From Loxodes magnus (lineage: Eukaryota; Ciliophora; Karyorelictea; Loxodida; Loxodidae): DNA of 64,000 nucleotides. This document shows, one piece after another, positions 1 through 64,000 of the stretch (its first letter is position 1; each line of letters starts with the position of its first letter). The notes beneath the pieces were generated by a model. It was not told where the DNA came from. It made no database searches and was given only the letters and a program-made list of their open reading frames with translations. The stretch is from assembly GCA_946699065.1 (NCBI GenBank), contig CAMPDV010001043.1, forward strand, positions 87,012 through 151,011, written 5' to 3'. A program made the position numbers and the translations under genes.

Positions 1-330
1 ATTATTTTACGCTTTATTTTTGCTTTTAATAATTTTATCTATTTAGGTTTTAATATTATCTATACTTGTTTGGTAGTATTTACATTTGAATATGTGTTAG
101 AATGTCTCTTTTTCTTGACATAAGCATTAATCATATTCTTAAGGAATATGTCTTTCTTGAAGATCACTTCTAAAAAAAAGTAGTTAGGTTCTCAGTCTGA
201 ATATTAATTTTGATGGTTGTATTTTCTCTTTGTTCAATAAAAAGTAGGTTATAATTGGGAATTTTTCTACATTTTTGAATTACTTTGTTATAATTTTTGC
301 TGTGATCATTTCTTTTTTTCTTTTTTTTGT
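1..330 (-). other. Coding-like stretch, unidentified, cut by the window edge
   Basis: Read on the minus strand with TAA/TAG as Gln, this stretch gives varied, polar protein text (for example KNYNKVIQKCRKIPNYN and KKDIFLKNMINAYVKKK) in two frames that change over at about position 170. That suits either the end of a host gene with an intron or frameshift, or a decayed gene. I recognise no family. Since the organism has no ordinary stop codons, openness alone proves nothing; the call rests on composition only. Confidence 0.2.
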
Positions 331-1540
331 TGTTTTTGTTATTCTCTAAATTGTTTAATTAAAAAATTGTTCTTTAATTTTTACATCAATTTTTTTATCG
401 AATTACATCATATTTAGATTTTATAAAGCTTTTAAATCTATTTTAAATTTCTTTTACATTTTTTTAATTTATTTCTGTTATTAAGTCTTATTTTTTTAAC
501 TTATTTAGAATAATTGGATAAACTTTTCATCTTTATTCTTAGATTATTACTATTGATTATATAAGTCATTTAGTTTTCTATAAAATTTAAAATATCTTTT
601 TGCAGTTATTTATTCAAATCCAAGTCAGTTAAAATCTATGTGTTGTAACTCATTTCAGGATGCTTATGGCATTTTCATATATTATCTTATAATTTATCGT
701 TAACTTACATGTATTTAATTTTTCACCTTTGTTATTCCAGTTTGTATACTATATGGAATTATTTCAGTACCATATTCTAATTTAGGTAGAATAAATAATC
801 TGAATAAATTTTTGAAATTAATTGGGATCGTCTTATTAAATCTGCTGTAAAATTTCTATTAAAATAAGTACAAATTAAGCTCGTTAATTGCATATTATTC
901 ACTTAAATCCACAACAAAATCAGCATTCTATCTGTAAATATTTAGTATAATAAATGTAGATATAATAATTTAATTATTGATATAAAATGAGAATATACCC
1001 TCATATATTAATAATAATAGCTATTAAGCATCATAATTTTACTGAGCTATAAATATGAAGATAATTATCCTAGTTCTATTTATTTTCTTTTAACTTTTTA
1101 GCTACTATTTATTAGTCTCTCTAATTTTATACTTTTTATGTAAAAAATTAGTTTAAGGTGCCTAATCATTCTTTCTAAATATAACTTTTTAAAAAGAGAT
1201 TCTATTTTACTACTATATAGTTGCTTATTTGCTATATATCATATAATAATTGCATTTATATAATTTAAAATTATAAGAATTAAAGAATCAAAAAGAATAA
1301 TTTATATATATCTGATTTATAAACCTTTTTAAAAACACTAAACTAGAATTAGATAGGTAAAATATATTTGCTAGTAATTAAATTTTACATACTCAACAAA
1401 AACGTTACTTATAAATAAATAAAATAAATGCTAAATTTATTAAAATATTTAAAGAATTTTACAATATGAACTTCATTAATTAGAGAAAAATTGAATTATT
1501 AATAAACTAGTAATTATCTATAAGAAACTATAATCAGACT
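331..1540. other. AT-rich stretch, nothing recognised
   Basis: Very AT-rich sequence with poly-T and poly-A runs. I see no protein motif, RNA motif or repeat shared with the rest of the window. Confidence 0.5.
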
Positions 1541-1554
1541 AAATAATTAAAATA

Positions 1555-2420
1555 TGATTTGTTTCATATACTTTACTTAGTGAACTTTATATTCAATCTA
1601 CCTTTTAGATTTTCCACTGGAATTATAATAAGTTCCTTTACCGTATCTTTTATCATTATAATACTCTCCAAAGCATTTATCTTCTTTTCCTTAATAATAA
1701 AAGTCCCTTTTCCTTATTTTTTATCGTTTAAAAATTATCCTTAGTATCTTTCTCCGTTAGCTCATAAAAAAGGGCAGATTTTATTGTACAAGTTGTTTAA
1801 AAATTCTCCTTAATAAACATTTTAGGCAATAGAAATAAATTTTTTTCCATGTCTTTTCCTTAAAGTCATATTCCCATATAAACATCTCATTTCTAAGATA
1901 TAATGCTATAAAAGTAAATATCTCTCCTTCTTTTTTATCTTAACAAAAATCTTCTTTATATTTTTTGCCGCTTTGATATAAATACGTTCCATAACCATGA
2001 TTTGCATAAAACTATTATGATAATTAAAATATAGATATCTTCTCCGAAGCTTTATCAGCAACATATTTGATTTATTGCTTTCGATAGATTTATAATTTTA
2101 AGGTTCATTCTTATAAAGCTTGTAAAAGTCTTAAATTTTTTAATCGCTGAACTTTATTTTCTTCAGTTTCTTGTACCTAAGCAATTTGCTTATACATTTT
2201 TTAGGAATTTTACTAAGAATATTCCTAGTAACTTTTATCTTTATCTTAATCAAATCACCTTCTTTAAAATTAGCAAATGTAGATATATCAAAGTAACTAT
2301 CAACATCTTAGCACTTTGTATAAGTACTGCTCCTTAATTTAGACTGAATATTCTTTCTTAATTCTTTCTATTTTTTTTATTTATCTTTTAATTTAGAATT
2401 ATATGAATACTATGTAATCT
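1555..2420 (-). pseudogene. Broken MORN-repeat protein gene
   Basis: MORN repeats bind phospholipids or act as scaffolds at membranes and cytoskeleton. On the minus strand several MORN units can be read, such as HGYGTYLYQSGKKYKEDF, NGERYQGQFLNDKKQGKGTF and FGEYYNDKRYGKGTYYNSSGK. They lie in different frames, so at least three frameshifts separate them. The upstream part (about 2420 to 2100) reads as a basic non-repeat domain that I do not recognise (DVDSYFDISTFANFKEGDLI). TAA and TAG stand at Gln-like places within the repeats. The intact MORN gene at 16087-17596 is the natural comparison, but the unit sequences differ, so this is a separate old gene rather than a recent copy. The repeat identity is clear; whether some breaks are introns is not. 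Confidence 0.6.
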
Positions 2421-2474
2421 CTCTAATAAATTTAACTAAATGCGTAATTAAGATTAGATAAAAAAATTTATTTT

Positions 2475-2760
2475 ACTTAAGAGCTCAAGATTTTGGACTT
2501 CCAGAAGTAATTAAGTAAAGTTCATAATGTTCTCACGAGAAGCTATGTTTGAGAATTGATCTTCTTCATCTAATCCGTAGCAGTGTCAAGTCACAATCGA
2601 CTCTATATTCCAAATCAGATATTGCAAAAAGTTAAAATCCAATCTTCCTTTTCGAAGTCACGTCTTTTCGATATAATTCAATAGATATGCACCTCGCGAA
2701 ACATTCCAAAGGGCACAATTAGCAAAAATAATAACTTAGATTTAAACTCCTTTTACCATT
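2475..2760 (-). other. GC-richer coding-like island, unidentified
   Basis: This stretch is clearly less AT-rich than its surroundings. On the minus strand one frame gives balanced text beginning CQLCPLECFARCISIELYRK and later DLEYRVDCDLTLLRIRW, with TGA where Trp is plausible. It has no tail or body shared with the SINE-like elements elsewhere. It may be a retroelement fragment or a piece of a host gene. Confidence 0.3.
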
Positions 2761-2899
2761 CTCTTTTGGTGCCTCATTTAAGTATATTTATTGTAATTAA
2801 TTTTTTATTTAATTAATATTATTAAAACTATTATTTAAAAAATAAGGATTTTCTTTATATCTGATTGAATAAAAGATTCTCTCCTTTAAATAAAGCAGA

Positions 2900-3500
2900 A
2901 TATTACTAATAGTTAGTTTTTAATAGTGTGATTTAAGTGAAATATAAGTAATACGGTAGAAGTAAATAAATAATTTTAATATAGAATAGTTTTAAGGAGT
3001 AGTAAAGTTAGATATAGTGATTAAATTATAGTAGTAAGTTACTGTATAGTTGGAGAGAATGAATAGATTTGTAATAAGGTGAGAATTGAATATATAAATA
3101 TGATTATAGTTTTGCTAAATGTTTATTTGAATTAATAGCTAAGGATTTTGTAGTTAGCTAAGATTTGTATTATGAAGTATGCTTAGATAATGATAATAAA
3201 ATGGAAACTAGATATTTGTGTAATAAAGAGAACCTAGAGAGATTTAAGGATTCTATAAATTACATAGAATTGACTACTAAATAGCTTTAATAATTGAATT
3301 TAAGATTATGAGTTTTAAGATCAAAAGATAGATTGTGATAGAAGAAAAGTATATTTAAATATGTTATGATAGTAAAGTAATATACATAACACTAAATAAG
3401 TATATAATACTTAAAATTAGAAAATGTGATGCTTACTTTATAATTTAGCTGCATTTTGCATTAAAATCATTTTATAATCTTAGCATTTTAAGTTTTACTT
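2900..3500 (+). other. Coding-like stretch on the plus strand, unidentified
   Basis: From about 3100 to 3420 a single plus-strand frame gives protein-like text: YDYSFAKCLFELIAKDF, then QDLYYEVCLDNDNKMETRYL and NKENLERFKDSINYIELTTK. TAA, TAG and TGA all occur inside it. The part before 3100 switches frame. No family is recognised. It could be one exon of a host gene or a fragment of one. Confidence 0.35.
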
Positions 3501-4010
3501 AATATATTCTAAGTATAAACAAAATTTATTATAGCTTTAATAATTTCTAGACAGAACCTATTTTTATTTTTAAATATGAACCAACTAAAATATTATAAAA
3601 ATTTAGCTTATAAAAACTTAAATCTTTACATTTCTTTACAAGTTTATTTCTCATTATTGATATCAAAATCTTAAACAACTAACTTTTAAGTTATTAATTA
3701 TATCTTAAAAATACTTAACTAATAAAAACATATAAGTACATCATCAACTAACTAATACCAATTCTTAATCAGCAACCTTATCTTGATTAACACTATCTAA
3801 ACACTAAGTTATTCTAAAATATTAAAGTAGTGTATTAGTATCCGATCTAAATGTTGTAATCTAGGAATTCTAAATATTTATAAATAAATATCACTGCAAA
3901 AAATATTTTATCCTAAATTAAAGGCTCAACTTTTGTTTTTTATCTTCTAGTCTAGTTTTATTTATTAATTTTTTGATGCTCTATTATCCTCCATTTTCCA
4001 GTTTTAAATA
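3480..4010 (-). other. Coding-like stretch starting MEDNRASKN, unidentified
   Basis: A minus-strand ATG near 4005 opens a frame beginning MEDNRASKNQQIKLDQKIKN. Text with Leu/Ile/Gln-rich helices follows (PRLQHLDRILIHYFNILEQL). The start resembles another minus-strand start near 38320 (MENNKNQKISKERR), in DNA sequence as well as in protein, so the two are probably diverged copies of one repeated sequence. No function can be given. Confidence 0.3.
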
Positions 4011-4074
4011 AATTAAGCTTTACTAATTTATTTAAATATTAATATTATAAAATAATTCTTATATCAAAAAATAT

Positions 4075-4880
4075 CGGACTTCAGAAAGGGATTCTTTCTG
4101 GCTCCAAGTAAGTATAGCCCGGATTACAGCAGAAATAAGGGGAAACGAAAAAGCTGCAGAAAAAGATCCATGATGCAGTAACGTCTTCCTCGTAGGAGAA
4201 ACCGAGGAAGTATACTAAGTCGTCTCTACACCAGTAAGTCTCACTTATTGTCAGACGAGCATGGATTAACTCATCAAAGTTGTACTAAACCTCCAGAAAG
4301 AGGTTAAATAAATTTGAAAAGAGAATAATAGGCTGACTGAACTCATAAGCAATGGACTTCAGGATACTTTGGATTTGAGAATGACTAACTAGGAGAGGAA
4401 AATTGACACCTTATGAAACTATTAACAAGAGTAGCTCAGCCAGACAAAATCCTAGTTAGAAGAAATTTAAAAGCAGAACTAAAAAATCTAATCTGAATAT
4501 TAGAGTTTAAAATAAGAAATACTAAGCTTACAGTTTTTTTAATTAAACAAAGTGGAAATAGAATAAAATGAAATAAAATAAATTCAAACATAAATTATGT
4601 AAGAAAGAAGAAAAATTACTACTATTGTCTTAAGGAAGGGCATATATAAGTACTGTTGGAAATTTAAAACTTCGAAAAGCAATATTGAAAGAAATATAAG
4701 CAAGAACATAAAAAATTATAATGTAATATGGATGGAGAAATATATAGAAGAAAAGGAAATCAAGAAAAAATAAGATTGATGTTAACAGATCTGGAGGTAG
4801 AAGACAATAGAGAGCTAAATCATTTGGAGAGAAGATAAAACTTACAAACTTATTTTAAGTGATAGATGTGTAATCCGTTG
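4075..4880 (+). mobile_element. Zinc-knuckle ORF1-like element, copy Z1 (decayed)
   Basis: This is one of five related stretches (Z1-Z5) resembling the first ORF of a non-LTR retrotransposon: an N-terminal part, a leucine-rich coiled-coil part and a CCHC zinc knuckle that would bind element RNA. The shared parts here are the start GFFLAPSK near 4100, the helix with VVLNLQKEV-like text near 4280-4310, and the remains of the knuckle near 4620 (YYYCLKEGH, first Cys replaced). It is less AT-rich than its flanks. Frames are broken in several places. No reverse transcriptase follows; AT-rich DNA resumes after about 4880. Confidence 0.6.
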
Positions 4881-5108
4881 CTAAGCAATCTATAAATAAA
4901 ATAAATAATTATTTTATTAATCTTATACTTGGCTTTAAGTTTGGACTAATTATACAATTAAAAAATTAACTTTCTTTTTTTTAAAAGATTAAAATTGTAG
5001 CATATGTAAAAATACAATATTTTATATTTTTAAATTAATTATTTGTATTAAAATAATCAATAAAAAATGACATTTTTATAATCAATGATCCTACTCAAAT
5101 CTAGTTTT
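4881..5108. other. AT-rich spacer
   Basis: AT-rich sequence with no recognisable gene or repeat. Confidence 0.4.
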
Positions 5109-6051
5109 TACATCCAAATAATAGTTCACTTTTAGGACCTAATAGTATCCTTGCATATACGTCTTCTAAATATTTCGTGTTTCAAGGTTTTTTGAACAGC
5201 TCAAAATTTCTTAACTTATTCTTATTAGTTTTGCCATTCAATGATGGACAAATGGAAGTTATCTCCTTTCAGATATTGTCTTTTAAATTATTCTCATTCT
5301 ATATCTCTTCTAACATTTTTCCAAATAGTTTCCAGTCTTTTTACGAATCCTACGTTTCTTAGTCTTTTTTGGTATTTAGATAATTTAAATCTATATTATT
5401 ATATATTCTATTTCCATTTATTTGACATCACTTAATGTTACCTAGCTCTATATGTTTTTCTATTAGATTTATTATATTTATTACATTTTTTATTCTAATT
5501 TTTATAAGAAAATTACTTGATTTTATATTTAGCAAATTTCTTAGAGTGTTGTTCTTCAAGTATCATTAAATCTGCAGAAAATTTATTTAGTTATAAAAGT
5601 AGTCATTTTTTTGCTTATCTGTTCATCATATTTACTTCATCTACATCCTTATGCTTTATGAAGTCCTGTCTTATTGCATTTATTTTTACATGATCTTGAG
5701 CAAAATCATCGATTTATTTTTCCAATTTTAAATCTTGTTGATAAGGGCTAATTTCTCCTAAGTTTTTTCTTCCTAAGTTATTCCAAGGATATGACCCTTG
5801 TTTAAGTCTCCAAGATCATTGCAGAGACTAAATATCAAGTCTTGAATTTTATAATTTTACTACTTTGGTAATTCCTCAGTTGAGATTGTCACATGATGTT
5901 TTATAGATTTATTCGTATGAGTCATTAATGTTAAATTCTAAATGTTTTAAGAAGAATATTATGTTAATGAAGAAGACTTATGCTAAAGAATCAAAGCTTC
6001 TGGTTTTCTCCTCTGTTATTAAACCTTTTTCGAAGGCGTTTTTTATAATTA
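5109..6051 (-). CDS. Uncharacterised protein, C-terminal part, cut off by the inverted repeat
   Basis: The minus strand keeps one frame of about 310 codons with convincing protein composition. Examples are KTRSFDSLAQVFFINIIFF, QGSYPWNNLGRKNLGEISPY, DDFAQDHVKINAIRQDFIKH and GFVKRLETIWKNVRRDIE. Trp is written both TGG and TGA, and TAA/TAG are frequent as Gln. The coding text begins exactly where the left arm of the large inverted repeat begins (6052) and no start codon is visible there, so the N-terminal part has probably been lost or displaced by that element. The end is uncertain; composition fades after about 5110. I do not recognise the family; basic, Lys/Gln-rich helices could fit a transposon protein or a host nucleic-acid-binding protein. 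Confidence 0.5.
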
Positions 6052-7733
6052 TAAGCAAATAATATTAATAACATTAATAAAATATAACATATATTTTTAT
6101 TATCATACTTTATTTCTATTTTTGATACTAACTGTCATAAACAGATAATTACAACTGTTTTTAACTAAATTATAATAAAAATGTAAGTGCTACCAAAATG
6201 CTTAATCTGCTTGGAAGATTACAACTTAACTAACGCCCTTCTAACTGTCTTACCTTGCTTGCATATTTACTGTGGTGTATGTTTGAATACTTAGTACTGA
6301 TTATAAGGATTAATGTCATGCCCTATTTGCTAGAAGGTATATCATTTTAAGTTTGAAGATTTACCTAAAGATACAGATATAATAATAAAGATATAAGAGG
6401 AAGAATAATAAATCTAAAAAGGTTAGAATACTAAATAGAAGTTAAAAGATATATAGAGGTAAATAATAGAAAAAGCTTTTACTATTACAAAGAAATAATA
6501 AAATATTAGTAAGTTACTTATTAACTTAATAGTATAAAGTAATCTTAGGAATAAAGAAATATAATCTTAAAGTGTTTTTTATTTAGATTAGAAAATAAAT
6601 ATCTTATAGAATTGAATAAGAGATAGAAATATAATTTCTAAATTAAATTTAAAAAGTATTTTTGAAATATAAAATTTAGACTAAAAATAAATGATATAAA
6701 AGTAATAAAATTAAAACATTAAAATCTTATAAACTTAAAAATAAAATTTTATACTTTTACTTAGAAATTTAATGAATAAAATATAAAACCTAAATAAAAA
6801 TTACATCTCACTAATAAGGTAGAAACTATAAGAAAATATAAATTTAGAAGAATAAAAAATGGTTTAGATAAATATAAACTAAATGAAATAAACATAATTA
6901 AAGTTAAAAGATTCTATGTATATTCATCTTTTTTAGGATAAAACTTAAAATTTATGATTATTTAATATCGAAAAAGAATAGTTACAGCAAGTAAAAACTT
7001 AAAGTATAATTCCCTCAGGAAGTAATAGTATAGAATATTAAAATAAGTTATATTTAATTGGAGGAAAATCTTAAAAATAGGATCAAGGAATAATAGAAGC
7101 TTGATAAATTGATTATGAAGGTAATAGTAAAAGACTTAGTAATCTAAATGAAGGAAGATGTGCGTTTGGAATAGCAGCAGCTTAAAAACACATTTATGTA
7201 GTTGGAGGTGGTATTAGAAAGAGACAGATATTATAATCAGTAGAAAAGTTAAAAATAGGAAATGAAAACAAATGATAGAACTGTTCTTAATTTCCTTTTT
7301 AAATATCTGGTTAAAATTTAGTAGTAAATAAAGATGAATAAAGCATTTATTCTTTTGGACGATTTAATTAGAAAGGAGAAACTTTAAAAGATGTATGAAA
7401 TTATAGGATATAAAATGATAGATGGAGTAAGTGTGATTTGAATCTCCCTGAAGCTGTTTCTTATCCTATAGTGTGCTTAGATCCTTTAGTTATAATTGGA
7501 GGTCTGAAAAATTTTTACACGGCAGAATTTTCAAGAAGAATATATAGAAGAAATAAAGAATAATGAGAATAAAGATAAATTTTTAAAGATGTTATTGGTT
7601 TAACAGAGATGAAAGTAAAAGATAAGTTTGGATATGTTTTTGTTTATGAAAAAGGAAGATATTCAATATTGAAGATAGATTTAGTAAATTTGAGCTATAT
7701 AGCATTAAAAAAAATTGGTTGATTAACATAATT
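6052..7733 (+). repeat. Left arm of a long inverted repeat
   Basis: About 1.68 kb that recurs, nearly identical and reverse-complemented, at 11452-13133. Matching begins at taagcaaat near 6052 and ends just after the TGA of the RING-kelch reading frame. Arms this similar imply a recent inverted duplication or gene conversion between them. One 4-base difference (near 6365) and a few substitutions are visible. Confidence 0.9.
6181..7722 (+). CDS. RING-finger/coiled-coil/kelch-repeat protein, copy 1 (intact frame)
   Basis: A likely E3 ubiquitin ligase: the RING finger would recruit the E2 enzyme and the kelch blades would bind the substrate. The frame runs 513 codons from ATG to TGA without a shift. 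Residues 6-50 form a RING of C3HC4 type (CLICLEDY, then LPCLHIYCGVCLN and SCPICQK). Residues about 60-260 are a Gln/Lys-rich coiled coil. From about residue 270 come kelch motifs (KLYLIGGK, NLNEGRCAFGIAAA, HIYVVGGG, DVWNYRIQNDRWSKCDLNLP, LVIIGGL). In-frame TGA stands at the kelch Trp positions (EAW, NKW, DVW), while TGG is used in DRW, so TGA is read as Trp. Hence the final TGA is only the likeliest end; TAA follows at 7729. It lies inside the inverted-repeat arm, head-to-head with copy 2. Confidence 0.85.
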
Positions 7734-8655
7734 TTAATATTTAAAAATATGATTATTATAATAATTATTATTAATATGATTATTATTATTAATATTATAA
7801 ATGATTAAAATTTTATATTATATTATCTTATTAATTAATATAAATGATTATAATAATATAATAATATAATAAGATAGAATATAAACAAGTAATATAAAAT
7901 ATTATAAATGCTAATGTATAAATATGAGTCTCAATGAAATATTAATTATTAGGAGATATTAAATAGGTTAAATGATAAAGGAGAAGAATGATGATGAATT
8001 AGGAATAATAAGGAACTAAATATAAAATTAAAATATAGTTAATGATATGATGAAGGTTAAGTAAAATAGGATTTATTTAGGTCTGATTATAGATTAAAGT
8101 AATTATTGATATGTTTTATGTAAATAAATGGTTGGTTATTTGTGGTTTAATTAGTTAATTAATTTTTAAATAATAGTATATATTTTTGCCATAATTTTAA
8201 AATAAGTTATTATCATTATAAAAAAAATGCTTAATATGAATATGATTTAAACTACAGTTTTTACTTTAATTTTCTATATTTAAATTTGGAAAAATATCTA
8301 AATTCACTCTTATAAACATGAAAATTACATTATTTTAAAATAAATTTAAAACCATTTTACATAAATGTATTAAACATAGACTAAAAGCTAATTACTCTAT
8401 ATTATTATAACATACAACAGCTAATTCAGACAAAACTATCTATTATTAATAAATCTACATCATATACACTATATTCTACTTCTACCAATTTGCTATCTTT
8501 TTTGGTAATATCATTAGCATCTATTTATTTAATATCACTAACTTTCTATTTTATAACTAGAAAGTTATTTATTTTAATATAATGATAAGAAATCTTTAAT
8601 ATTAGCATATGATTAGATTAATCTCTTGAAAGAGGCTATAGATAAGTTTATTATA
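7734..8655. repeat. Middle of the RING-kelch module, left part
   Basis: AT-rich non-coding sequence with (TAA)/(TAT) runs at 7740-7870. Pieces recur elsewhere: about 7890-7975 matches 38385-38470, and about 8400-8650 matches 32740-32900 and 21250-21340. The last match continues across the point where SINE S1 is inserted here, making 21325-21340 an empty site. No gene seen. Confidence 0.55.
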
Positions 8656-9030
8656 AATTTAAATAGGGTGGAAAACCCTTTCCTTCTGATGCTGCTTGGA
8701 GGCCCAGCAAGACAACTAAAAAATGATCGCGGACGGAGGATAAATCGGAGGAAGAGAAATAGATAACAAGAGAAGGATGATACGACAAGCTGGATTACTC
8801 TGAATGACAGGAGGAAACTTTCTTCATCATAGGTCGAGGAAATGTACCCATAATCGCATATTACATCCCATGCTTTGGAAGAAAAATTACATGGATGTAC
8901 TGCAGGAAGAGAAAACAAGGATAGAGAGACTCTTAAAAAAAAATTTCGACATTAAATAAAATTAATTTAAAGAGCTGCGCACCAACGAGAGTGCTACGCA
9001 CTCTATAATCAAATTTATTTATTTATTTAT
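8656..9030 (+). mobile_element. SINE-like element S1
   Basis: A 375-base non-coding element, GC-richer than its flanks. It starts TTTAAATAGGGTGGAAAACCC (a small hairpin) and ends with the tail AAAGAGCTGCGCACC...TAATCAAATTTATTTATTTATTT. S2 at 14702 is about 90% identical along the whole length. The tail is shared with LINE B (38469-39895) and with S3-S7, so LINE B probably mobilises it. An inner 60-base module (TTCATCATAGGT to CATGCTTTGG) is shared with S3/S4. The open frame on its minus strand has no meaning. Confidence 0.8.
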
Positions 9031-9089
9031 CTAAAATAAAAATATATAAAGATACTTTTAAATTATTAATTAATAAATAAGATAAATTG

Positions 9090-9372
9090 AAAGATGGTGA
9101 GAGCTGAAAATGACCTTCGTGACAACACTTTCTGGTTTTATGGCTATGAACAAGTTCCTTTCCTGTCGCTGAGAAAGTCCCTGGTCAGAGTCATTTTCTG
9201 AAGGGAACGCTGTCTTTGAGATTATCCGCTCTTGGTAGGGGCTTGAAACCTTGCTGCTCATAGCGATGGAGCTCCCTAGCAGCTGTGCCTGTAGCACAAC
9301 AGGATATCCCCGTTATTCCATAAAAAGAGAGCGTCAGGTCGTGCAATCGGAAAGGAGTTTCCGGTCCAAAAA
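9090..9372 (-). repeat. Dispersed repeat R, copy 1
   Basis: A GC-richer 280-base element that recurs reverse-complemented at 37080-37332. It lacks the shared SINE/LINE tail. On the minus strand it carries GGTTTCAAGCCCC, loosely like the B box of a Pol III promoter, so it may be a tRNA-derived SINE; the resemblance is weak. It sits just downstream of S1 inside the RING-kelch module and is absent from the corresponding place in the module at 32700-33730. Confidence 0.65.
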
Positions 9373-9734
9373 CTTTTTTAGTTGAAATTAATTAATTAAT
9401 AAATAAGATAAAAATAAATTTACTTTCAAAGTAAATTTTGATGAGGAAAATTAAACAACTTAATAATAAAGTTTATAATATAAATTCTTTAAGAAATATT
9501 ATATAATTTATATTTTAAACTTTTTTATTAAACTATAAATAAGCTGAAAACATAACAAAAAAGGGAATAAACAAGTGTATCTAATAGATAATATAACCAT
9601 TTTAAGTAAAATAGTTATTTAAATTAGTAATAAAGCTTTTTGCTTTATTATAAAATAAATGAATTACTATATGTTTTCAGATATTTTATTTTCAAATTAT
9701 AATTAAAAGGAAACGCTAAAAAATTTTAATATCT
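9373..9734. repeat. Middle of the RING-kelch module, central part
   Basis: AT-rich sequence matched by 32960-33150 and, split by element Z4, by 21430-21560 plus 22325-22460. It carries the shared phrases aaccattttaagtaaaata and attagtaataaagctt. No gene seen. Confidence 0.55.
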
Positions 9735-10440
9735 TTCTGTTCTACATTGGAGGAAAAACCAAGGAAGCAGATGAATCAGCTCTTCACCAGGAGGTGTCAG
9801 AATTTAATCCTTCTGGCTAGATGAGAATGGAGTAACTCGTCAAAGTGGTGCTGAATCTCCAGGAAGAGGTTAGGAAACTGAGGAAAGATAATTAGAAGCT
9901 TATGGAACTACTCAGCCTAGCGGAAGCAATAGAATCCAGATTTATGTCCTAAGAAAGAGAACTAAGCGCTTTCTGAAACATATTCTAAGATCAGAATAGC
10001 TAATCCTAAATAAGCTTCAGAAACAATCTGATCTTAGTAATAGACTAAAAAATTAGAAAAGAAGCTAGACGAACAAAGGGGAGATCCAATGATGATTGAA
10101 GAGACCAACAAAAAGATTAAGGTTAAACCACAAAACGTAGCCAAAAAATGTTACTGCTACAATTCGACAGAACACTTGTGAAGACGTTGCGAGAAATTCC
10201 AAAATTTGAATACGTAATATTAGAATAAATAAAGAAGAATTCAAGCGCAACAGAGCAAGAAAACAAATGTAGTAGAGACGGATCAGAGAAAGACTTTTCT
10301 TAAATGAATTAGGATACATTTACAAGAGAAAATCTTATAAGAAATAAAGATAGAATTGGAAATGACAAGAGCTTTGAGAGGAGAGAGAAGTAGAGATTTT
10401 AAAACTTTATTTTAAATACCGGAGTATGCTGGTGTCCAAT
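9735..10440 (+). mobile_element. Zinc-knuckle ORF1-like element, copy Z2 (decayed)
   Basis: The coiled-coil part reads KVVLNLQEEVRKLRKDN then FMSQERELSAF, followed by TGA (Trp) and NIFQDQNSQS. The knuckle near 10150-10190 reads CYCYNSTEHLWRRC, the second Cys being replaced and the Trp written TGA where copy Z3 has TGG. Coiled coil and knuckle are in different frames, so the copy is broken. It interrupts the AT-rich module sequence that is continuous near 33150. No endonuclease or reverse transcriptase follows. Confidence 0.7.
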
Positions 10441-11451
10441 ATGAAGAGGTGAAAATATTTAATATTTGCTAAACTTAATTTATCTTGATAACGATATTTT
10501 AATACCTATCTATATTTAAAGATGTTTAGTATTTAGCTCATTTATCTAATTTTTTTAATTATAAAAGGCAACATTATTATCTAAATATCAAAGCTTGTAT
10601 TGAATTATCACTTAATCTACTTTATTCAAAAATAATTGATTATAAAGAATTTTAGATAAACAAAATTATTTATTTACATTTGCTGTAAAACTAGAGCCTA
10701 TTATTTTATTTTTACTTTTTCTTAGTAGATATCTTAATTTTTAGCTATTCTTTATCCTAAAGTTATAAATTATGTATAATAATTTTATTGAAATGTAAGT
10801 AATTATATAATAATAGATTTTTCCATGAGAATCATAAAAATAAAATTAAAGTTCTTTAACTTCTAAATATCTTTTAGCCATTAAAAGAAATAATAATAAA
10901 AAATATAATTTTATCAAAATTATATTAAAAGATAGATAATAAATAAAATAACTGACTTTTATTTGATAAATAATTAAATATTTTTACTAGTAGTTCTTTA
11001 AATTTTATTAAGTTAGCATTATTAAAAGCTTTATACAAATAATTTTCTTTATTAGACAGTATTTCAGAAGTAAATATTTTGATATTTTCATAAAATTTAA
11101 CATAATTTGATAGAACTGATTATTTATTTCATTAAAGTAATTTTTTCATTATTTTAGATAAACTGTACTTTAAAAAGGATAATAGTTTAAATATTTTAAT
11201 TCATAATTTTTTTATTTAAATATTATAAAAATATTAGTTTAAATCATATTTTAAAGTTCTTCTTTTTCTATTTAGATATTTATTAAAAGAAAAATTTATT
11301 TAAATAAGTAGATAAAAAAAATATATTATATATAATTTAATGAAAATTATTTTAATTATCATAATTTTAAGTACGAATCAAAAATAAAATAATAAGATAG
11401 AATATATAATTTTAATATTTAATACTTAAATTCCAAATAATATTATAATTG
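10441..11451. repeat. Middle of the RING-kelch module, right part
   Basis: AT-rich sequence. The part 10490-10830 is clearly matched by 33150-33450, with shared phrases such as acatttgctgtaaaactagagcc and ttccatgagaatc. No coding text is seen. Confidence 0.55.
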
Positions 11452-13133
11452 TTAAAATTATGTTAATCAACCAATTTTTTTTAATGCTATATAGCTCAAA
11501 TTTACTAAATCTATCTTCAATATTGAATATCTTCCTTTTTCATAAACAAAAACATATCCAAACTTATCTTTTACTTTCATCTCTGTTAAACCAATAACAT
11601 CTTTAAAAATTTATCTTTATTCTCATTATTCTTTATTTCTTCTATATATTCTTCTTGAAAATTCTGCCGTGTAAAAATTTTTCAGACCTCCAATTATAAC
11701 TAAAGGATCTAAGCACACTATAGGATAAGAAACAGCTTCAGGGAGATTCAAATCACACTTACTCCATCTATCATTTTATATCCTATAATTTCATACATCT
11801 TTTAAAGTTTCTCCTTTCTAATTAAATCGTCCAAAAGAATAAATGCTTTATTCATCTTTATTTACTACTAAATTTTAACCAGATATTTAAAAAGGAAATT
11901 AAGAACAGTTCTATCATTTGTTTTCATTTCCTATTTTTAACTTTTCTACTGATTATAATATCTGTCTCTTTCTAATACCACCTCCAACTACATAAATGTG
12001 TTTTTAAGCTGCTGCTATTCCAAACGCACATCTTCCTTCATTTAGATTACTAAGTCTTTTACTATTACCTTCATAATCAATTTATCAAGCTTCTATTATT
12101 CCTTGATCCTATTTTTAAGATTTTCCTCCAATTAAATATAACTTATTTTAATATTCTATACTATTACTTCCTGAGGGAATTATACTTTAAGTTTTTACTT
12201 GCTGTAACTATTCTTTTTCGATATTAAATAATCATAAATTTTAAGTTTTATCCTAAAAAAGATGAATATACATAGAATCTTTTAACTTTAATTATGTTTA
12301 TTTCATTTAGTTTATATTTATCTAAACCATTTTTTATTCTTCTAAATTTATATTTTCTTATAGTTTCTACCTTATTAGTGAGATGTAATTTTTATTTAGG
12401 TTTTATATTTTATTCATTAAATTTCTAAGTAAAAGTATAAAATTTTATTTTTAAGTTTATAAGATTTTAATGTTTTAATTTTATTACTTTTATATCATTT
12501 ATTTTTAGTCTAAATTTTATATTTCAAAAATACTTTTTAAATTTAATTTAGAAATTATATTTCTATCTCTTATTCAATTCTATAAGATATTTATTTTCTA
12601 ATCTAAATAAAAAACACTTTAAGATTATATTTCTTTATTCCTAAGATTACTTTATACTATTAAGTTAATAAGTAACTTACTAATATTTTATTATTTCTTA
12701 ATAATAGTAAAAGCTTTTTCTATTATTTACCTCTATATATCTTTTAACTTCTATTTAGTATTCTAACCTTTTTAGATTTATTATTCTTTCTCTTATATCT
12801 TTATTATTATATCTGTATAGGTAAATCTTCAAACTTAAAATGATATGTTTTCTAGCAAATAGGGCATGACATTAATCCTTATAATCAGTACTGAGTATTC
12901 AAACATACACCACAGTAAATATGCAAGCAAGGTAAGACAGTTAGAAGGGCGTTAGTTAAGTTGTAATCTTCCAAGCAGATTAAGCATTTTGGTAGCACTT
13001 ACATTTTTATTATAATTTAGTTAAAAACAGTTGTAATTATCTGTTTATGACAGTTAGTATCAAAAATAGAAATAAAGTATGATAATAAAAATATATGTTA
13101 TATTTTATTTATTTTATTAATATTATTTGCTTA
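11452..13133 (-). repeat. Right arm of the long inverted repeat
   Basis: Reverse complement of 6052-7733. Together the arms and their 3.7 kb spacer span 7.1 kb and could fold into a giant hairpin. Outside the right arm the sequence continues into dispersed repeat X. Confidence 0.9.
11467..13004 (-). pseudogene. RING-finger/kelch protein, copy 2 (frame disrupted)
   Basis: Nearly identical to copy 1, with the RING motifs (CLICLEDY, CPICQK) and the kelch motifs all present. ATG at 13004, TGA at 11467. Just after the RING it is 4 bases shorter than copy 1 (near 12822), a difference shared with the copy at 33751-35270. This shifts the coiled-coil region into another frame, and I found no compensating change nearby. 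Either these copies are broken or copy 1 gained 4 bases; copy 1 is the one with a continuous sensible frame. Confidence 0.75.
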
Positions 13134-14640
13134 AAACAAATAGTCGTATATAAGAGTCTAAAACTATAATTAAAGGAGATAGCAATAATATATAGAATAT
13201 ATAAATATAATTGAAGATTAAATGTATTTAAAATAAATGTTGTTATTTTTAATCTTAAAAGTAATCTAAGTGTATATTAATTTAGCTATATTTGTTTAAT
13301 ACATTTTTATTAATTTAAATAATAATAAGGATAATTTTATTTTAATTACATTAAAGGATTTTAATATTATAGCTTATTTTTGCACTAAGAAATAAAAAAT
13401 AGATTAATATTAAGAGAAAGTAATTGATATCTCTTAGTATATGATTTAAATATCATAGTTTTAAATATTAAAATAATAATAAAGGTATATGTTATAAGGG
13501 AAATTGATAGTAAATAATAAAAATAGATTAATTTCTGCTTAATAGCAAGTAATTTTATTTTAGTAAAATATAAATATTTAATAGTAGTATACAACTTTTT
13601 AAAAATAGCAATTATGAAAAAGATAAACTTAATAGGTCTTCTAAGTGGATTAATTATAATAAATTTAACTATATAGTTTTAATTTAGTATTATTAATTTT
13701 TGAATAAAATAAATATAAACAATTATTATTTGTATAAGTGTAGCTTTTGAAAGTAATTTACACAATAAATTAATTAAAAAGCTAAATTAATTTAAATTTT
13801 AAGCAACAAAATAAAAATGAAATTAAAAATCTGTATAATATAAAGGATATTATAATAAAATGTTTTATAGTAAGTATTTTACATCCATAAAGAACAACAA
13901 ACATATAAACCTAATAAAAATTATAAATTAAGCTAGTTCTAATCAATTAGATAATCAATAAAATTTAATTTAGTTAAATGAGATAAAGTATATCTAATAA
14001 AGTGTTCTAATTAAAATAATTAGTTTATTAATATAATTAGAAACTCTTTTATACGAGTATTAAAATTAAAAATATATATCTTAAATTTAGATACTATTTA
14101 AATTATTATAATTAAATACAACTCTTTTTATGTAAGATACTAGAGATTAAATTAAAAATATGAATACAATTAATTTAACTTATGATATTATTTTAAGAAC
14201 AGAATAAACTATATTTTATTTCTAAATTATATATATATCTAATTAATTTACATATTATTATTTTTAATTATATACATTACTTTAACTAATAACTAAAAAA
14301 GATTATATTCAATTTTATTTAAAAACAATTAATATTTTATAATTCAAATATAAAATATACTCTAAAATTAATAAATTACATACATTTATTTTAAACCAAA
14401 TAATACTATAAATTCAGTAAAATGCAATTCAAATATTTTTTATTTCAATTATGTAAAATTATATAGAAACCAATTTCAAGCATCAGCCTATCAAATAAAC
14501 TTTATATAAGCATTAAGATAAATACTATTAAATGCTAACCTAATCTAAGATAAAAATTAGTAGTAAGAAAAATATAATATTTAAATCTTAATATTAATTT
14601 CATTTATTTTATATATTATTTTATTTAATCTCTTCTTTAT
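13134..14640. repeat. Dispersed AT-rich repeat X, copy 1
   Basis: AT-rich DNA whose first 500 bases are related to 27690-27940, 36290-36480 and 37420-37640 (shared phrases: aatagattaatattaa, tatttaatagtag, gaaattga). The later part resembles 28070-28330 and 37780-37980. I see no protein domain. It lies immediately outside the RING-kelch arm here and near the RING-kelch copy at 33751-35270, so it may belong to the same larger unit. Confidence 0.45.
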
Positions 14641-14701
14641 TTTCAAATTTTTCAACCTTTAATCTTGATTGAGTAAGAAAGTTCTCCTTTTATTATAATA
14701 T

Positions 14702-15072
14702 AATTTAAATAGGGTGGAAAACCCTTTCCTTCGGACGCTGCTTAGAAGTCCAAGTAAGGCAACTAAAAAATGAGCCAGGACGGAGGATAAATCGGAGGAA
14801 GAGAAATAAATAACAAGAGAAGGATGATATGTCAAGCTGGATTACTTTGAATGACAGGAGGAAACTTTCTTCATCATAGGTCGAGGAAATATACCCATAA
14901 TCACATATTGCATCCTATGCTTTGGAAAAAAAATTACAGGGATGTACTGCAGGAAGAGAAAACAAGGATAGAGAGACTCATAATTTTTTTTCGACATTAA
15001 TTAAGATTGATTTAAAGAGCTACACACCAACGAGAGTGCTACGTACTCTATAATCAAATTTATTTATTTATC
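14702..15072 (+). mobile_element. SINE-like element S2
   Basis: Full-length match to S1, with the same AAATAGGGTGGAAAACCC start, the same inner 60-base module, TTTCGACATTAA before the tail, and the tail AAAGAGCTACACACC...TTTATTTATTTAT. It differs from S1 by scattered substitutions, so the insertions are not recent duplicates of each other. Confidence 0.8.
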
Positions 15073-15224
15073 TATTATTATTTGCTTTTTAAAATATTTT
15101 TTGATATGGTCGATCTGAATAAAAATTTTTGATTGAATCCTTGCAATTAAAAAAAACTCAAGAGAATATATTATTCATTCAATTTTTCATATTAATATAT
15201 ATTAATAAAATGGCACCTAAGAAA

Positions 15225-15600
15225 TAGAAGGCATCATAAATTCTTCTCCTATTAATTACATATCTTCCTCATTTTTCTCTATATTATCTCTTGTTCTTCT
15301 GTCTTCTATCTATCTACGCTTTATTATATCTTTATGCAAGCTTAATTTATTTTTTCTTACATATCTTACTAATTTTAATTTCTAATTATTTTCTTTTTGA
15401 TCAAGCTTTTATACACTCATAAAAATTATCCTTTTCCTGCTCTATAGTATTTTCCTATTTCTTTTTTTCATTCGATTTTCTTTTCTATATATCCTCTTTT
15501 TCTATTTTCTAATAAGTCTTTGATATAATCTTTTATTATCAAGTCAGCTTAGCTCTTTTTTACTCTTCTTAAATTAATTTCTTGCTTAATATAACTAATT
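15225..15600 (-). mobile_element. LINE B fragment, C-terminal end of ORF2
   Basis: About 95% identical to 38575-38930, the last coding part of LINE B. The minus strand encodes a basic C-terminal region (KDYIKDLLEKRKRGYIEKK, AGKGQFLWVYKSLIKKKRI). The 3-prime tail is missing; the sequence stops at a start-like ATGGCACCTAAGAAATAG at 15210, which belongs to unrelated DNA. The fragment was therefore rearranged after insertion rather than merely truncated at its 5-prime end. Confidence 0.6.
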
Positions 15601-15965
15601 TAAGATTATAAAGTCATTTTGGCCAGAATGAGCACCCCTCAGCAATCTCTAAATTTCCGTCCTCAGATTAATCTTGACAAATTGAAGTGTAGAATTTAAT
15701 TTGGACTCCAAGCTTGGGAGTTTTTAGATCTGAGTAACTAGGCCTCTTGTTTTAGTATAATTAGCTCAAGAGTAAACCTTTCCTCAAATCCAAAACTGGA
15801 CAAGGAGAACTCTCTAATATCAGGAGTATAGATTTGTTAATTCTTGAATGATTGCTCTTATTCCTAAGGAGTTCTAGAAGTCAGATTCGCATTCTATTTG
15901 AATTGTAGGACGGGAATTTTATCTTTTTCATTTTCTTCGAATTTTTTACTTCTTCCCCCTACTTT
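15600..15965 (-). other. GC-richer coding-like stretch, unidentified
   Basis: Continues directly from the LINE B fragment on the same strand. One minus-strand frame reads KIPVLQFKQNANLTSRTPQE, then IYTPDIREFSLSSFGFEERF and LELIILKQEAQLLRSKNSQ, with balanced composition. It is not in the LINE B copy at 38469-39895, so it is probably part of another retroelement ORF or of a host gene into which the fragment fell. Confidence 0.35.
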
Positions 15966-16086
15966 ATTTATTTGACAGTTAAAAATATTTTTGTAGATCC
16001 GACATTTTTTTAATTATTAATTTAATGTAATAATAATAGTTCAAAATTAAATAATATATAAGTTTTTAATTTTTAAATCAAACTTT

Positions 16087-17596
16087 TTATTAAGAGTTTA
16101 TTTTTTAATCATCTATATATTTTCCGTTTAGAAATTTTCCTTATAAAATCTCTCCATTTATTTTTTTATAAATTCCAGTTCCATATTTTTTTTCATCTTT
16201 CCATTCCCCTTCGTACATATCACCATTTGCATAATAGTAAATTCCCTTTCCATGTTTCTTATCATTTAAATAGTCTCCTACATATTTATCTCCTTTGCAT
16301 TCTCCATGCTATCAAATAAAAGTTCCCTTTCCTTGTCTCTATCCGTTCATATATTACCCCTCATATCTATCTCCATTGTTTCATGTAAAGATTCCATATC
16401 CACTTTTTTAATCTTTTATCCAATCACCTTCATATTTATTTCTATTATAAAATTTCATTGTTCCGTAACCATCACGTTTTCCCTATCTTCAATCACCTTC
16501 ATAAATGCTTCCTTCATTAAAATAATGAATTCCTTTACCGTGTCGCTTGTCTTCATAAAAATTTCCGACATATTCATCACCTTCGTTTGGCTTTCCAAAA
16601 GTCTAGGTTCCATGTCCTTGTTTTGTATCGTTTACAAAATATCCCTTATATATGCCTCCACTTTTTCATGTTTAAACTCCATATCCATTTCTTTTTCCGT
16701 CTAATCATTCACCTTCATAGGTGCTTCCCTCTTTAGAATGAAATGTTCCTGTACCTTACATTTGCCCATTAAAAAATTCACCAACGTACTTATCTCTTTT
16801 CCAAGGATCTTATCCTCAAACAAAAACTCCTTTTCCTTATATTTCGTCATTTACAAATTATCCTTTGTATTTATCTCCATTCTATGATATAAGTATTCCG
16901 TTTCCTTAACTCTTTCCGTTTATTCAATCACCTTCATAAATTTATTAATTTCCATAAAATTGAACTCCGAAACCTTCTCTTTCTCCATTACGGAACTAAC
17001 CTATATAGGTTTAATCTTTTTGTTTTTTTTAATTTTTATATGTAAACACCTTATCCATCAATTTAGTTTAAATATCATTGTCCGTTATACTAATTGCCAG
17101 ATTTCCATATATAATGCCCATGTCCATGTCTATATAATTTTCCTTTTATGATAAATCCTGTATATAAATCTTTTTAATATCTTTTATTTTGTACATATTC
17201 AACTTCTTATTACTTATAGTAGTCATATAAATTATTTTCTTACTTGAAACTTTTTAAAGTTTCTTCAAGTTTTTCATTGAAATAGTCAATTTTTTTTTGA
17301 TTTTCTTCTTTTGGATCTACTTTATTTTATATCTCTTGAGCAAGTTTTTAATTTTATACTTACTATATGTTTTCATTTTATGTAAAAGTGATTTCTTCAT
17401 GAGAAAACATCGGAGGAGGTAAATAATAATCACTATCAATATCTTTTTAAATTTAATAAGTATTCTTTTAATACTCTTCTTCACTTTATATATTTTCGAA
17501 ATTTTGCTTTTTTGAGGACTGGCTAACAACTGTTTAAAATTATTCATCAACACTCTAATTTTAGTTTCTTTTTTTATTTGATTGACAACAACCCAT
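16087..17596 (-). CDS. MORN-repeat protein with MGCC lipid-anchor start
   Basis: MORN proteins act as scaffolds at membranes, cortex or cilia. The start ATG at 17596 gives MGCCQSNKKRN, a classic N-myristoylation plus palmitoylation signal, so the protein should sit on a membrane. Residues about 10-170 are an acidic, Gln-rich linker. At least eleven MORN units follow, e.g. YEGDWINGKSQGNGILI, YVGEFFNGQMQGTGTF, YEGEWKDEKKYGTGIY. The MORN Trp is TGA in some units (YEGDW-RQGKRDG, YEGEW-LDGKRNG) and TGG in others (YEGDW-IKDQKSG), direct evidence that TGA is Trp. The end is probably the tandem TAA TAA at 16087-16092. One apparent one-base frameshift lies in an A-run (about 17015-17040) between the second and third units; a homopolymer error or a real break are both possible. 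About 500 residues. Confidence 0.85.
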
Positions 17597-17599
17597 TTA

Positions 17600-18555
17600 T
17601 AATACTTTTATATATCATTAATCTTAAAAATTAGATCTATAGATAATCTTAAAATTTAAAGATGGAGATATAAGATAAAACTTAGTTTGTAATATAAAAA
17701 TAATTTATAATTAAATAACTCCATAATAATACATTCTTAGCAAAGCCAGTCTAAATAATTTATTCTTTTTAAGCTATTTAAATATTATAGTTATTTGATA
17801 AACTAAATTATCAATTTTAATATACTTTAGAAAAATTAATACAATTTGCTATTTTGCTTATCTAGGACTAAATTTTTAATTAACTATTTTATATTTAATA
17901 GTTAATTAAATATCTTCTACTTTATCATTATTTAATTAATATCCTTTTTTGTCTCTAAATCAATATTACATATACAAATAAAATAATACAGGCTTTTAAT
18001 ATTATATTAATTATATAATATTTAAATGTTAAATTGTATTATAAACATTATAATTGTTGCTGCACACTATTAAAAGTATAAGATAAAAGTTAAATTCATA
18101 ACGATAATTCATACTAATTTTATGCAGACAAAAGTAGACTACTTTTATAAAAAAGTTAAAAGGAGTTAACAATTTAAAAGTTAGCATTATTCCCAATAAT
18201 ATTGAAAACATCTTTTTAGCTAAAGGAAGACTTAGAAATTCGCTAGTTTGCCATCCTTATTTATAATTTGTACTTTATAGATGATTCTATTTCATCAAAA
18301 TCTATTTTTAAAGTTATTAAATTTGATATTATAAAATTTTCCTATAGTTTAAGCTTGATTAAGTTAATCATATAGATCTTTAATTATGCTTTTTATTATC
18401 TTTGTAAATTTATTTTCTTCATCAGCTTCTTTTATTTAATTAAAGTAATGCTTTTATTAATTTAATAAAATTGTAAATTAATCATAGCTACTAATTTAAA
18501 AACTTCATTTTTTTAATTTCAACATTATTAAAATATTTATTTAAAATGTGACTTA
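17600..18555. other. AT-rich stretch, nothing recognised
   Basis: AT-rich flank between the MORN gene and the next RING-kelch copy. It holds the upstream region of the MORN gene at its left end. No repeat or motif recognised. Confidence 0.4.
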
Positions 18556-19470
18556 AAGTTCTTCTTTTAGAAATTATAAAAGAATACAAATTTAGAGGAA
18601 CAAAAAACCGTTTTGTTATAGAAAAATAAAGTTAAGGAAACATAATAAAGCATAATAGAATCAAAGTTTATTCATTTTTTTAGTGAGAAAGTTAATACTT
18701 ACTAATATTTAATATTGAAACAGAATAACTACGATAAGTTAAAACTTAAAAAATGATTCCTAAATTAAGTAAAAGTATAGAATACTAAAATTAATTATAT
18801 TTAGTTGGAGGATTTATCTAAGAATAAGGCATAAAAGAAGCTTGATAATTTGATTATGAAGGAAAATGTAAAAAGCTTGACAATCTGAATGAGGGAAGAC
18901 GCTTATAGGGAATAGCTGCAGCTAAAGAACATATTTTTGTAGTTGGAGGAGGTAATAGAAAACTTCAAACCTTATAATCAGTAGAAAATTAAAAATAGGT
19001 AATCAAAATAAATGATAGAATTGCTCTTAATTTCCTTTTAAAATATTTGCCTAAGCTTTATTAGTTGATAAAGGTGAATAAAATATTTATTCTTTTGGAG
19101 GAACAAATTCGAAAGTATAGAGTTTGAAAGATATATGATAGTATAATATATAAAATGATAAATGGAGTAAATAAGATTTGAATCTTCCTGTAGCTCTTGC
19201 TTGGCCTATAGTATCTTTAGAACCTTTTATCATAGTTGGAGGGAAGACAAATTTGTTAACGAACGAATTTTCAAAAAAAAAATTTAAAAGAAACAAAAAT
19301 TAGTGGCAATAAAACTAAATTTTTAAAGATGTGTTTCCTTTTACTTAGATAAAAACAAGAGATAAATTTGGATATATTTTTACTCTAGAATAGCATGATC
19401 TTATAGTTTTGAAGCTTCATATAGAAAACTTAAGTTGTGAAGTATTAAAAACAATATTTTAACTTAATTT
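18556..19470 (+). pseudogene. RING-finger/kelch protein, copy 3 (kelch part only, decayed)
   Basis: Diverged copy of the second half of the RING-kelch gene. Readable blades are QLYLVGGF, LNEGRRLQGIAAA, HIFVVGGG, DIWQYNIQNDKWSKQDLNLP and FIIVGGK. The RING and most of the coiled coil are absent, and the blades lie in more than one frame. TGA again stands for Trp in EAW and DIW, as in copy 1, though this copy is clearly older, so the TGA codons were there in the common ancestor. Confidence 0.75.
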
Positions 19471-20068
19471 TTAATATTTTTAATCTTGTGTAATAGCATA
19501 AAATAATAAAATGCTCAAAATTATATCTACTGAATCTCATTTCTTATTACTTTAGATTAACTGTTTAAAGATATTTATTAACTAATCCTTTTTTTATTAA
19601 AATTAGTTTATTTTATATCTACTTTCTCAAAATAAAATATTTGATTATTTATTCTCATTAAAAGGGAGATATTGAAGTTACTTATTTAAACTAAGGATTT
19701 TAATATTAACAAAAATATAAAAATTATAGCTTGACATTTAGAATTATAATGAAGTTACTAATATCATGTTAAGAAACTAATTATATATTTTTATCTTAAT
19801 TAATTAAACTTTTGTATAACTTAAAAAATATATCAATATCTTTTTACACCTAATTAATTTAATTATCGCAAAAAAAATAATTAGAAGAATGACTAGCTAT
19901 ATATACGCTTTCAATGGAAAAATCCTGATGTTACAAAAGTAAAAGATTATTTGATAAATAACATAAGAAGTTAAAATAAAAGCAAGTAGTGATTGAGTAA
20001 AATATTATAAAATAATTATTTAGATAAACCTAATATGTTATAGTTTAAGATTAGTTCTTAATAAAAAA
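19471..20068. other. AT-rich stretch, nothing recognised
   Basis: AT-rich sequence between kelch copy 3 and element Z3. No motif recognised. Confidence 0.35.
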
Positions 20069-20960
20069 TTATGCCAGGATTTAAAGTAGGATTCTTCGCA
20101 GCTCCAAAAAAGTAGAAGTTAACGACATTCTAGAAAGACTAGGATCAGGAATAGGAAGCCAAAAAAATCACCCATCAGTAAGAGTCACATCTTTGAAGAA
20201 AGGTCTAGGAAATAGGCTAAAAATATAATGCGTTCGGAAGTCTTCAATCTCACCAATAATGATAAATAAGCTATGATTAATGATTAAAATTGTGCTGTAT
20301 TTCCAGGAAACTGTCAAAAAATTGAAGAAAGACAATAAAAAGTTAATGGAAAAACTTGAACTTGCAGAGGAAATAGAATTGAGACTCATGACCTAAGAAC
20401 TAAACCTTAACACATTTTGAAACATTTCCTAAGACCAGAACAGTTAATCATAACAATAACAATAGAAGCAGAAAGAACTAGTCAATAAAATAGAAAAATA
20501 GAAGAAAAACAGCAAAAATTGCAGCAATAAATGGACCTAAAAGAATAAAGAAATGACCCAATGATAATCGAAGGAGAAAATAGCTCAAGATTTAAGCCTA
20601 AAATCAAAAAGATGCTATTATTGTAACTCTAGAACACCTCTATGGAGAAGATGCTAGAAATTTTAAAACTATAAATAAAAATACTGAAATTACAAGAAGA
20701 AGTTGGAGAATAGAAAGAAAATACAATAGCGACTAAAACTAAATGGAGAAAAAGAAAGATTATATTGCAACAAATTTGGAAAAATATAAAAGATCAAAGA
20801 TACCAATCATTATCTAAATTAATAGATACCTCAGCGACATATGCATAGCAAGGAGAAGAATTTTAGAGAAATTTAGATTTTTATATTTAGCCTCTAGAGC
20901 AATCTAGAAATTGGCGGGAAGAGGTTGGAATACCTTCAAGAACATCAAACATTTAATTTT
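20069..20960 (+). mobile_element. Zinc-knuckle ORF1-like element, copy Z3
   Basis: The longest of the five copies. ATG at 20071 gives MPGFKVGFFAAPKKQKLTTF. A helix region follows (KLKKDNKKLMEKLELAEEIE), then ELNLNTF with TGA (Trp) and NISQDQNSQS. The knuckle near 20610-20655 is CYYCNSRTPLWRRC, where the His is replaced by Pro and the Trp is TGG, against TGA in Z2. A basic tail follows. Frame changes show it is broken. It interrupts the second RING-kelch module. No reverse transcriptase is visible after it. Confidence 0.7.
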
Positions 20961-21744
20961 GTATTTGTATATTTGCATAATACTTTTAGTTATTATTAGT
21001 TTATAAAAAAATAATAATAAATGAGTCTTAATTAATTATGTCAGATATTGATGATATTATACGTATATAATCTACTAAATAATAAGAATAATTTATATAA
21101 AATATAAAGGTTAGTATAAATAAGTAAATTAATTAGCTTACTAAAATATTTAGCATTTAATAAATATAAAAAGATTAATATAAATAAATTAGTTATATTA
21201 TTGCTTATAACAAATTAACTAAATACTAAATTAAAAAGTTATAGATTTTAGTTTCAATAACAAAGAAGTATTTAATATTATCATATAATTAGATTAACCT
21301 TAGAAAGAGGATATTGATAAATTATTGTATAAAATCTTAGATACTTTTTAGAATAAATATAATATAAAAATATTAATTAAGATAAATAATTAATTTCCTA
21401 CTTAAGTAAATTAATGTGATATTTATTAAACCTATTTTAAAATAAAATTTCTTATATAAATTATATAAAATAATATACTACTTATATATTGCATTTTTTA
21501 TCTAAACTATAAATAAGTTGAAGATTATCGCTAAAAAGAGCACAAGCAAATATATCTAAAAGATATTTTATATGAAAAAAACACCCAAAAATGATAATCT
21601 CCAAACTAGACAAATGAAATATAATAAGAAATATAAATCGGTATTTAGAATCTATAAAACGAAAATATTAAACTCTAACAGGTAGTCTAAGAATTTTCAA
21701 TATAGTCTGTGTTCTAATTTAGCAAATTTATTAACTGAAACAAA
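20961..21744. repeat. Second RING-kelch module, middle sequence
   Basis: AT-rich sequence matching the middle of the first module. About 21250-21345 matches 8590-8655 plus 9035-9060, thus the uninterrupted form of the S1 insertion site. About 21430-21560 matches 9475-9600 and 32960-33080. Confidence 0.5.
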
Positions 21745-22260
21745 AAAATGGATTAAAATAAGATATCATAAGTAGACCTTCAGATCAGCAAATATACTCA
21801 TTAATTCAGCAGACCGAATAAAGATTACAGAGAATAATTTTTGAAAAGAATTAGGAAATGTAAAATAAGATGAGTTATGATCCCATGGAAGTAGAGACAG
21901 AGAGAGAAATAAATTAAGCACTGTTTTATCATAAAGAAGAACAATAATAAGGTGCTGATACTGTAAGAACCAAGGTCATAAGGTAAGAAACTGTCGGAAA
22001 TTTAGGAAGAAAGAAAAAAAGAACGAAAGACATAAAATAAAATATTTAGAATATAATGCACAAAAGAAGCAAAATTATATAGAAGGAAAGAACAACTAAT
22101 CCTTTAAACAATATATCAAATACTAATGGAAGCAAGAGAATGAAAAAAAGACAATATGGATTTGATATAGAAAAGTTTATGAAGGTAAGTCTCAGCAGAT
22201 GTAAGAGAAAGAAAGAATTATTTAAAGTTTATTCCGAAGAAAATTATTATTGAGAATTAA
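21745..22260 (+). mobile_element. Zinc-knuckle ORF1-like element, copy Z4
   Basis: A shorter copy. The knuckle near 21952-22000 is a complete CCHC box, CWYCKNQGHKVRNC, with its first Trp written TGA; aromatic residues are usual at that position. A Lys/Gln-rich basic region follows. The element splits AT-rich module sequence that is continuous near 9595 and 33075 (aaccattttaagtaaaata), so it is an insertion with an identifiable empty site. No other ORF accompanies it. Confidence 0.65.
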
Positions 22261-23340
22261 CTATCTTCATAAACTAATATGTGACAAGTCAAATAAAGGA
22301 GAAGTCACAGTAATAAAATATACTTTAATTATTATTATAAACATTTCAAGTAAAATAATAATTTAGTCAGTACTAAAGTATTTTCTTTATTATAAAATAA
22401 ATAAATAATTATTTGTATTAAGGTATATTAATTTCAATATATAATTTAAAAGAAAAGTTAAAAAATTTTAATATTATGATTACTCCTTATAATTGGAATC
22501 TTTACTTGATCTTTTTTTGTTTAAATTCTTTCAAGTTCCATTTATTTACGAGGTTTATCTCAAAATTTTTAAAAGTAATAATTTTTCTACCTTTACAAGG
22601 TCTAAAATAGCTAATTAAATTATTTCAGTTTATAGCTAATAAAGAGGCATTTTGATTATTTGAAAATACTAAGATACTATTATATATTTAAATTGTCTTT
22701 ACATGAAAAAGAGATTTTAGTTGATTTAATAATTATGAACATTAAAGGAAATAAATATTATAAGTATATAGGAAAAATCATTTATTAATAATTATGTTAT
22801 ATTTATTATTTTTTATATTTCCTAGGTTGTCTCAATAAAATACCTTTTAAATCCACATTTAAAAATCTAAACTTAAAAGCATTGTTATTTAATTTATATT
22901 TAGGAACATTTATTTTCAAATTAATTAACTCAAAAAATTAATTGTTATTTAAAGTTTGGAAAGTCAAATAATGGAATAAAGCACTAAATATTTCTTTTAT
23001 TTAAACTACTTATAGTTTCTTCAAGACATTACCCGTTTATTAATATCAATAATTTTTAGTTAATTAAACATTTAGTACCTAGAGTAATGTACTTGAAATT
23101 CATATTACAAAGCACATCGTAAGTATATATAGTAATGCATTTAATTAATTTTCCTTTCCTTTATTTTAAGAATTTTATTTACTAATTTTTAATTTTTATA
23201 ATTGTTAAAGTTAAAAATATAATTAAGTTTAGATATATTATTTATTTATAATTATAGATCATTATTTTATCGATGAATACTTTTAAGTTATGGCCTTAGT
23301 ATTGCTGAGATATTTTCAAAAAGAAAACTTTATTATTATA
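22261..23340. other. AT-rich stretch with module remnant
   Basis: The first 200 bases continue the RING-kelch module after Z4 (22325-22460 matches 9600-9725). The rest is AT-rich and I recognise nothing in it. The second inverted arm with its kelch gene, expected here by comparison with 11452-13133, is absent. Confidence 0.4.
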
Positions 23341-23344
23341 TATA

Positions 23345-23595
23345 TGTATTAATATGGAGGAACACCACTGTCGGTAGGGCTTTCAATCTGGATGATGCCA
23401 TGGATAAGGGTGGACGGGATCTAATGGGAGATGCCTAACTTATTCGGGATACCACTAGAGAGAAGATTCGATTGACGGTGGACTCTTAGTCAAAAACTCC
23501 TGGTTTTAGATTTTATCTCTGCCTTTTCATTTTGACTATGAGGAAGTAGTTTCAAGAAGTAGAAGAAAAGGCATGAAGGAGTTCCATTATTTTTG
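23345..23595 (+). other. GC-rich coding-like island, unidentified
   Basis: A sharply bounded GC-richer block in AT-rich DNA. One plus-strand frame reads NTTVGRAFNLDDAMDKGGRD, then GDAQLIRDTTREKIRLTVDS and TPGFRFYLCLFILTMRKQF, good protein text without frameshift. No tail, no terminal repeats and no second copy in the window. I do not recognise the family. A retroelement ORF fragment, a host exon or a structured RNA are all possible. Confidence 0.35.
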
Positions 23596-24840
23596 ATTTA
23601 CTATTCTAATATCTAATTTCAAAGAAAGAATGTGATTATTTAATCAAGATTAAAGAATTTAGAATTTACAACAAATTCCCATTTAGAAACTACAGTTTCT
23701 CGAGATTGCGTTGCTTGAAATAATAGTCGATAAGAGAACACTTTTAGTCTTTTTCTTTAAACTAAATTCGAGACAAATCTAACAATGATACGTCATGTTA
23801 ATAAATTATGTTAAGTTATAAATTTTAGCCTATAAGCTCTTTAAATTTTTCAAAGCCTTTCATATTCTTAATTATTTATCTTTAAGGCAATTTTTTATTG
23901 AGCACTTCTTTTTTATTTAAAGTTTATAATCTTCACTTATTTAAAATCCAGTAATTACATAACAAGTATTAGCATAGAATTAGAATTTTACTCTTATAGA
24001 TCTATTTATCAACAGTTATATGTAATTACTTGTGAATACAATTACCATATGAAGCATAGCAATTAAATAGCTTCATCATACAGTATTTAAGTAGAATCCC
24101 TATTTAAAATCTTACATATGTAAAGAAATTTGTATATAGAGCTTTATTTACATTTTTTATAATTATTTTAACTTTAAATAGACTGATAAATAGAAGTATA
24201 CATCTTTAAGGAAAGTTTAGAAATAAAGCATTATTATAGTTTCATATTAAGAACACAATAATTATAGGATAGTTAATAACTAGTTAAATATATTAGTAAA
24301 GTTGTAAGCAAACAAATTTAATTTTAAATACTATATTTATAATGTTAATATACTGTATATATACTTTTGTAATTTGTATCTAAGACTGAGAAAATAACAA
24401 AAATAGTGGAAGTAAAAATTATAGTGTTACTTTGAAATTAAGTTAGATTAATTATTTATACCTAATGAGCTAAATTAAGCTATAAGATGTAATTACTGTT
24501 ATATAGCAGAACTAAAAAAAGATAAATCCTCTTCATTTTTGTTAAATATCTAAGTTGAACTATAAGCATATTAAAAAGAAGGTTTGTAATAATACATCTC
24601 ATTTAAACAAAAAAGTAAAACTAATAAAAAATGAGATTCTTTTATAAGTTATTGTTTATCTTATAATTTAAATAATGGAAACTAGAAATTTAAGATATTT
24701 ATAAAATAATATTTTTCTCATCTTCATTATAAAATAAAGTATGATTTATTTCATAAATTATTTAAACTATAGTAGTTTAGTTTAATTTATAAAGTAATTG
24801 CTGTTTATATTTTTATTTAGTTTCAAAGATTATAAATAAA
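23596..24840. other. AT-rich upstream region of the RING gene
   Basis: AT-rich sequence leading into the ATG at 24841. No repeat or gene recognised. Confidence 0.4.
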
Positions 24841-26313
24841 ATGAGTAGCTTTACTCATTGTAAACTATGCTAAAATAAATATGACTCTTTAACTAAACTT
24901 CCTAAAGTTCTTAATTGTGGCCATACTCTTTGTATTAGTTGCTGTTAATGTCTATGCAATAACTCTTTTATCAAATGTCCCTTCGATAATTTCACGTAAT
25001 GTGATAGTTACTTAAAGCTAAGAACTAATCTACTTCTGCTAGATTATATAAAGTAAAGAAGTTAGTAAAACAAAGTAAATAGCATATTAAAGGACTAGAA
25101 GTAAAAGGTAGAATTTCTATCTAATTAGTTAGGATAGATAGTATAAGACTTGAAGTAGCAAAAGTTATAAACTATTTAAATTATAGAAGAGTAATAAAAA
25201 CTAATTTTATAGCAAATAGAAACTAACTAACTAAATATAAGACAAAAAATAACTTCACTATCTAAAGATTAGAAATAAAATATCAACTGAAATTAAATTA
25301 ACTAGAGCTCTTTATCAGAGTTAATAAATAAATTAAATGAACTAAAGCAAGAGAAATTAATAAATAAAATATATAAAAAGTAAAAAGTGAGAGCAGAAAT
25401 AAGAGATAATAAGTTATTAACTTTATTAAAAGAACAAATAATAGAAATAACAGATATAAGTAATTAAATAAAACAAATAAAGCATATGAACAAAGAATAG
25501 CAAGTAGAAATTAAGAGTTAATAAAGTATATATAATAAAAGTGAGAGTATTTATACATATGAAGATCATTTGAAATAGTTAGCTTAATTTGGAGATTACG
25601 AAGCGAATAGATAATTGGAAGTATATTAATCACTTATATAAAAATCTTAGATATAGGAAAATAATGCAGCACTGGAAGAACTAACTTTGATGTAACTTCT
25701 ATTTAGTAGTCCATATGGATCATAAGAGGCAGAAGGAAATTTAAAAAATTTATTAAATTATTTGAAATAGAATAATGAAAAATAAAAAAATTGCATAGTA
25801 ATGTAAAGATGCAGTAACTAAAGGGAAACCTCATGAAAACCTAATGATTAACCTAATATAATAACTTTTAAAACTAATAAAAAATGCCTTTTCTTTGGCT
25901 TTGAAATTTTCAAACCCTTTTCTATTGATTAATAATCAAGAATTACAATGCTAATGATTATTTAAGGTGATTAAGCGAAAAACAATGATTTATCTAATAT
26001 AAAATTTTTTACTAAAGATAACTTAGTTATATCTTATAATCCTTTAGATAAAATACATAGAATCTGAATTATGTAAGATATAGAAATTTAGCAAGAAACT
26101 CCATATACTCTTTCTATTGAGTTAAAGGGAGGTGAGCTATAACAAGCTAACTTGTAATCTTTCCGTTTTAGTATTGATAAAGAAGATTTCAATGTGTAAA
26201 TTTTGGAAACATAAAATGTTTGGGATAGGTAAGAACATAACTTATGGTACAAGCAAGGTCCTTTAGTAAATTTGCTGTTTAGAAATATCTAGCACTGATT
26301 TCATCCATAATAA
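24841..26313 (+). CDS. RING-finger/coiled-coil protein (intact, distinct from the RING-kelch family)
   Basis: Probable E3 ubiquitin ligase of TRIM-like layout. The frame is continuous for 485 codons from ATG to a TGA at 26296, then four more codons to a tandem TAA TAA at 26308-26313. Residues 7-55 form a RING (HCKLCQNKY, LNCGHTLCISCCQCLC, CPFDNF). Residues about 75-290 are a long Gln/Lys/Leu coiled coil. The C-terminal third is a beta-rich domain (FFGFEIFKPFSID, ISYNPLDKIHRIW, YTLSIELKGGE, VWDRQEHNLWY) resembling PHR- or SPRY-like substrate-binding folds in layout only. One internal TGA (26065-26067) must be Trp for the domain to be whole; the frame stays sensible after it. It shares no kelch blades with the genes at 6181 and 33751. 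Confidence 0.8.
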
Positions 26314-26319
26314 ACTTTA

Positions 26320-27689
26320 AAATATTTTGATATTTAAATTTTTTTTATTTCATAAACAATAAGGAAAAAGTTTTAAGCTATTTATCATTTTTATGAAAAT
26401 AGGTATAAATTTAGTCTCTTTTTTGTATGAACATTTTTTAAAATACCTAATAATCAGATTTCTAATTTGTTTCAATAAAAAAAATTACTAGCTATATATG
26501 CTCGAGTTTCTATATTTATTTTCTGAATTTATTTTTTTATTTAAAGAAGCTATATTCATATTCCATTTTACTTTATATAGCCTTTTCTTTCAATAATCTT
26601 TATACTTTTATTAACTTGCTTGATTATTTCTCTATATATCAAAGATAAAATTAGTGGGCTTTAAAAATTATTTTTGGTTCAGATATTTATTTTTCTTTTA
26701 GACATCAGAAAAAAATTAATATCTTTATGAAGATGCAGATAAAAAAGTAAGTTGTAGGTAAAAATTTGATCTAAAAAGAAAATTGAAGATAATATATTAA
26801 AGTTTCTATAAAAAACTATGAAGTAACAAATAATTAAAGTTAAACTTAGCTTTTTTATCTCAATTTGTTTTCAAGAGCTTTTGAAAAGTCCATGATCTTA
26901 GATAACATTTATAGATGAAAAATAACTGAACTGTATTATTTAATATATGTATTTAATATTTTATTTAGTGAAAAGAAATAATCAAGTTAGATAAATTTTA
27001 ATATGAAAATTAAATAATTTTAACCTTTCAAATAAGAAGTTAAAGTTTAAGTGAAATTGATATTTTTCTCTGTTTAAAACCATCGATCATACATTAAAAA
27101 ATTAATAAAATTAAAACTAATTTATTTTGCTAAAATTTAAGTTTTAGTAATATTTTTGTCTCTGAAACTTCAAGCAATTTAGAATATTCAAAAATAAATA
27201 TAAATATCAAATATGGTAGTCATAATATTGCAGGTATGATTTAACAATTATTTGTATAAGGTGAATATAATTTAAGGGAGTAGAAACATATAAACTTTAT
27301 TTTATGGTAAATTTTGTATTGTAAAAAATAATTAAACTAAATTTAGATTAAATAAAAATTTTGGGACGAAAAAAGTTTAAATTATAAAAAATTTAATTAA
27401 ACTAAAAGTAAAAGCTAAATATTATTTTTATGTAAAGTAATTATATTAAGAAATAAAAATAAAATATTATAAATATATTAAATAGAATACTCTGCTAATC
27501 TCTCAAAAAATTAACTTAGAAAATTAAGGAAAAAGTGGCAAGAAAGTTTGAGAAAAAAGCAATAGAAACAAGAGAAAACAGATTCTTCATCAGAAGATAA
27601 ATTTATCATCGAAACTGTAGAGATAGGTTAACCTTTAAATGAAATTAGCCAAAAATTCTAAAATAAACAAGACTAAATGCAAAAAATAA
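26320..27689. other. AT-rich stretch with a possible short coding piece
   Basis: AT-rich. Around 27525-27680 the plus strand reads KKWQESLRKKQQKQEKTDSS then DKFIIETVEIGQPLNEISQK, which looks like a protein fragment, but it runs into repeat X and has no recognised domain. Confidence 0.3.
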
Positions 27690-28830
27690 ATAAAAAATAG
27701 ATTAATATTAAAATTAAATAATAAATCTCTCTTAGAATATGGATTTAAATATTAGAATGAAAAAACAAAGTAAGAAAAATTTATAAGGGAAATTTATTTA
27801 TAAGAGGATAAAAATATATTAATTTCTTTTATCAGAAAGAGATTTAATTTTAGTAAGTTATAAATATTTAATAGTAAAATAAAGCTATTTTTAAATAAAA
27901 ATTATGAAAAAGAAAATTTGCCAGGGTTTTAAAAAATAGTTTAGTATGTTAAAAGAGAAAAAAGAATCATAATTCATATAACTCAATAATATGCATCTGA
28001 TTAAATTGCATTAATTTTTGAGAGAATTGATCATATAATAATTATTAAAATATAGCAATCAAATTAAAAAGAAAATATAAATATATATAAAATATTATTC
28101 ATTAATTAAAGCTTTTTACATTCAATAGAATAACATAAATATAAGCTTAATAAATATATTTTAATTCAATTTAATCAAATAATTTAGATAATCAATAAGA
28201 TTTAGAATATTTTACCTAATTAATTTAGGAAATTAAAATGCTACAGTAAATTCCAATGTGACTTATAGTATAAATAAGATAAAACAACATCTAAAAAAAT
28301 GTTTTAAATAAAATTTTCTATTTAATATAATTAAAATCTATTTCTAGGATTATTTTCTTTTTCATATTTACATTTTAATTGAACTTAAAAACATCTAATA
28401 CTATCTAAATTATTAAATGTAATTTATAAATTTTTAGATATGTAAAAAAATAAAATAAAAATGATGGATAAAATTATTTAACTTTACAAGATTTAAGGTT
28501 AGTTTAAATATATTTTATCTTTATTTTATATAAATTTATAAATATTTATCATTAAACAATTTTAAAATTTGAGTTAAAAAAATAAATTTTTTTAAATTTA
28601 ATAATTAAAAGTAATTATTTATAATGATTCTAATTTGTTTATAATTTTTGGTTATTAAATAATCAAATAATTTTATCTTAATGCAAATGTGTAGTACATA
28701 TATAAAAAATTATAAGATATTTTAGATTTAAGTAATGTAAATATATATAAAATTTATTAAATATAATTTTTGTAGTAAAATAAAACTTAAATTAGCATTA
28801 TGAAAAATACTAATCTAAGATTAAAATGTG
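27690..28830. repeat. Dispersed AT-rich repeat X, copy 2
   Basis: Related to 13380-14200, 36290-36640 and 37420-38100 by a string of shared phrases. No protein family seen. It ends against the tail of SINE-like element S5. Confidence 0.4.
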
Positions 28831-29255
28831 AAATAAATATTATTATAGAGTGCGAAGGATTTTGTTGATGCGCAGCTCTTTCGACATTAATGTTTAATAT
28901 TAAAAAATGCTCTCTTTTTTTGTCGTTCATTCTATTTGTCCAATGAGTCATGTCAGCTTCTCCTAACGAGGAATCTTCTTATAAAAAATTATTCTTAAAT
29001 TTTGAAATAAATGCTCCAATCTTCTTGAATAAGATCCAAATAAGAATTAGTTATTAAGTCATTAATTAGAAAGCCTGTCAGTCAAACTTTCATACTGCTA
29101 GAGAAAACCCTCGGACAAATTAAACTTGTCTCTTCTGAGCTTGCCCAGCCTTCCCGTGGTGACATCTAGTGCGAGATTACTAGCAATACAGTATACACTG
29201 CACCAGATAACCTACTAATTCTCCTGATTGCGGCAGACATCCTTATTTTTATATA
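28831..29255 (-). mobile_element. SINE-like element S5
   Basis: Minus-strand element ending at 28831 with the shared tail (TCGACATTAA, GAGCTGCGCATCAAC, ACTCTATAATAATATTTATTT). Its body, GC-richer at 29090-29240, differs from S1-S4, S6 and S7. Only the last 80 bases or so are shared, plus TTTCGACATTAA with S1 and S2. So the tail is attached to several unrelated bodies. Confidence 0.65.
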
Positions 29256-29329
29256 ATAAAAAGATAACTTTATTACTCTTCATATTGTATTTTATTTTTA
29301 TTTTCTTAGTTTTTATTTATAATTAATGA

Positions 29330-32300
29330 AATATGACAAAAATAAGATTTTACTCCTATACTAATAAAAGGATATAGGATATACTTTAGAAATGCTGGTA
29401 AAGGAGAAGATGTAAGCTTGATTATTAGAGATGAAATAAATAGTACTGAATCTAGAGTAAATATAGAAACCTAAAATCGATTTGTTTCAGTCAAAATGGA
29501 AAATATATTAATCACATCTTGCTATATGCTAGACAATAATAAAAGTAGTCTTATTAAAGATTAAACTTATTATTATATTAATACATATATTGGATAACTT
29601 CCAAATAATCCTCATATATTTATAGGAGACTTCAATGCTCTATTATAAAATTACGGAAATAATACTTAAACGATTATGATAACACATCTAGATTTTAATA
29701 ATTCTTGCAATAAACGATCTTTAAACAGTTAATAATACTATTAGTAATACATGCATACACAAAGAAACGGGAAAATAGTACTGTAATGACTATATTTTAA
29801 TTAGTAGTCATTTAAATAATAGTTAATTTGTAAATTTTTAGGTTCACAATGACTGCTTAAAAACTGATCACATTCCAATTATTGTTAACTTTTGTCTAAT
29901 ACAAAATATTATGATGATGATAAAATAATTTAGAGAAAATATAAAATTAATCGTTTGTAAGATCCAATTGATAGATAAAGATATTAGCAATCATTTATAC
30001 AAACTTGTAATGAATTCTTTCAAATAGATAGAAATTATTTAGAGGAATAGTACATGTACATTAGCAGAAAAATTCAAGAAAACGCAGACTCAATACTAGA
30101 ATCATTTATTCCTGATCCTAAATAAAACAAACTTCCTCAAAATCTTGCAAGAAAGTATATAGATGCGAAAAGAGCTAACTAAGAGTATAAAGAAACTCAA
30201 ATTTATTTTGGAAGAATTAATTAATAAATCCTTAATCTTTTGGGATCAGCTAATAAACTTTAAAATAAATACAAATATCATCTATAAAAATGGTTAAAAG
30301 ATAAAGCAAAGAAGAAATTTCTAAATCTTAATGAAGAACCAAAAATTATGTTTTCACAAGCGAAAAAGATACTTAACCCAAAAATGAGAGACCAACTGAA
30401 CTTTAATTAAGAGCTTAAAAGCCAATTCATTGATTCATGAGAGAACTTTGTTTTTAGAAGCATTAAAATCTTACTTAGTAAATACCTTCCTATTTACAAG
30501 AATTTCAACTCTTTATGATTTAAGAAATTTAAGAAATTATTCAATAAATCCCTAATGGAAAAATAGCTGGTCCAGATGGCATAAAGGAAGCATTATTAAA
30601 GTATGGAGGTTATTATCTTATTTTGATTCTCCATTCTTTCTTGAATAATATGCTGAGGTTAGGTAGAATACCTGAAGAACTTAATATGTCAATCATTATT
30701 CCTATATTTAAAAAAGGAAGCAAAGATGACTGGAAAAAGGGAGATCTTTTTCTTTGATGAACTCTAGCCTAAAAATGAATGATAAAGCTTTAACTAAAAG
30801 GTTATATGATTAAATATATAAAAGAAACTTAATTCATGAAAGCTAGATGGGATTCATGAAAAGGAAATAAACTGCTATTCAAATTTTGACAATATAGTAA
30901 ATAATAGAATCCTATCGCAAATAAGCAAAAGGGAAGACAAAACCTTGCCACACTAATAGATGTAGAGAAAATGTTTGATACTATAGAAAGAAGATTGCTT
31001 TTCGTTTAACTCAGGAGAGTCAAGCTACCTTTAGGACTTATAAATGCACTTGAATCTATCTATAAAAACATAAATTCCTCCTTTCTTATAGATGGAACTT
31101 TATCAAGAAAGATAAAATACAATAATGGAGTTATGTAAGGTAGCTCACATAGTTCAGTGCTTATTTTGCTGTACTATAATATTGTAATAAGATATTTAGA
31201 AAGTAAAAGTAACATAATAGGATTAAAATGTAATACTATTGGCAGAAGCTTCGCATGCAGAGGATGGACAGATGATTTAATTCTCCTATCAAAATCTGAA
31301 AAGTCCATGCAGATTTTAATAAATGAAACATAAAAAGTATTCGAATGAATTTAATTGAATATTAATACTTCAAAATGTGAAGTTATTTAATTCTTAAAAA
31401 AGAATCAAAAAGAAGTTAAGTTAAACTTAAAAATAAAAGGCAACCCAATTATTTAGAAGTAATAAGTAACATATTTAGAAGTAATTCTTCATCAAAAAAA
31501 GAACCTAATTAATCACTGCAAATCGGTTTTAATTAATTATCTGTCTGCTATGAAATGTGACTCCTTGACATTTTAAGACTTTGTGCCGAATGTTCGCACT
31601 CCCTAAAGCAGAATATGGAGGAGAATTAATACCTTGAGCAATCTAAAATGGAGTTACTGGCATAATAAATAAAATTGATAAAAATATGAGATTAATAGCA
31701 AGGAAAACCTTCTAAGCATCTGAAAACGCTTTTAATGAGCCCTGTAATATAGATTTTAACTGAATACCATTTAAACATATTAAGGCTTTGAGGTTTTTTA
31801 GATTTTTTTATAAAATGCAATAAGAAAGTATCAACCTTCCATAATCAAAGACTCTCTTTATGATAATTGATAGGAAGGATATTAATATAGAGACTAATTA
31901 ACAAGATTATCTGAATACTACAAAATTGACTTTAATAATTAGGAACATAATAGTAGCTTAACTACCTTTACGAAATATGTAAAGAACTAGATTCAACATA
32001 AATTCCATAAAGTAACTTAGTAAAGACTTAAATGTATGCCAACTGCAAAGATTTTTATAGAATAATTTTGTTACTAACGATAATTCCCAGAAATTACCTA
32101 TCTGAAACTAAATAAATAATATAGAAAAGAAATAATCAGCATATACAAACTCAGAACTTAAAGCTACAACTTTTGAAAGATCTTTAAGACAGACATCACC
32201 TTATCGAGAATCCTTATTGCATCTATGGAGAATTGGACAAGCTCCAACATATTATGGATTGCAATTGTTGCATAGATATAAGAGAATGGTTAATAACAAA

Positions 32301-32660
32301 GATTAAATAAGGCGATATAAGAAGATTAATAACTTATGATTGAAATTATATCAACTAATTCCCAAAAAACAAAATAGAATACACAGATTTACAAATAAAA
32401 ATCTTCCACAGGATGCTGGTCAAAGGAGATTGGAATTATTCGAAATGGAAAAAGAAGAATGATTGGAAAGTACTGAATCTAATGAAGAGGAAGTAAAAAA
32501 TCAAGAAAATAGTGAAGAGAACGAGGAAGAAAAGGAATAATAAGAAGAACTAAAAGAGTAAGTGGAAGAATAGAAAGAATAAATTGATAACTAAGATAAT
32601 CAAGCCTAAATATAAGATGAAGATGAAAGCGGGAGATGAAAAATCTATTAATAATTCTAA
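29330..32660 (+). mobile_element. Non-LTR retrotransposon, LINE A, 5-prime truncated and frameshifted
   Basis: ORF2 encodes endonuclease and reverse transcriptase for target-primed insertion. An APE-type endonuclease is at 29340-29700 (ILITSCYMLDNN, IFIGDFNALLQN), missing its first residues. Reverse transcriptase runs from about 30540 to 31500: NGKIAGPDGIKEALLKYGG, MGFMKRKQTAIQILT, IDVEKMFDTIERRLLF, NGVMQGSS, and GWTDDLILLS for the catalytic FADD box. A C-terminal Cys/His part is near 32215-32280 (HCIYGELDKLQHIMDCNCC). The protein ends in a Glu/Lys-rich tail. At least four frame changes break it. TGA stands for Trp at LIPW-AIQNG and FNW-IPFKH, as in the relative at 62950-64000. It lacks the LINE B tail. 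Confidence 0.85.
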
Positions 32661-32699
32661 AGTATCTTTAATTGAAGGAAGTAATTCTAACAATTAAAG

Positions 32700-33750
32700 A
32701 TGCAGCCAGATTATTTTAGTTTAAGTTAAAACATAGTACTACTAATTGTCTATATTTATAAGATAGCTAATTGAAACAAAAGTATCTGATTAGCAATAAA
32801 TCTACATGATATAGACTATACTCTATTTCTACCTATTTACTATCTATTTTCTGACTAACTATGTAATAGTAAAATGTATTGTAATATTTAGCATTATTGA
32901 AAAGCTTAATGTATAAAAATAGTAAATTTGAAAGAGTATAAATTTCCTATATGATGTATATTAAACTAAAATAAAATTTCTTATATAAATTATTTAATAA
33001 TATTTTATATATATTAATTATAAGTTGAAAATTCTAGCAAAAAAGGAAGCAAGCAAATATATCATGTAACCATTTTAAGTAAAATAATTGTTTAAATTAG
33101 TAATAAAGTTATTATAAATGAATATGTATTCAGATATTTTAATATATAATAGCTATTTTAATATCTATCTATATTTAAAGATGCTTAATATTTAGCTCTT
33201 TAATTCTAAAAGGTTAGTATTATTATATAAGCTTGTATGGAATTATCATTTTAATCTACTTAAATAATTAAATAATTTTAGATAAATAAAATTATTTATT
33301 TACATTTGCTATAAAATTAGAGCCTATTATTTTATTTTTACTAGTAGATATCTTCGTAGCTAGTTTTTACCCTAAAGTTATAAATTATGTATAATAATTT
33401 TATTGAGATATAAATGTTAATAAGAGATTTTTCCATGAGAATCTTAAAGATAAATTAAACTTAACTTCTAAATATAGCTATTAATAATAAGAATTCTAAT
33501 TTTATCAAATTATAAGACAGATAATAATTCAAATTATTTACTTAAATAGTTCAATATTTATAAAAATTATCAAGTAACCATAAATACATTTATACTATTT
33601 CACTACTAAATATCAACTAACTAGATCAAACTCTTCAAACATTACATATATATATTATACATTATTCATTTATTTAACTATTAATTAAATTTATTATTTT
33701 AATATTTAATACTTATATATAAATAATATTATAATTTTAAATTATATTAG
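32700..33750. repeat. Third RING-kelch module, middle sequence (uninterrupted)
   Basis: Matches 8400-8600, 9470-9720 and 10490-10840 of the first module in order, but without S1, R or Z2. It therefore shows the pre-insertion state. Shared phrases include aaataaatctacatgatatag, ccattttaagtaaaata and ttccatgagaatc. Confidence 0.6.
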
Positions 33751-35270
33751 TCAACCAATTCTTTTTAATGTTAAACAGCTCAAATTTACTAAGTCGATCT
33801 TTAATACTGAATCTCTATCTTATTCATAAGCAAAAACATATCCAAACTTCTCTCTTACTTTCATCTCTGTTAAAGCAGCAACATTTTTAAAAATTTATCT
33901 TTATTCTCATTATTCTTTGTTTCTTTTATATATTCTTATTGAATATTCTAATGTTTATAAATTTTTCATACCTCCAATTATAACTAAAGGTTCTAAGCAC
34001 ACTATTGGATTAATAACAGCTTCAGGAAGATTCAAATCACACTTACTCCATCCATCTTTCTATATATTATACTTTCATATGCCTTTCAAAGTTTATATTT
34101 TCTAATTTAATCCTCCAAAAGAATAAATATTTTATTCATCTTTATCTACTATTAATATTTAGTTAGCTATTTAAAAAGGAAATTAAGAACAGTTCTATCA
34201 TTTATTTTCATTTCCTATTTTTAACTTTTCTACTGATTATAATATCTGTCCCTTTCTAATACCACCTCCAACTATAAAAATGTGTTCTTAAGCTGATGCT
34301 ATTCCAGATCCAAATCTTCCTTCATTTAGATTACAAAGTATTTTACTATTACCTTCATAATCAAATTATCAAGTTTCTTTTATTCCTTAATCCTATTTTC
34401 AAGATGTTCCTCCAATTAAATATAACTTATTTTAATATGCTATACTATTAGCTGCTAAGGGAATTATATTTTAAATTTTTACTTGCTGTAGCTATTCTTT
34501 TTCAATATTAAATAATCATAAATTTTTAGAATCATCTAAAAAAAAGTGAATATGCATAGAATCTTTTAACTTTTATTATGTTTATTTTATTTTATTTATA
34601 TTTAACTAAACCATCTTTTATTCTTATAGATTTATATTTTCTTATAGTTTCTTTCTTATTAGTGAGATGTAATTTTAATTTATTAAATTTCTAAGTAAAA
34701 GTATAAAATTTTATTTTTAAGTTTATAAGATTTTAATGTTTTAATTTTATTACTTTTATATCATTTATTTTTAGTCTAAATTTTATATTTCAAAAATACT
34801 TTTTAAATTTAATTTAGAAATTATATTTCTATCTCTTATTCAATTCTATAAGATATTTATTTTCTAATCTAAATAAAAAACACTTTAAGATTATATTTCT
34901 TTATTCCTAAGATTACTTTATACTATTAAGTTAATAAGTAACTTACTAATATTTTATTATTTCTTAGTAATAGTAAAAGCTTTTTCTATTATTTACCTCT
35001 ATATATCTTTTAACTTCTATTTAGTATTCTAACCTTTTTAGATTTATTATTCTTTCTCTTATATCTTTATTATTATATCTGTATAGGTAAATCTTCAAAC
35101 TTAAAATGGTATACTTTCTAGCAAATAGGGCATGACATTAATCCTTATAATCAGTACTGAGTATTCAAACATAAACCACAGTAAATATGTCCACAAGGTA
35201 AAGCAGTTGGAAGAGCGTTAGTTAAGTTGTAATCTTCCAGACAGATTAAGCATTTTGGTAAGGCTTACAT
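33751..35270 (-). pseudogene. RING-finger/kelch protein, copy 4 (frame disrupted)
   Basis: About 93% similar to copies 1 and 2. ATG at 35270; the RING (CLICLEDY, then CGLCLN-like and CPICQK) and the kelch blades (GIWKYNIQKDGWSKCDLNLP, LVIIGGM) are present. The 4-base difference after the RING is the same as in copy 2, and overall the copy is 22 bases shorter than copy 1, so the frame is not kept. TGA again encodes Trp in GIW. Confidence 0.75.
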
Positions 35271-35340
35271 TTTTATTATAATTTAGATAAAAATGTGGTT
35301 TAGAAGGTATTTTATAACAGATAACATCATAAAGTGTGAT

Positions 35341-35820
35341 AAATAAATAAATAAATTTTATTATAGAGCGCGTAGCACTCTCATTGGTGCGCAGCTCTTT
35401 AAAAAATGCTTCATACTGACAAGAATGTTTGAAACTGATAAACCTTGTTCAATACTAGATAATTATTCAGTACTGATAAAAATGTTCAATACTGATATAA
35501 TTTCAGAATACTCGTAATCTTTAATACTTGCTGGAGGTCCAAGGACATGACAGGATTGTGTCTCATTGCATCACCAAAGCAGAGGACGATATGTGTCAAT
35601 TATGGGTACTTAAATTCCCCACCTCTGTTGAAGCTCGCAATATTATTTCTTTTTCGTTCCAGAATTAAAAATTATAATAAGTCAGTGCCAAAGGTCAAAC
35701 TAGCAGATGTCTTGAGGCCAAGCCAAAGCAGAGGAAGACATAAAGTCGATTATGGGTACTTAACTTCCCCAACCTCTGATGAAGATGACCTTGCTGCTCA
35801 CCTTCGAACAATGAGCAAAG
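35341..35820 (-). mobile_element. SINE-like element S3
   Basis: Minus-strand element of about 480 bases; S4 at 42020-42510 is its near-identical partner in the other orientation. Tail at 35341-35402 (AAAGAGCTGCGCACC, GAGTGCTACGCGCTC, then TTTATTTATTTATTT). Next to the tail is a short tandem array of about 25-base units (AGTACTGATAAAAATGTTCA-like, five imperfect copies at 35415-35515). The body holds two copies of a 60-base module that occurs once in S1/S2. The plus-strand frame across it is not a gene. Confidence 0.8.
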
Positions 35821-36657
35821 CAATTTAATAAAAATATATTATATTTTATTTATTATATGAATATAATTAGGTAGATCTAAATAAGAGTGTAAGAGTATAA
35901 TAGATATTTAGTAATAATATGATATAAATATATATTATTAAAGCTAATACTTATACCTTGTTCTTCAATTACTTGGTGAGTTTAATTAGAGGGTATTTTA
36001 GTTTAATTTAGAGTGAGTTTAAAAGGATCTTTGAATAATAATTTGGATTTGAAGTGGTTATAGGATATAAATAATAATTATAAATATAATTATGAAATCT
36101 ATTTTAAGGTTTCTTATTTTGTTAAGATAATCTAAATAATACTTTGATTAATGCTATATATTTTTATATATTTATGCTATTTTTATTAAAAGGCTTTGAA
36201 TAAGGATAAATTTGTTTTAATTATATTAAGTTATTTTAAAATCATTTTTAATTGTTTCTCGCTCCAAGAAAATAAAGAAAAATACATTAATATTATGGAC
36301 AAATAGTGAATCTCTCTTAATATATTTATTTAAATAACCCATTTTAAATATCAATTTGAAGAATTAAAATAAGGCTATGTAAGATTATTTTTAATATAAG
36401 GAATCAAAAATACTTTAATTTATTCACTAAGGGATTTTACTAAAGCACTAATATTTAATAGTAATATACTCCTACAAATTAAAACTATTAAAACTAAATA
36501 TATAATTTCACACCTTTTTAATTATTACTATATTAAAAGACTAAAAATCATTACAACATAGTTTACATTTAGTTTAATTAAGAGTAAAATTACAGTCTAA
36601 GTTAGTTATATCTAATAATTAAATATATAAAATATATTATTATAATTATCATTTATT
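35821..36657. repeat. Dispersed AT-rich repeat X, copy 3
   Basis: AT-rich; 36290-36640 is related to the other X copies. No gene seen. Confidence 0.35.
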
Positions 36658-36985
36658 TATTTTAAATAGTGGAGGAGCAAGGCTCCAACTAAGATTAACT
36701 TAAACTCAAGAACAATGAAAGTACTTAAGGAGTGACAAACTGGACAAGAATCTTGACAATAGCCAAGCAGGAAAGAGACATTGAGTAACGGCTGATGAAA
36801 GACGATTATATCTCTTGGGGCATGACTCCAAACATTCCGAAGTAAAATACAGAATTTCATAAGGAATGAAGCACTGGATTAAACTTCCAATAAGAGATTT
36901 TTATTTATTTTAAATAAAATTTTAAAGAACTACGTATTATCGAGAGTGTTATGAGCTCTAAAATTCAATTTATTTATAAATAATT
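36658..36985 (+). mobile_element. SINE-like element S6
   Basis: Starts TTTAAATAGTGGAGGAGCAAG, like the starts of S1, S2 and S7. It has a GC-richer body unlike theirs and ends with a worn form of the shared tail (AAAGAACTACGTATTATCGAG, then AATTTATTTATAAAT). About 330 bases. It carries no open frame with meaning. Confidence 0.65.
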
Positions 36986-37079
36986 ATCTCTTTAGTAATT
37001 TTTTTTAAAATATAATAACATACATATAAACTTAATAAATATACTTTTTAATTCATTAATTTCAACTAAAACAGTTTTT

Positions 37080-37332
37080 GGAAACTCCTTTAATTGCTCG
37101 ACGTTCTCTTTTTAAGGAATAACGGGGATTTCCTGTTGTGCTCCAGGTACAGCTTCTAGGGAGCTCCATCACTTTGAGCAGCCAGGTTTCAAGCCCCTAC
37201 TAAGAGCGGATAATCTCAAAGACAGTGTTCAGAAAATGACTCTGACCAGGGACTTTCTGAAAGGAAAGAAACTTGTTCCTAGCCATAAAACCAGAAAGTG
37301 TAGTAAAGGCCAATATCAGCTCCCACTATCTT
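37080..37332 (+). repeat. Dispersed repeat R, copy 2
   Basis: Reverse complement of 9090-9372 with scattered substitutions. Same GGTTTCAAGCCCC box on this strand. No LINE tail. Nothing suggests protein coding. Confidence 0.65.
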
Positions 37333-37399
37333 TTCTATTATTTAAAAATTTGATTAACTTAAAATTGTTTGCGTAAGGATTAATTAATTAGGGATTTAA

Positions 37400-38460
37400 A
37401 TTTTGAATAATTGATTTAGGAAAAAAAGTTGAATATTAAAATAATAAATCTGATTTCTTATTTGGATTTAAATATGAAGTTTTTAAATATTAAATGAAAT
37501 AAGAATAATGATATAAAGGAATTTATATATAAAATGATAGAAATATAGTAATATCTATTTAATAGAAAGATATTTGATTTTAGTAAAGCATAAGAAAGTA
37601 ATATACAGTTTTATTCACAAATAAAAACTATGAAATGATGATCAGGACTTTTAGAAATAAATTAGTAAATTAAAAGGAATGTTAATTAATATAACTACAT
37701 AGTTTACATTTTACTTAATTAACTTTTAATGACAAATATAACTTATAAAATAATAAAATAGAATCTATAAGATTATTATAAATATTACTATTATAGAAAG
37801 CTATAACATCTTATACAAATTTAATAAATATTTTACCAAATCATTGACTAATTTAGAACATTTTACCTATTTAATTTAGGAAATGTAAGCCTTTAGAGAA
37901 AAATGTGACTTATAAATGAGATAAAGCAAAGTCTAAAAAAGTTTTAGATAAAATAAAATTTTATATTTTAATTAAAAACTATTTATAAGATTTTTGCTTG
38001 TTTCATATATATTTTAATTAAACTTAATTTACCATCTAAATTATTAAATTTATCATTTTTTTAATTATATATTTGGAAATAATTTAGGGAAAAAAATTAA
38101 GATTTTTATTAAGATAAAAATAAAATTTCTTTTATCTTCATTTTATCATACTGTTCAGATACGGAACTATTTTTTATTCTCCTTTTGTAATCCTTATAGT
38201 GGTTTGCCTTAAAATGATGAGGATGATTCTGGTGATTTTTATTTTTCTCTTCTAGTCTGGCTTATCTCCTTTCTTTGCTAATTTTTTGATTCTTGTTATT
38301 CTCCATTTCCCTGATATAATAATGAAAATAATATATAATATTCTCTTATTTCTTTGATTTATTGGCTAATTAATATAATTGTAGAATAATAATTATTTAT
38401 ATAATATAAAATATTAGAAATGCTATTGTATAAATATGAGCCTTAATAAAGTATTATTGA
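37400..38460. repeat. Dispersed AT-rich repeat X, copy 4, with a short minus-strand ORF
   Basis: 37420-38100 is related to the other X copies. At 38330-38145 the minus strand reads MENNKNQKISKERRQARLEE and then HHFKANHYKDYKRRIKNSS, basic protein-like text similar at its start to the minus-strand ORF near 4005. 38385-38460 matches 7890-7975 of the first RING-kelch module. No function known. Confidence 0.4.
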
Positions 38461-38468
38461 TTTGGAGA

Positions 38469-39895
38469 TAAATAAATAAATAAATTTGATTATAGAGTGC
38501 GTAGCACCTCGTTGATGCGCAGCTCTTTACATATCTCAATATATGTTCGTTTCTTCAAGTAAGCCTTTAGATAATAGAAATTCTTCTTCTATTAGTTACA
38601 TATCTTCCTTATTTTCCTCTATATTATCTCTCTTTCTTCTGTCTTCTATCTATCTACGTTTTATTAAATCTTTATTGCAAGCTTAATTTATTTTTTCTTA
38701 CTAATCTTACTAGTTTTCATTTCTAATTCTTTTCTTTTTGATCAAGCTTTTATACACTCATAAAAATTATCCTTTTCCTGCTCTATAGTTTTTTCCTATT
38801 TCTTTTTTTAATTCAATTTTCTTTTCTATATATCCTCTTTTTCTTTTTTCTAATAAGTCTTTGATATAATCTTTTATTATCAAGTCAACTTAACTCTTTT
38901 TTACTCTTCTTAGGTTCTAATGAATTTCTCGAATTTGGCCGTTCCTCACATTATATCAAATATTTTCATTCCTTATCTCTCTACTCATATTGTTCTAAGA
39001 TTTCAGATACATTATTATCTTCCTTCTTTGTATTCTGAACAGTTTTCTATGATATACCTTTCATTTTCTCTTGTATTGCTACATATATGCATTGACTTGT
39101 CATAACTAAGTGTCTTTCTTTTAGCAATTCTAACTCCCATTACATTTCGTTCTTATTCTAAATAGGTAACAGATTTCTTCTTTTCTATTTTTATTATATC
39201 TCAGGTAGTTGGGTGGTCCTACTACATTTTCATCAAATCATATTTTTCTATATTATAATGTTGCTATCATTTACTCAATCCTTTCTCTATCTTATACGTA
39301 TACTCTATATTCTCATATTGCAATATTAATGTTTTTCTTTCCTTTTTAATTGTTATTACCATCATCTATAAATATTTCTTTGTCTTCAATTTTTAATTCT
39401 ACTTTTATTGCTGTGCAGTATTATTCAAATATAAAGTTCTCTTCTTTACTTAGGCCGAACAATAATCCCTCTAACGTTTTTTGTCATAGATGATGTTTAA
39501 ATTTCATAAATTGCAATTCGTGTTCTAACATCTCCTTTTGCACTTGAAAAGGGGCATCTATGATTGTTCGTAAAGATCTTCTCTATATTATTTCTAGTTG
39601 TTCCATCGCTTATTTTCCTACAAATTATTCGCAATATGGGATCACTTCTGTCCAATAACTGAAAACTGAGCTTACGAAGGTTTTTATCATTATTCCTGCA
39701 TTATATGGTGTTAATCCCTTATTCATTGTTACTTTTCCCAACATTTATGTTTGCCATTTTTATGCTGCTTCTAGTCTATTCTCCATGTGTTTTTCAAAAC
39801 TGATGTTCTCTTCTATTATATGGTCTAGGTATAAAAGGTCGTTACCCTTTCGATCCTTAAATTTCCTACCTCGATAGTATATCCAATATTTATAA
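38469..39895 (-). mobile_element. Non-LTR retrotransposon, LINE B, 5-prime truncated, with 3-prime tail
   Basis: Minus-strand element keeping the part of ORF2 after the catalytic box: LYLDHIIEENISFEKHMENR, LEAAQKWQTQMLGKVTMNKG, FVSSVFSYWTEVIPYCEQF, MEQLEIIQRRSLRTIIDAPF. This matches the region that follows FADD in many LINEs. The basic C-terminus is followed by a short 3-prime UTR and the tail AAAGAGCTGCGCATC, GAGGTGCTACGCACTC, (TTTA)n at 38469-38527. Truncation lies at about 39895, against the tail of S7. TGA stands at Trp-like places. This is the only coding element seen with this tail, so it is the likely source of machinery for S1-S7. Confidence 0.75.
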
Positions 39896-40240
39896 TAAAT
39901 AAAATTTGACTTATAAATAAATAAGATTAGAGAGTGCGTAGTATCTCAATAATGCTCAGCTCTTTAATGAAGATTTTTAAAGGTAAAAAATATTTTCTGA
40001 AGTCTTCCACAGTGCTAGCATCCTTTGTGAATCTCATCTTCTATAAGGCGTTATTGGAATACTCTCTAAGAGACCTTAGTATCTGGCATCTTTCATCAAT
40101 AACGATACTCGATGCCTATTTAGTCTTTGTCTTCTCTCTTGGCCCCTACTAAGCCTCCTGTTCGATTCTTCGCCCATGAGTACTTCCTTGTACCAGATCT
40201 TAAGTGAATGTCAGCTGGAAGATTACTCCTCCCTATTTAT
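39896..40240 (-). mobile_element. SINE-like element S7
   Basis: Minus strand; starts TAAATAGGGAGGAGTAATC near 40240 and ends with the shared tail at 39905-39965 (AAAGAGCTGAGCATT, ACTACGCACTCTC, TTTATTTATAAG). Its body is GC-richer and unlike S1-S6 except for the start. It directly abuts the truncated end of LINE B. Confidence 0.65.
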
Positions 40241-40249
40241 ATATATATA

Positions 40250-41029
40250 ATAATTTTTAGAAATGTTTATAATATATTTAAATATTCTTTTTGTATAATT
40301 TGGTTTATTTTATTTCTTCTTTATCTTAATCTGTATTCTATTCTTATATTTTTTTTAATTTACATTTTTTTTCATACACTATGAGTTAAAAAATATATAC
40401 AAAGATAGCACATCAATTGCCAATATTGCAAAATATTTAATTTAAATTTTGATTAAATTTAAGATCAAGATTGCAATTCTTACAAAAATAGTTAATTGAA
40501 TATTTTAAAAGGAAAAAACTAGTTTTGCTTTAAATATAAATCTTTAAGTTTATGAATAATAAAAAATAGGAAGAAGTTATTTCATTTTGTTCATAATTAT
40601 TTAGTTCATAAATCTTATCATATAGAATGCTACTAAGTAAAAATCATATGTGACATAGTATTCCATAAGATTTTCACATTCTTATAGTTTCAAATCTTAA
40701 ATTGGCATATATTTTAAGTTTGATGCTAATTAAATTCAGTAAGTAGAAAAAAGAAGTGAATTAAGGCAGCTAATTGGTAAAATATCCTAGTATATAATTA
40801 TAATTCTTAATATTTCATTTCAAGGATATAAAAATCAATGATCATCATATAATTGAAATATATTCTTGTACATATTAAAATTACTTAAAATTATGAGGAT
40901 GAGTAAAATACGTTATTTAAGCATCCTGCAAGACAAATAATTAAGAAGTCAAGACAATATGGTCCAAAAAAGGCATAAAGATACTACATAATAACAGAAC
41001 AATAATTTACTACTAATAAATTCTTAAGA
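40250..41029. other. AT-rich stretch, nothing recognised
   Basis: AT-rich sequence between S7 and element Z5. No motif recognised. Confidence 0.4.
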
Positions 41030-41960
41030 AAAAAATGGAAAGCTTCAAATCAGATTTCTACTCTACCTCAAAGAAGGAGAGAAACCAGAAACCACTCTCA
41101 GCCAGTCTTCTTTTACTTAGTCCTAACCTTTTTCTTAATCTTAATAACCTGAAGAGGAACAGAAATAAGCTTAGAAGACAGCACATAAAACAACTCCAAC
41201 CTCATAAGAGAAACCAAGGAAGCAGATGAAGTCTGCTCTTCACTAGGAGGTCTCGGAGTTCAATCATTTAGCCAGATGAGTATGGAATAGCTCATCAAAG
41301 TGGTTCTAAACCTTCAGGAAGAGGTAGGAAGTTGAAAAAGGACAATGACAAGCTAATTGAGAATCTGAACAAGCAAGAGGAAATCAAATAAAGAATTATG
41401 TCCCAGGAAAGAGATTTAAATGCTTTCTGAAGCATTTAATGAGATCAAAACAACCAATCTTAAAGCTAGCAATAGAAACAGACTGAAATTGGAAATAGAA
41501 TAGAGAAATAGAAGAAAGATAGTTAAAATTACAACTTCAAATGGAAATAAGAGAGCATAAAAGTGACCCAATGTTGATTAAAGAAGAAATTATTAGAAAG
41601 TCTTAAAACAAATAGAGGTAAATAAGGATTAGAAAAAAATGCTTTTGTTGTGGAAGCTTGTGGCATTTATATCGTAAATGTAAGAAATTATAGTAGAAAA
41701 AACTGAATTATTGGATCCAATAAAAAAGAAGAAATAATCAAGAAGAAGCAAGTTTTGTATTGCAGTTTAAGTGGAGAAATATATAAAATCAGGAAAAATG
41801 CAATAAGACAAGAAAAGGAAAGGAAAGGAAAGGAGAGGAAGGTAAATCTGGAAAATTCCGAGTTCCCAATCTCGCTAAATTGGCGATGCCAAACATTTTT
41901 ATTTAACAGCAGGGAACATGAACTGCTATCTTCTGGACTTTGTTGAAATACCTTAAAATG
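41030..41960 (+). mobile_element. Zinc-knuckle ORF1-like element, copy Z5
   Basis: ATG at 41035 gives MESFKSDFYSTSKKERNQ. The coiled coil contains KVVLNLQEEV-like text (41300-41330), KKDNDKLIENLNKQEEIKQR and then RIMSQERDLNAF with TGA (Trp) and S-I. The knuckle near 41650-41690 is a complete CCHC box, CFCCGSLWHLYRKC. After it come a basic tail, a short GGAAA microsatellite (41817-41840) and a GC-richer end to about 41950. It abuts S4. Frame changes are present. The TGA in the helix is at the same place as in Z2 and Z3. Confidence 0.7.
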
Positions 41961-42019
41961 GAAAACTTAATTTATATATTATTAATATTATTATATATAT
42001 ATTTTTTTAAACCGCCATA

Positions 42020-42510
42020 GTTGTTCGAAGGTGAACAACAAGGTCATCTTCATCAGAGGTTGGGGAAGTTAAGTACCCATAATCGACTTTATGTCTTCCT
42101 CTGCTTTGGTTTGGCCTCGAGACATAAGATTCTTAGACCTTCGGCACTGGCTTAGTTTAGATTTAATTCTGGAACTAAAAAGAAATAATATTGCGAGCTT
42201 CATCAGAGGTGGGGAATTTAAGTACCCATAATTGACACATGTCATCCTCTGCTTTGGTGATGCAATGAGACACAATCCTGCCATGTCCTTGGACCTTCAA
42301 CAAGTAGAAAATATTACGAGTATTCTTAAATTATATCAGTATTGAACATTTTTATCAGTACTGAATAATTATACCAGTATTGAACAAGGTCTACCAGTAT
42401 CTGATAATTTTATCAGTAACAAACATTCTTGTCAGTATGAAACATTTTTTAAAGAGCTGCGCACCAATGAGAGTGCTACGCGCTCTATAATAAAATTTAT
42501 TTATTATTTA
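42020..42510 (+). mobile_element. SINE-like element S4
   Basis: Partner of S3 in the opposite orientation, about 90% identical. It has the doubled 60-base module (42050-42115 and 42200-42260), the array of 25-base units (42335-42450) and the tail AAAGAGCTGCGCACC to (TTTA)n at 42452-42506. The minus-strand open frame here is not a gene. Confidence 0.8.
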
Positions 42511-43985
42511 TAAAAATTAATCTCAAATGATTAATTACTATACTAATATTTAATTCATTTTTATTTATTTTTTTACTTTATATTTATATATTTAATTTAG
42601 AAATTAAACTTATTATGAATTAATATGAAATTATTAATAAATATACTATTTCTATTAACCTATAAATGGGTAAATGATTTCTTAGAAGAAGTAAAAGATT
42701 TATAATTTTTTATTTTGTGACTATTTAAAAATTATAAAATAGCCTTAAGCAATTTTTATCAAAGTATTTAAGAAAGTAATTATTTTTTATTGTTATAAAA
42801 CGATTTCGAAATTTAACAGATTAAATAAAAAAGCTGAAGAGTTAACTTTTTATAAAAAGTTTCTTTAAATAAAAAATTCTTAGACTCTTTTATTAAATCA
42901 AGTTAATTTTGTACAAAGTTACACTCATCATTTGTACTTTATGATTAAATCTTAACTTTTCTATTTGAAACCTATAAATAATAGTAATGATTCGTTTAAT
43001 AATTATGAAGTTTATTTAAGACTTTTGTAATTCAAGATTAGCATGAAACTTTTTAGGTTAGCAAGGAAACTAAATAAATTTAATATAAAGAACTATACTG
43101 GTGATATATCCTTTGCATAAATAGAAATTTAAAGCTTCGTTTTTAGATCTGAAAATCAAATAAGCGGAGATTTAATTTTTTGAACAAGAAAAATGTAAAA
43201 TTGAAGCTTGAGTAAAAGTTATTACAAGATGATTAATTAAATTTTTATCTCAACTAAATTTTAAATTCGAGAAAGAAGAATTCCAGATTAAACTAATAAT
43301 CACTTTATATTAAAAAATAAGTGATTTTAGTCATTAAAGAAACAAAAAATGATTAAATCATAAACTATTATTTAAATACAGAGAGATGTAAGTCAATTGC
43401 CTAAAAGAAAGTTAAATTAAATGAAGATTAATTATTATGAAAAAGAAACTAAAAATTATTAAAATGATATATCCCTTTTATAATAATGATATATATTTGA
43501 ATATATCTATATTTCTAAATTTAAAATATTAAACCATATTTCATTCATTTAGATTATTTCTCAATGTTTCTCCTTTTTTTCTAAAATAAAATATTGTTTC
43601 TAATGTATCTTTACAATTTTGCTATGCTTTATTTATCTAAAGAAATATAACTTTTAATTCTTTGAAAGCTCATTTATAATAATAAATTATCATGCTTGAT
43701 ATAAATTTTGTTTTAAAGCTACTAATTAAAGTCCACACTAAAATTCCAAGACATTTTGCATTAAATTTAAATGAATTATAAAGATATTATTTATTTTTAA
43801 TGCTATATAGAGTTATTTATTAATTAATGATTAAGTTCATTTCATTCAAAATATCTTAATAACTTAAACTTTCTTTTAAGGTTAACAGAAGAGAACTGTT
43901 GAAAGTGAATAATGATTTAAAATAAAATTAAGTCTTTTAAAATTGAAAGGAAAAGTTTAAGAAAGTTATTGTTTATTTTTTTTCT
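42511..43985. other. AT-rich stretch, nothing recognised
   Basis: AT-rich sequence downstream of the large gene. It may include that gene's 3-prime end if the possible intron at 44155-44209 is real. Nothing else seen. Confidence 0.4.
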
Positions 43986-44154
43986 CTACTAGGATACTGG
44001 TAAATTCATTTGAGGAAGGAATTTAAAAAGAGATACTTTAATCCTTCCATCCACTCTTCGATTTTTCTTATGTTTAATTTCATTCTCAAGAACTATGACT
44101 TTCATCTTTGTTTTCTTCTTCTTCTTAAAACTCATTAATCGTAAGCAGTTTCTC

Positions 44155-44209
44155 CTTTTTTTTAATGTTAAAAGTTTTAAGATTAAAAGTTTAAACTTAT
44201 TTGACTTAC
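44155..44209 (-). other. Possible intron near the end of the large membrane-protein gene
   Basis: On the minus strand a GTAAGT lies right after codon 1,839 and an AG follows an A-run 55 bases later. Splicing would join to a frame reading RNCLRLMSFKKKKKTKMK that ends at tandem TAG TAG near 43990. Without splicing the frame also reads on sensibly (INEFQEEEENKDESHSSW). The sequence does not decide between them. Confidence 0.3.
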
Positions 44210-47200
44210 CAAAGTTCATCATCATTTGATTCTTCAGTTAATGCTTATTCGCTTTAAATTTTTATTAATTTTTTTGTTTTAGCTTTCATTCTTTCTACTT
44301 CCATTCCTTCTACTTTAATTTATTCTTTTATAAATAATTAATCTTTCTGCTATTAGTTGAAAAAGCTTTCTTTTATTTTAGTATTCTCGTTAATTTAATT
44401 TTCTTTAGGAGTATTTTAAAATGAAACATTATGAGAATTTTGTTCTTCATTCTCATAAAACTATAGTTGAACTTTAAATTTTTCATATTCTTATAGAAAA
44501 GTTTTTATACGGTTATTTCAGTATTTTCTTCATGACTATTAAAAGCTAAGACAATTAATTGTATAGAGATCATTTAAGTTCAAATCCTTGAGAAGGGACA
44601 ATTCTATTTACTTAAGCAAAGAAGGTATTTTCTAGTTTTAAAATAGTTGATAAAGTCTTCTACTGTGTTTGTTATCTAAAGCCAAGCTTAAATCATGCTC
44701 TTAGTCTGATTTTTTTTGATTAGGTTTTTTGAAAAGTCTAAGTATTTTAGTTTTGATTTTCTAAATTAAAGTATTTTGTTGAGGTTATTGAGAAACAATA
44801 AGTTTTCTTTCCATTTTAGAAATGGTTTCAAGCAAGTTAGCTTTGCTATTAGAAAGACATAAACTAAATATTTTCTTAAGAGTTTTATTTTAAACTGAGT
44901 TTCCTATTTCTATTGTTATTTACCTAAACCAAAAGATATGAAACTATCCATTTGCTATCACAAGCAATATGAAAAGAGCATAATCTATAAACAGTTTTCT
45001 TTCTCCAGAGTCAAAATAAATTCCAATGTATAGAATGAAAGATGAAATTAGTAAATAGTTCACTTCTAGGATATTTAGATCTTTCTTTATATAAGGCTAA
45101 AATTTTATTTAGCAAGAAACACAAATTATCATTATCAAAACAAGACACCAAAATTAAAAAATTATCGAATTGTTCTACAAAAATACTAGAATAGAAGAAA
45201 TTGCTTGCTTCTAGTACATCTTAAAGAACTCTCAGTAGTAGAAATTCTCTTTATACCCATTTGTTAAAAACCCAAACTTAGATTTTATTTTATAGCTTTA
45301 AATAATTTTCCTATTTTTATAAAGATATAAAATCACTAGGAAAGGAACCAAAAATCCATAAAATAAATACCCTGGTAAAGATAAAACTAAAACGAATTGC
45401 CTATGAGATCCCTATCAGCATGTGATATCAGTATAAGAATTTAATACTGAAGTATTTTCCGAAATTTAGTAGCAACTTAAGGAGTTAAAAATAGTTTAAA
45501 TCAAGTCAGTATAAATCTGAAAGAATGAGATTGTCATTATACTAATAGCTACTGGTTTGTTAAAGTTTTTTCTTCTTATTAAAGATCATAAAAATAATAC
45601 CAAAAGTGTAAGTACTCAAATGCCGAATGGAAGTAGCAAAGTGCCGGATACTTTGCTATAGTACTATTACTCTCCTTCTTAATTTAAAATGCAATCCAAT
45701 TTTATAATATTGGAAGTTACAATGTGAAATCCTTAGTTAAATTTAAATAGTTCTGTAATGATGTTTGGTCAATCGAATTTAAAACTTTTAATAAGAATGG
45801 AGTATTGTATGTGGTTCGATAGTATTTTGAAATAAGCACCAAAATAGGATCTTTATGATTGTTTTAAAGTTTTCTTAACTACGAACAATATATAAATGAC
45901 AAAAATGATAAAGATAAGAAAGGCAAATAAAATTGAAAATCTTTTGCTTTAGCATTTTACACATTTATTAAATTCATTTTTTGATCTTCTTTAATCACAA
46001 ACATCACATAAAACTCCTTTATATCCTTTTTAGCATTTTCCTTTCCAGTTTATTTCATTTTATAACTTTTCTCTTTCCTTTTCATCAGAATTTTCCAAAT
46101 AAGTTTTAAGTCAATTTTTACCTGCAAAAGTACCTAAACATGCTTCTGAAGTTGGACACTTGTGAATTTGAGATGAGTTAAAAGACGTTCTTCAGTAACC
46201 TTAATTTGGAGCAATTAAATTAGCACCATAACATTTTGCTCCTAACATACATTCTTAGCAAGATAAATCGTTTTTATTCAATGAATATTATCCATAAAAA
46301 CAGTTTTTACATAAATTTTCGTCTACGAGAATCTATCCTTGTAAGCATGGCTAAATAGGGAGTTCTATTTACATTGTATTAGTCATATTTTGGTCATAAA
46401 ATAGATTGTTTTGGTCTATTGCATTCGATTCTAACTACACATGAACTAAGTCTCCAGGTTTGGCTTTGATGATGATATCTTAAATATCAAAAGTTCCTTG
46501 ATTAGCTTAGAATCTTGTTTTTCCTGCTAGTTGAGCATCATCTGAAAAAACTTGAATAATAGAAGTAGAATCACTTTTTACAATCTATCCATATATATCA
46601 ACTATTTAAATTTGGAACTAAGAAACTGGAAAACCTGGAATATTAGTAAGGCATTTTCTGCTAGTAATATTTTCGTAACAGTGAGATAGAACATCAGTAA
46701 TAGAGTTATTACTATATTTATATCCAAACGAAGCTAAATTATTTCCATAATAGGCTTTATTATTTTAAAACAAAGAACAAATTTCTTTACTTCAAGCATT
46801 AGGAATCAGAGTAATCACCGATCCCTAAAATGAAATGGCTCCTCCTTCACTTATTTGAGTCATTATTTAGTTGTTTATAAAATAGTTATTTTCAACTAAA
46901 TATTCACAAATCAAATCTTTATCACACGTAAGTCTTAAAGCTCCTCCTTTTGAAACCTACTATTTATTACCTTCTATTTTATTATTTTCAAATCTGTTTT
47001 CTTAAAATCTTATCTTAGCATTTTAGCAGTAACCAACTCCTCCATTTTCTTAAGCAGTACAATATTCGAAAATATTTCCTAGCAACACATTCTCTTTCTC
47101 AGGCCTTTTATTTATAATACCAAAGCATCCACCTGATTAAGCTTACATCTCTGAACATTTGCAGTTCATCATTCTCAACTAAGAATCAAGTGAATAAATT

Positions 47201-49728
47201 GCAGATCCATAAAAGTATTTACTTATTCCTCTTGTAAAGTTTGAAAAACTTATAACTAAATTGCTTGCTTCTTGAGAAATGGCGGTATTCAAGTAGTTAC
47301 TAAAAGAGGAATTTTCTATCACCATTTCAGAACTTTTGAGGTAAATTATAGACCCTTAAAACTAATTGGAAGTAATCCTATTAAAGTTTGAATTTTGGAT
47401 ACTTATTTTAGAAGAGAATGCTTAAATTACACTTCCTTATTCGCTTGTCATATTTTCGAACTATACTTCATTTAAAATCAATTCAGATTAAAGTAAATGT
47501 ATAGAGCCTCCCTACTCTCACTTTCCATATTCAAATTTAGAATTACTAATATCAACTTTACCTTGGAAATCACATAGAATAAATAATCCTTCTTCCGTAC
47601 TTTAGTTTTAAAAGACGGAAAACTAAATCTTAACTTCTGAGTCTCTCACTAAAATACCTGAAGTAAGTACTTTAGCCGTGTTATTACTACAAACTACTTC
47701 ATTCACTATTAGTTTACTTTTATAAAGACAAATTGTTGAAACGTGAGCTTCATTATTGAATATCTAAACTCTCTATAATTCACTTGCCTTCTATAGAAAT
47801 GAAGTCTATAAGTAGATTGTACCAGTTGATGTTGCATTATTATTGAAAATCTTGCAATCTTCTATTTTAAATTAAGATTCCTAAACGTAAATAAACGACC
47901 CTTCATTTGCTAAATTTTCACTGAAATCACTCTTTTCTGCTATTAATCAGCTCGAAGTCTCCAACAAACTCACCCCTCCCTTGTTAAATGCTTCATTTTA
48001 TCTGCATATCACTTAAGATATATTTAGTTTAGTAAGCTTTATATGGAAAACGGCTCCTTCTATAGATGTGTTGTTCGTAAAGGTTGAATTTATTATGTTT
48101 ATTTCTGATAATTCTGCTTTTAAAGCTCCGCCATAAATAGCTTAGCTATCTCTAATTTCTACAGAGTAAATTTCAACGATGACTCTAAGAAAAATGAGAG
48201 TACCTCCGTTAGCAGCTTGATTACTAGTAAAAGTACAATTTGAGATTACCATTATATCATCTTCTGAACTCATAGCTTAATCATATAATCGTATAGCTCC
48301 TCCAGCTGTAGAATTATTATTACTAAAGTAGCAATTTTTGATTTAATAAACAATTGACTAATCTTGTATGTTCACTGCTCCTCCATGTTCAGCATTATTA
48401 TCCAAAAATATAGATTCTTCTATTGACTCTATGTGAGTTTAAGATGTTAAATGAATCGCTCCTCCCTTTCATTAACCAGAGTTTTGGATAAATGTTAAGT
48501 TGTGTAATTTTTTTGCAGTACTGTATTCTAATCAGATAACCCCTCCATTCAACTATGCTCTGTTAGAAATGAAAATGGAGTTTGAAATTTAATATATAAG
48601 AACTTGAAAGGAGTCCAATGAACCAGCATAAACAGCTTTGTTTTGTTAGAAGATACAATTATCAATTAGATAAACTGTATCAATAATAAAGTCTAGAGCA
48701 CCTCCAAAATAGCCTTTGTTTTAGATAAATGAGCAACTTTGAATAGTATAATTTGAATATCCCGCTGATTCTACAACTCCTCCCCAAGAAAAAGCAGAAT
48801 TGTTAATAAAGCTAGAATCCCTAAAATATGAATCTGAATTAAATACTCAGAATACCCCTCCTCTATCCTCTGCATGGTTGGATATAAATATGGAGTTGGA
48901 AATAATCAAAGTTGATTGATCATAATTAATGCAGCTTGCTTGATAGGCTTAATTATAAAGAAACTGAGATTAGGCCACGTACAGAATGCTTTTTATGCTG
49001 TAAAAAATGGTTCCTAAATTTCCAATAAAATAGGAGTTTATAATATCAATAGTAGCATTTTTTATAATTATAGCACTTGATGAAGTTAAAATATTTAACA
49101 AAGTAAAATTAGTAAATCTAGCTACTCCAGAGGTAATTGATATATAATTTGAAGACCCCAAAATAAAGTCTTGCATAGTTACTTCATAAAGGTCTAGAAA
49201 AGTCCTTTCAGCTCTAATGAATATATTAGAGGTGCATTAGTTTTAAAAGCATTCTCCGCTTATAGTTAGGTGTTTTATCATAAGAGAGTCTCCATTTAAA
49301 CTTAGAGATAGTTTAGGATTCTTTACAAGTAAAAGGGCTTTGTCTTATGAGCTAAAGCACATTGCTCTAGACTGCTCATTATTTTAGCAATAGAATGCTT
49401 AAATTGTAATTTTCATTGGTCTTTTATTCTAATTACTTGCTCTTAAAATCTCACAACCATCACATTCTTCACAAATGTCTATTGTTAGGCATTCTAAAGC
49501 ATGATTATGTGGAGACATTCAAATTTAAGCTTCTGATCCTTCAGGTAAATTGTACAGAGTTTGAGATAAAGAAGTAAAGGGATTATTTATTTATCCGTTT
49601 GGATGAGTTAATCCTAGATGATTTGAAATTTCAGGTGTGGTGACATAGAAATTAATAAGTTGGCATGAAAAGCTTTGAATAAGGACTTGAAATAAACTTA
49701 ACTATAAAATTAAGTTGGATAATTTCAT
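44206..49728 (-). CDS. Large secreted/membrane protein: beta-helix repeats plus multi-pass membrane region
   Basis: One uninterrupted frame of 1,840 codons. Residues 1-22 are a signal peptide (MKLSNLILQLSLFQVLIQSF). Residues about 150-1000 hold many right-handed beta-helix units of the polymorphic-outer-membrane type, with GG-A/V/I motifs (NQAANGGTLIF, NSTAGGAIRLYD, EDRGGVFWVFNS) and NN-rich turns. A Cys-rich segment follows (CMLGAKCYGANL, CPTSEACLG, GYKGVLCDVC) containing the GYWR motif of related ciliate proteins. Six or seven membrane helices come next (first: ILFAFLIFIIFVIYILFVV), then a Gln-rich cytosolic tail. TGA encodes Trp at GYW-RTS (46192-46194), FDW-PNII and CW-QGSH (45415-45417), all conserved in the family. 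The frame ends ELW then TAA at 44206; GTAAGT there could instead start a 55-base intron. Probably a surface receptor or adhesion protein; ligand unknown. Confidence 0.85.
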
Positions 49729-50639
49729 ATTATAGTTATGGATGAAAATAAGGAATATAAGTCTAAATTAACTTTAAATAGAAAGCTTAATTAATAAAAT
49801 TAATAACTACTATATTTATCTAATCTCACTAAGGTATTTTAATTTTGGTAATATCTAAGCTAGAGTAATCAATTTACTAGTTGTTTTTTAACATGTTAGT
49901 TAATTATAAGTTATAAAATAAACCCTAGTTAATAGCTTCTAATAAAGAAATGATGTATTTATTTTCATATATTTAAACTAATAAAACTTAGTTTAAATTA
50001 TTTTCAACTGAAGAATATTTTTATTTTAACTGGATTTAAAGAATTTAAGTTTAAAAGATTTTCTTATTTAGTTCTAAGAAGACTTTTTAAGTAAAGTGTA
50101 TAACTAGCACAATGATAATTTCCTATTTTAAGGACTAAGATACTTTTAAGTTGTTAATGCTAGAAACTATACCTTTTTTTGAGTATTCGGTATAAGCTTT
50201 TGCTAGCATCATTTATTTATTTTTAATACCTTTCTTTTTTTAATTAGGTGCTGGGAAAGATTTTTTAGTAGATCTAAAGAAAAATTATTTGGTAATTTCT
50301 TTAAATAAAATTAAGATAATTACCTTTTGTCAACATTGTTCGAGAAATTTAACTAAATCTAAACTCGCAGATATAAAAACATATATATAGCCTTTAGCGA
50401 AATTATAGCTAAATAAAAATATTATAAAAGGAATAAAAAAATACAAATCAATCAGTTAAAAAATTAAATTTGTTAATATAGCTTTTAATGAGTTTTATCG
50501 AGATATTTAACTTAATATTCAAATTAATTGAAGTTTATGGTAGATCAATATCCTTTTTATAAAGATATAAGGTATAGCTTCAACTATCTTTAATAAGAAA
50601 TTTAATAATTAGAATTTATCTTAAATTAGGTGGAATAAA
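49729..50639. other. AT-rich upstream region of the large gene
   Basis: AT-rich; holds the presumed promoter of the minus-strand gene starting at 49728. No element recognised. Confidence 0.4.
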
Positions 50640-51600
50640 AATATACTATAAATTTCAATTTTGTACTAACTTCTATCTCCTTGACGCTTCCTTATTTTTT
50701 GTTTTTTTCACCTGGGGATTTGTTTTCTCATAAAACTAGCATTCTACTTTTAGTTTCATCCAGTTCCAATTATTTAATCTAATAAGTATTTCTATCTACA
50801 TATAGAGTAAAGTCTTTAAAAGCTTTTAGTAATTAAATAGTTTCTTCTTTATTTTGATTATAATTATTGCTAATTGAGTAAAGTTGGCTAACTAGAACAA
50901 GGCTTTATATATAATTATGTCTGTTTGAGTAGCATCTGTCTAATAATTGTGAATAAATACCCTTAATAGATAATTTGATTATATTAGCTTTATAAGCTTA
51001 TCATACAAGCTTTAGGAATATAACTTGCTTATAGATATTTCTTGCAATTAATATAAGCTTTAGAACTAAATATCCCTATATATCTTTAAAGCCATAAGAA
51101 TAAATTTGGAATAGTAGATATTTTAGTAGCTAGCTATAGTAATAGTTAATAGCTCTTAATCAATTTCAACTATATACTCTTTTAAAATCTAAACTAATTC
51201 CTATTATAATATTAGTATAAGCAATCCATAATTATTGCATCAACTGCTATTCCTCTTTTAATCAACCTTCAGCTTTATTTTAACTGATAAAGGAGAAGAT
51301 AAATACATTTTATATTTCTTTACTCTTATAAATATCAAAAAGACTCATAAATATTTCATTGCTCTATATCATCTAACCAATTCTAGGTTCTTAGATTAAG
51401 TGATTTAAAAGTTTAAGATAATGAGACAGTATTGATAGAACTGCTATTAATAGCTTTTATCTGTTTAACAAAATCTATCTCTATATCAGCTATTTTATTC
51501 TTTACTATACATAAATTGAAAAATAGAATCAACTAACATCTAGATAAATATAGCTCTGGAATAAAGTCACTAAATATTTATATGAAAATCAAGCAGCAAA
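50640..51600 (-). other. Coding-like stretch, helical protein, frame uncertain
   Basis: Two minus-strand frames give good protein text. From 50880 down to 50640 one frame reads NKEETIQLLKAFKDFTLYVD, then LDETKSRMLVLWENKSPGEK. Upstream, another frame gives alpha-helical, TPR-like text (ELLTITIASYQNIYYSKFIL, TDIIIYKALFQLANFT). This suits exons of a TPR-type protein or a frameshifted gene. Start and end cannot be placed because no codon is a reliable stop. I do not claim the family. Confidence 0.35.
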
Positions 51601-52755
51601 GAAAACGAAATGGGAGAATTAGCTAAACGGAAGTTAGTTAATAGATTATTAAGATAACTTTCATATTATTTTTTATATATGTCTTTATATATGTAATAAT
51701 AGTACATTTTTACTTATTTCACGTTTTCTATCTAATTTTACTATTTACTTGCTATTCTCTCCATTTAAAATAAATATGATAAAGGAGAGTTTTGCAATTA
51801 TTTTTATCTAACTTATCGATTTTAAATTCTTATGGGTCTATCTATAAAGCAATAATAACAAAGAAAGCAGCTAATGTTGATTTACAAGTATATTGAAAGA
51901 AACTTTAGCTAGTTAAATAAACTTTTGCTTGCTCCTGTTAAAATCTAAAATCTTTGCTCTATTAGTACTGTTAAATTAACCAACTTTAGAGTAAATAATA
52001 TTTAGCAAACAACTAAGTGTAAGTAGCTCTAATTTATTAGTTATAAAATATGATAATAATTTAGTTATATATACTTGTATATAGAGTATTAAAACTTAAT
52101 TTCTATTAACTTTTTATATTAAATTTAGCTTCCTAGAAAAAATAAAAAAAGGTTGGCGTTTTTATTTAAGTGGTTCACTTTTATTTTTATTTATAGAATT
52201 AAAAATTTAAAGCTATATTTATATATATTTACATCTAGCGTACTCATATACTTGTTAACTATTCTTTTCTTATAAACTCTACTAATTTAAAACTTTAAAC
52301 AACTTTAATCTTATCACTACTTTTATCCCTATCTGTCAAATACTCTTTTATTAAAGGAAAGAAACTTATACCATGAAAGTTATGATTTTCAATTTAGCAT
52401 TTCAAGTTTCATTATAAAAATATATAAGTATGGAGAAAATTAGTTCAGCGTTCACTTCAAAGCAATTACTTAAAATTCTAATAACTAGATTCACTAAATG
52501 GCTTAGAAAAATTCTAAAGTTGCTAAAAGGCAAAAAATTAGTTGCATCCTTTTTGGAATCTTAAAACTAAAAAAGAAGGGTAAATTTTGCAAAACTATGA
52601 CGGAATTTAAAGTAAAAGGATAATAAATTCTATAAAGTAAGCATTAATATTCTCGAAGTATTTCGATAGCAGTTTAAAAAAGATTAACTTTCATGGGAGT
52701 GGAGTTTTTTCGCTATGACTGGAAATGATCTGCGGCAAATGGTCACCTCAAAATA
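51601..52755. other. AT-rich stretch, nothing firm
   Basis: AT-rich; the last 70 bases (from about 52690) are GC-richer and may be a very diverged extension of the rRNA fragment that follows. Confidence 0.35.
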
Positions 52756-52759
52756 TGAG

Positions 52760-52995
52760 CAGAAGGAGAATCCGGCTGTTAAAATAAAGCAAAGCATTGA
52801 GAGGGTGATATCTTAACAAGATGTGATTTCTGTCCAGTACTCTGAATATCAAATTGATAATATTCAACGAAACACGGGCAAGCGGCGGGAGTAACTATGA
52901 TTCTCTTAAGGTAATAAAATTTCTCGCCATCTAATTCAGGATGTGTATGAATGGATTAGCAAGATTCCTCTGCTCCTATCTACTCTAATTTAGAC
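52760..52995 (+). rRNA. Fragment of nuclear large-subunit (28S) rRNA, diverged
   Basis: The core GGCGGGAGTAACTATGATTC (52885-52904) followed by TCTTAAGGTA is the near-universal eukaryotic LSU segment near the peptidyl-transferase region. Flanks agree too: AAGCAAAGCATTGAGAGGG, GATGTGATTTCTGTCCAGTA, CTCTGAATATCAA before it and CATCTAATTCAGGATG, ATGAATGGATTAGCAAGATT, CCTATCTACT after it. It differs from the conserved consensus at many positions and stops abruptly, so it is a pseudogene fragment of about 240 bases rather than a functional gene. The eukaryotic wording of the core argues against a mitochondrial origin. Confidence 0.85.
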
Positions 52996-55900
52996 TATTA
53001 GAAATGAATATGATAAAAACAATTAAAAATTGTTGATAATATAATTTAAATGTCCCACATACTTTTATCTTAAGAACATACTAATTTTCTATTTTTTAAA
53101 TAAAAAATACATAGACTAATGATTAAATAATTAAATTGCTTAAGTAAAATTATTTAAAAAATAATCCTCTAAGCTAATGTTATAATAAATCATATCGTAC
53201 TCTAGAATACTTGCTTCATCTAATTTTATTTTCATATTAAGAAATAGTTATATACATTTCTAAATTATGCTTAAATAATTCTATTTTTAGAATGGTATAA
53301 CTCTATCTTAGAAATAAGATTAATAAAATTTTAGAATTATGCTTCATTTAAGTTAAAGATATCAATGAATAAAAATTCTATAAACGTAACGCAAAAACAG
53401 TATTAGTTGCTTTTGAATAAAAGACTTGATTTTTTTATAAAAGAAGATAGATTCTTAAGAAGATTATAAAGGATAACTTAAAATATAGCAATAAAAAATT
53501 CAATTTTGACTATACATTTTTCCCTAAATAAATTTTTCTTCACTTTTTAAATAAAAAAGCATAATCAATAAACTTCTTTTTTCGATTATGAATTATGCAT
53601 AAATTATTATTTTTAGATATAAACTAAAATATTTAAATTATTTAGAAATAATCTAACTTTTTAACTAAAAATTTAAATCCATCAAAGCAAATATCTATTA
53701 AACAAATAAAAATAGCTTAAATCTTTATTTATTTACTCTATTATAATAATCTACACATTTTAAATTAATCCATTTCCTTAAAATTTTATTTAATTTTTTC
53801 TCTCTTTTTTATTTTAGATTTTACAATATTTAAGCTCAAAAAATTTTAAGCACTAAGTTTAGCTAAAAGTAAAATTAGAAATAATCCAATTTTAAAATTA
53901 AAGGTAAAAGAATAAAATCTAATGATTTATTTAAAGAATTAGGCATTTATATAAACATAACAAAATAGAAGCATTAAATACAATACATTCTATTAATGTG
54001 ATTTTATTCTCTATCATTTTATTTTTTCTATATTATTTTTTATAGCTAACTTTATCATGACTTTAAGGTAAATCTTTTAAATAGTTAAAGATTTAAAGAA
54101 GAACATATTAAAAATATTAGGATGAAACAGTCTTTTCAGAATATAATCAAGCTATGAGTATAATTAATTAATTATAATCAGAAAGTAAATGTTCGCTTTT
54201 AGTATTATTTAATGAAATTTTGGAAATAAGAAGGTAATTAAAATTTAAAGTATAATCTTTATTAAAGTCTTATACTTTTTAGAAATGATAAATAAGAAAT
54301 TTGTCTATTAAATTAATATAAATTTAAGATAAAATTTTATATTTTTATCTATTTAATCTTTTTATAAACTAAATTGCTCTTTATAGTTGTAATTCAATAC
54401 ATTTTTACTTAAATTTTATTTTAAAACATTTCATTCTTAATTAATATAAATTCTAAAGAAACAAAAATTTAAATTATTAAGCTTAATTATCTAAATTGCA
54501 AAATTTAAGAAAAAAACGAGGAATAAAATTAAAAAATAATTAGAGATAGATTAAGCTTTATTTTTTTCTATATGGGAAGATTTTTACTCTTTCCTTTTAT
54601 TAATTATCGAGTACTATACTTGATTAAGGCAACTAATATTTTCTTGTCTGATATTTTGAAATATATATTTCATTCTCAATTAAACCTTTTTTTATCAAAT
54701 AGGAATAAATTGTAATATCTAGTCTATTTTTTAATTAACTTAATTAAAATTATAAATTTTATCAAATTTCTTCAAATTTAAATTCCTTTGATACCTATTT
54801 TTCTTATATATTAGCTAATTATAATTTTAAAAAATCTAAGTTAGTTTATTCTGGATTATATTTCTAAATAAAGCTGAGAATTTAAAGTATTATTGATAAT
54901 TTTTAATTTATTTAAAAGATTTATGAACAAATGTTTCTTATTTGATCTAAATACTTATTTTTCAGATTTAAGTGAAAATAACTAGACTTAATGTAATTAA
55001 AAAATATTGTATTTACTCTTAAATTTTAGAAATATAGTTTGAAAGATTAAGTCTCTTTTTCAAAAGATTGATGATATTAGCTATAAATAATAAAATTTGC
55101 TTATATCATAAAATTTTATTTTTATTAATAATTATAACTTAAATTAGGAAAATCTTGCATTAAGCTAAAATTTAATGTTTATAAGTCAGGATATTTGACT
55201 GTTTGCTTATATTTAATTTTAAATAAAATATAGATATATAAAATAATCCTAATTTTGATTAAATAGCCTCTGGTTATTATTTTAAGGTTAGAAGTAATTA
55301 CTAAAGATCTTTAATATTTTTATTAATGTGCTTTATTTTCCAATTATCTAGATTTTATATTTTATCATTTAGGGAAGATATAAATTAAAATATTGGCTTT
55401 ATACTTAAAATTTAATTAGATTAGAAACTAATATTTATTTATTTAGTCAAATTTTAGAGTAGAACATTTGAAGGCATAAACAAATTAAATAAGCTTGGTT
55501 TCAGTTAATAAATAGGCTTTTTAAATTAATGAAGTTTTATAAGCAAAGCACTGTATAAAGTGGGTAAAAATAACTTTATTCTAGCTATTTATTCATTATT
55601 TTTTTACATTAATAATAAGAGATAAATAGTTATTTTATCTTTTTATATGCAAGCATTATTTTTAATTTTAAATTGCTTAGAAATTTTTTAACTTTAACTG
55701 AAAAAAAATTTTGATAAGAGTTGAATCTCTTATAATATAGATGGCTTTATAAAAAAAGAAGAACCTTATAAAAAAATCATTTTAAAATGTTAGAAAGATA
55801 GTATACTTAGTAAAATAAAATATTACTAAACCCTGTTTTCTAAATTTGTATTTTAATAATGATATATAAAACTTAAAATATTTCTTTTAATTTATAAAGC

Positions 55901-58900
55901 TTTAAAGGTATTAATATAATAATTAATTAATTATTACATTATGCTTACTTCAATTTTACACCAATTTCTTAAAATAAAAGAGATTTCTTTATTTATTTAG
56001 TAAATGATGTAATTACCTGTAAATTTAAACTCCTTAATAAAATAAAATATTTATATAATTTATACTCTTTTAAACATTTCTTTTGCTCATTACATTCGAA
56101 GAATTCTTAAAAAAGATTAAAATATTTTAAGCAGCTTTCTAGAAGTAAATGCTTGAAATTCTAAATCCTAGATTATTCTAATATATATAAAGAGTTTCTC
56201 AGATGTTTAAACTAAAGAACTTTAATGTAATATAATAAACATAAGATAAAAATTAACTTTAAAACACTTATAAAAGTATAAAAAGTAGCTAGCTTAAATT
56301 AAAAATAAGTTAAATAAAGTAGAAAAAGTTTTAAAATAATCTTAAACTTTTATATAGGTAAATTATTAAATAAATATAATTTTCTTAGTTTTAAAGAAAA
56401 TTTAAGATAAAACGAAAAGAATATTAAATAGTTGCCTGTTTAAAATACTTTATTTTCACTTTTTAATTGAAAAAATAATATAAATAATTTGATTAAGAAG
56501 CATTTTAGCAAATTTTCTAAAATAGTTTATAAAAAAAGAAAAGGCTTAAGCATTATTATTGAAATGTTGAATTTAAAATTATTTAAAACTTCTTCTTGAA
56601 TATAAAAATATTTAAAATAATTAGATAGTAGAAGAATTCATAAATAATCTATCTAAATATAATTTAAAATTTAAAATTTTAAGAATTGCTTAGAAGTAAA
56701 AAAAAATTTATTTTTATCGAAATAAGTTAGAAATAGAAAAAATTAATTTAATTATTAAAATATAGAAAAAGTTTCTAAAAATTAGCAATTAAAAAAAATT
56801 TGAATTAAATAATTTTTTATAAAATTTTTGAAAAAATAAAATTTAATTTTTTTTAATTTAATAATTTAATTTAAAATTTAAATTTTTTTTAACTTCATTT
56901 CATTTTTTCTGGTTTTAAATTAAAAAAATTAAAATAAATTTTTTATGAATACATTTCTATTAAGTTTTTAATAAAAATAAAAAAAGTTCTATTTAATTTA
57001 AAAAATTTATCAAAAACATAAAATATCATATTTAATATATTTTAAGATTAAACATAAAATTCATTATATATTTTTTTTAATTTTCTTTTCGTTTTTCGTT
57101 TGTTTTTATTACAAAAAAATTTGATTTTTTAAACTTCTGTCCTATTTTATTAGATAATGGAGCCTTCAAATTATGATAAATAGATTTTAAGATTTTCTTT
57201 AATTTTATTTTTGATAAATTTATTGAGATTATTCAAAAAATAGAAAATAATTCTAAATAAAATTTTTTTCCATCTTAGCACAATAAGGAAGGTATTTAAT
57301 ATAACTTTAGTTTGTATAAATAAGAATTTCTTCTCGTAAACAAACTTTGGCATAGTTGATATTAATATCCTCTAATAATTGAATAATTTTAATAATTTTT
57401 AAATACATCCGATATTTTCTAAATATTAGAGCTTTATCAATGTTAAATCTGAATATTAAGAACCTTTAATAAATAAAAAGAGTATTTAAAATATTTTTGT
57501 AGGTACAAACTGAAAATTTACACTAGCAAGGTTTTTATACAGATAGTAAATTTTCTCAATCAACTAATACTAACATGAAAGTTTATTTTCAAATGTATTT
57601 TAAAGTTCTATTTAATTATAGAATTTTTTCTTAATGTAATTTTCTAAACCGATGTTGTCTTCTTTTAATACATATATTTATTTTAATTATTGTCAATTTT
57701 TCAGCTTTTTTAAATTATTTTTAGTTAATAATAAAATTAAACAATAAAAAAACAGGATAATAAACTTTTCTTTTTTAAATAAAAAAACTTCAGAAAATAT
57801 GTTATATATTAAGGCTTTTAGATATATAATAATTATTTGGTTATAATGTGAATCATACTAAAGATTAGGTCAGAATAAATTTGAAACTGTTGGAACCGAA
57901 TATTATATTAAATTGAATTATATTTTAAATTTCTACTATTTATTAAATGCATTAGATATAATCAATGTATTGAGCCTTGTAAACTTTTAAAAAATTGTTT
58001 TAATTTATTTTTTATTTTTCATTTTCCTTTTAAAAAATCTTTTTATTCTATCTATAGCATATATGTAATTTTTCTTATCTGTTTATATTTTATCATGTGA
58101 GATATAAATTAGAAAATGAATGTTCATTAAAGGCACTTAAAGCTTTAAGTTTATTTTATTATTTCATACTCTAATTAAATATACAAATATCCTATCTAAA
58201 TTTTCTCTCTTTATATTAAATAATTTTATCTTCTGTAAGCTTTTATTTCTTTATATATACAAACATATGTAATTATCTTTTCATACTCTGATGAGAAATA
58301 TGTTAAGACATGCTACTTGAAAAATCTAGATTAATAAGAGAATTCACATGAAGATCATATAATTAGTTTAAATTAGACTATGTATTATGATAATATGCCT
58401 TTAAAAATTTTATAAATAAATCTACTAATTTTAAAGTATCCTTCATACAATTTATATGTGTTCTAAATAGATTTAATTTAGATATTATTCAACATTATCT
58501 AGCATTTATAAATAAAAAAGGGATTTAACTATAAAATATTCTTAATAGTAACTTCTCTTTTTTTATTTTTCATTGTATTGAAACCAAAAATTTCAATTAA
58601 ATAAATAATATCCTTTTTGATTCACTTTTAATTTTAGTTAAATCAAAGTGAACTAAGAATAAAATTAATAAATATTTTAATTTTTAATTATCTATACTTA
58701 GAAAGGTCTTAGAGGCAATATACATTTAATTAAAACTAAAAAAGAAATATATAGTAATTTTAGTATGAGGTTTTCTATACACCTACTATACTTTATAAAA
58801 ATTTTGAAGAAGGAAATTCATAATTCAAATATTCTTTCTATAAAATTAATAAAAATAAGCAGCATTATATAAATTAAAGAAAAACGATGGCCTTTTTTCT

Positions 58901-59038
58901 AGTTACATCTTTTTGGTTTTTAAGTTTGACTTAAAAGTTTTTAATATTCATTTTTAAGCAAATAATTAAACTCACGCTACATAAAATTTTAAATAATTAG
59001 GTGAATGTAAAATTATTTATTAACTTTACAGTGGACCA
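52996..59038. other. 6 kb AT-rich stretch, nothing recognised
   Basis: Extremely AT-rich, with long A and T runs (for example 56760-57130). I find no conserved protein motif, RNA motif or repeat shared with the rest of the window. A plus-strand frame at 57157-57300 (MEPSNYDKQILRFSLIL) is weakly protein-like but unsupported. Confidence 0.4.
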
Positions 59039-59920
59039 TCATTTGGAATATTCAAAATTTCCAAAGCTGCTTTATTATTTTAGGAATTATCTATTATATT
59101 AATCTATTTGCTCTTAATTCTAGCTTCCATACTATGAAGGATAAGCATAATCTTAATTTACTTCCTTTCGCTAACTCCAGAAATTATTCTAACTTTAATT
59201 TCATTAAAATTTGAGTTACTAGTAATCTACTTTAAACTCATTGTGAGTAACATTTTAAACTTATTAAACCATTTATATTTGATTTTTTTAATGATTGTTT
59301 CTTTAAAATGTTGTGAAAGCACTTTTTATACTAGATTAGCTCTCCTAAGATATTTTATTATTGGTTTAAGATTTTAGGAGATGCTGTTAGCACTCTATTT
59401 ATTCGACTTATAAAAAAACTTTTTCCTGCTACTACTCATCTTATCTATTTTGCTATTGAGTCCCTTCTTTTTATGTTAGATATATGCTTCAACTTTCAGT
59501 TTGACTATGAACTTGTGCTTGAGAAGTCTTTTAGGAAAGGATTAAAATTTTCTCGCATATGTTTTTACTTTTTTTACTGTTATTTTTCCTTCTTTATATT
59601 TTCCTTAAATAAGAGTAGTAATGATTTTTTATTGCATTATCTGTTCTACCTGGTAAATGTTTAGCTATTTTTGCCCAACAATTTCCTAGAATTTTATGCT
59701 AATATTCAAATATTTCTTCCTCTTCTTTAGTCCAGTCATTTTTAGAAACATTTGGATCTAAATGATTATACCACCTTTCTCTGCATTACTTTCCGGTTTT
59801 TTTAGCGAACTGAAACTCATCAACAAGTTTCTAAGAAATAATATTCCAAGACTTAAGTCCAAATTAGGTGACTAAATTACAGAAGGCTTGATCTTCATTT
59901 TCAGTCCAAGATCTGCGCAT
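59039..59920 (-). CDS. R2R3-type MYB DNA-binding protein
   Basis: A nuclear transcription regulator of the c-MYB/CDC5-like class. The frame is 293 codons from ATG at 59920 to TGA at 59039. Residues about 3-55 are repeat R2 ([43 protein letters not shown]); residues 56-110 are repeat R3 ([39 protein letters not shown]). The regularly spaced Trp residues are all TGG here. The invariant Gln of QCRERW is TAA, firm proof that TAA is Gln. An insertion (about six residues, EFQFAKK) lengthens R2. The C-terminal 180 residues are Gln/Asn/Ser-rich and unstructured. An in-frame extension upstream of the ATG is possible (NAPSLNNQQ precedes it). One further TGA in the tail must be Trp; which codon ends the protein is not certain. 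Confidence 0.9.
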
Positions 59921-59924
59921 TTAT

Positions 59925-62900
59925 TGATTATTTAATGAAGGAGCGTTCAGTAATTTAAACAAAATTAAATTAACTTAAATTAGTTTAAATCATTTTAATT
60001 AAATCTGCTTAAATTAACTTATAACTAAAACATTTCCTTTGATTACTTCCTAACTTTATTTTTATGAAAACTTTCTTCCATACTTTAGATATTTAGTCTT
60101 TAATTAGCCTTATAAACTAAAAATAAATAATAGGATTAGACAAATTAGTAATTGTTTATCTCTTGCTTAGTTATTATTTTTCAACTATTTTTCAGTTTCA
60201 GAGTCTCTATAATTTTTATTCAAATAAAATAACAAAATTAAAGGCTAATGATTTAAGATTAGGACATTAATATTTATAAAAGGTAAATAAGTATCACAAA
60301 GAGACTTTCTAAACCTTAACTATTCCAATTAAATAAATAACCTCAAACCTTTAATTTATGTTTCTTTCTTATTATATTAATGTTTATACGTTCTACATTG
60401 CAATCTATAAAAAAGCTTAACTTAAATTTTTAACAAATAAGTCAACTGCTAAAAATACATTGATACCTTTAAACTTTAGAAAGCCTAAAGTAGATTAAAA
60501 AATTTAAATTACTAAGTTAATTTTATATCTCCACAGTAACTTAAACTAAGTTATTTATTTATAAATAGCGAATAAACTAAAAATTCCATATGTCTTTACA
60601 AATTCTTTCTAGCAAAATACTCAATCTTTTAGTCTTAATCTCTTCTTATTATTTTAATCTAACTATTGCTCCAAATTTATTCTATCTGTCTATTATCTAA
60701 GAAATATAAGCTTCTAAAAGAAAAGCTATTAATACCATTTTTTTAATTATTAACTATAGATCAAACAACCCTGTTTAACTTAATTATTCTGTAATTATTG
60801 ATGCATATAGGTGAATTTCTACTTGTCATAGGATACAAGGATATATGTTAAAATGATGATAATGGTTGACAATTGATTTATTATATTTATATATATCTAA
60901 AGAATAAAGCGGGATTGTTAGTTTCCTTTATTTAGGGAAAAGTATTAAAAAAATTAAAAACATTATAGTTAAAGAAGCATCAAATAAAGCTAGATCTTGG
61001 ATATTTTATATCTTTAAGTTTTAAATTTTTAAGCTATTGAATCAGTTAAATAAATTTTAAATCTAGCTTTAGGCAAATGTGCAAAAGAGATTTTTCTTAA
61101 AATAATCATTTTAGAAATAAAAAAGGAGAAGGAAAATTTGATTATTTGATTGAAGGTTAAACTAATATTTTAAAGAAAGTTAAAGAACCTACTTATAAAC
61201 TAATTTAATGTAAATAATAGCTATGCTTTATACTTTTAAAAATAGAAAGAAAAACTAAATATGAAAATTAGAAATTGTATGCTGTTTTAATGAAATAGTA
61301 AAATATAGAATGTTTAAATTTAATTTAAAGGAATAGAGTAGATTAACATCTACAAACACAAATCTACAATATGATGCATATTATGCAAATATTCTTAATT
61401 ATTATAAAGCTTTTTCCTTAAGAATAATAACAAATAGCAAATCATTAGCTGTATTTTCATTATTTTATCAGTTTATCTTACAGTTTTTCTAAACTTAGAA
61501 TTACTAAAAACTTAGCAAATTACTAAGTTCTAATATATTTTAGTAAATCCACTTTAGGAAAAGCATTCAATCATTTTGCTTTTCTTATCATTTTATAAAA
61601 TTATAAAATTTCAGGGTTAATATCCCTAGGCTATGTAAATTCAGGCAGAGAAACAAAAATTTTATAAGATTATTTAGATAGAAAGCTCTTAATTAATAAT
61701 TTAACCTTTCAACAAATATCATCTAAAATTTTGCTAAAATCCAAAATAATTTTTATTTTCTGGATAGCTAATTTGATTATTTCCTATAGAAGGTATCAAT
61801 CTATTACAACAAGAAAATTAATTGAATGCTTAACAATATCATGATCTAATTATAAACTTATTAGGGAATAATAAAGTCTAAAATATACCTAAAATACAAT
61901 TATTAACATAAGCAATTTTATTCTAAAGCTTAAATTAAAATAAACTAACAGCAACTATAAATTAATAATTATTTAGAGAAACAACCTAAACTAATGTAAA
62001 GTTTCAGATAATTAAATTTTAAAAAGCATGCTGCTAGTTCAATTATTTAAAAGAATTATTATGATATATAAAAAAAGGTAAATAAAAATTCAATTAGATA
62101 ACCTAATCTAGACATTTTCAAAGAAAAATATTCAAAATCAGTTTTTCTTTTTTTCGATATCTTGATCTACTTAGTCTAATTAAAAAAAAAGGAAACAACT
62201 ATAAAGTTATTAAGAGTATTTAATATTAAAGAGGAAAATAAATAGTAAGAAGAGGAAAGAAGTATTAATTATAAGGAAGAAATATGAATAATTTAGTTTA
62301 TAGTAGAAGAATTAAAGTTTACTTTAACAAATAGTTAAATTTTACATTTTTAAAAACCTAGAAGATCCTTTAGAAAATGTGGTTTTATAAAGTAATTGAA
62401 TATTTTATTTATAAATCAACAAATAAAAAATATTATGAACTTTCGAATATAATGTTTACTCAATTATCTAGGTGAATGATGATATCTCCTCTTAATCATA
62501 AAGTAAATTATTTTATCTTCATACAATTAGATATAACCTTAAATAGATATAATATATTAATTTAATATATACTAGAAGCTTTTAGTAAATTTTTATATAA
62601 TTGAAATAAAGAAATTGATAAGCAGGATCTTAAAATTAAAAAAAATCTATTTTTATTTAAAAAATAAAAGCTACTAAATTTCATTTTAATTTAGGAAAAA
62701 AAATGTAAAAAATAATAAGCTAATGTTTAAAATTTATCATTAAATTTACTTATATCTTTGATTGATATTTTAAATTATAATATACATAATAAACTCTATC
62801 AGTTATGTGTATAATACAACCTGTTTACATTTATTAAATTTTCTTTTCTTCTAACTTTTTCTTCCTTCAAAAATATATTAAATTTAAAAATTTGGTTTCT

Positions 62901-62949
62901 CTAATCATATGTTTCGATTTTTCGATTTTTTAAATTTAAATTTAAACTA
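59925..62949. other. AT-rich stretch, nothing recognised
   Basis: AT-rich. A plus-strand stretch near 60910-61060 (GIVSFLYLGKSIKKIKN) is faintly protein-like but has no family. No repeats shared with other parts were noticed. Confidence 0.35.
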
Positions 62950-64000
62950 AAAGAGTTTTTTGACGTCTTTAATTGCAAGAATTGTTTCTTTCAATTATAG
63001 AAGTTAGTAAATGTTTTTAAATAGTTTTTTAATCTTGTTTACATTTCATCATTTTTCTTTAATTAGTTCTTCTTTCTATTCATCTTTAGCTTCTTCCTTT
63101 TTTGCTTTCTCCATTTCTAGAATCTCAAGTCTCCTTGTCATTAGCTTCTTATGAAATATTTTGATCTAAAGTCTAAATACTCCAATTTAGACCTTGAAAA
63201 TGAGTTTAGATATTCTTGATCGTATAGTATAAGGCGCCTTAAGTCATAATTTCCGATCTTTTCCGATAATAAATTCATTATATTAGAATAGTACACACAT
63301 TTAAAGATATGCTCGAAAGTTTCATACTCTCCACACATACAAAAGGGATTATCAATGGGGTAATGACGATCTTAAAGATCCTTACGGAAATTATAAGTTT
63401 AGGTTCTAAGTTTATATATACTGATAATTTCTCGACTATACTATTTGTTTAATTTAGTATAAGTAATTTGTGGAAATTGTTAAAGATTACCAAATTATTC
63501 AGTATATACTTTAGCTGTTTTCATTCTCATAAATTTTTTAGTAGCTACTTTGTAGAAATATTGTTGTATTTTTTCTCTTACATGTTTAGTAAAAGTTTTA
63601 AGATTGGTATTATTCTATTAATTCTGCAGATCGATATTATAAAGGTCTGATAATTGCTACACTTAATCGTAGTATTGAAATCCTTTTTTCCATATATTAA
63701 TGAAAAGAGAGCCTATTGTTGATCTTGGAAAATCAATATTTTCTTATTTAATTTTATGGTAGAATCTGAAGAATTTTATAGCCATAATGTGCTTAAAGGG
63801 TAATCAATTCAGGTCTATATAACATGATTCATTAAATGTTGAAGTTGCTACTTAAAAAGCTTTTCTTGAAATTAATCTCATGCTTGATTCTATTTTGTTC
63901 AAAACTCCAATTACTCCTTTTTGGATACTTCATGGTACTAAGTCTCCTCCATATTCTGCTTTAGGTAAAGTAAAAAGTCTACATAAAGTTTTAAAATGTC
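62950..64000 (-). mobile_element. Non-LTR retrotransposon, LINE A relative, C-terminal part running off the window
   Basis: Minus-strand LINE related to 29330-32660. It has PKAEYGGDLVPW-SIQKG, ARKAF-like SRKAFQVATSTFNE, YIDLNW-LPFKHIMAIKFF, the C-terminal Cys/His motif CGEYETFEHIFKC, DLRRLILYDQEYLNSF and a Glu/Lys-rich end with tandem TGA TGA near 63048. Two TGA codons (63930-63932 and 63804-63806) align with TGA codons of LINE A at 31635 and 31761, both at Trp-like places. Protein similarity is clear but DNA is well diverged, so the two are old relatives. The reverse transcriptase core lies beyond the window. Confidence 0.8.

Follow-up and report, generated by a model that had tools for sequence, protein, structure and literature searches.

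The 64,000-nt stretch of DNA analysed here (the window; 22.9% GC by base counts) raises the question of what TAA, TAG and TGA mean in its genes. Under table 4 the window holds only 14 frames of at least 100 aa, and coherent genes emerge when TAA and TAG are read as Gln and TGA as Trp. The original prediction had taken all three standard stop codons as sense, with exactly these meanings. TGA as Trp held up, as did TAA as Gln (in two of three families, MORN being slightly against); the residue assigned to TAG went further than the evidence does. That all three codons are sense and that TGA encodes Trp is well supported, and TAA as Gln is supported. The code itself is not new, as codes with all three codons in sense use are already known in a few protists.

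Pfam matches were found to MORN (E 5.7e-55), Myb (1.8e-30), RVT_1 (2.1e-16) and PHR (3.5e-6), and to Exo_endo_phos_2 at an E of 2.4e-4, under its cut-off; a search of 10 further frames brought one family, PHR, over the cut-off. Two scans of viral contigs in the correct reading frame found no relatives. A first unsupervised gene model called long genes in wrong frames (for example 45975-48563) and was dropped. Its replacement took the MORN and membrane genes described below as seeds, so the resulting gene set is not independent of the code.

The case for TGA as Trp begins with the MORN-repeat gene, which had been placed, correctly, at 16087-17596.

16081-17596, minus strand: MORN-repeat gene with the start MGCC and eight in-frame TGA codons in the repeat domain (from Pfam, PDB and re-translation)
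16078-16080, minus strand: TGA in frame with the MORN gene, which it may terminate

Its units carry either TGA or TGG at the conserved Trp, as had been claimed: in the YEGDW, YEGEW and YNGQW motifs this position is TGA in four units and TGG in two. A second aromatic column (G.G...W) holds four more TGA codons and one TGG. Together the aromatic columns, Y.G.W and G.G...W, make up 32 of the repeat domain's 332 codons and take in every one of its eight TGA codons (hypergeometric P 3.1e-9); they were defined from the repeat pattern after the gene had been seen. The same columns contain three of the four TGG codons, with the fourth outside both, and one of 21 TAA/TAG codons. When TGA was re-translated as each of the 20 residues, Trp gave the top MORN Pfam score (180.4 bits), followed by Phe (174.9) and Tyr (164.5); the lead over Phe is just 5.5 bits. 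Masking TAA, TAG and TGA as X leaves a protein that still matches 26 distinct PDB sequences, the best being a MORN1 (E 1.8e-38). Read by eye, the top PDB alignment has, in its first stretch, Trp, Tyr and Tyr opposite the three TGAs covered there; in the fifth of five printed alignments, a looser fit to FAP266, TGAs face Trp twice and also Phe, Asp, Val and Thr. Near 17031-17056, within an A-run, the MORN gene has a +1 frame change that could be an indel, a short intron or an error; no clear short intron was visible there by eye.

Three further loci bear on the meaning of TGA.

25300-26298, plus strand: PHR-domain gene; 25300 is where reading began, and the TGA at 26296 is the putative stop
44043-49728, minus strand: beta-helix/membrane gene stretch, 1895 codons in one frame, which may extend to the TGA at 43848
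21953-21994, plus strand: CCHC zinc knuckle with TGA at the first aromatic position

Two in-frame TGA codons were counted in the PHR piece, and by Pfam score Trp was the best of 10 residues for them (28.1 bits; Tyr 24.6). Against PDB, the PHR region returned herpesvirus glycoprotein H chains alone (11 sequences, E 0.002-0.008), which we took as chance matches. The membrane gene, whose fold we presume to be a beta-helix, carries 18 TGA, 74 TAA and 33 TAG in its 1895 codons; the longest run in its frame is 241 codons for absence of TGA and 88 codons for absence of TAA and TAG. The predicted gene exists, and in-frame TGA is present at the three places named for it, GY-R, FD-P and C-(TAG)GSH; its length had been put at 1,840 codons, and the piece used here has 1895. 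No Pfam model covers this family, with Chlam_PMP as the only match, below threshold. The zinc knuckle had been misdescribed as having one Trp that is TGA in one copy and TGG in another. Among its three copies, that at 21953 (plus strand) reads C-TGA-YC in a canonical CCHC, that at 41640 (plus strand) reads CFCC and is also canonical, and that at 20613 (plus strand) reads CYYC, with Pro at the expected His. The TGA column is thus Phe or Tyr elsewhere, and the TGG codons of the copies at 41640 and 20613 lie in other columns.

Repeated elements allow TGA to be compared between copies. LINE copies were picked from a six-frame self-comparison; its output consisted mostly of single repeats recurring in more than one frame, and it served no other purpose.

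29328-32639, plus strand: LINE retroelement with Exo_endo_phos_2, RVT_1 and a C-terminal part, in three frames, a degenerate or interrupted copy
62700-63998, minus strand: second copy of the LINE C-terminal part
1-1053, minus strand: third copy of the LINE C-terminal part
11443-12300, minus strand: kelch copy A, with an identical inverted copy at 6889-7746 (plus strand) in the repeat arm 6371-7746
33600-34599, minus strand: kelch copy B
18600-19560, plus strand: kelch copy C; an A-run near 19000 shifts its frame by one base, which may be a sequencing error or decay

In the three diverged LINE copies TGA is paired with TGA five times (three distinct columns), with Tyr and Phe twice each and with Ile once; these counts are not independent (Tyr, Phe and Ile represent one column each) and come from alignments of three of the six copy pairs. 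All three diverged kelch copies have TGA at three Trp-like positions, as predicted. This sharing is nonetheless weak evidence because synonymous changes are not in excess between copies A and B, as expected under little selection: 14 of 80 changed codons are synonymous in frame, versus 21 of 79 and 18 of 84 in the shifted frames. Between A and C the excess is modest (36 of 141, versus 21 of 147 and 27 of 149). In all four pieces compared, in-frame TGA is below the count of the most TGA-rich other frame, and TAA is about equal; raw codon counts prove nothing alone, since in-frame TGA and TAA are not consistently rarer or commoner than in other frames.

The kelch gene lies in a perfect 1376-nt inverted repeat (6371-7746 / 11443-12818), which is extended by another 319 nt at 98% identity (6049-6367 / 12818-13136) and represents either a recent inverted duplication or an amplification or assembly chimera. 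Copies A and B are 99% alike in a flank (12408-12707 / 34674-34973) and 86-87% alike in the kelch part, a mosaic that perhaps reflects gene conversion.

The meaning of TAA is best followed in the Myb gene.

59440-59950, minus strand: R2R3 Myb gene piece; the invariant Gln of QCRERW is TAA

This TAA was found where it had been predicted, at the Gln of GK-Q-CRERW, and faces Q in the structures of c-Myb, v-Myb and B-Myb. The Myb domain is free of TGA, and its Trp codons are TGG. Scored with Myb PF00249, Gln was the best of five residues for TAA (Q 105.2 bits, L 102.0, H 101.8, E 101.6, K 99.9), and with RVT_1 it was the best of 10 (Q 60.7, K 57.5, E 57.1); in the QG motif of the RT (31127 on), too, the Gln is TAA. 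In MORN, His (183.8) and Glu (182.4) exceed Gln (180.4, the same as Met). Summed over MORN, RVT_1 and Myb, the scores for TAA are 346.3 bits for Gln and 341.1 each for Glu and His. Opposite TAA the LINE copies have Lys seven times, Gln five times and Glu three times among 36 other residues, which leans towards Gln because codons of the CAR type are far scarcer than those for Lys or Glu; transition bias is a caveat here. TAG is sense in frame, and its residue is a different matter. In MORN its scores as Gln and Glu are equal (180.4 bits; Arg 179.4), in Myb PF00249 Leu (106.5) exceeds Glu and Lys (both 105.3) and these exceed Gln (105.2), and the hydropathy of the residues around TAG does not separate Gln from Leu or others. 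As the residue of TAG, Gln is inseparable here from Glu, Leu, Lys and Arg.

TGA accounts for 29 of 2857 codons (1.02%), beside 16 TGG, 134 TAA, 52 TAG, 60 CAA and 6 CAG. These counts cover five pieces from four non-repeat genes (MORN in two pieces, membrane, MYB and PHR), with kelch and LINE left out; the UGA figure comes from a single window, and two thirds of it from the membrane gene. The ratio of TGA to TGG varies by gene, with one TGA to five TGG in MYB. The A-ending share is 0.64 for TGA/TGG and 0.72-0.91 in seven other A/G pairs. Were the codons not reassigned, 2.3% of codons would be Gln and 0.56% Trp. Swart et al. 2016 (PMC4967479) put UGA usage at 0.042% for Condylostoma magnum, 0.120% for Parduczia and 0.059% for Blepharisma. 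Set against these three figures, the use of UGA in the window looks unusual in its heaviness.

If TGA is sense, how do the genes end? We estimated the end of the coding signal without using TAA, TAG or TGA. Past this point the next in-frame TGA follows after 1 codon in LINE, 12 in PHR, 19 in kelch A, 18 in kelch B and 36 in the membrane gene; in MYB the TGA precedes the estimated end by 4 codons. The combined P for a TGA soon after the coding end is 0.017 for LINE, PHR, kelch A and membrane, four of seven entries chosen post hoc, with kelch B omitted as a paralogue, MORN because the estimate extended into an adjoining stretch that shares its frame, and MYB because its TGA precedes the estimate. 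GC drops after the codon relative to before it in six of six putative terminal TGAs, and no other TGA lies within 40 codons upstream of any of the six. In five genes (kelch B and MYB omitted here too) the last 20 codons contain 0 TGA in 100, and the preceding 100 codons also contain 0, with about one expected per 100. We weakly favour table 27, with UGA as sole stop, over the table 28 of Condylostoma.

From these observations we consider it very probable that the DNA is nuclear and comes from a protist, most likely a ciliate, with UGA as Trp and putatively also as stop, UAA as Gln and UAG most likely as Gln. A karyorelict-like ciliate would agree with the LINE elements, the 23% GC and the code, and we infer a lineage near the karyorelicts or Condylostoma as a plausible placement. 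A Condylostoma-type code, with all three codons both sense and stop, has the same sense meanings and would explain why TAA in kelch copy C takes the place of the putative stop TGA of A and B, and why a TAA TAA pair stands three codons ahead of the terminal TGA of MORN. However, copy C is the copy with the frame change, TAA and TAG together number 11 in the last 20 codons versus 10 in codons 21-40 of the same five genes (ends that assume TGA), and the Condylostoma figure of 0.042% UGA is far from the 1.02% found here; we regard this code as unlikely. Slightly easier to entertain, and still rather unlikely, is another residue for UAA and/or UAG, be it Glu (as in Blastocrithidia and peritrichs) or Leu for UAG (as in some phyllopharyngeans). 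TAG scores about as well as Glu, Leu, Lys or Arg as it does as Gln, and Glu outscores Gln for TAA in MORN; the summed TAA scores and the TAA codons at the Gln positions of Myb QCRERW and the RT QG motif argue in the opposite direction.

Two other explanations leave the sense meanings of UAR alone. If UAR were Gln and UGA only a stop, the TGAs would mark pseudogenes or germline debris. The kelch and LINE copies are indeed partly decayed, with frame changes and, from A to B, no synonymous excess, but decay would scatter TGA, whereas the MORN TGAs all sit at aromatic columns, and a single frame of 1895 codons bears 18 TGA with no frame break. We consider decay extremely improbable. A syndinean source such as Amoebophrya ex Karlodinium veneficum would share the sense meanings, with UGA as the inferred stop; there, however, 14 dynein heavy chain alignments show a strong preference for UGG over UGA (PMC6394959), whereas TGA outnumbers TGG here, which makes this source quite improbable. 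The Amoebophrya genome paper describes a contextual reading of all three codons (PMC12005148).

Among known codes, that of the karyorelicts (table 27; Loxodes, Parduczia) has UAA and UAG as Gln and UGA as Trp and only stop. The window differs in its UGA use (1.02% versus 0.12% in Parduczia), in its coding GC (23-31% by piece versus 33.5% in L. magnus, where introns are short, with a mode of 17 bp) and in showing no UAA depletion ahead of the putative stops. Single-cell work gives UGA as stop in all karyorelict species sampled and UAR as Gln, with UAA unclear in Kentrophoros (PMC6935857). For Condylostoma magnum, identical in sense meanings and different in that all three codons are also stops, UGA decoding as Trp has been shown by mass spectrometry and ribosome profiling (PMC4967479). 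Blastocrithidia also has all three codons as sense, with UGA as Trp at 0.72-0.85% of codons (PMC12153298), and differs in UAR as Glu, UAA as stop and a coding GC of 38.7-46.4%. The ciliate Plagiopyla has been listed beside Karyorelictea and Condylostoma among the lineages in which all three codons are reassigned (PMC11687900).

In the mechanism we propose, UGA would be the commoner Trp codon, with a balance of A to G close to that in other codon pairs of the genome, and would also end genes, being told from sense by its closeness to the mRNA 3' end, as in a table 27 type of code. The 3' UTR would be short and AU-rich. UAR would be read by tRNA-Gln with UUA and CUA anticodons, and UGA by a tRNA-Trp with either a UCA anticodon or a CCA anticodon and a modified stem. 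A UGA-decoding tRNA-Trp(CCA) with a 4-bp stem is reported in some trypanosomatids and ciliates (PMC13092985; PMC12153298). The window itself yielded no tRNA with ARAGORN and no Rfam family at gathering score.

More tentatively, the source may be a ciliate that relies on UGA as its sole terminator while also writing about two thirds of its Trp with it, close to what mutational balance would give. If so, UGA would be more heavily ambiguous here than any stop codon in the published cases compared, and with roughly one sense UGA in every hundred codons, nothing but closeness to the mRNA end could single out the real stop. In the published figures compared here, ciliates that use UGA as Trp use it rarely, which raises the question of whether such ambiguity is tolerable only at low frequency. 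A genome where UGA comes close to mutational balance, and whose retroelements follow the same code, would suit a study of how one codon is shared between eRF1 and tRNA-Trp, and of how nearness to the poly(A) tail decides the meaning of UGA. This heavy use of UGA is the part most worth following.

Other repeats lie between and beside these genes. Two inverted arms (35346-35811 / 42021-42505), 89-97% alike and containing 19-bp tandem repeats, enclose about 6.2 kb with zinc-knuckle frames and frames that look RT-like by eye. A DNA transposon at 35346-42505 was set aside, as one outer end matches other repeat ends (family D6), as the ends of inverted retroelements would. Short dispersed repeats at 8667-9030, 14713-15075 and 42407-42512 share their ends and appear coding-like to the gene model; they are perhaps SINEs or LINE ends.
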